From: an uncultured Erysipelotrichaceae bacterium
GTDB taxonomy: Bacteria > Bacillota_I > Bacilli_A > RF39 > UBA660
Direction of reading: 5' to 3'
Assembly: GCA_902775285.1 (NCBI GenBank)
Contig: CACYLI010000012.1
Location: forward strand, 1-32,185
Length of the DNA: 32,185 nt
Positions 1 to 32,185 of the stretch are shown here, piece by piece. Each line of letters opens with the position of its first letter. The first letter of the stretch is position 1. The position numbers were made by a program, and so were the translations under genes. The notes below the pieces were generated by a model that made no database searches, was not told where the DNA came from, and worked only from the letters and a program-made list of their open reading frames with translations.

Positions 1-258
1 ATAACTGTTGCTTCTTCACTTCTACTATTTCCTGAACTTGAATTACTTTCAAAATTTGGTCCACTAAATGCATGACTTCCTCTATCACCTATATCTACTC
101 GTGGCTTTTCTCCTGTTTCTACATTATTTTGAGTTGATTGACTTTCATTTATTCCTTCTCCAGGTTTATATCCTGCTAGGAAACCATTATCAAATCCACT
201 CGAATTATTTGTACTATTACTTTCTTCATTTACTATTGTTGCTTCTTCACCACTATAG
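1..258 (-). repeat. Repeat module copy C (left-edge gene)
   Basis: This DNA matches 29669-29926 without gaps (constant offset 29668), with about a dozen mismatches over 250 bases. It encodes the YSGEEAT and FLAGYKPGEG / RGSHAFSGPNF module of the left-edge protein. The start of the repeat coincides with the window edge, so it may extend further left. Confidence 0.9.
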
Positions 259-2378
259 TTTTCTACATCTTCTCTATTAAAAGATGCACTTGTTATTCCA
301 TCTAATAATCCATTAAATTCTTTACTTTCATTTTGAGATTCTGTTGAACCCACATTGTTTAAAGCCTCAATTAATTTTGGATTTACTGTAGTTGTAGGAG
401 AAGTCTTTCCTAGATAAATAAGTCCATCAGAAACTATCTTCGCACATTCTCCACTATATCCATCATAACTATCACCATCATAACTTCCTGCATCTAATTG
501 TGATAATGATTTAAATCCTTTCTCATCATAATAGTAATCTTTTATTCTACTAGCACCCTCAATAATACCATCTTCTGGTGTATTGAAAGACCCTGAAATA
601 TTATCTGAACTTTTTAATCCTAAAAAGTTATTGTTATCTAGCAAGGTTGATATATCTCCATCTTTTCCAAGTCCTGTTTCAAGACCACAAATACCAACAA
701 GAGTTAATGAATCTAATCCTGTTTTCTTAGCTGCTTCAATAAATGTTTGACCCATACCTTCAAGTTTACTATTATCATATCCCTTTTCATCTGACCAATG
801 TTTAAATAATTTATCAAGTTCTTCTGCACTAATATCATAAATTTTAGTACACATATCTTTGTCTCTTATAAGTGTTGCTATTTCAGCAGGATGACTACAT
901 ATATAATCATATGTATAATCTCTATCATTTATTGTTAATACCATTTCATTTGGTACTTTTAAATTGCTTATATCTATATTTTCTTCATCAAGATACTCTT
1001 TTATTTTAATTAATAAATCTTCTGGTAAATCACCATCTAAAGATAATAAACTACTTAAAGCATCTTCATTTAATACAGTTAATGAATCTAATAAGTTCGA
1101 TAAATCATCTTCATTACTATATTCTATCAATGGAACAAAATCTGTTTCTTTACTTGTTATATCTAAATTAAGTTTTAATGCTTCTGTTTCTAATTCTTTT
1201 TCCATTAAAGCAATTTTATCACCAGCTTCTCTAATAGAAGAAACTTCACTACTTATTTTACCCATTAAAGTAGTAATACTTGCTAAAAAAGAAGTTACAA
1301 TTGATGGTTCTTCAACAGGTACCGCTGTATCACTACTAATACCACAGCTAACACTTCCACTCTCTTTGAATGATGAAGCATTTACATAATTAGTAAATGT
1401 ATTTAAGCTTGATTCTAATGTTGTAAAATCAGTACGTAATGGATCTGAACCTTCAGGAAAAAGTAATGAACTAATCTCTGATTTATCTGTTATTTTTCTA
1501 CTTGTATAGTTACCTTCTTCATCAATATAGTATTCTGTAGCATTATAACCAAATCTATATACTTTACCATCATATGGATCTGTCCAAATTTCCGGTAAAT
1601 TTTCCCAATCAAAACTATTATTTACATCTGATAATCCATTACCAACAAGATATCTATATATTACACCATGTGTATCTCCAACATAGCCACCATTTTCTGA
1701 AGTAATATTAAATGAAACATCAATAGTATGTACACCACTATAATCTTTTACATAATTACCTTGATTAAAAAATGATCTTGTAGTTGAGTGTATATTTAAA
1801 ATTGTACAATTATTATCAATCATTGCTTGTTTTTGTTCTTTAGAAAGTGATGGATAACCAAAAGGAGGTTCTATACAATTTACAACTACATTCTGATGAC
1901 CATTCATTGCTCTTATAGCACCCATTTCAACTGAATTATCTGCGGTACTACTAAAACCCATAACAGATGAATTTTCATCCTTTAATCCATATACTTTAGC
2001 AATGTCAGTCATTAAACTATCCACTGCTTCTCCTAAATATGGATATTTATAAGGATCATTTCCATATGCTGGTCTTATAGTAATATGATCATTTAAATTT
2101 GTAAAATTATAAGCATCTAAAAATTTTCCATCAGAATAAACTCCACTTCCATAAGAATTAAAATCTATAGTTGAATCTGGTGTAATATTTTCTCCAACAG
2201 TAATAGTAAAATTGAAAGTATGTTCTACACCTTTACTATCTACATAAATATATTTAATTCCTTTTCCTTGTTCACCAAAAGAGCCACGGTATTTTTCTTT
2301 ATCTCTACTATTATATATTCCGCTTCCAGATTCTTTAAGTGCTTCAAGTACTTGTAAGTTTTGTTCTTCTGCGCTCAT
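1..2378 (-). CDS. Modular GH73-type peptidoglycan hydrolase, T7SS-linked family (3' end off window)
   Basis: An open frame runs from ATG 2378 (preceded by AGAGAGG) to base 1 with no stop, giving 792 codons; the C-terminus lies outside the window. Residues 1-250 form an alpha/beta domain with MGFSST (140-145) and GDTHG (235-239), which aligns with the N-terminus of the protein at 28783-31635. Residues 270-400 are largely helical. Residues about 512-655 look like a GH73 glucosaminidase: ICGLETGLG with candidate catalytic Glu567, followed by NNNFLGLK and an EDGIIEGASRI segment, the usual GH73 order. From residue 700 come YSGEEAT and FLAGYKPGEG repeat modules. No signal peptide or N-terminal membrane segment is seen, although a wall hydrolase must act outside the cell. 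With the paralogue sitting in a type VII secretion locus, export by that system is the best inference. The GH73 call is good; the role of the N-terminal domain is unknown. Confidence 0.85.
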   Translation of the reverse strand, partial: MSAEEQNLQVLEALKESGSGIYNSRDKEKYRGSFGEQGKGIKYIYVDSKGVEHTFNFTITVGENITPDSTIDFNSYGSGVYSDGKFLDAYNFTNLNDHITIRPAYGNDPYKYPYLGEAVDSLMTDIAKVYGLKDENSSVMGFSSTADNSVEMGAIRAMNGHQNVVVNCIEPPFGYPSLSKEQKQAMIDNNCTILNIHSTTRSFFNQGNYVKDYSGVHTIDVSFNITSENGGYVGDTHGVIYRYLVGNGLSDVNNSFDWENLPEIWTDPYDGKVYRFGYNATEYYIDEEGNYTSRKITDKSEISSLLFPEGSDPLRTDFTTLESSLNTFTNYVNASSFKESGSVSCGISSDTAVPVEEPSIVTSFLASITTLMGKISSEVSSIREAGDKIALMEKELETEALKLNLDITSKETDFVPLIEYSNEDDLSNLLDSLTVLNEDALSSLLSLDGDLPEDLLIKIKEYLDEENIDISNLKVPNEMVLTINDRDYTYDYICSHPAEIATLIRDKDMCTKIYDISAEELDKLFKHWSDEKGYDNSKLEGMGQTFIEAAKKTGLDSLTLVGICGLETGLGKDGDISTLLDNNNFLGLKSSDNISGSFNTPEDGIIEGASRIKDYYYDEKGFKSLSQLDAGSYDGDSYDGYSGECAKIVSDGLIYLGKTSPTTTVNPKLIEALNNVGSTESQNESKEFNGLLDGITSASFNREDVENYSGEEATIVNEESNSTNNSSGFDNGFLAGYKPGEGINESQSTQNNVETGEKPRVDIGDRGSHAFSGPNFESNSSSGNSRSEEATV

Positions 2379-2392
2379 AGTCAACCTCTCTT

Positions 2393-2434
2393 TACTATAT
2401 ATAATAGTATATCATTAATATAACAAATTATAAA
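2393..2434 (-). promoter_or_regulatory. Promoter of the GH73 gene with inverted repeat
   Basis: On the minus strand a -10 TATACT (2406-2411) is preceded by TGA (an extended -10) and, 17 bases further up, by a weak -35 TTTATA (2429-2434). An inverted repeat TACTAT-N5-ATAGTA (2393-2398 and 2404-2409) covers the -10 and the expected start of transcription. The same arms with a 2-base spacer sit at the -10 of the T7SS operon (32053-32066), which suggests shared control. Confidence 0.5.
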
Positions 2435-2446
2435 GTTTTTTTATAT

Positions 2447-2474
2447 AAAAAAAGCTTTGGATTTCCAAAGCTTT
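2447..2474 (-). terminator. Rho-independent terminator of the str operon
   Basis: A 10-bp perfect stem, AAAGCTTTGG pairing with CCAAAGCTTT, closes a 4-base loop and runs into a T tract on the minus strand, about 10 bases after the tuf stop codon. Confidence 0.9.
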
Positions 2475-2484
2475 AATTATTAAA

Positions 2485-3654
2485 TTATTCTAAAATTTCA
2501 GATACTACACCAGCACCAACTGTTCTACCACCTTCACGAATTGAGAAATTAGTTCCATTTTCAATTGCGATTGGAGTGATTAATTCAACAGTCATATCTA
2601 CATTATCTCCAGGCATAACCATTTCAGTTCCTTCTGGTAATGTAATAACTCCTGTAACATCAGTTGTTCTAAAGTAGAATTGTGGTCTATAGTTACTGAA
2701 GAATGGTGTATGTCTTCCACCTTCTTCTTTAGATAGAACATAAACACTAGCTTTAAATTTCTTATGTGGTGTTACTGATCCTGGTTTACAAAGAATTTGT
2801 CCTCTTTCAACATCTTCTCTATTAATACCACGAAGTAAAACTCCAGCATTATCTCCAGCTTCAGCATAATCTAATGATTTTCTAAACATTTCGATACCAG
2901 TTACAACTGTTTTTCTTGTATCTCTAATACCAACGATTTCAACTTCATCATTAAGATTTAATCTACCTCTTTCAACACGACCTGTAACAACAGTTCCACG
3001 TCCTGTGATAGTAAATACATCTTCAATACTCATTAAGAATGGTTTATCAGTATCTCTTACTGGAGTATCAATCCATGTATCAACAGCAGCCATAAGATCT
3101 TTAATAGGTTGTACCCATTTTTCATCTCCTTCAAGAGCTTTAAGAGCACTACCACGAATAACTGGAGTATTATCTCCATCAAATCCATATTCAGTTAATA
3201 ATTCTCTAACTTCCATTTCTACTAAATCAAGAAGTTCTTCATCATCAACCATATCACATTTGTTGATAAATACAACCATTTTTGGTACACCAACTTGACG
3301 TGATAATAAGATATGTTCTCTTGTTTGAGGCATTGGTCCATCTGTAGCACTAACTACAAGAATAGCACCATCCATTTGAGCAGCACCTGTAATCATGTTT
3401 TTAACATAATCAGCATGTCCTGGACAGTCAACGTGAGCATAATGACGTTTTTCAGTAGTATACTCAACGTGAGCAGTATTAATAGTAATACCTCTTTCTC
3501 TTTCTTCTGGAGCTTTATCGATTTGATCATAAGCCATAAATTCTCCAAAATATTTAGTAATTGCAGCTGTTAATGTTGTTTTACCATGGTCAACGTGTCC
3601 AATAGTACCAATATTAACATGTTCTTTAGAACGATCGAATTTTTGTTTTGCCAT
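2485..3654 (-). CDS. tuf: Elongation factor Tu
   Basis: EF-Tu is the GTPase that delivers aminoacyl-tRNA to the ribosomal A site. The 389-residue product is close to the usual 394-395. It shows the P-loop GHVDHGKT (residues 19-26), the switch [14 protein letters not shown], and the guanine motif NKCDMVD, followed by the two beta-barrel domains and the conserved C-terminus ending in a GRTVGAGVV motif. The start is set by a strong AGGAGG just upstream. It is the last gene of the str operon, 93 bases after fusA. That gap holds a good internal promoter, so tuf can also be expressed alone. A strong terminator follows. The identification is secure. Confidence 0.99.
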
Positions 3655-3683
3655 TTTACTTTTCCTCCTTTTTCAATATATAT

Positions 3684-3712
3684 ATTTTATCTAATACTTG
3701 AGCCATTTTCAA
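3684..3712 (-). promoter_or_regulatory. Internal promoter for tuf
   Basis: In the fusA-tuf gap the minus strand carries TTGAAA (3707-3712), a 17-base spacer, and TAAAAT (3684-3689), about 30 bases before the start codon and upstream of AGGAGG. This would uncouple tuf from rpsL-rpsG-fusA and allow extra EF-Tu, which is known for several bacteria. Confidence 0.7.
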
Positions 3713-3715
3713 GTA
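3695..3715 (-). repeat. Inverted repeat over the tuf promoter
   Basis: TACTTGA-N7-TCAAGTA is a perfect 7-bp inverted repeat that spans the -35 and most of the spacer of the tuf promoter. It could be a protein-binding site, or in read-through RNA a hairpin or processing site between fusA and tuf. No T tract follows, so it does not look like a terminator. Confidence 0.6.
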
Positions 3716-3747
3716 TAAATAACTAAATTGGCAACTAGAGTGTACGA

Positions 3748-5820
3748 TTATTGTACACCATTTTTCTTAATAATATCTTCAGCTATACTCTTTGGTACTT
3801 CTTCATAATGATCAAATATCATTTGATAAGTTCCACGTCCTTGAGTATTACTTCTAAGAACAGTCATATAACCGAACATTTCTGAAAGTGGTACCATTGC
3901 TTTAATAGCAATATCTTTACCCATACTTTCATTTCCAAGAGGTCTACCTCTTCTACTAGTTAAGTCTCCCATTACAGTTCCCATGAATTCTTCTGGAACT
4001 CTAACTTCTACATTCATAATTGGTTCTAAAATGCATGGATTACATTTATTCTTAGCTTCTTTTAATGCCATAGAAGCAGCAATTTTGAATGCCATTTCAT
4101 TTGAGTCTACATCATGATAAGATCCATCAAATAATGTACACTTAACATCTATCATTGGATATCCTGCTAGTACTCCACCAGCAAGTGCTTCTTGAAGTCC
4201 TTTATCTACAACTGGAATATATTCTCTAGGAACAACTCCACCAACAACTTCATCAACAAATTCATATCCTTTATCTTTATTTGGTTCAAATTTAACCCAA
4301 ACATGTCCATATTGTCCACGTCCACCTGATTGTTTAATGTATTTACCTTCACATTCTGCAGCAGTTTTTAATGTTTCTCTATAAGCTACTTGTGGTTTAC
4401 CAACATTAGCTTCAACATTAAATTCTCTTCTCATTCTATCAACTAAAACATCTAAGTGAAGTTCACCCATACCAGCAATAATTGTTTGACCAGTTTCATG
4501 ATCAGTTTTTGCTCTGAATGATGGGTCTTCTTTAGCTAATTTTTGTAAAGCTAAACTCATTTTTTCTTGATCTGCTTTTGATTTTGGTTCAATAGCAAGT
4601 TCAATAACAGGTTCTGGGAATACCATTTTTTCTAAAATAACTTGATGTTTTTCATCACATAATGTATCTCCTGTAGTAGTATCTTTAAGACCTACAGCAG
4701 CAGCTATTTCACCAGCATATACTTCTTGAATTTCTTTTCTTTGATTAGCATGCATTTGAAGTATACGTCCGATTCTTTCTTTTTCTCCATTAGTTGAGTT
4801 CATTACATAACTTCCACTCTTTAATACACCTGAATAAACACGGAAGAATGTTAGGTTTCCAACAAATGGGTCATTCATAACTTTAAATGCTAATGCTGCA
4901 AATGGTTCTGAATCACTTGCTTTTCTTTCGACAGGATTATCATTCATATCAATTCCTTTAACAGCTGCAATATCTGTAGGAGCTGGTAAATAATCAATAA
5001 CAGCATCTAAAGCAAGTTTAACACCCATATTACCAAGTGCAGTTCCACACATAACTGGGAATAATTTAACTTCTAAAGTTCCTTTTCTAATTGCTGATTT
5101 TAATAAATCAACAGAAATTTCATTACCTTCAAGATAAGTTTCCATTAACTCATCACTAAATTCTGAAGCAGCTTCAATTAATTCTTCTCTCATTGATTCT
5201 GCTTTAGATTTTAATTCACTAGGTATTTCTATTTCTTTTGGATTTTCTTCTTGTTTTCCATCATATTGATAAGCTTTCATAGTAACTAAATCAATAATTC
5301 CATTGAAATTATCTTCAGCTCCAATTGGAAGTTGAATAGCTACAGCATGTTCACTTAATCTATCTTTAGCAGCTTTTAAACTAAATTCAAAATCTGCTCC
5401 CATTTTATCCATTTTATTACAGAAAATCATTCTTGGAACCATATAATCATTTGCTTGTCTCCAAACTTGTTCAGTTTGTGTTTCTGGTCCAGCTTGTGAG
5501 TCAAGTAATGCAATAGCACCATCTAATACTCTTAAACTACGAGCAACTTCAATAGTAAAGTCTACGTGTCCAGGAGTATCTATAATATTGAATCTATATT
5601 CTTTCCAGTGTGCAGTAGTTGCAGCACTAGTTATTGTAATACCTCTTTCTTTTTCTTGTTCCATCCAGTCCATTTGAGATTCACCATCATGTGTTTCACC
5701 AATTTTATGAATTCTACCTGTATGGAATAATACACGTTCCGTAAATGTAGTTTTTCCGGCATCGATATGAGCCATGATACCAATATTACGAAGTTTATTT
5801 AATGCAACATCACGTGCCAT
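3748..5820 (-). CDS. fusA: Elongation factor G
   Basis: EF-G is the GTPase that drives translocation of tRNA and mRNA on the ribosome and, with RRF, splits ribosomes for recycling. The 690-residue protein has the expected length. It shows the P-loop AHIDAGKT (17-24), the switch region RGITITSA, the G3 motif DTPGHVDFT and the guanine motif NKMDKMGA, followed by the domain II-V sequence with the conserved RGRPLG segment near the C-terminus. It is the third gene of the str operon, 15 bases after rpsG, with AGGGAGAAAA before the ATG. Nothing unusual is visible and the call is secure. Confidence 0.99.
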
Positions 5821-5835
5821 AAGTTTTCTCCCTTC

Positions 5836-6303
5836 TTACCATCTATAATGTGCATAAGCTTTATTAGCTTCTGCCATTTTATGAGTATCTTCACGTTTTT
5901 TAACTGCTCCACCTACACCGTTAGATGCATCAATGATTTCAGCAGCTAAATTTTCTGCCATACCTTTACCATTTCTATTTTTAGCATATTGAATTAACCA
6001 TCTTAAAGTTAAAGCATTTGCTCTATCTTCTCTAACTTCCATAGGTACAGAATAATTACTTCCACCTATTCTTCTACTCTTTATTTCTAAAGCTGGTTTA
6101 ACATTTTCAAATGCTTGATTTAATACTTCTAGTGGATCTTTCTTAGTTTTATCTTTAACTATATCAAGAGCACTATATAATATTTTTTGTGCAGTTCCTT
6201 TTTTACCATCTAACATAATTCCATTGATTAATTTAGTAATCATTTTAGAATTATATATTGGATCTGCTAAAACATCTCTTTTAATTGCTTGTCTTTTACG
6301 CAT
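5836..6303 (-). CDS. rpsG: 30S ribosomal protein S7
   Basis: S7 is a primary assembly protein of the 30S head and contacts the 3' domain of 16S rRNA near the E site. The 155-residue product has the usual length and the hallmark segments [33 protein letters not shown] and the C-terminal [15 protein letters not shown]. It lies between rpsL (29 bases upstream) and fusA (15 bases downstream) with a good ribosome binding site. S7 autoregulates the str operon in some bacteria, but I see no clear S7 target in the short rpsL-rpsG gap. Confidence 0.99.
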
Positions 6304-6332
6304 GAATATTCTCCTTTCTTATATATTATTAA

Positions 6333-6746
6333 TTAGTTTTTAGGTTTTTTAGTTCCGTATTTACTTCTACCTTGTCTTCTCTTATCAATTCCAGCTGTAT
6401 CTAAAGTACCACGTACAATATGATAACGAACACCGATAAGATCTTTAACACGTCCACCACGAATTAAAACAACACTATGTTCTTGTAAGTTGTGTCCTTC
6501 TCCACCAATATAGCAAGTAACTTCCATTCCGTTACTTAATCTAACTCTTGCTATTTTTCTTAAAGCTGAGTTTGGTTTTTTAGGAGTTTTAGTAGAAACA
6601 CGAGTACATACTCCACGTTTTTGTGGTGAAGTATTATTTGTTCTCTTTTTATCTTTAGAATTGTAACCAACATTTAATGCTGGGCTTTTACTTTTCTTAG
6701 TTTTACTTCCTCTACCATTTCTAACTAATTGATTAATTGTAGCCAT
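6333..6746 (-). CDS. rpsL: 30S ribosomal protein S12
   Basis: S12 sits at the decoding centre, where it monitors codon-anticodon pairing; changes in it give streptomycin resistance. The 137-residue protein carries [15 protein letters not shown], with the Lys that is changed in classic resistance alleles still present, and the second loop [17 protein letters not shown]. It is the first gene of the str operon. A consensus promoter lies upstream with a leader of about 85-90 bases containing two hairpins, and AAAGGAGA precedes the ATG. Confidence 0.99.
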
Positions 6747-6766
6747 TTAAAAATTCTCCTTTCTTT

Positions 6767-6827
6767 ATACACATTTCCAGGTGTATCATAATCCCTATTT
6801 TTTAAGGTTTTCACTTGCATGAAAACC
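6767..6827 (-). promoter_or_regulatory. rpsL leader with two hairpins
   Basis: The untranslated leader between the promoter and rpsL can form GGTTTTCA-N6-TGAAAACC (6806-6827) and, next to the ribosome binding site, ATACAC-N8-GTGTAT (6767-6786). The second helix ends only a few bases before the SD. Either could tune translation or mRNA stability. I cannot assign either to a known ribosomal-protein leader family. Confidence 0.5.
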
Positions 6828-6840
6828 CGAAATCTATTTG

Positions 6841-6869
6841 ATTTTAACATTAAAAATAGCTAATGTCAA
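6841..6869 (-). promoter_or_regulatory. Main promoter of the str operon
   Basis: A consensus TTGACA (-35, 6864-6869), a spacer of exactly 17 bases, and TAAAAT (-10, 6841-6846) read toward rpsL. It is among the strongest promoters in the window, as expected for translation genes. Confidence 0.88.
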
Positions 6870-6889
6870 CAGTATTTTTTAATTATTTT

Positions 6890-7456
6890 TTATTTACAAT
6901 AATTTAAATTCTTACTATCTTTTCCCTCTACTACAATATTTGCAATTAATTTTGTACCAAGCATATCTATTTGATTTTCATTTTCATCATAACTAATCCA
7001 TATATATAAATCAAAATTCATACTACTATTTCCTTCTATAAAAACATTATCTATTAAAGTAAGATTACTATTATTATGAGCCCCACTAAAATTACCTTCT
7101 TTTTCATAATCATTACCAACTATTTTATATTTAAAATATTTATTTGCTAATTCACTTGAAATAGTATCTATATTTAATGATACTTTAGTACATGAATTTA
7201 ATGACTTTTCAGATGAAATAATTGAAAAATTCTTTTTATATGCTAACATTTCATAATCTGTATCATATATTGGAGCTATATCTTTAGCATCTAATTCTTC
7301 ATCATCTACTTTTAAATCAACTACACCTGTTGTAACTTTTGTTTCTTTTATATCTTTACTAATTATATTAGCTCCAAAATAAGATAGAGAAATAGATGAA
7401 ACAGCAACTATCATTATTAAAATTATTATTATTAAATATTTTATTGATGTTTTCAT
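6890..7456 (-). CDS. SipW/TasA-type secreted protein (camelysin-like), putative
   Basis: This 188-residue protein starts with Lys and a hydrophobic stretch (residues 7-29). It continues as SLSYFGANI and, after about 14 residues, TGVVDLKV. A signal segment, an aromatic-Phe pair and then a TG-x-(V/L)-D-L-x-V strand are typical of SipW-dependent TasA/camelysin-like surface and matrix proteins. The rest is beta-rich, with two Cys (about residues 93 and 187) that could pair. It follows a 68-aa Cys-rich membrane protein by 9 bases on the same strand with AGGAAGAAC before the ATG, so the two are one unit. No terminator is seen before the str promoter just downstream. The family call rests on pattern only and is moderate. 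Confidence 0.5.
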   Translation of the reverse strand: MKTSIKYLIIIILIMIVAVSSISLSYFGANIISKDIKETKVTTGVVDLKVDDEELDAKDIAPIYDTDYEMLAYKKNFSIISSEKSLNSCTKVSLNIDTISSELANKYFKYKIVGNDYEKEGNFSGAHNNSNLTLIDNVFIEGNSSMNFDLYIWISYDENENQIDMLGTKLIANIVVEGKDSKNLNYCK

Positions 7457-7465
7457 ATGTTCTTC

Positions 7466-7672
7466 CTACTCTTCCATTTCTTTTAAATTAATACAATTAT
7501 TATTATATTTATCACAACACATACCATCTTTATAAGTCCAATCTTTACCATAATTTCTACAAAAATTAGGTTTATTAAAAATACCAAATAGTATTCCAGT
7601 TATGAAAAACAATAATACTATAATTATAATTACTAATAATATATTAATAAATTTCTTTTTCACTTTATTCAT
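7466..7672 (-). CDS. Small Cys-rich membrane protein, unknown
   Basis: The 68-residue product has a basic N-terminus, one long hydrophobic segment (about residues 9-31), and a short outer part with four Cys (C38, C52, C53, C59), a KDGMCCD motif and an acidic end. It could be a small membrane-anchored extracytoplasmic peptide, possibly disulfide bonded. AAAGGAG precedes the start. It lies 9 bases before the TasA-like gene and probably shares its transcript. I do not recognise a family. Confidence 0.6.
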   Translation of the reverse strand: MNKVKKKFINILLVIIIIVLLFFITGILFGIFNKPNFCRNYGKDWTYKDGMCCDKYNNNCINLKEMEE

Positions 7673-7700
7673 AAAACTCCTTTATTTAATATTATCAAAA

Positions 7701-7730
7701 AAAAAGTGATAAATCAATTTTATCACTTTT
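7701..7730 (-). terminator. Rho-independent terminator after the 152-aa gene
   Basis: AAAGTGATAAA-N5-TTTATCACTTT (7703-7729) is an 11-bp stem followed on the minus strand by a run of nine T. It lies just after the stop of the gene at 7739 and before the start of the 68-aa gene. Confidence 0.9.
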
Positions 7731-7738
7731 CATTATAA

Positions 7739-8197
7739 TTATAATTTCTTTTTTAATTCACTAATTTTATCAGTATATGATCCTATAGTACCAAGGTTTA
7801 AACCTACTGAAAATCCTTCTACTCCAAGAGCTATACTTTTTAATAATGTTTCTAAATATTCATCATTTTGCATTATATTCATTGTTGCATTTAATGCCCA
7901 TAATCCAGCTATGCTTGCTTCAAACAATCTATTACCATTAAGTTTTTTAATTTCTTCAGATGTTTCACTATTTTGATTTTGTTTTAATTCATTTATTTTT
8001 TCAGTATTATCTATAAAATCATATGTTGATAATCCAGAAATACTTCCTGCTAAAGCTATAACTATTTGACTTGTAACATCTATATTTGGTGTTCCCATTA
8101 TTTGAAGAGCACATCCTGTAGTAATTGAAGTAGCTAATGCTATTGCTATATTTCTTTGTCTTTTTAATTTGTTAATATCATTTAAATTATTATTCAT
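7739..8197 (-). CDS. Small hydrophobic protein, unknown
   Basis: The 152-residue product has a basic, Asn-rich start and two or three moderately hydrophobic helices (about 18-34, 44-58 and 95-110), with a polar charged linker at 63-88 rich in Lys, Glu and Asn. The small-residue pattern (IALAGSISGLST) suggests membrane-associated helical hairpins. It has its own consensus promoter, a strong SD (AAAGGGGG) and its own terminator, so it is a single-gene unit. No known family is recognised. Confidence 0.7.
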   Translation of the reverse strand: MNNNLNDINKLKRQRNIAIALATSITTGCALQIMGTPNIDVTSQIVIALAGSISGLSTYDFIDNTEKINELKQNQNSETSEEIKKLNGNRLFEASIAGLWALNATMNIMQNDEYLETLLKSIALGVEGFSVGLNLGTIGSYTDKISELKKKL

Positions 8198-8223
8198 AAA
8201 TCCCCCTTTTTAAATGCACATAG

Positions 8224-8252
8224 ATTATACCATAAAACACTCAAAAAGTCAA
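8224..8252 (-). promoter_or_regulatory. Promoter of the 152-aa gene
   Basis: TTGACT (8247-8252), a 17-base spacer and TATAAT (8224-8229) lie about 26 bases before the start codon of the gene ending at 7739. Confidence 0.88.
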
Positions 8253-8261
8253 CTTTAAGTT

Positions 8262-8289
8262 AAAAAAAGAAGATTAATTAAAATCTTCT
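8262..8289 (-). terminator. Rho-independent terminator of der
   Basis: AGAAGATT-N6-AATCTTCT (8268-8289) forms an 8-bp stem that begins at the der stop codon and runs into seven T on the minus strand. Confidence 0.88.
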
Positions 8290-9604
8290 ATAATTCTCTT
8301 TCACCTTTGTTTTTAAATTGTATTATTATTGGAGTACCACTAAAATCTATATTTTGTCTTATTTTATTTTCTAAGTATCTATAATAACTAAAATGAACTA
8401 ATCCTTTAGAGTTTACTTCTATATCAAATCTAGGTGGTTTTGTTCCAGATTGATGAGCAAAATATACTTTTAGTTTTTTACCTTTAAATGAAGCTGGTGG
8501 TGTTTCAATAAAGGCATCTCTAATTATATCATTAATAATACTTGTTTTAACTTCTTTAATTGAATTATTATATGATTCTAATACTTCTGGCATTAAAGTA
8601 TGTATTCTCTTCTTAGTTTGAGCACTTAAGAAAACAATTTTAGCATAATCCATAAATTGAAAGTTATTCTTAATATTCTTCTTCCACTCTTTCATTTCTT
8701 CATCTTTTTCTTCAATTGTATCCCATTTGTTAACAACTATTACAACAGGTTTTCCTGCCTCTAATGCATAACCCGCTATATGTTTATCATGCTCTACTAT
8801 ACCAGTTGTAGCATCAAGTACAAGCAAACAAACATCACTTCTATCGATTGCTTTCATACTTCTAAGCAAGCTATATTTTTCAACAGCTTCAAATATTTTA
8901 CCTTTTTTACGAAGTCCTGCTGTATCAATTAAAGTATATTCTTCTTTATTATATGTAAATTTAGTATCAATCGCATCTCTTGTAGTACCAGCTACATTAC
9001 TTACAATTACTCTTTCTTCATTTAATAGAGCATTTACTAAACTACTCTTTCCAACATTAGGTCTTCCAATTACTGATATTTTTATATTATCGTCTTCTTC
9101 TTCATACCCTTTTTCTAATCCTTGAGTAATGATTTTTAAAAGATCATTAACTCCTGTTCCATGTTCAGCTGAAATACTAACATAATCATCAAATCCTAGA
9201 CTATAGAACTCATACATATTATCTTGTCCTATTTTATTATCCACTTTATTAATAGCTACAACTATTTTTTTATTAGTTTTTTTAAGCATATCTCTAATTA
9301 GTTCATCACTATTAGTAATTCCGTCTTTACTATCTACTACAAAAACTATAATATCTGCTTCCTCAATACCAATTTCTACTTGCATACGAATTTCTTGATT
9401 AAAGTCTCCATCACTTAAATCAATTCCACCAGTATCAATTAAATAAAAAGGAATATCATTATACATAGCACTACTATAAATTCTATCTCTTGTTATTCCT
9501 GGTGCATCTTCTATAATAGCTACTTTTTTTCCAACGATTCTATTAAATAATGTTGATTTACCTGTATTAGGTCTACCAACTAAACATATTGTTCTTTTTG
9601 CCAT
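8288..9604 (-). CDS. der: Ribosome biogenesis GTPase Der (EngA)
   Basis: Der has two tandem GTPase domains and a KH-like domain and is needed for 50S subunit maturation. Both P-loops are present (GRPNTGKST near residue 10, GRPNVGKSS near residue 180), each with its DTGG or DTAG switch and an NKxD motif (NKVDN and NKWDT). The C-terminus has the KH-like segment with HQSGTKPPRFDIEVN. An in-frame start seven codons upstream (9625) is rejected: it would lie inside the likely -10 box, while GAGGTGG sits at the right distance before ATG 9604. The resulting length of 438 aa is typical. It is transcribed divergently from the PAP2 gene. Confidence 0.97.
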   Translation of the reverse strand: MAKRTICLVGRPNTGKSTLFNRIVGKKVAIIEDAPGITRDRIYSSAMYNDIPFYLIDTGGIDLSDGDFNQEIRMQVEIGIEEADIIVFVVDSKDGITNSDELIRDMLKKTNKKIVVAINKVDNKIGQDNMYEFYSLGFDDYVSISAEHGTGVNDLLKIITQGLEKGYEEEDDNIKISVIGRPNVGKSSLVNALLNEERVIVSNVAGTTRDAIDTKFTYNKEEYTLIDTAGLRKKGKIFEAVEKYSLLRSMKAIDRSDVCLLVLDATTGIVEHDKHIAGYALEAGKPVVIVVNKWDTIEEKDEEMKEWKKNIKNNFQFMDYAKIVFLSAQTKKRIHTLMPEVLESYNNSIKEVKTSIINDIIRDAFIETPPASFKGKKLKVYFAHQSGTKPPRFDIEVNSKGLVHFSYYRYLENKIRQNIDFSGTPIIIQFKNKGEREL

Positions 9605-9623
9605 GGATTCCCACCTCGCATAC

Positions 9624-9652
9624 ATTATATAAAAAAAGTTAGATTTTTTCTA
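9624..9652 (-). promoter_or_regulatory. Probable der promoter
   Basis: TATAAT (9624-9629) lies about 20 bases before the chosen der start. A weak TAGAAA is 17 bases further up (9647-9652). A second TATAAT-like box on the same strand, near 9660-9665, is an alternative. Confidence 0.45.
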
Positions 9653-9703
9653 GTCTTTTTTATTATAGTTGTATTATTGGTTTTATAATTTTTAAAAATA
9701 TTG

Positions 9704-9709
9704 TATAAT
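9704..9709 (+). promoter_or_regulatory. -10 box of the PAP2 gene
   Basis: TATAAT lies 15 bases before ATG 9725, so the transcript would have a very short leader. Only a weak -35 (TTTATA, about 16 bases up) is seen. Confidence 0.5.
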
Positions 9710-9724
9710 ACTGATGTGATTTAT

Positions 9725-10360
9725 ATGAAGAAGTTAGAAAAAAAACCACTAATTATTTGTGTATGTATGATTTTAATTCAATCAGTATCTTATTTATTTG
9801 TTAAATTATTACAAGGACAAACTCATTTAATAGGTTCTACTTTAGATAATTCTATACCTTTCATTAATTATTTTATTATTTTTTATTGTTTATGGTATGT
9901 TTTATTATTTTTTGTTCCATATTATCTATATATAAAAGATAAGAATATGTTCACAAAATATATTATTTCATACACTCTTGCAGTTTTCATTTCATCAATA
10001 ATATTTATTATTTATCCAACTGAAGTAATAAGACCATTATTAAATAATAATAATTTACTAGATATAATAACAAACCTTATTTATAAAGTGGATACACCTG
10101 CAATTAATTGCTTACCTAGTATGCATTGTGCTATATGTACACTATTTATAATAAGTTTATCTATAAGTAAAAAATCAAATAATGTAATAAAAATTATTAT
10201 TAATATTATGTCAATTCTGATAATGTTATCTACTCTTTTTGTTAAACAGCATGTAATAATTGATGCATTAACTGGTATTGTAATGATGAGTATTATATTT
10301 ATATATGTAAATTATAATAATAGAATTGTAAACAAAGTTAAAAAATTGTTAAATATTTAA
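9725..10360 (+). CDS. PAP2-superfamily membrane phosphatase
   Basis: The 211-residue protein has about six membrane segments and the PAP2 phosphatase signature in a variant form. There is an Arg-Pro pair in TEVIRP, then CLPSMHCA (the PSxH motif with its His), then a terminal motif TLFVKQHVIIDALTG with the catalytic His and following Asp. Such enzymes dephosphorylate lipid phosphates such as phosphatidate or undecaprenyl diphosphate, or transfer phospho-headgroups; the substrate cannot be told. The start chosen is ATG 9725. In-frame TTG 9701 overlaps a TATAAT box (9704-9709), so it would be untranscribed. No clear SD is visible and the leader would be about 10 bases. A terminator overlaps the stop codon. 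Confidence 0.8.
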   Translation: MKKLEKKPLIICVCMILIQSVSYLFVKLLQGQTHLIGSTLDNSIPFINYFIIFYCLWYVLLFFVPYYLYIKDKNMFTKYIISYTLAVFISSIIFIIYPTEVIRPLLNNNNLLDIITNLIYKVDTPAINCLPSMHCAICTLFIISLSISKKSNNVIKIIINIMSILIMLSTLFVKQHVIIDALTGIVMMSIIFIYVNYNNRIVNKVKKLLNI

Positions 10361-10372
10361 CAATTTTTATTT
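10341..10372 (+). terminator. Terminator of the PAP2 gene
   Basis: AAAAATTGTTAAA and TTTAACAATTTTT (10341-10353 and 10356-10368) form a long AT-rich stem, and T-rich sequence follows. The hairpin contains the stop codon. Confidence 0.75.
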
Positions 10373-10387
10373 TAAAAATAAAAATAA

Positions 10388-10396
10388 TGTTATAAT
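10388..10396 (+). promoter_or_regulatory. Extended -10 promoter of the VanY-like gene
   Basis: TGTTATAAT is a perfect extended -10, placed between the PAP2 terminator and the AAGGAG of the next gene. No convincing -35 is present, as is common for extended -10 promoters. Confidence 0.65.
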
Positions 10397-10452
10397 AAAT
10401 TTGTAATAATTAGTAGTTAACTTTTAATAAAATATTAAAGAAGGAGTAAAAA

Positions 10453-11409
10453 ATGAAAAAACTTACAATGCCATTAATTTTAGGTGTTATTAGTATAATA
10501 ATAATACTATCTTATTTATCTGTTGTTGATTTAAGTAAAGCTGAAAAAGATAATTATCAAGGTAAACACATTACAAAAGATGAATATATTTATAAAGAAG
10601 ATCTTTTAAGCTTAGGATATTCAATTGAAGAAATTAATAAAATTGAAAGTAAAATAAATAATAAAAATGTTAAAGATTATCTTCTAAATAAAAAATATAA
10701 TAATTTAATTAGTTTTATTTCTTCTCCATATTTTAAAATTGAAAATATAGAAAGATATGAAACATATTACTCAAATAATAATAATTCTTTTGATGAAACA
10801 GTTATTTATGTAAATATTGGTCTTGATAATGAATTCTACACAAATATTCGTGAAATAAATAATTATAAGAGTGTTACTACTCTTGTTAATAAATATAATA
10901 AATTACCAGATGAAATAGAATTTGATGATTTAGTAACATTAGAAAAACCATATAGTAATACAGGAAATAAAAAAATTAGAAAGATTGCATATGATAGTTT
11001 AATATCTATGATAGAAGACGCTAAAAAAGAAAATATTAATTTATTTGTAGTATCAGGATATAGAACTTATAAAGAACAAGAAGCACTATTTAATAATTCA
11101 GTAAAGAAAAATGGCACTACTCATGCATTATTGTATTCTGCAAAGCCAGGACATTCAGAACATCAATTAGGATTAGCGGTTGATTTAAATTCTGTAGAGC
11201 CTAAATTTGAAAATACTAAAGAATATGAATGGTTAAAAAACAATTCATTTAAATACGGATTTATAGAAAGATATAAAAAAGGAAAAGAAAATATAACAGG
11301 CTATGCTTATGAACCATGGCACTATAGATTCTTTGGAATAGAAATTGCAACAAAATTATATAAAGAAAATATAACTTATGAAGAATATTTAGCTAAATAT
11401 GAATTGTAG
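10453..11409 (+). CDS. VanY-type D-alanyl-D-alanine carboxypeptidase, membrane-anchored
   Basis: This is a peptidase M15B (VanY/DacY-like) that trims the terminal D-Ala from peptidoglycan stem peptides outside the cell. A single N-terminal hydrophobic segment (about residues 6-26) acts as signal or anchor. A linker of about 140 residues precedes the zinc domain, which starts at SGYRTYKEQ. Zinc ligands are SEHQLGLAVD (His237, Asp244) and EPWHYRF (His290), with catalytic Glu287. All key residues are intact. Length 318 is usual for the membrane-bound form. AAGGAG precedes the ATG. The 3' end overlaps the convergent gene on the other strand by 17 bases. It is most likely a housekeeping wall-remodelling enzyme rather than a glycopeptide resistance gene, since no van genes are nearby. 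Confidence 0.92.
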   Translation: MKKLTMPLILGVISIIIILSYLSVVDLSKAEKDNYQGKHITKDEYIYKEDLLSLGYSIEEINKIESKINNKNVKDYLLNKKYNNLISFISSPYFKIENIERYETYYSNNNNSFDETVIYVNIGLDNEFYTNIREINNYKSVTTLVNKYNKLPDEIEFDDLVTLEKPYSNTGNKKIRKIAYDSLISMIEDAKKENINLFVVSGYRTYKEQEALFNNSVKKNGTTHALLYSAKPGHSEHQLGLAVDLNSVEPKFENTKEYEWLKNNSFKYGFIERYKKGKENITGYAYEPWHYRFFGIEIATKLYKENITYEEYLAKYEL

Positions 11410-12121
11410 TTTTATTAATAAATAAAATGTAATAAAAAATCATTACCATTATACAAGAAATAGTTACTAAACCAAATTTAACTATTTCTTTTTTTATTTT
11501 ACTCATTTCTTTATATTCTACTTCATTTAGATTTTTTGATACATTTAATGTTTTATACACATGTATGTAATACTTAGTTTCATTATTTAATATTATAGTA
11601 ATTAAGTTTTCTGATTTATTAAAGTTACCATTACCAAGTATCTGTAAATAATCATTATCATTAGATAAATCACAATTAATAATTAAATTTGATTCATCAT
11701 TAATTGTTATATTATAATCATGAATGTTTTTATCAAAATTTATTTCATATCCTTCTATTTTTATATCTTTAATATATGATTCATCTTTCATATTTTTATT
11801 ATAGTTTTTAGATATGTGTATTATATATTCTTGATTGTTTGATGTTTTTATTTTTATTTCATTATTCATCTCATTTAAATTATAAGTGTCTTTAACATCT
11901 GAAGTTTCATTTTTACTTTCTTTTACATTAACTTTTACTTCTTCATTATTAGTAAAATAATTATATACAAAAATATTTTTATTAAATTTTGGTATTAAAT
12001 CTTGATTATCTATTTTTATATCTTCAAGTGCACAAACTTTATAATGTCCAATTAACAATATTAAAAATAATATATTTTTTTTCATACAATTAGTATTTAC
12101 TAAATAAAAAAATAAATTCAT
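11393..12121 (-). CDS. Membrane-anchored cadherin-like beta-sandwich protein
   Basis: The 242-residue product has an N-terminal signal segment with a probable cleavage site at KVCA-LED, and a C-terminal membrane helix (about 215-235) followed by a short basic tail. Between them lie two tandem beta-rich units (about 40-105 and 118-190). The second has the pattern IKIEGYEINFDKNIHDYNI, polar strands, then a KYYIHVYK strand, like the cadherin-like beta-sandwich domain (Pfam Cadherin_5 type) of Bacillota surface proteins. It starts 8 bases after the pdp stop without a clear SD, so coupling is likely; ATG 12085 is an alternative start. The 3' end overlaps the convergent VanY gene by 17 bases. Function unknown, probably surface adhesion or scaffolding. 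Confidence 0.65.
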   Translation of the reverse strand: MNLFFYLVNTNCMKKNILFLILLIGHYKVCALEDIKIDNQDLIPKFNKNIFVYNYFTNNEEVKVNVKESKNETSDVKDTYNLNEMNNEIKIKTSNNQEYIIHISKNYNKNMKDESYIKDIKIEGYEINFDKNIHDYNITINDESNLIINCDLSNDNDYLQILGNGNFNKSENLITIILNNETKYYIHVYKTLNVSKNLNEVEYKEMSKIKKEIVKFGLVTISCIMVMIFYYILFINKTTIHI

Positions 12122-12129
12122 ATTTGAAT

Positions 12130-13407
12130 TTATTTTATAGTTTTAATAATTATTTTTTTATTTCTTTTCTTTTTTCTATCTATTATAAATGAATCTAATA
12201 ATATTTTATCCATATTTTCTACTTTTTTATTATAATATATTACTCCTAGTATTTCTCCTTTTGTAACTCTTTGTCCGACAGTTTTTGTCAAACTTACACC
12301 AACACTATAATCAATCTTATCTGTTTTCTTAACTCTATTAGCACCCAAGTCAAAAACAAGTTGAGATAGTTTTTGTGAATCAATTCCATTTATATAACCA
12401 GTTTTATCTGAAACAACTATATATTTTTTAGCATCTATTTTTAATTTAGTAATATCTCCTCCCTGACTTCTTATCCATTCATAAAATTTATTTTTAGCAT
12501 GTCCACTTTCTAATAAATTAATAACAAGTTTCTTTGCTCTTGCCATAGAAATATTTTTTGCACTACTAATCATTAAACTAGAAATATATACAGATAATTC
12601 ATAAAGTCTTTTATCATGTACATTTTTAAAAAAATTAATTGCTTCCTTAACTTCTAAAGCGTTCCCTATATTAAGACCTAAAGGAATATTCATATCACTT
12701 AAAGTACAAATTACTTTTTTATTATAAAACTCTCCTATTTTAACCATTGTTTTAGCAAGTTTAGTTGCATCTTTTATATTTTTCATAAATGCACCTTTGC
12801 CAACCTTTAAGTCAATTACTATAACATCACTTCCACTTGCTATTTTCTTTGACATAATTGAACTTGCTATTAATGGTATTGAATCAACTGCTCCTATTTC
12901 ATTTCTTAATGCATATATTTTTTTATCTGCTACAGCAATTTTTTCGCTTTGACTAATTACAGCACATCCTACATTTTTTAATTGGTCTATAAATGCTTTT
13001 TTACTTAAATTTAATTTATATCCAGGTATACTTTCTAATTTATCAACTGTTCCTCCAGTTAATCCCAAACCTCTTCCACTCATTTTTGGAACACATACTC
13101 CAGTAGAGGCAACAATAGGAGAAACTATTAATGTAATTTTATCACCAACACCACCAGTTGAATGTTTATCAACAACTGGTTTATTTAGACTACTTAAATC
13201 TATTATATCTCCACTTTTTATCATTACATCCGTAAGATAATATGTTTCAGTTAAATTTAATCCATTATAATAAATAGCCCATATAAAATCACTCATTGTT
13301 TTATCATTTATTTTATTTTTAACATATGAGTTAACCATATATTCTATTTCACTATAACTTAATAATTCTTTATTTTGTTTTTTTTCAATTATCTCTACTG
13401 CTTTCAT
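12130..13407 (-). CDS. pdp: Pyrimidine-nucleoside phosphorylase
   Basis: The enzyme phosphorolyses uridine, thymidine and deoxyuridine to the free base and (deoxy)ribose 1-phosphate in pyrimidine salvage. The 425-residue protein has the family signature SGRGLGLTGGTVDKLE near residue 110, the phosphate/substrate segment KHSTGGVGDK near residue 82, and the IASSIMSKKIASGSD segment, followed by the C-terminal alpha/beta domain. Length is right for Bacillus-type Pdp. ATG 13407 has AAGGGA at good spacing; the in-frame TTG two codons upstream overlaps that spacing and is not used. It follows two unknown membrane protein genes on the same strand. DeoA (thymidine-specific) is the alternative name; specificity cannot be read from sequence alone. 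Confidence 0.93.
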   Translation of the reverse strand: MKAVEIIEKKQNKELLSYSEIEYMVNSYVKNKINDKTMSDFIWAIYYNGLNLTETYYLTDVMIKSGDIIDLSSLNKPVVDKHSTGGVGDKITLIVSPIVASTGVCVPKMSGRGLGLTGGTVDKLESIPGYKLNLSKKAFIDQLKNVGCAVISQSEKIAVADKKIYALRNEIGAVDSIPLIASSIMSKKIASGSDVIVIDLKVGKGAFMKNIKDATKLAKTMVKIGEFYNKKVICTLSDMNIPLGLNIGNALEVKEAINFFKNVHDKRLYELSVYISSLMISSAKNISMARAKKLVINLLESGHAKNKFYEWIRSQGGDITKLKIDAKKYIVVSDKTGYINGIDSQKLSQLVFDLGANRVKKTDKIDYSVGVSLTKTVGQRVTKGEILGVIYYNKKVENMDKILLDSFIIDRKKKRNKKIIIKTIK

Positions 13408-13433
13408 AAACAATCCCTTCTATTCTAAATCTA

Positions 13434-14012
13434 TTATACTATATAATTAAATAAACCTGTCATTAAAAATGCTATAAAGTATAATGATAATGGTACTAAA
13501 TTAGCATAAGGTTTTATTTTTAATTTATCACTTAAATTATATACAATTACATATATTGTTGCAATTATAAATAATAATAAACATATCACTAAATATGCTA
13601 AAGCATTATAACTTAAATCACTTAAAATAGGTCCTTTTAGTTGTCCACCTATTAAGGATGCAATCATAATGCACATTCCTGTTACACTATGCGAAAACAA
13701 AAATATAAGACCTGCTTTTTCAATGTACATTCCAATAAAATGACCAGATAAGAAAAATAAAAGACCTCCAAAAAACATAGCATAACTATCAAGTACTATT
13801 AATCCAGTAAGTGCTATTAAAACCGAAAAAACAATTGAATAAATAATTCTATTTCTTGCAATAATTTTTTCTGGCTGTTTATTTTCTCGCAATGTACTTA
13901 ATCTTTTTTTAAAATAATATAATTCTTTAGTAGCTATATCTGGATCTTCTTGAAATAAACTTCTTAATTCAGAAATATAGTTTTCAAAATCACTTGAATC
14001 ATAATCTTTCAT
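13434..14012 (-). CDS. Multi-pass membrane protein, unknown
   Basis: Of the 192 residues, the first 55 are polar and helical (acidic then basic, probably cytoplasmic). Four to five membrane helices follow (about 57-74, 77-95, 101-122, 130-155 and 168-188), with short charged loops. AGGAGG precedes the start. It lies 18 bases after another membrane protein gene and 26 bases before pdp, so the genes from 14486 to 12121 probably form one operon. No family is recognised. A transport role linked to nucleoside salvage is possible from position only. Confidence 0.75.
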   Translation of the reverse strand: MKDYDSSDFENYISELRSLFQEDPDIATKELYYFKKRLSTLRENKQPEKIIARNRIIYSIVFSVLIALTGLIVLDSYAMFFGGLLFFLSGHFIGMYIEKAGLIFLFSHSVTGMCIMIASLIGGQLKGPILSDLSYNALAYLVICLLLFIIATIYVIVYNLSDKLKIKPYANLVPLSLYFIAFLMTGLFNYIV

Positions 14013-14030
14013 ATTTTTCCTCCTATAATA

Positions 14031-14486
14031 TTAAGATATAATAATTATAATATATGAAAGTATTGATAGTATTACAATTCCTAAATATATTATATTATAA
14101 ATTATATTATTTTTAAAATTCAGTTTTTGTTCATATTTTATTAAATAATAAATTCTAAAAATAACATTTAATAAACTAGTTACTATAATGGTTGCAAGTA
14201 TTATTAAATAATAAACTGCATAAGCTATAGAATCCCATGATTTAGTATTAAGCATTAAGTATAGGAATATTATTTCTAATACAAATAATATTAAAAAAAT
14301 AATTGTTTTATATAAATCCGTAAATTTGTAATGCCTTTTTTTTATATATTTTGTATTAATTACAATTGATAAAGAAAATAATAAAATTGGTATATATAAA
14401 TATCCAAATTCTGCACTAATAAGCAAAAGAAAAAAAATAATAATTGATAATAATAGTAGAATAATATTTATAATATATTTTTTCAT
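14031..14486 (-). CDS. Four-helix membrane protein, unknown
   Basis: The 151-residue product is nearly all hydrophobic: about four membrane helices rich in Ile, Leu and Tyr, separated by basic loops (KYIKKRHYK and KYEQKLNFK). It is the first gene of the likely operon that continues to pdp, with an extended -10 promoter and AAGGAGAA upstream. No conserved motif is seen and I do not recognise the family. Confidence 0.7.
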   Translation of the reverse strand: MKKYIINIILLLLSIIIFFLLLISAEFGYLYIPILLFSLSIVINTKYIKKRHYKFTDLYKTIIFLILFVLEIIFLYLMLNTKSWDSIAYAVYYLIILATIIVTSLLNVIFRIYYLIKYEQKLNFKNNIIYNIIYLGIVILSILSYIIIIIS

Positions 14487-14505
14487 ATATTCTCCTTATA
14501 GTAAA

Positions 14506-14514
14506 ATTATAACA
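14506..14514 (-). promoter_or_regulatory. Extended -10 promoter of the pdp operon
   Basis: TGTTATAAT on the minus strand lies directly after the ssb terminator and 20 bases before ATG 14486. It probably starts the four-gene unit that ends at 11393. Confidence 0.6.
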
Positions 14515-14515
14515 T

Positions 14516-14539
14516 AAAAAACAGATTATTCATCTGTTT
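14516..14539 (-). terminator. Terminator of ssb
   Basis: AAACAGAT-N5-ATCTGTTT (14519-14539) ends in a T run on the minus strand. The hairpin overlaps the last codons and stop of the ssb gene. Confidence 0.8.
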
Positions 14540-14855
14540 TTTTACTACTTAAAAATGATACTTTTTCAGCAATTACATCCATTTTATATACTTTCTTACC
14601 ATCTTTTTCATAGTTTGATGTTTGTATTCTCCCCTTAACTCCGACAACATCTCCTTTCTTACAATACTCACAAACATTTTCCGCTATTCCATTCCATAAA
14701 GTACATTCAATAAAATCAGTATCATATGTCCCATCAACATTTTTATAACTTCTTGGTACTGCGACTGTAATATAAGTTCGTTTTTTATTATTATCTGTCG
14801 TTACTATTTCTGGATTAGTAGTTAGTCTACCAGCAATTATAATTTGGTTAAGCAT
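14526..14855 (-). CDS. ssb: Single-stranded DNA-binding protein, short form
   Basis: The 109-residue protein is a single OB-fold of the bacterial SSB type: MLNQIIIAGRLTTNPEI, the FIECTLWNGIAENVCEYCKKGD core, and GVKGRIQTSNYEKDGKK. It ends soon after the fold with SSKKTDE and lacks both the flexible Gly/Gln/Pro-rich tail and the acidic DDDIPF-like tip through which replicative SSB recruits partner proteins. It is therefore probably a second, accessory SSB, perhaps for competence or repair, and the full-length copy should lie elsewhere (often between rpsF and rpsR). AGGAGG precedes the start. It is a single-gene unit with its own terminator. Confidence 0.92.
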   Translation of the reverse strand: MLNQIIIAGRLTTNPEIVTTDNNKKRTYITVAVPRSYKNVDGTYDTDFIECTLWNGIAENVCEYCKKGDVVGVKGRIQTSNYEKDGKKVYKMDVIAEKVSFLSSKKTDE

Positions 14856-14874
14856 ATTTCCTCCTTTCGAATGA

Positions 14875-14904
14875 AATATATCAAAATAAAAATATGTATT
14901 TCAA
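14875..14904 (-). promoter_or_regulatory. Possible ssb promoter
   Basis: TTGAAA (14899-14904) and TATATT (14875-14880) are separated by 18 bases and lie just upstream of the ssb SD. The rest of the 192-base gap up to sufS is AT-rich with no coding signal. Confidence 0.4.
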
Positions 14905-15012
14905 ACTACTAAAAACACGTTTTAAAAGCTTTGTTTTTTATATATTTAAAATATCCTTACAATAAAAATTAATTATTATTACTATTATTAATCTAAAATT
15001 TTAAAAATATAT

Positions 15013-15049
15013 AAAAAAATAAAACTACATTTTATTTACATGTAGTTTT
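15013..15049 (-). terminator. Terminator of sufS
   Basis: AAAACTACAT-N9-ATGTAGTTTT (15021-15030 and 15040-15049) is a perfect 10-bp stem, then ATTTTTTT on the minus strand. It begins at the sufS stop codon. Confidence 0.88.
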
Positions 15050-16223
15050 ATTTTGCAAACTTTAATATAGAATCAATATCTTTTAAACATTCAATCAAAT
15101 AATCAATTTCTTCATATGTATTATAAAAATATAAACTAATTCTTACAGTATCGTCTTTATTGTCGCCCATTTTTGCACAATGTTTTCCACTCCTAACACA
15201 TATACCTTTTGTATTTAAATAAAGGCCTAAATCACCTGATAAAACTCCATCTATATTTATTATTACTGTACTACCTTCACATTCTTTATTATATATCTTT
15301 ATATAATCAATTTTTTCTAATTTATTTACTAAATAATTTCTTAAATCTTTTACTTCTTTTTCTATTCTTTCAATTTTATATTCATTAATGAATTTTATTG
15401 CTTCACTAAATCCAATAATTCCTGCTATATTTGGAGTACCAGACTCTAATTTATATGGAAGTTCTGCTAATTTCAAAGACTTTTCATTATAATTTAAATT
15501 CATTCCTCCTCCATAAGTAAAAGGAAGCATTTTATTAAGTAACTTATATTTTCCATAAAGTATTCCAACACCTGTAGGGCCTAACATTTTATGAGCTGAA
15601 AATGCTAAAAAGTCAGCATCCATATCTTGAACATCTATTTTCATATGTGGAGCACTTTGAGCAGCATCTACTACTACTAAAATATTTTTTTTATGAGCTA
15701 TATTGCATATAGTTTTAACATCTCTTTTATCTCCACTAACATTTGTTACTTGAGCAAGAGATATTACTTTGGTGTTATCTGTTATTTTATTTGTTAAATC
15801 TTTTATATTTAATTTTTCATTTACTGAATCTACAAATACTATTTTTATTTTCTTTTTAACTGATAACATCATCCAAGGTAAAATATTAGATGCATGTTCA
15901 CTACTTGATAAAATCACTTCATCTCCTTCTTTTAGATAATAAAGAAAGTAACCAAAAACAATTGTATTTATTGAATCAGTTGTGTTTTTTGTAAAAATTA
16001 TTTCTTCTTTTCTTTTGGCATTTATAAATTTTTTAACCAAAGTTCTTGTATAATCTATCTCATCATCAACCTTAAAACTTATATCATAGTCTCCTCTATG
16101 ACTATTAGCAGTATAGTTTTTATAATAATCTACTATTTTGTCAATTACTCTTTTTGGTTTAAAAGTAGTCGCAGCATTGTCAAAATATATTATTTCTTTT
16201 TCTTTCATTGGAAATTCATTCAT
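15048..16223 (-). CDS. sufS: Cysteine desulfurase, SufS/CsdA class
   Basis: This PLP enzyme takes sulfur from cysteine as a persulfide for Fe-S cluster assembly or other thiolation. The 391-residue protein has the group II layout: FDNAATTFKP near the start, VVDAAQSAPH with Asp186, the PLP lysine in AFSAHKMLGPTG (Lys212), and the persulfide Cys349 in VRSGKHCAKMG. The usual motif is RSGHHCAQP, so the Lys before the His and the residues after the Cys are unusual. AGGTGA precedes the ATG; Met6 is another possible start. No sufC, sufD, sufU or sufB is adjacent: the gene stands alone, with the HIT gene divergent. The desulfurase call is firm; the exact partner pathway is not. Confidence 0.92.
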   Translation of the reverse strand: MNEFPMKEKEIIYFDNAATTFKPKRVIDKIVDYYKNYTANSHRGDYDISFKVDDEIDYTRTLVKKFINAKRKEEIIFTKNTTDSINTIVFGYFLYYLKEGDEVILSSSEHASNILPWMMLSVKKKIKIVFVDSVNEKLNIKDLTNKITDNTKVISLAQVTNVSGDKRDVKTICNIAHKKNILVVVDAAQSAPHMKIDVQDMDADFLAFSAHKMLGPTGVGILYGKYKLLNKMLPFTYGGGMNLNYNEKSLKLAELPYKLESGTPNIAGIIGFSEAIKFINEYKIERIEKEVKDLRNYLVNKLEKIDYIKIYNKECEGSTVIINIDGVLSGDLGLYLNTKGICVRSGKHCAKMGDNKDDTVRISLYFYNTYEEIDYLIECLKDIDSILKFAK

Positions 16224-16285
16224 TTATTATTCACCTAATATAATATAGTAGTATTTTTTTATATTAAATATAATAAATATAATAA

Positions 16286-16314
16286 TTGAAGTAATTAATT
16301 TTTTAATATATAAT
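16286..16314 (+). promoter_or_regulatory. Promoter of the HIT gene
   Basis: TTGAAG (16286-16291), a 17-base spacer and TATAAT (16309-16314) lie just before GGTGAAG and ATG 16332. The rest of the divergent gap toward sufS is extremely AT-rich and holds several TATA-like boxes on the minus strand, none decisive. Confidence 0.75.
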
Positions 16315-16331
16315 ATTATTGGTGAAGAAAA

Positions 16332-16697
16332 ATGGATTGTTTATTTTGTAAAATTAATAATAATGAAATACCTTCATATACAATATATGAAGATGAGTTT
16401 GTTAGATGTTTCTTAGATATTAATCCTATTAGTGATGGACATACACTAATCATTCCTAAAAAACATTTTACGGATATTAATGATATAGATTTAAAATATT
16501 TATGTAAGATTCAAGAAGTATCTAAAAGAATTGTTAAATTATTAAATGATAAATTAAAACCAGATGGAATTAAACTAGTTCAAAATAATGGTGTATTACA
16601 AGAAGTAAAGCATTATCATCTACATGTAATACCACATTATAATAAAAACAAAAAAAATAAAGTTGAAGATATTTATAAAATAATTGTTAAAAACTAG
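16332..16697 (+). CDS. HIT-family nucleotide hydrolase (Hint-like)
   Basis: The 121-residue protein has the histidine-triad active site HYHLHVIPH (His94, 96, 98 and 102) and the N-terminal CLFCKI with a Cys-x-x-Cys pair that binds zinc in many Hint proteins. The substrate-binding segment GHTLIIPKKH is also present. Family members hydrolyse nucleoside phosphoramidates or AMP conjugates; the physiological substrate is unclear. It is slightly shorter than the usual 130-140 residues at the C-terminus. GGTGAAG precedes the start, and the next gene on the same strand has its own promoter overlapping this stop. Confidence 0.93.
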   Translation: MDCLFCKINNNEIPSYTIYEDEFVRCFLDINPISDGHTLIIPKKHFTDINDIDLKYLCKIQEVSKRIVKLLNDKLKPDGIKLVQNNGVLQEVKHYHLHVIPHYNKNKKNKVEDIYKIIVKN

Positions 16698-16712
16698 TTT
16701 CTAGTGTATAAT
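16684..16712 (+). promoter_or_regulatory. Promoter of the 378-aa surface protein gene
   Basis: TTGTTA (16684-16689), a 17-base spacer and TATAAT (16707-16712) precede GAGGAAGTG and ATG 16739. The -35 lies inside the last codons of the HIT gene. Confidence 0.75.
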
Positions 16713-16738
16713 ATTGCTATAAATGAGGAAGTGAAAAA

Positions 16739-17875
16739 ATGAATAAAAAAACAATAATAATTATGTGTGGTTCAGTAATTGGATTACTTATTTTATTACT
16801 AATAGTTATTTGGCTAATGAGTATTTTATCAAATAGATATTATAGTTATGAAGCAGTTGAAGAAAAAATAATTGAAGCAACTGATAAATATTACAAAAAT
16901 AATCCTAGTATGTTGCCAGTTGGTAATGCTAAATATAACTTACAATACTCAACTTTAGTTGAAAATGATTATATCAAACCTTTAAATGAACTTATAAAAG
17001 ATGGTGATAATTGTACTGCTGATATAATTGTTATTAATAATGATGGTGTTTACACTTATATTCCAAAATTATCTTGTGGAGAATCATATGAAAGTAAAGA
17101 ACTTTATAAACAAGTATTATTAAATAACGAAATTAAAACTACTGGTAGTGGCCTTTATCAAGGCAGTGATGGTTCTTATTACTTTAGAGGAAAAGTAAAT
17201 AATAATTATGTTGCTTTTGGTGAATATGAAGGTTCAAGAAATACTGAAGAAATATTATGGCAAATAATTAGTATAGAACCAGATAACACTATTAGAATGA
17301 AATCTTTAGTACATGCTGAAGAAAGAACTCCTTTTGATGATAGATTTAATGAAGCAACTCAAGATAGAGATGGATATAATGATTTTAAAAATAGTTTATT
17401 AAAAGATTATTTGATAGATTTAGATAAAAAGAATTTATTCTTAAGTGAAACTCAAAAAAGTAAATTAGTTAGTAAAAATATTTGTTCTGCTAAAAGAAGT
17501 GAAACAGATGATACTAAAGATGGTAGTACTGAATGTTCAGAAAAAACAGAAGAATCACTATTATTTAGTACAATGTATCCATATGAATTTATGAGAGCTA
17601 GTTTAGATGAAAATTGTAAAAATATTCTTGATAGATCTTGTTCAAACTTTAATTATTTATCTTCTACTAGTGGAAATAGTGAGTGGTCTGTAACAGCTGA
17701 TCCAGTAAATAATAAATATGTTTATGAATTTATTGGAGATACATATGATTTAGGAACTGCTAAATCAGAAAAATATGTATATCCTGTTGTTACACTAAAT
17801 GAATATGCATTTTATAAATCTGGAAGTGGAACTGAAAGTGATCCTTATAGATTATTTAAAAAGAGTACTAATTAG
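16739..17875 (+). CDS. Membrane-anchored extracellular protein, unknown (DUF6273-like C-terminus)
   Basis: The 378-residue product has one N-terminal membrane helix (about 5-29) and a helical segment SYEAVEEKIIEATDKYY that recalls the start of pilin-like exported proteins. A beta-rich outer part of about 300 residues follows. The middle carries NNYVAFGEYEG, then ILWQIISIEPDNTIRMKS, and the end carries YPVVTLN and SGTESDPYRLF. The latter features resemble the DUF6273-type and related surface domains found in many gut Bacillota. Six or more Cys in the outer part could form disulfides. It is a single-gene unit with a good promoter and a shared bidirectional terminator. Function unknown. Confidence 0.65.
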   Translation: MNKKTIIIMCGSVIGLLILLLIVIWLMSILSNRYYSYEAVEEKIIEATDKYYKNNPSMLPVGNAKYNLQYSTLVENDYIKPLNELIKDGDNCTADIIVINNDGVYTYIPKLSCGESYESKELYKQVLLNNEIKTTGSGLYQGSDGSYYFRGKVNNNYVAFGEYEGSRNTEEILWQIISIEPDNTIRMKSLVHAEERTPFDDRFNEATQDRDGYNDFKNSLLKDYLIDLDKKNLFLSETQKSKLVSKNICSAKRSETDDTKDGSTECSEKTEESLLFSTMYPYEFMRASLDENCKNILDRSCSNFNYLSSTSGNSEWSVTADPVNNKYVYEFIGDTYDLGTAKSEKYVYPVVTLNEYAFYKSGSGTESDPYRLFKKSTN

Positions 17876-17884
17876 TACTCTTTT
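17859..17884. terminator. Bidirectional terminator between convergent genes
   Basis: AAAAGAGTACT-N4-AGTACTCTTTT is a perfect 11-bp stem at the end of the 378-aa gene. T-rich sequence on both sides lets it serve the plus-strand gene and the convergent HerA gene. Confidence 0.8.
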
Positions 17885-17900
17885 AATTTGCATTATTTTT

Positions 17901-19655
17901 TTATTTAAACCATGAAGCTCCAATTTGTGCATTAGATGAATTTGGATAAGGATTAGGTGGATCAATTTTAGCAAAACATGGAATATTAAATGCTGTTCCA
18001 AAACATAGTGAATTTCCTGGCCCTAAAGATTTTAATTTTTCTATATCATTTTCAGATATACTATGAGTAATACTCTTAATTATAGTTAAATCATCTGGAT
18101 GGAACATTCTAAGAACTATATAATTTGAACATTGACTTAATGCAGTAGTAGAAAGTTCACTTGGTCTTTGTGTAATCATTCCTAAAATTACACCATATTT
18201 TCTTCCTTCTTTTGTAATTCTATCAAATATATTATATCCTAAAACATCAGTATCTCTATCATTTTGTACATATCTATGTGCTTCTTCTAAAAGAATTTGA
18301 ACATTAAAGTTTTCTTTCTTATCTAAAGTAAGTGCATAATCAAATAACATCTTAGAGAATAATTTTGTTAATAGTTTAGCAAATCTTTCATCAACATAAT
18401 TTAAATTAAAGTTTAAAAGTTGAACTTGTTTACCATCTTCACTAGTAAACAATCTTTTAATGTAATCTTCTTTACTTATATAATCTGGTACATCAAAATA
18501 TCTCATATTTTCACTATTTAATACAGATTCAAGTCTAACTTTTAATATATTATTTATATCATACACTTTATCACTTTTTAAAATACCTTCACTAATTAAA
18601 GCAAATTCAAATGCATTATATAAATCTTTTAAAGTATATTTTTTAGGTTTCATACTAGAATTTAATTCTAATTCTTCATCTATAAAATATTCAATAAATT
18701 CAGTTACTAATTGAATAGCATTCATTTTACCTGTTTGATCTAGATTAATACATTGTCTTAATGTTCTAGTATAACCTGGTTGAATTATTTCACTTTCTAA
18801 ATTTATATCTTTAGTATGGAAAGTAGAAAGAACTGCCATAATTTGATCTCTTAATCTTGCTGGTTCTTTACCACTTGTTAATATATCCATTACAGCTCTT
18901 GCTATTATATTATTTTTATAAGCAATAACTTTTTCCTCTTCTTCAGTGAATAAATATACATATCTTAAAGCTTTTTCAATAATTGGAATTTGAGCTGGAC
19001 TATCTACATTTAATAATAATGCTATATCATCAACATCTAAAAAGTATGGAGGAACCTTAATTATTTCACTTCTTGTAGAAGTAATATCTGTTGTTAAAGT
19101 TTTATATCTACATTGTGCAGATCTATTAATTGTTTCAAACGCATTATGATATTCACCATATACATCAAATAAAACAATTTTAGCATTTACTGGTATAAAA
19201 TTTCTTCTGTAAAAGAGATTTTGAAATAATCTAGATACAGTACAACTTTTACCACTACCACTATTACCAATAATAGCAAAGTGATTTGAGAAAAAGTTAT
19301 TAATATTAGCTGATACATTAAATCCATCGTATATTAAACTTTTACCAACATATAAGTCTTCTTTAGAATCTATTGACTGATTACCTAGTAAAAGTACAAC
19401 TTCATCTTTATTTACTACTCTTATTTTAGCTTGACTAGATGGTTTATGTGTTATTCCATTAACAAATTGTCCATTTTCAAATTCACCAACTAATACACAT
19501 TCTATTTCTTCTTTAGTAATTTTTGTTATTTCTCCTACTATTTTATGCTTATCTTCAAATATAACATGAACACCTAAAAAAGAAGATTCTACTCTTTTTA
19601 ATAGATTTTCTACAATTACTGTATATTCAAAGACTGATATAACATTTCCAAACAT
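17901..19655 (-). CDS. HerA-like ATPase (DUF87 family)
   Basis: HerA ATPases are hexameric DNA translocases of the FtsK-HerA superfamily. The protein has an N-terminal beta-barrel (HAS-like, about residues 1-95), then the Walker A GNSGSGKSC near residue 130-138, Walker B VQILLEEAHRY near 455, and the sensor segment MITQRPSELSTTALSQCSN with a conserved Gln-Arg. The start is moved two codons in to ATG 19655, which has AGGGTG at good spacing; the upstream ATG 19661 is almost on top of the SD. The usual partner nuclease NurA is not adjacent, nor is any Sir2 or DUF4297 defence partner, so the role (repair, conjugation-like or defence) is open. It has an extended -10 promoter and is separate from valS. 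Confidence 0.85.
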   Translation of the reverse strand: MFGNVISVFEYTVIVENLLKRVESSFLGVHVIFEDKHKIVGEITKITKEEIECVLVGEFENGQFVNGITHKPSSQAKIRVVNKDEVVLLLGNQSIDSKEDLYVGKSLIYDGFNVSANINNFFSNHFAIIGNSGSGKSCTVSRLFQNLFYRRNFIPVNAKIVLFDVYGEYHNAFETINRSAQCRYKTLTTDITSTRSEIIKVPPYFLDVDDIALLLNVDSPAQIPIIEKALRYVYLFTEEEEKVIAYKNNIIARAVMDILTSGKEPARLRDQIMAVLSTFHTKDINLESEIIQPGYTRTLRQCINLDQTGKMNAIQLVTEFIEYFIDEELELNSSMKPKKYTLKDLYNAFEFALISEGILKSDKVYDINNILKVRLESVLNSENMRYFDVPDYISKEDYIKRLFTSEDGKQVQLLNFNLNYVDERFAKLLTKLFSKMLFDYALTLDKKENFNVQILLEEAHRYVQNDRDTDVLGYNIFDRITKEGRKYGVILGMITQRPSELSTTALSQCSNYIVLRMFHPDDLTIIKSITHSISENDIEKLKSLGPGNSLCFGTAFNIPCFAKIDPPNPYPNSSNAQIGASWFK

Positions 19656-19682
19656 ATTCATTCACCCTTTTATTCTATTAAA

Positions 19683-19691
19683 ATTATATCA
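19683..19691 (-). promoter_or_regulatory. Extended -10 promoter of the HerA gene
   Basis: TGATATAAT on the minus strand lies 28 bases before ATG 19655, downstream of the valS stop, so the HerA-like gene can be transcribed independently of the T-box operon. Confidence 0.6.
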
Positions 19692-19711
19692 TAATAATAA
19701 ATTATTTCAAT

Positions 19712-19731
19712 AAAAAAGATTAGTCTTTTTT
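19712..19731 (-). terminator. Weak terminator of valS
   Basis: AAAAAAGA-N4-TCTTTTTT forms an AT-rich stem that begins at the valS stop codon and continues into T-rich sequence. It has few GC pairs and may be leaky. Confidence 0.5.
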
Positions 19732-22251
19732 TAATTCTTCTAATCTTTTTATTTCTTTTTCTAAATCTTCTCTTTCTTTATTAACAATTGCTTCTGGAGC
19801 TTTTTTTACATAATTCTCATTTGAAAGTAATTTTTTTCTTCTTTCTATTGAGGCAGTTAGCACTTTTATTTGAGTTTCTTTTGCTATTCTATCAGCTTCA
19901 GTTTCAATTCTTTCAAAGAAAATTTGAGCTTTTACTTTTTTAGAAAATACATTATATGCTCTTATATTTAAAGGTTTAGTTATTAAGTTTTCTTTTAATT
20001 TAAGCATTTTTATGATTAAATCATTATCATAGTTTTCATCAAATAATACTTTCATATCTTTATTAATATTATTTTCTGCTTTTATATTTCTAAATTTTTT
20101 AATAAATTCTACTTCATCATCAACAATATTTTCTTCTAATTCAAATACATATTTTTTATTATATTTTGGATATTCAGAAATCATTATTGATTCACTATCT
20201 TTAATTGGTAACATTTGATATATTTCTTCTGTTACAAAAGGCATATATGGATGTAACATTTTTAATATACCTGAAAGTATTACACATAGAGTTGATTTAG
20301 TGGTTTTACTATCTAAATTAAATTTTGCCATTTCAATATAATAATCACAGAATATATTCCATGTAAAATCATATATTTCACTACCTGCAAGATTTAATTC
20401 ATATTTATCCATATGTTTTGTTACTGATTTTACTAATTTATTATATTTAGATAGAATCCATTTATCTTCATTTTTTAAATCATTTAAATCTATTTCTTTT
20501 AAATCTTCTATATTCATTAATACAAATCTTGATGCATTCCACAACTTATTAACAAAATTCCATGTAGATGTTAATTTAACTTCATCAAATCTTAAATCAA
20601 GTCCCATAGAACCATCTGTTGTTAAATAATATCTAAGTGAATCTGCTCCATATTTGTCTACCATTTCAAATGGATCTACTCCATTACCTAAAGATTTAGA
20701 CATTTTTCTTCCTTGTTTATCACGAATCAAACCATGAATTACACAATCTTTAAATGGTCTTGCACCAAGAGTAAACTCTGTTTGAAATGCCATTCTAGCT
20801 ACCCAGAAGAATATAATATCATATCCTGTTACTAAACAATCTGTAGGAAAATATCTCTTAAAATCATCTGTTTTTTCTGGCCAACCAAGTGTACTAAATG
20901 CCCATAACGCACTACTAAACCAAGTGTCTAAAACATCTTCATCTTGTACCCATCCTTCTTCTTTTGGTGCTTCCATTCCAACATATACTTTATCATCTTT
21001 ATACCATGCTGGAATTCTATGACCCCACCATAATTGACGAGAAATACACCAATCATGAGAAATATTCATCCAGTGTCTTAATACTTTTTCAAATCTTTTT
21101 GGAACAAAATTAATTTTCTTTTCTTTATCATCTTGGAAATCTAAAACTGTTTTAGAAAGAGGATCCATTTTTACAAACCATTGTTCTTTTATCATTGGTT
21201 CTACCATAACACCAGTACGTTCTGAATGTCCTACTTCATGCTCTAAAGGTTCTATTTCAAGTAATAATCCAAGCTTATCTAAATCTTCTACTACTTTTTT
21301 TCTACACTCTTCTCTAGTCATTCCTTCATATCCAATAGCATTTTCATTCATGGTAGCATCATCATTCATAATAACTATACGTTCTAGATTATGTCTTTCT
21401 CCTACTTCAAAGTCATTAGGATCATGAGCTGGTGTTATTTTAACTACACCAGTACCTTTAGTCATATCAGCATGTTCATCTGTTATAACAGGAATTGGTT
21501 TATTTACAAGTGGTAAAATTACATTTTTACCAACAAATTTTTTATATCTTTTATCTTCTTCATTTACTGCTACTGCTGTATCACCAAAAAGAGTTTCTGG
21601 TCTTGTAGTAGCTACATCTAAGTATTCTTCACTATCTTCTAATTTATACTTAATATGATAAAATGCACTCTTTTCTGTTTTATAAATAACCTCTTCATTT
21701 GAAAGAGCTGTTTGAGCTGCTGGATCCCAGTTAATTATCTTTTCACCTCTATAGATTAAACCCTTATTATAATAATCTACAAATATTTTTCTTACTGCTT
21801 TATTTAAATCTTCATCTAATGTAAATCTTTCTCTTGTATAATCAACTGATAATCCAAGTCCTGCCCATTGATTTCTGATACTATCACTATATTCATGTGT
21901 CCAATCCCAACAAGCTTTTAAGAAATTTTCACGACCATATTCGTATTTATCAATACCTTCATCTTTTAATTTTTTTACAACTTTTGCTTCAGTTGATATT
22001 GCAGCATGATCCATACCAGGAAGCCATAATGTATCAAATCCTTGCATTCTTTTATATCTAATAATTACATCTTGAATAGCTGTATCATATGCATGACCAA
22101 TGTGTAATTTACCTGTTACATTTGGTGGTGGAATTACAATACAAAAAGGTGGCTTATTACTTTTATTATCACATTTAAAATATCCCTTTTCTTTCCAAAT
22201 ATTATATTTATCTTTTTCTGTTTTTATATGATCATATTTACTTTCTAACAT
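19720..22251 (-). CDS. valS: Valyl-tRNA synthetase
   Basis: ValRS charges tRNA-Val and edits misactivated threonine. The 843-residue class I enzyme shows PPPNVTGKLHIGHAYD (HIGH motif near residue 48) and KMSKSLGNG (KMSKS near 516). The inserted editing domain carries TTRPETLFGDTAV and its GTGVVKITPAHDPND segment. The anticodon-binding domain and a C-terminal coiled coil (last 60 residues or so) complete it. The start overlaps the end of the upstream HD gene by 14 bases, with GGAAGG before the ATG, so the two are translationally linked. A T-box leader upstream of the pair senses uncharged tRNA, most likely tRNA-Val. Confidence 0.98.
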   Translation of the reverse strand: MLESKYDHIKTEKDKYNIWKEKGYFKCDNKSNKPPFCIVIPPPNVTGKLHIGHAYDTAIQDVIIRYKRMQGFDTLWLPGMDHAAISTEAKVVKKLKDEGIDKYEYGRENFLKACWDWTHEYSDSIRNQWAGLGLSVDYTRERFTLDEDLNKAVRKIFVDYYNKGLIYRGEKIINWDPAAQTALSNEEVIYKTEKSAFYHIKYKLEDSEEYLDVATTRPETLFGDTAVAVNEEDKRYKKFVGKNVILPLVNKPIPVITDEHADMTKGTGVVKITPAHDPNDFEVGERHNLERIVIMNDDATMNENAIGYEGMTREECRKKVVEDLDKLGLLLEIEPLEHEVGHSERTGVMVEPMIKEQWFVKMDPLSKTVLDFQDDKEKKINFVPKRFEKVLRHWMNISHDWCISRQLWWGHRIPAWYKDDKVYVGMEAPKEEGWVQDEDVLDTWFSSALWAFSTLGWPEKTDDFKRYFPTDCLVTGYDIIFFWVARMAFQTEFTLGARPFKDCVIHGLIRDKQGRKMSKSLGNGVDPFEMVDKYGADSLRYYLTTDGSMGLDLRFDEVKLTSTWNFVNKLWNASRFVLMNIEDLKEIDLNDLKNEDKWILSKYNKLVKSVTKHMDKYELNLAGSEIYDFTWNIFCDYYIEMAKFNLDSKTTKSTLCVILSGILKMLHPYMPFVTEEIYQMLPIKDSESIMISEYPKYNKKYVFELEENIVDDEVEFIKKFRNIKAENNINKDMKVLFDENYDNDLIIKMLKLKENLITKPLNIRAYNVFSKKVKAQIFFERIETEADRIAKETQIKVLTASIERRKKLLSNENYVKKAPEAIVNKEREDLEKEIKRLEELKKD

Positions 22252-22984
22252 TTTTATTACCTTCCTTTAAAAATTTAATTACTTCATCTACATAAGGCTT
22301 AAATATCTTTTTATTTTTTAAATTATTATATATTTTTTCTATATATTTTTCTTTTAAAACTCTTTTTTTACTATACTCATAATTCAAATCAAAGACGAGT
22401 CCAATAAACATAAGTATTCTATCATTTTTAGTTTTAACTTCACTTTTTGGTATTTGTTCATGATTTTTAAATACATCCATTAATTCTTCATTAATACTAC
22501 TTTCATCATCACATATTTCTAATAATCTATTAGTAGAAAATGAATATAAAATATCAATTTTATCAGCATCTCTGATTATCTTAGAATGCATTAATTCTCT
22601 TTTATCAGTAATAGACTCATCAATTTTATATTTATTATGATTAAAAATAGCTTTTTTAACTACTTCATAATCTTCTTCATTTACAATATAGTTTTTTATT
22701 TGATTTTCTTTAAATAATATGTTCACGCCTTCTAAACCATGGTCAAATGATTTACTATCTTCAAATGTTTTAAACTCTGTCCATTGTTTAAATCTAGCTA
22801 TATCATGTAAAAGAGCAATTATAGATGCTAGATCTCTTTCTACAGTATCTAAATTTAAACTTCTACAGATTTCTTCTGCTTGGTGTACAACTCTATATGA
22901 ATGATTATATTTATATTTAATCATATCTTCATTCATATCATATTTCATTGCATAATCATCAAATGCATCAAAATTTTCATTCAT
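22238..22984 (-). CDS. HD-domain phosphohydrolase, T-box operon
   Basis: The 248-residue protein has a full HD metal site: His in YNHSYRV, His-Asp in ALLHDIARF, a further His in FDHGLEG and Asp in IRDADKID. HD proteins of this size hydrolyse nucleotides or other phosphate esters; the substrate is unknown. The start is ATG 22984 with GGAGG just before it. An in-frame TTG ten codons upstream (23014) lies inside the T-box terminator stem and is not a start. Its end overlaps valS by 14 bases. Co-transcription with valS under amino-acid control suggests a role in starvation or translation quality, but this is inference only. Confidence 0.88.
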   Translation of the reverse strand: MNENFDAFDDYAMKYDMNEDMIKYKYNHSYRVVHQAEEICRSLNLDTVERDLASIIALLHDIARFKQWTEFKTFEDSKSFDHGLEGVNILFKENQIKNYIVNEEDYEVVKKAIFNHNKYKIDESITDKRELMHSKIIRDADKIDILYSFSTNRLLEICDDESSINEELMDVFKNHEQIPKSEVKTKNDRILMFIGLVFDLNYEYSKKRVLKEKYIEKIYNNLKNKKIFKPYVDEVIKFLKEGNKNVRK

Positions 22985-22999
22985 ATTTTCCTCCAAAAT

Positions 23000-23037
23000 A
23001 AAAAGATGGCACAAGGAGTCATAAAGACGGTACCATC
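23000..23037 (-). terminator. T-box attenuator hairpin
   Basis: The 8-bp stem GATGGTAC / GTGCCATC closes a loop of about 17 bases and is followed by TTTTT. It sequesters the T-box bases when no uncharged tRNA is bound. Confidence 0.88.
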
Positions 23038-23209
23038 CTATTTTTATCTTAATTTATTTAACGCATAATCACGTAATATCTTACTACTATTTCTGATATT
23101 AAACTCACAAGCTACATTCATTTATTTTATTTAAGAAAGGCTTTCACCCGATGACCTTTCATCTCTAATAAACAATAATAAACTACTCCTCTTGGTCTTC
23201 GTTTTTGCA
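23000..23209 (-). promoter_or_regulatory. T-box riboswitch leader (probably tRNA-Val)
   Basis: The leader of about 210 nt has the T-box order. A stem I region carries AGGAGTAG and the distal GGTCATCGGGTGAAAGCC part, then a GAATGTAGC segment with candidate specifier GTA (23113-23115, valine). A linker follows, then the T-box motif AGGATGGTACCGTC (about 23026-23039) that pairs with the tRNA end. The TGGT there matches an A discriminator, as in tRNA-Val. Part of the motif, GATGGTAC (23030-23037), can instead pair with GTGCCATC (23005-23012) followed by TTTTT, the intrinsic terminator. The genes controlled are the HD gene and valS, in agreement with the specifier. Confidence 0.93.
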
Positions 23210-23215
23210 ATATAA

Positions 23216-23244
23216 AGTATACAATATTAATATTATTTTGTCAA
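23216..23244 (-). promoter_or_regulatory. Promoter of the T-box operon
   Basis: A perfect TTGACA (23239-23244), a 17-base spacer and TATACT (23216-23221) place the start of transcription near 23209, just upstream of stem I. Confidence 0.88.
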
Positions 23245-23246
23245 TT

Positions 23247-23267
23247 AAAAAGGACAAAAGTCCTTTT
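23247..23267 (-). terminator. Terminator after esaB
   Basis: AAAAGGAC-N4-GTCCTTTT (23248-23267) overlaps the esaB stop codon and is followed by TTTAATT. The short T tract makes it moderate. It separates the T7SS genes from the T-box operon. Confidence 0.65.
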
Positions 23268-23517
23268 ATAATAAAATTAATCTAGTTCCCATTTTAATAT
23301 CAGTATTCTTAATTATTAAATTTAAATCATATAACTTTCCAGTAGTTTTATTATAAATATTTGGCTTTTTTTCTTTATAATAGTTCTCTTTTAGTTCTGG
23401 AATAGTTTTTATTAAAATTGATATTAAATCATGAATTCTTCTATCAGATGGAACAAACAATTCATATTTTTTATCTAATATTGGTGCTTCTATTATAACA
23501 TATACTCTAAAATCCAT
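23266..23517 (-). CDS. esaB: EsaB/YukD-like ubiquitin-fold T7SS component
   Basis: EsaB/YukD is a small cytosolic protein with a ubiquitin-like fold that supports type VII secretion in Bacillota. The 83-residue product shows the expected pattern: a first strand FRVYVIIEAP, a second strand KKYELFVPSDRRI, a helix with IHDLISILIK, and the end DIKMGTRLILL, similar to the closing Gly-x-x-L-x-L strand of YukD. ATG 23517 is chosen because AGGTGAT lies 5 bases before it; the in-frame GTG three codons up sits on the SD. It starts 9 bases after the essC stop. The family call rests on size, fold pattern and position next to essC. Confidence 0.8.
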   Translation of the reverse strand: MDFRVYVIIEAPILDKKYELFVPSDRRIHDLISILIKTIPELKENYYKEKKPNIYNKTTGKLYDLNLIIKNTDIKMGTRLILL

Positions 23518-23526
23518 AATTATCAC

Positions 23527-26500
23527 CTATTCCTCTGAATAAAAATCTAGTAGTTTAACCAATGTTGCATTTCCTTTATCTACATTATATCCAAAATCAC
23601 TTGGTATTTGACTTCTTGTTTCTTTAGTATAAGTAGAACATTTAATTGTATATTGATCTGTAATACCAGAACCTAACCATATAGCATTAATTGCTTGAAC
23701 ACAATTTCTATAGAAATCTTCATATTCATATGTTTTTAATTTAGATATTGAATCAGCAATTACTACTCTTACATCTTTTTTATTCTTTAAATTACTTAAT
23801 AAAGTTTTTAATTTTCTTTGTGCTTCAGTATCAAAAGATGTTAAGAAGGATTCAAATCCAAAAATCAAGAATATATATGATTTATTATTATCAGAAGAAG
23901 AAACTTCTTCTAATTTATTAAGTACTCTATCAAAATCATTACTATAATAATTCTTAAAGTTTCCTGAATCTTTTACAGATTCATTTGCATCTACCAAATG
24001 CAATTCAACATTATATATATTTTCAAAAACTTTACCTAAAGAAGGAATGAATTTTTCTAACATTGAAGTATCTTGAGCTGATATTAATGAAATTGGAACT
24101 TTAGCAAAATCAAATGTTGATATTTCTAAAGTATCTTTTCTAATACCAATAGGTACATGTTTTAAATCAGTTAGATTATTTGATACATCTATTAATCTAA
24201 CATGATTTGGTAATACAGCTATCTTCTTAGCTTTTGTAGCAACTTTTTCATTTAATTGAGCACAAATATTTTTAATAAATGTATTAATTTCATCCCACTT
24301 ATATGGATATGCTGTTTGAAATTCATATAAATTACCATCTATTCTTACAAGCCCTCTTCCTTCAATCTCAGATGGAACCATTCCATGAGTTGAACCAAGA
24401 ATACTCATATAATCATTTGGATCATTAAATTGTAAACAGAATTGTTTATTAAAGTTTTGTGATGTTTTTCCTCTAATAGCATTTACTCCACTAGCAGTTA
24501 TAACAAATGATATACCATACTTCTCACCTTCACGAGATAAAGATGAGATAACATCAATATAATCTTCATAGTTTTCATTAAATATTTCATAATTATTTAA
24601 TACTACAATTATCATAGGTAATGTCATACCACTATTCTTTATAAATAAATTATAACTACCATTATAATCAGAAAACATTTTCTTACGTTTATCTAATTCT
24701 TTAGTAATAGTATTAAATAAATTGTTTAATTTCTCACTTTCATTTATAAAGATTACATCTCCAACTTGAGGAGCATTTTTAAATGTTCCAAACATTTCAC
24801 TACCAAAATCAATAATATAAATGTTTATTTCTTCTGAAGTATGATTAATTATTAAACTATATATAATGGTTGAAAGCATTATTTCTTTTCCACTAACTCC
24901 ATATATTAAAGTATTACCACCTTCATTAAAATCAAGTAATAAAATGTCTTGTTTTTGATTACTTGGATCATCATATTCACCAATAACAGCTTTGATATCC
25001 CAAGGTCTAGTCATAAATGCATATTTTCTAATTAAAGTAGTTGTAAATATTTCTGCTGGAATCTTATCAAGCCATAGCTTTTTTGCAAGAAGATTTTTAC
25101 TTTTTGCTGTTTCATAAATAGATTTTAATACGTTTGGTAACTCTTCTCCTTGAGAAATAGTTTCTTCTCTTTTTACAGTTTCTACATTTTTAATAGTATC
25201 ACCTATATTATTAATAAATGATACATCTCTATTTACAATTTTGCTTATTTTATCTTTTGGAATATATTTTGTTCCAGCATATGCTGCTTGTCCAATTGCA
25301 AAATAATCATTATAACCTACTTGTAAATAAAATCTTCCAGCTTTCTTTAATGTAACAGCATCAGGACGTTTAATAACATCCATACTATCTGCTCTTTCTT
25401 GTACTTTTAAACATACTTTAAATTTAGAGTTTGACCAAATCTGATCATCAACTATTCCACTTGGCTTTTGAGTTGCTAATATCAAGTGAACACCTAAAGA
25501 ACGTCCAATACGTGCTGTACTAATTAATTCTTGCATAAATTCTGATTGTTGACTTTTTAATTCAGCAAACTCGTCTGAAATAATAAATAAATGTGATATA
25601 GGTTCTTTAATTAAACCAGAACGATATAATTGTTGATATTTATAAATATCTAAAGTACTTTCATTTAGTTTTAATTTAACATTATTAAATAATTCTTGTC
25701 TTCTTTTAAGTTCACTTTGAATTGAAGACAAACTTCTTTTTATTTCAGCTGTATCTAAGTTTGTAATAGTACCTGCTAAATGAGGAAGTCTAATTCCAGT
25801 TAGTTTGTTTTCAAAAGCACCTGTAAGTCCTCCACCTTTATAGTCTATTAAAACAAATGATACTTCTTCTGGACTAAAGTTTATACACATTGAAAGAATA
25901 TAAGTAATTATAAATTCTGATTTACCTGAACCAGTCATACCTGCAATTAATCCATGTGGTCCATGAAATTTCTCATGTAAGTCTAAAGTAAACAATTCTC
26001 CATCAGGTTTTATTCCAATTGGAACATTTAAACTATTAACAGGATCATTTTTTTGCCATCTATCAAGTATATTTAATTGTTCTACTTTACCCACCTTATA
26101 CATTTCTAAAAATCCAAAAGATGATTTTAATTCATCAAACATTTGATTTGATTTAATAGGTATATTTGATAGTTTTTCACATACTACACCTAGATTTATA
26201 TCTCCTAAATCATCCATTTTAAATTTTTGTTGATTATCTTTATTTAAATCATTTTTAATAATTGCAGAATTATCTCCATCAGCAGTTAAGAAATCATTAC
26301 ATTCATTTGGTAAATTAGCAATACCATCATTTAGTATTATTAATCCAAATCCTAAATTAGTTTGTTCTTTTAAAATTTTATCAATTATTTCAATATTTTT
26401 ATTCTTTTTAATATTGTCTACTATTATTAAATAATATGGTCTTACATTTAAATAATTTATATTATTCTCTATTTGTTTACCATCTTCATCAGAATATTTT

Positions 26501-28092
26501 CTTGCAGTAAATACTTGTTCTAAATAGAAAGATATTTTAGACATTTCATCATAATTATTTGCAAAAAATCTTATATCTTTTGAATCACTCCATGTATGTG
26601 GTAATATTTTAAAATTTTCCCACATATCACTACTAGTATCATTTATCATAAATACAAGTTTTAAATCATTATATGCATGATAAGTAGATAATTGTAATAA
26701 TATGCTTTTAAGCATTGATTCTTTATAAACAGTTTCTCCAATTAATACTAGTTTATTTCTTTCAATTAGGCTTATAGTTACAGGACTTGATGGAATATCT
26801 TTAGCACTATCAGTTAATTTTGTTAATTCATCTTTTAAATTATCTTCAATCATTGAAAAATCTTCTGCACCATAAGATAACTGTAATTTTAAAGGAATTG
26901 TTCCCATACCTATTCTTACATTTAAGAAGTCTTCACTATTTATTTGTCTTTCCCAAAGATTTCTTTTTCTATTTAGTATAACACTTTGTAAATCTTTAGG
27001 ATCTGGATAATTCTCAAGTAATACTTGATGTTGATTATTTCTAATATTAATAATCTTTTGTCTTTTTTCAGATAAGTATTCAGAATATTTTTTTTGTCTT
27101 TCTGCTTCTTTTTCTTTTTGTTTCTTTTTTTGATATCTTCTCATTAAAGAAGGCCATAATATAGTAGAAACAATCATTACTACTGAAATAACAATTGCAG
27201 GAATAGCTGAAGTTTTTGATGAATTTCCATTCATTAAATTAGTAACAGAAGTTGTTACGCTTACAGCAGAAGTCATAGTCATAGTAATCATTGGTCCGAT
27301 AGTATATAAAACAGGAGTGTCATCTTGTTCTACTTTACCAGGAGGACTATCTATTCTCAATTGTTCTTCTTTTATTGAAGTTGTAAAACGAGGTTGTCTT
27401 GAAAAATAATCATTTTCATTATAAATAGTTGCATTATCATCTTCTTGTGTCTCAATAAGTTCGTCTTTTAATTCAGGTAATTCTTTCTTCAAAATGCTTC
27501 CAGAATTTATTTTAACTAGACCATTTATAATAACATAATCATCTAATACTATAATTGTATAACCTAGTATAAATATACTATCTCCACTTTCTAATTTTTT
27601 ACTAGAAATTTTATTATTATTAACATATGTTCCATATTTTGTATCAACTGTTTTAATGCTAAAACCATCTTCAGATTTTGTTAATACAGCATGTGATGGA
27701 GAAATATAACTATTTCTTAAAATAATATTTTGACTAATATCACTACCAATAGAATAATCCCCATTTTCTGTAATTACATAGCTAGTAAATGTAGGATCAT
27801 TTTCAGAATAAACATATAATAATGCAGATGAAACACTCTTATTTGAATCAGTTATTTTTAATGAATAAAACGTTTCTTTTTCTACTTTTGTATATTTAAT
27901 AGCTTTATTATTTTCTTCTATATAACAATATTCATTACTAAAAAGAGTCCAAATATTATTCTTTCTCTCAAGAACAATTAAATCTCTTTCATTTTCATTT
28001 TCATCGAAGTCTTTTATCCAAAAAGTACTTACATTTTCATTAGGAAAAGAATATTTATATAGTTTATCTGATTTAACTAAAACTATCTGCAT
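23527..28092 (-). CDS. essC: EssC-type FHA-FtsK/SpoIIIE ATPase of a type VII secretion system
   Basis: EssC is the membrane motor of T7SSb. The 1521-residue protein has the right length and order: two N-terminal FHA-like domains, the second clear (GDYSIGSD with ISPSHAVLT and NNNKI, about 105-175); two membrane segments (about 275-315); a charged coiled coil; then FtsK domain D1 with a perfect Walker A GMTGSGKSE near 720, LIDYKGGGL, and Walker B DEFAEL near 840. Domain D2 near 1067 has only GVSGKEI in place of the P-loop. D3 has no P-loop but keeps the IFGF strand, as in the degenerate D3 of known EssC. It has its own promoter after the terminator of the upstream operon. EssA, EssB and EsaA are not seen. 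Confidence 0.95.
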   Translation of the reverse strand: MQIVLVKSDKLYKYSFPNENVSTFWIKDFDENENERDLIVLERKNNIWTLFSNEYCYIEENNKAIKYTKVEKETFYSLKITDSNKSVSSALLYVYSENDPTFTSYVITENGDYSIGSDISQNIILRNSYISPSHAVLTKSEDGFSIKTVDTKYGTYVNNNKISSKKLESGDSIFILGYTIIVLDDYVIINGLVKINSGSILKKELPELKDELIETQEDDNATIYNENDYFSRQPRFTTSIKEEQLRIDSPPGKVEQDDTPVLYTIGPMITMTMTSAVSVTTSVTNLMNGNSSKTSAIPAIVISVVMIVSTILWPSLMRRYQKKKQKEKEAERQKKYSEYLSEKRQKIINIRNNQHQVLLENYPDPKDLQSVILNRKRNLWERQINSEDFLNVRIGMGTIPLKLQLSYGAEDFSMIEDNLKDELTKLTDSAKDIPSSPVTISLIERNKLVLIGETVYKESMLKSILLQLSTYHAYNDLKLVFMINDTSSDMWENFKILPHTWSDSKDIRFFANNYDEMSKISFYLEQVFTARKYSDEDGKQIENNINYLNVRPYYLIIVDNIKKNKNIEIIDKILKEQTNLGFGLIILNDGIANLPNECNDFLTADGDNSAIIKNDLNKDNQQKFKMDDLGDINLGVVCEKLSNIPIKSNQMFDELKSSFGFLEMYKVGKVEQLNILDRWQKNDPVNSLNVPIGIKPDGELFTLDLHEKFHGPHGLIAGMTGSGKSEFIITYILSMCINFSPEEVSFVLIDYKGGGLTGAFENKLTGIRLPHLAGTITNLDTAEIKRSLSSIQSELKRRQELFNNVKLKLNESTLDIYKYQQLYRSGLIKEPISHLFIISDEFAELKSQQSEFMQELISTARIGRSLGVHLILATQKPSGIVDDQIWSNSKFKVCLKVQERADSMDVIKRPDAVTLKKAGRFYLQVGYNDYFAIGQAAYAGTKYIPKDKISKIVNRDVSFINNIGDTIKNVETVKREETISQGEELPNVLKSIYETAKSKNLLAKKLWLDKIPAEIFTTTLIRKYAFMTRPWDIKAVIGEYDDPSNQKQDILLLDFNEGGNTLIYGVSGKEIMLSTIIYSLIINHTSEEINIYIIDFGSEMFGTFKNAPQVGDVIFINESEKLNNLFNTITKELDKRKKMFSDYNGSYNLFIKNSGMTLPMIIVVLNNYEIFNENYEDYIDVISSLSREGEKYGISFVITASGVNAIRGKTSQNFNKQFCLQFNDPNDYMSILGSTHGMVPSEIEGRGLVRIDGNLYEFQTAYPYKWDEINTFIKNICAQLNEKVATKAKKIAVLPNHVRLIDVSNNLTDLKHVPIGIRKDTLEISTFDFAKVPISLISAQDTSMLEKFIPSLGKVFENIYNVELHLVDANESVKDSGNFKNYYSNDFDRVLNKLEEVSSSDNNKSYIFLIFGFESFLTSFDTEAQRKLKTLLSNLKNKKDVRVVIADSISKLKTYEYEDFYRNCVQAINAIWLGSGITDQYTIKCSTYTKETRSQIPSDFGYNVDKGNATLVKLLDFYSEE

Positions 28093-28137
28093 AAATTCAC
28101 CCTCTATTCTTTTTATATTACTCCATTATCATAATTT

Positions 28138-28146
28138 ATTATATCA
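28138..28146 (-). promoter_or_regulatory. Extended -10 promoter of essC-esaB
   Basis: TGATATAAT on the minus strand lies between the terminator of the upstream operon and GAGGGTG, 46 bases before ATG 28092. The -35 (TTTTTA) is poor. Confidence 0.6.
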
Positions 28147-28173
28147 TGTTTTTATATACTTAAAAAGCTTTTT

Positions 28174-28197
28174 AAAAAAAAAGAGATAAAAATCTCT
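28174..28197 (-). terminator. Terminator of the T7SS substrate operon
   Basis: AGAGAT-N4-ATCTCT (28182-28197) followed by eight T on the minus strand overlaps the stop of the gene at 28196. It separates the substrate genes from the motor genes. Confidence 0.85.
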
Positions 28198-28783
28198 ATT
28201 TATATGTTGATAAAGGAATACTATCCATTTGTGAAGAAAATGTTGTTGTTTCCTGAATTATTCCACTTAGCATACCACTAGCAGCAGATATTTCATCTGG
28301 AAACTTTTTTAAAACGCTTATTTCTTTGGCTAATTCTTCTACAATACCAGAATAAGATTCTGCAGCATCTGCATTTCTTACTTTTTTTTCACTTTCCCCA
28401 GGTTTTTTAATTTTTTGTGAATAATAGTCTAATAAAATTACACATCTATTATATGTAGTTTCTATTTCACCAAGTTTTGAATAATTAAGTGAACTTCTAC
28501 CATTTAAATAATTTAATAAATAATTATTCGCAGAAGTAATATTTGCAGATAAAACATTACATACATTTGCTAATTTAGTAAAAGCAGAAGAATACAAATC
28601 TATTTTTTTAAATATTACATCATATCCTTTTCCAGCAAGAGTTCCATTTAAAACTCCCATTTTAAATTCATCTATATCATTAACTAAATTATTAATTTCA
28701 GAGCTTAAATTTGATAAAGCATCTTTTGAGTAAGTATCAGTAGCATTAGTTAAATCAGAAGAAACTAAATATGTATTTCCCAT
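28196..28783 (-). CDS. LXG/WXG-like helical T7SS protein, putative
   Basis: The 195-residue product is almost wholly helical, with no signal peptide or membrane segment. Around residues 42-60 it has a helix, TLAGKGYDVI, and a helix: the L-x-G-K-x-Y-D turn is like the one in LXG-domain T7SSb substrates. A second helical hairpin follows (about 60-95 and 100-125), and then a Lys-rich linker and a C-terminal helix. It starts in a TAATG overlap with the 950-aa gene, so the two are translationally coupled. It lacks a toxin domain, so it could be a free-standing LXG-like partner, chaperone or substrate. The helical T7 assignment is supported by context; the exact family is uncertain. Confidence 0.6.
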   Translation of the reverse strand: MGNTYLVSSDLTNATDTYSKDALSNLSSEINNLVNDIDEFKMGVLNGTLAGKGYDVIFKKIDLYSSAFTKLANVCNVLSANITSANNYLLNYLNGRSSLNYSKLGEIETTYNRCVILLDYYSQKIKKPGESEKKVRNADAAESYSGIVEELAKEISVLKKFPDEISAASGMLSGIIQETTTFSSQMDSIPLSTYK

Positions 28784-31635
28784 TATTTTTCACCACCAAA
28801 CTGATTTAATTCTTCATTATATTCTTCTTCATATTTTTCATCTTCATCATTATTATCTTTTTCATATTCATAATGATCATCATTTTCTGTTTTATTATTA
28901 ATAAATTGACTAGCTACAAATGCAGAAGCACCTATACCTGCTCCAATTCCAGCAATTGTTCCTAATGTTTTTAAGGCATTTCCAGAATTTGCTTCATTTG
29001 TCTCATTTGGTACTGGCTCATCAGGTATATCAATAACAGGTACATTTGGAATAACACTAGGTATATTTTCATAATCTTCAATTATATTTTTGCCTATTTC
29101 TTCTTTTATTGTTTCTGGTATTTTTATTTCTGGTATATTTACACTTTCCACTTGTGTATTTCTTTGAATAGGCTTTGTTATAGGTTTATTAATTGGTTGG
29201 TTTATAATAACTTCTGGAGTAGGGATTTTATTTTCTGATACTACTTCCACTACTGGAGAAGCAATATTTTCAGTATTACTATTTTCTACTATAGGTTCTA
29301 TTTCAGTTGTTGGTTCTTCTATTATAGGATTATCTTCTATAGTTGGATGTGTATTTTCAACTGGAGGTACAACTGGTTCATTTTCAATTGGAGGTACAAC
29401 TGTTTCATTTTGTACTGGAGGTACTACTGGTTTTACTCTTTCTTCTGTTAGATTATATCCTATATTTTGTGTGTTTTCTCCTTCTCTAACACTATCTTGA
29501 TTTTCTCCAAATACTATCTTTATTCCTTCATCATTGTTAGTGGTATCATTGTTTACATCTCTTTCATCTGGTATTATCGTTGCTACTTCTCCACTATATT
29601 CTTCTCCAGGTGATACTATTTCATTTTCAAAAGAACCACTATGATGTGAGCTGCTTTCTTCTTCCACTATAACTGTTGCTTCTTCACTTCTACTATTTTC
29701 TGAACTTGAATTACTTTCAAAATTTGGTCCACTAAATGCATGACTTCCTCTATCACCTATATCTACTTGTGGTTTATCTTCTGTTTCTACATTATTTTGA
29801 GTTGATTGGCTTTCATTTATTCCTTCTCCAGGTTTATATCCTGCTAGGAAACGATTATCAAATCCATTTGAATTATTTGTATTATTACTTTCTTCATTTA
29901 CAACTGTTGCTTCTTCTCCACTATAATCTTCTTCTGTAAATGGTTTTATTTCATCATCCATTTGATGTGGATCAGGTCCGGGTTCAGGGCTTGGTACAGT
30001 ATCATTTTGATTTAAACTACTATCTTCTAAACTTGAATTACTTTCAAAATTTGGTCCACTAAATGCATGACTTCCTCTATCACCTATATCTACTTGTGGT
30101 TTATCTTCTGTTTCTACATCATTTTGTGTTGATTGACTTTGGTTTACTCCTTCTCCAGGCTTATATCCTGCTAGGAAACCATTATCAAATGAACTATTTT
30201 GATTATTATCATTTGTTCCTGCAAGAAATGGAAAGATAGATGAAAGTCCTCCAAGTAAACCATTTGATTTTGATTCTTCTTCATAAGATGAATAATCCTC
30301 TTCTAATTTATCATAATCAATTTCAAATTCTTTATAAGTATCCTCATATCTTTCTTGATTAAATATTTGACTATCTAAGCCTTGTCTAAATGATTCTCCT
30401 AATTGTTGTGCTTCATCTGATAATTGTAAATCTAATTTATCATAATCTTCTCCAACAGAAAGAATCATACCTAATTCTTTAGAAAATTTATCTAGAGCAT
30501 CTTTAACACTACCTAGTAATGTTGACATAATATCTTTTTCACAAAGTGGAACATCAGTGTTACCACTCATCTCTACTGAATAATCTTCATTTAGGCACTT
30601 CATTTTTGATATTTCACCTTGCAAATTAGAAATAGAGCTTTCAATAAAATGTAAATCACTTTTAATAGCAGCATCAATTATATCATTCATTTGACGCAAT
30701 GATATTTCATTAGTTGATCCATCAGCATTATATTCTGTAATTTTAAATACTGGATAAACATTACATCCATAATAATCTAAATATGCTTTAGTATTTTTTA
30801 AAGTGGTCCAGTCAAAATTGCCTGATGTAAGTTCTGTATAACCTAATTTTAACATTAAATCATATATAGGTCCGTGAACTGAACCCAATTTATGTTTATG
30901 ATCTTTATCAGAATATAGATTAACATCTATAACATATTCATGTAATCCTTTATTTTGATGTTTATATCTTAAACTTAATCCATCACAAATATGAAAATCT
31001 AATATAACAGTATTACTATCATTTAATATTTTTATTTCTTCATCAGTTAATTGTACTTTAGTTCCTCCATCATCTTTTACAGATGGTTCAAAACAAGTTA
31101 CAATCATTCCATTAACATCAACGCCATTTTTAGCTTGTCTTTTTATATATCTAGCTGCTTCCCTAGCTGCTTTATCTCCAACATAGCTTGTTCCACCAAT
31201 TAATGCATGAGATGGATCTATATCAAAAACTTCACTAGCATCACTAAGTATTCCAGAAACTACTGTTTTATGAACTCCAGCACCATAAATATCATGATAA
31301 CACCAGACTCCATTTACATATTGATCATTATGTGAATTATGATAATGTCTAGGATAAATATTTAAAGCACTCGAATCTACTTCAGCAAAATAATTATCTA
31401 ATTTTCCATAATTAAAATTAGAACTAGGGCCATCAAAGTTCATTCCAGATAGATTACTTCCATCATAATCTATAGTTAAAGTAGTACATCTAAGTTTCCC
31501 TTCACTATTTGTAAAATAGTACATAAATTTATATGTACCTGGACCATCATTTTTAATTTTTTCTAATGTCTTAATATTATAATCATGATAATTATTTGCA
31601 TTTATAGAATCATAGTTTTCACCTTTATATGCCAT
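28783..31635 (-). CDS. Modular T7SS-locus protein: hydrolase-like N-domain, repeats, C-terminal membrane helix
   Basis: Numbering is from ATG 31641, two codons above the preferred ATG 31635 (better spaced from GAGGG), giving 950 aa. Residues 1-310 form an alpha/beta domain with ALIGGTSYVGDKA (candidate Ser152), ILDFHICDG and GSVHGPIYDL (His256), shared with the left-edge GH73 protein. Residues 312-450 are helical. Two 109-residue-spaced repeats follow (FLAGYKPGEG at 489 and 598, each with RGSHAFSGPNF), then a Pro/Glu-rich stretch (735-890), a Gly/Ala-rich membrane helix (889-915) and a very acidic tail. No signal peptide is seen. It lies between the coiled-coil and LXG-like genes in one operon. 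Not a known family: a secreted substrate or wall-spanning structural part are both possible. Confidence 0.85.
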   Translation of the reverse strand: MAYKGENYDSINANNYHDYNIKTLEKIKNDGPGTYKFMYYFTNSEGKLRCTTLTIDYDGSNLSGMNFDGPSSNFNYGKLDNYFAEVDSSALNIYPRHYHNSHNDQYVNGVWCYHDIYGAGVHKTVVSGILSDASEVFDIDPSHALIGGTSYVGDKAAREAARYIKRQAKNGVDVNGMIVTCFEPSVKDDGGTKVQLTDEEIKILNDSNTVILDFHICDGLSLRYKHQNKGLHEYVIDVNLYSDKDHKHKLGSVHGPIYDLMLKLGYTELTSGNFDWTTLKNTKAYLDYYGCNVYPVFKITEYNADGSTNEISLRQMNDIIDAAIKSDLHFIESSISNLQGEISKMKCLNEDYSVEMSGNTDVPLCEKDIMSTLLGSVKDALDKFSKELGMILSVGEDYDKLDLQLSDEAQQLGESFRQGLDSQIFNQERYEDTYKEFEIDYDKLEEDYSSYEEESKSNGLLGGLSSIFPFLAGTNDNNQNSSFDNGFLAGYKPGEGVNQSQSTQNDVETEDKPQVDIGDRGSHAFSGPNFESNSSLEDSSLNQNDTVPSPEPGPDPHQMDDEIKPFTEEDYSGEEATVVNEESNNTNNSNGFDNRFLAGYKPGEGINESQSTQNNVETEDKPQVDIGDRGSHAFSGPNFESNSSSENSRSEEATVIVEEESSSHHSGSFENEIVSPGEEYSGEVATIIPDERDVNNDTTNNDEGIKIVFGENQDSVREGENTQNIGYNLTEERVKPVVPPVQNETVVPPIENEPVVPPVENTHPTIEDNPIIEEPTTEIEPIVENSNTENIASPVVEVVSENKIPTPEVIINQPINKPITKPIQRNTQVESVNIPEIKIPETIKEEIGKNIIEDYENIPSVIPNVPVIDIPDEPVPNETNEANSGNALKTLGTIAGIGAGIGASAFVASQFINNKTENDDHYEYEKDNNDEDEKYEEEYNEELNQFGGEK
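29669..29926 (-). repeat. Repeat module copy B
   Basis: This copy lies within the 950-aa gene and matches bases 1-258 of the window without gaps, with about a dozen mismatches. It encodes YSGEEAT, FLAGYKPGEG and RGSHAFSGPNF. Confidence 0.9.
30022..30190 (-). repeat. Repeat module copy A
   Basis: A second copy in the same gene, exactly 327 bases (109 codons) from copy B. The RGSHAFSGPNFESNSS part is identical in protein; the flanks differ more, so it is the older copy. Confidence 0.85.
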
Positions 31636-31637
31636 AC

Positions 31638-32042
31638 TCATCCCTCATTATTATTATCTTCTTCTTCATCTTCTTTTTTATTGATTCTATCTTGATATTC
31701 TTCTTTTTCTTTATTAAGTTTTATCAAATTATTCTTTATTTCTTCTCTTTCTGAATCAATATTATTCATACTTTTAACGAAATTTATTTTATTGTTTTCT
31801 TCAATTGCATTAAGTTTTTTAGAAACTGATTTTCCTTTAATTGATTTGTTTAGTAATTCTACACATTTAGAAATATTTTTATTTAAAGAAATAAATATTT
31901 CTTCCATATCATCAAGATTTTTCATTTTGCTTTTTTCTACATCTATTTGAGAATCTATATTATTAATATAATTCCTATTTTCATTATTATTATTTCCTAA
32001 ACCATTATTAATAACGACATTATCTGCTCTTTTCTCTTCCAT
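31638..32042 (-). CDS. Small coiled-coil T7SS-operon protein, putative chaperone/partner
   Basis: The 134-residue product has an Asn-rich first 30 residues, then a long charged helical region (about 30-125) with heptad-like spacing of Ile, Leu and Met, and an acidic end (KKEDEEEDNNN). It is the first gene of the operon; its TGA stop overlaps an upstream ATG of the 950-aa gene, so they are coupled. In T7SSb loci, small helical proteins encoded just before LXG proteins act as targeting partners, and this gene has that position. No named family is recognised. Its TGA stop shows that TGA is not read as Trp here. Confidence 0.65.
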   Translation of the reverse strand: MEEKRADNVVINNGLGNNNNENRNYINNIDSQIDVEKSKMKNLDDMEEIFISLNKNISKCVELLNKSIKGKSVSKKLNAIEENNKINFVKSMNNIDSEREEIKNNLIKLNKEKEEYQDRINKKEDEEEDNNNEG

Positions 32043-32052
32043 ACAATTCTCC

Positions 32053-32070
32053 TACTATAAATAGTATAGC
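32053..32070 (-). promoter_or_regulatory. Promoter of the T7SS operon with inverted repeat
   Basis: An extended -10 TGCTATACT (32063-32071) has only a weak -35. A perfect palindrome TACTAT-N2-ATAGTA (32053-32066) covers the -10 and start site, next to the SD (AGGAG). The leader would be only about 12 bases. The arms match those at the promoter of the left-edge GH73 gene. Confidence 0.55.
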
Positions 32071-32093
32071 ATAAAAAAAGAATTAAATGAAGT

Positions 32094-32185
32094 AGTCAAG
32101 AAAAAATAGACACTTTAAAAAGAGAATTAAAATCCCGATTCAATTTTATATTGAATTGGGGTTTTATAATTTAAGGCATAACTTG
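32094..32185 (-). mobile_element. 3' end of an IS3-family insertion sequence (partial)
   Basis: The right edge holds the last part of an IS3-type element: the transposase C-terminus, then about 30 bases ending in AAAGTGTCTATTTTTTCTTG and TTGACT (32094-32099), which looks like a terminal inverted repeat. The exact end and the other terminus are not visible. Confidence 0.6.
32127..32185 (-). CDS. IS3-family transposase (OrfB), C-terminal fragment
   Basis: Read from the right edge, the minus strand encodes SYALNYKTPIQYKIESGF and then TAA. The LNYKTPIQY segment is the typical end of IS3/IS150-group DDE transposases. Only 18 codons and the stop are in the window; the catalytic part lies outside. 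It lies on the same strand as the T7SS operon, about 85 bases upstream of it. Confidence 0.75.
   Translation of the reverse strand, partial: SYALNYKTPIQYKIESGF

What the first reader, a model, noticed from the sequence alone, without database searches (positions are those of the whole stretch)
28783..31635. Candidate new T7SS-linked modular family with an alpha/beta-hydrolase-like N-terminus
The 950-aa protein of the T7SS operon and the left-edge protein align across their N-terminal 250-300 residues. Shared features include GTSYVG / GFSSTA after a hydrophobic strand (G-x-S nucleophile-elbow-like), VTCFEP / VNCIEP, ILDFHI / ILNIHS, and GSVHG-IY / GDTHG-IY with an invariant His-Gly. Order and spacing fit an alpha/beta hydrolase Ser-Asp-His layout. 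Neither has a signal peptide. I know of no named T7SS family with this plan.
Basis: partly seen in the sequence, partly recalled or inferred. Interest (0 to 1): 0.82.

Follow-up and report, generated by a model that had tools for sequence, protein, structure and literature searches.

The report
T7SS-linked protein with N-terminal hydrolase
A gut bacterium carries, in the same gene cluster as a type VII secretion motor, a protein built "backwards" (an esterase-like enzyme head first, then a secretion-signal hairpin and a membrane anchor), and relatives swap the enzyme head while keeping the rest, which suggests a lineage-specific, rapidly changing family of exported enzymes.

Summary
The 952-aa product (28783-31641, minus strand) and the contig-edge protein (3-2384, minus strand) are homologous (BLASTP E=2e-13). 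Both N-termini model as alpha/beta-hydrolase folds: the best solved matches are feruloyl esterases, a PHB depolymerase and Ag85 (Z up to 13.3 and 15.3). In 29 family members, often only 13-25% identical, Ser152 and His256 are invariant. The gene sits in a tight operon P4-hydrolase-LXG-like-essC-esaB and is present at 11 of 18 essC loci of this clade. The homology runs on into a helical hairpin carrying a T7SS-type export motif ([FYIV]xxx[DEQ] 30/30; strict [FY]xxx[DE] 20/30). In two tandem paralogue pairs the hydrolase half differs completely while the rest is 98-100% identical in DNA, so the enzyme head is swapped. Long forms end in a glycine-rich membrane-type helix. "No named T7SS family with this plan" is too strong: TslA is a precedent for an N-terminal hydrolase with a C-terminal targeting domain. 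This is a distinct, lineage-restricted variant of that plan. Secretion, enzyme activity and target are inferred, not shown.

The parts
28783..31641 (-). P0001, 952 aa: hydrolase - helical targeting module - acidic/repetitive linker - glycine-rich TM - acidic tail
   Evidence: ORF; family and structure
30712..31554 (-). alpha/beta-hydrolase domain, residues 30-310
   Evidence: AlphaFold model, most blocks pLDDT 60-93, canonical strand/helix order; PDB matches Z up to 13.3 to feruloyl esterases/Ag85
31186..31188 (-). Ser152, predicted nucleophile, between strand 146-151 and helix 153-171
   Evidence: 29/29 members; position in model
31087..31089 (-). Glu185, candidate catalytic acid at end of strand 180-184 (FEP)
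   Evidence: acid at this place in 25/29 members; three of the four without it have Asp after beta-7
30874..30876 (-). His256, predicted catalytic His
   Evidence: 29/29 members
30406..30684 (-). helix-turn-helix targeting module, residues 320-412, S-T-T-x-V-P turn (G-N-T-D-V-P here, residues 360-365)
   Evidence: turn Ser 29/30, Thr 29/30; helices 330-349 and 367-424; standalone version in L008/L069
30430..30444 (-). Y400-D-K-L-D404, YxxxD export-type motif
   Evidence: [FYIV] at 400 in 30/30 and D/E/Q at 404 in 30/30; strict [FY]xxx[DE] 20/30, next best i,i+4 pair 10/30; motif described in PMC9600955
28972..30399 (-). acidic/proline-rich, internally repeated linker
   Evidence: sequence; 87-aa block 90% identical to P0002
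28900..28968 (-). C-terminal glycine-rich hydrophobic helix TLGTIAGIGAGIGASAFVASQFI, residues 892-914
   Evidence: hydropathy maximum 1.58; LKTIG..G.GA..GA motif conserved in the 12 long members aligned
28196..28783 (-). P0003, 195 aa LXG-like helical partner (L49-x-G51)
   Evidence: G51 invariant, L49 >=90% in 21 members; weak LXG Pfam hits in 4/21, best E 0.0025; start overlaps P0001 stop by 1 nt
31638..32042 (-). P0004, 134 aa helical partner candidate, overlaps P0001 start by 4 nt
   Evidence: 18 aligned homologues at the same kind of locus; gene maps
23527..28092 (-). EssC, T7SS motor ATPase with FHA domain
   Evidence: TIGR03928 E=4.1e-300; FHA E=8e-12
23266..23526 (-). EsaB-like small ubiquitin-like protein (named by position and my knowledge; no Pfam hit)
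   Evidence: homologues directly beside essC in the related loci; no Pfam or NCBIfam family above cut-off
3..2384 (-). P0002, paralogue cut by contig end: hydrolase (S145, E173, H239) - helical module - glucosaminidase - shared tail repeat
   Evidence: model, fold search, Pfam PF01832 E=3e-6, just under its cut-off

Best explanation
P0001 is a substrate of the EssC-type type VII secretion system encoded beside it, built in reverse order. The N-terminal alpha/beta-hydrolase (esterase-like, triad Ser152/Glu185/His256 proposed) is the working part. The following helix-turn-helix with its YxxxD motif, together with the LXG-like P0003 and probably P0004, forms the export signal recognised by EssC. 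The repeated acidic linker and C-terminal glycine-rich helix then hold the exported enzyme at the cell surface. The enzyme head is the polymorphic part and is exchanged between paralogues. Shown by computation: fold, Ser/His invariance, operon linkage, motif, head swapping. Inferred: export, tethering, esterase activity, target (an ester on a competitor's envelope, or on host or dietary polymers).
For: Fold: two models and PDB searches. Ser/His 29/29. Weak Pfam hits of different members to BD-FAE, Esterase, DUF915, PETase and Abhydrolase families. Operon order P4-(WXG100-like pair)-hydrolase-P3-essC-esaB in many genomes; 11 of 18 essC loci of this clade (my count). All 8 family-bearing genomes of 100 relatives have EssC, against 38 of 100 overall. 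F/YxxxD motif with a precedent in Lap1 (PMC9600955). L-x-G in P3. Three P3-type proteins carry C-terminal glucosaminidase, NlpC/P60 or C39 domains, that is, LXG-like plus enzyme. Head swap: DNA about 60% (chance level for gapped alignment) then 100% identical. EssC 66-77% identical where the hydrolases are mostly 13-25%. Conserved glycine-rich tail. Sister genera carry esterase domains behind N-terminal helical/WXG-like domains, next to WXG100-type pairs.
Against: No experiment. All records of this EssC clade found by name are metagenome-assembled or uncultured genomes. The acid residue is only inferred. No sequence or profile match links the helical module to WXG100 or LXG structures. The tail's hydropathy is borderline for a membrane helix. 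7 of the 18 essC loci lack the gene, so the machine does not depend on it. Co-occurrence is within one genus and so phylogenetically confounded.
Confidence: 0.6

Rival explanations
1. A released antibacterial lipase/esterase toxin that works like TslA: secreted with two small helical partners and attacking membrane lipids of rival cells.
For: Same order of modules as TslA, two small helical partner genes, polymorphic enzyme head; short members (361-435 aa) end after the targeting module as TslA does.
Against: No immunity gene in the operon: in L051 and L053 the cassette lies between housekeeping genes and essC. The long members have a C-terminal anchor. Fold matches are to feruloyl-esterase/Ag85-type enzymes, whereas TslA was modelled on a Yarrowia lipase (PMC10730906).
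Confidence: 0.3
2. A surface-tethered housekeeping or foraging esterase (carbohydrate, mucin or peptidoglycan O-ester), not a weapon.
For: Best structural matches include carbohydrate esterase family 1 enzymes; membrane anchor; glucosaminidase or CHAP domains in the same chain in some members; no immunity gene.
Against: Extreme divergence and head swapping are typical of conflict systems rather than housekeeping enzymes.
Confidence: 0.35
3. A structural part of the T7SS in these bacteria (for example replacing EssB/EsaA and opening the wall), the hydrolase fold being a scaffold.
For: EssB and EsaA families were not found in 13 genomes of the genus; gene inside the essC operon; PG-hydrolase domains and TM helix.
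Against: Absent from 7 of 18 essC loci of the clade; extra copies at unlinked loci; far more divergent than EssC; Ser and His kept in all members.
Confidence: 0.1
4. A non-enzymatic binding domain with an alpha/beta-hydrolase fold.
For: No named family reaches its cut-off for P0001; the motif is G-x-S but not G-x-S-x-G in P0001/P0002; acid position varies.
Against: Ser and His invariant in 29 very divergent members; several members have textbook GFSxGG and GGH motifs.
Confidence: 0.07

Closest known systems
TslA / Tsl1 T7SS lipases (S. aureus, Listeria, Enterococcus; PMC10730906)
   Same: N-terminal alpha/beta-hydrolase, helical targeting domain behind it, two small helical partner genes next to it
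   Different: Different hydrolase relatives; F/YxxxD motif lies in P0001's own hairpin while no clear one was found at the ends of TlaA1/TlaA2; separate LXG-like partner; repeated linker and glycine-rich TM tail; PG-hydrolase domains in some members; no TilA-like immunity gene seen
LXG effectors with Lap1/Lap2 (PMC9600955)
   Same: L-x-G motif (in P0003) and FxxxD-type motif as parts of a composite export signal; polymorphic enzyme part
   Different: Cargo is fused to the FxxxD-bearing hairpin, not to the LXG domain; the order is reversed
Carbohydrate esterase family 1 / Ag85-type alpha/beta hydrolases
   Same: Fold, strand order, Ser and His positions
   Different: about 6-13% identity; proposed acid after beta-6 instead of beta-7; fused to T7SS modules
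EsxX/TelE glycine-zipper T7SS toxins (PMC12744356)
   Same: Glycine-rich hydrophobic segment near the C-terminus of a T7SS-linked protein
   Different: Here a single conserved TM-like helix with an acidic tail behind a long linker and an enzyme head; toxicity untested

Membership tests
alpha/beta-hydrolase superfamily | fold and strand/helix order | tested here: met
alpha/beta-hydrolase superfamily | Ser in nucleophile elbow and catalytic His | tested here: met
   29/29 each, in the expected places of the models
alpha/beta-hydrolase superfamily | catalytic acid | tested here: inconclusive
   Glu/Asp after beta-6 in 25/29, Asp after beta-7 in 3 of the rest; geometry not measured
alpha/beta-hydrolase superfamily | hydrolytic activity | not testable with these tools
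   needs biochemistry
TslA/Tsl1 lipases | N-terminal hydrolase followed by helical targeting domain | tested here: met
TslA/Tsl1 lipases | two adjacent small helical partners | tested here: met
   P0003 and P0004; (binding not tested)
TslA/Tsl1 lipases | sequence relation to the lipase domain of TslA | tested here: inconclusive
   no lipase family among Pfam hits of 18 members; TslA itself was not compared
TslA/Tsl1 lipases | immunity lipoprotein gene next to it | tested here: not met
   none at L051/L053 or in the window part held; upstream of 32185 the contig ends
LXG effectors (PF04740) | N-terminal LXG domain on the cargo protein | tested here: not met
   P0001 begins with the hydrolase; no LXG hit
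LXG domain (P0003 only) | L-x-G motif / Pfam LXG | tested here: inconclusive
   motif kept in the 21 members but only 4/21 weak Pfam hits, best E 0.0025
T7SS substrates | F/YxxxD/E export motif at end of a helical hairpin | tested here: met
T7SS substrates | EssC-dependent secretion | not testable with these tools
   experiment needed
canonical T7SSb | EssB and EsaA present | tested here: not met
   not found in 13 genomes of the genus

The most novel reading that the evidence does not exclude
A new class of T7SS cargo whose export signal is split between two proteins (L-x-G on P0003, F/YxxxD on the hydrolase protein itself), whose variable part is the N-terminus, and which remains membrane-tethered at the surface after export.
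Probability: 0.4. Interest if true: 0.76.

Novelty: new variant of a known kind. Interest (0 to 1): 0.62.

Why it matters
Known polymorphic T7SS toxins keep a constant N-terminal targeting domain and vary the C-terminus. TslA showed the reverse is possible for one lipase family. Here a whole family with a swapped N-terminal esterase head, an export motif inside the cargo chain and a membrane anchor occurs in uncultured gut bacteria whose T7SS seems to lack EssB and EsaA. It gives a clear, testable case for how EssC reads composite signals, and for T7SS displaying enzymes on the cell surface rather than only releasing toxins.

Tried and rejected
Pfam and NCBIfam on P0001 itself: only CBM46 at E 0.01-0.07, far below its cut-off, taken as chance. 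phmmer of the N-domain against PDB: chance hits only. Helical-module and P0003 profiles against PDB: coiled-coil chance matches. hhalign of the helical module against the P0003 family: probability 10%. Alignments A2/A3 were too divergent for the search for related loci, and a single EssC query found nothing; an EssC alignment worked. Partial matches around the nucleophile-elbow region in other families of the phylum, and in G170/G115, which lack a full EssC, were taken as general hydrolases, not family members. Papers describing this family: none found in two searches. VIA-align top rows differ by little, so no single esterase family is claimed.

Full report
Observation. The window is one whole MAG contig (32,185 b). 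The ORF 28783-31641 (minus) encodes 952 aa. Against the contig-edge protein P0002 (3-2384 minus) BLASTP gives 24% identity over residues 127-414/120-405, E=2e-13, and a separate 87-aa block of 90% identity in the tails. The alignment does not end near residue 300: it continues through a helical region to about 414.

Fold. Alignments of 18 members from the window and from related-loci loci were used for two AlphaFold models: P0001 1-425 (mean pLDDT 73) and P0002 1-415 (77). Both show the canonical alpha/beta-hydrolase order, with the Ser at the strand-helix turn (P0001 strand 146-151, Ser152, helix 153-171; P0002 strand 139-144, Ser145). Foldseek against PDB lists esterases, cutinases/PETases and acetyl xylan esterases. 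VIA-align gives Z 13.3 (205 aligned, 3.8 A, feruloyl esterase 8bbp) for P0001 and Z 15.3 (223 aligned, 3.2 A, 3d0k PHB depolymerase) for P0002, with carbohydrate-esterase-1 enzymes and mycobacterial Ag85 close behind. Identity is about 6-13%, so this shows a shared fold and no more.

Active-site residues. I collected 29 hydrolase-bearing members. Ser152 and His256 are kept in 29/29, at pairwise identities mostly 13-30%. The Asp expected after beta-7 is not conserved. Instead 25/29 have Glu or Asp directly after beta-6 (FEP, IEP, VDP...), and three of the four lacking it have an Asp after beta-7 together with textbook GFSxGG and GGH motifs. I therefore propose Ser152-Glu185-His256 (P0002: Ser145-Glu173-His239); the acid is an inference. 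A further paralogue of the same genome (L143:3515-4948, 477 aa) also has G-V-S, CEPE and NTHG and is followed by a 183-aa protein with an L-x-G motif.

Link to T7SS. EssC matches TIGR03928 at E=4e-300. The genes P0004, P0001 and P0003 overlap by 4 nt and 1 nt and lie directly upstream of essC and an EsaB-like gene. Using an alignment of 11 EssC proteins I fetched 46 loci from the genome collection. Counting the window and the 17 loci of the same EssC clade (64-77% identity), the hydrolase family is present beside essC in 11 of 18; P4 without it is present in most of the others. In 100 relatives, 8 genomes had the family and all 8 had EssC, while 38 of 100 had EssC; this is within one genus, so the physical linkage is the better evidence. 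Two-module matches were found only in the window's genus and one sister genus, in 291 genomes of the family and 392 of the phylum; the sister-genus genomes also carry EssC.

Targeting module. Residues 320-412 form a helix-turn-helix with turn S-T-T-x-V-P (Ser 29/30, second Thr 29/30) and, near the end of helix 2, [F/Y/I/V]xxx[D/E/Q] in 30/30 (strictly [F/Y]xxx[D/E] 20/30; the next best i,i+4 pair in the module reaches 10/30). The F/YxxxD/E motif is required for export in T7SSa substrates and in Lap1 proteins of LXG effectors (PMC9600955). The module also exists alone as a 144-aa protein next to an LXG-like protein (L069). P0003 belongs to a family with an invariant Gly and near-invariant Leu in L-x-G; 4 of 21 members give weak LXG hits, and three carry C-terminal glucosaminidase, NlpC/P60 or C39-like domains. 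No solved-structure or profile match proves WXG100 or LXG ancestry.

Polymorphism. Two tandem paralogue pairs (L095:11147-13132 / 13157-15271; L096:14097-15986 / 17027-18718) have unrelated-looking DNA over the hydrolase half and 98-100% identity from about nt 900 on (protein 23-25% in the hydrolase against 84-98% in the helical module). So the N-terminal enzyme is swapped onto a constant C-terminal chassis. In sister genera, proteins with an N-terminal helical/WXG-like part and a C-terminal esterase (L081, L082, L085, L078; Pfam Peptidase_S9, DLH, Esterase, BD-FAE hits) stand near WXG100-type genes, so related enzymes appear as cargo in the usual order too.

Tail. The 12 long members examined end in a conserved glycine-rich hydrophobic segment (LKTIG..G.GAG.GA.AY) and an acidic tail; short members stop after the targeting module. 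No N-terminal hydrophobic segment is present in P0001 or P0002. This suggests tethering with the enzyme outside, but hydropathy is borderline.

Comparison. TslA (PMC10730906) is the closest plan. The differences are the hydrolase relatives, the motif in the cargo chain, the separate LXG-like partner, the tail and the missing immunity gene. LXG effectors work similarly but have the opposite order. The paper on T7SS variants also mentions reverse lipases at T7SSe and T7SSg loci (PMC11217815). EssB and EsaA were not found in 13 genomes of the genus, so this is not a canonical T7SSb.

Verdict. Observation confirmed; interpretation largely right but less unprecedented than claimed: a new, lineage-restricted variant of the reverse-order T7SS hydrolase.

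Noticed in passing
window 23266-28092 and genus relatives: EssC (with FHA) and an EsaB-like protein are present, with up to 3 EssC copies per genome, but EssB (PF10140) and EsaA (TIGR03929) were not found in 13 genomes of the genus; the machine may be an undescribed T7SS subtype.
   Followed up: partly
L095:11147-15271; L096:14097-18718: Tandem paralogues with swapped N-terminal hydrolase and identical C-terminal part.
   Followed up: yes
L081, L082, L085, L078: Esterases behind an N-terminal helical/WXG-like domain near WXG100-type pairs in sister genera (usual domain order).
   Followed up: partly
window 3-263 and P0001 residues ~485-660: A ~50-90 aa block (FDNGFLAGYKPGEG...GDRGSHAFSGPNFESNSS) is repeated within P0001 and nearly identical in P0002; the contig ends inside this repeat, probably an assembly break.
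   Followed up: partly
L099:3266-5506: At one essC locus of the clade a 746-aa protein without the hydrolase carries a similar Pro-rich linker and C-terminal TM tail.
   Followed up: no
L069:795-1991, L071:5506-6702, L072:7495-8832: LXG-like P0003 homologues with C-terminal NlpC/P60, glucosaminidase and C39-like peptidase domains, candidate cell-wall-active T7SS effectors.
   Followed up: partly
L143:3515-5511 (G000 contig 7): Another hydrolase-type paralogue of the same genome (477 aa) followed by a 183-aa L-x-G protein, away from essC.
   Followed up: partly
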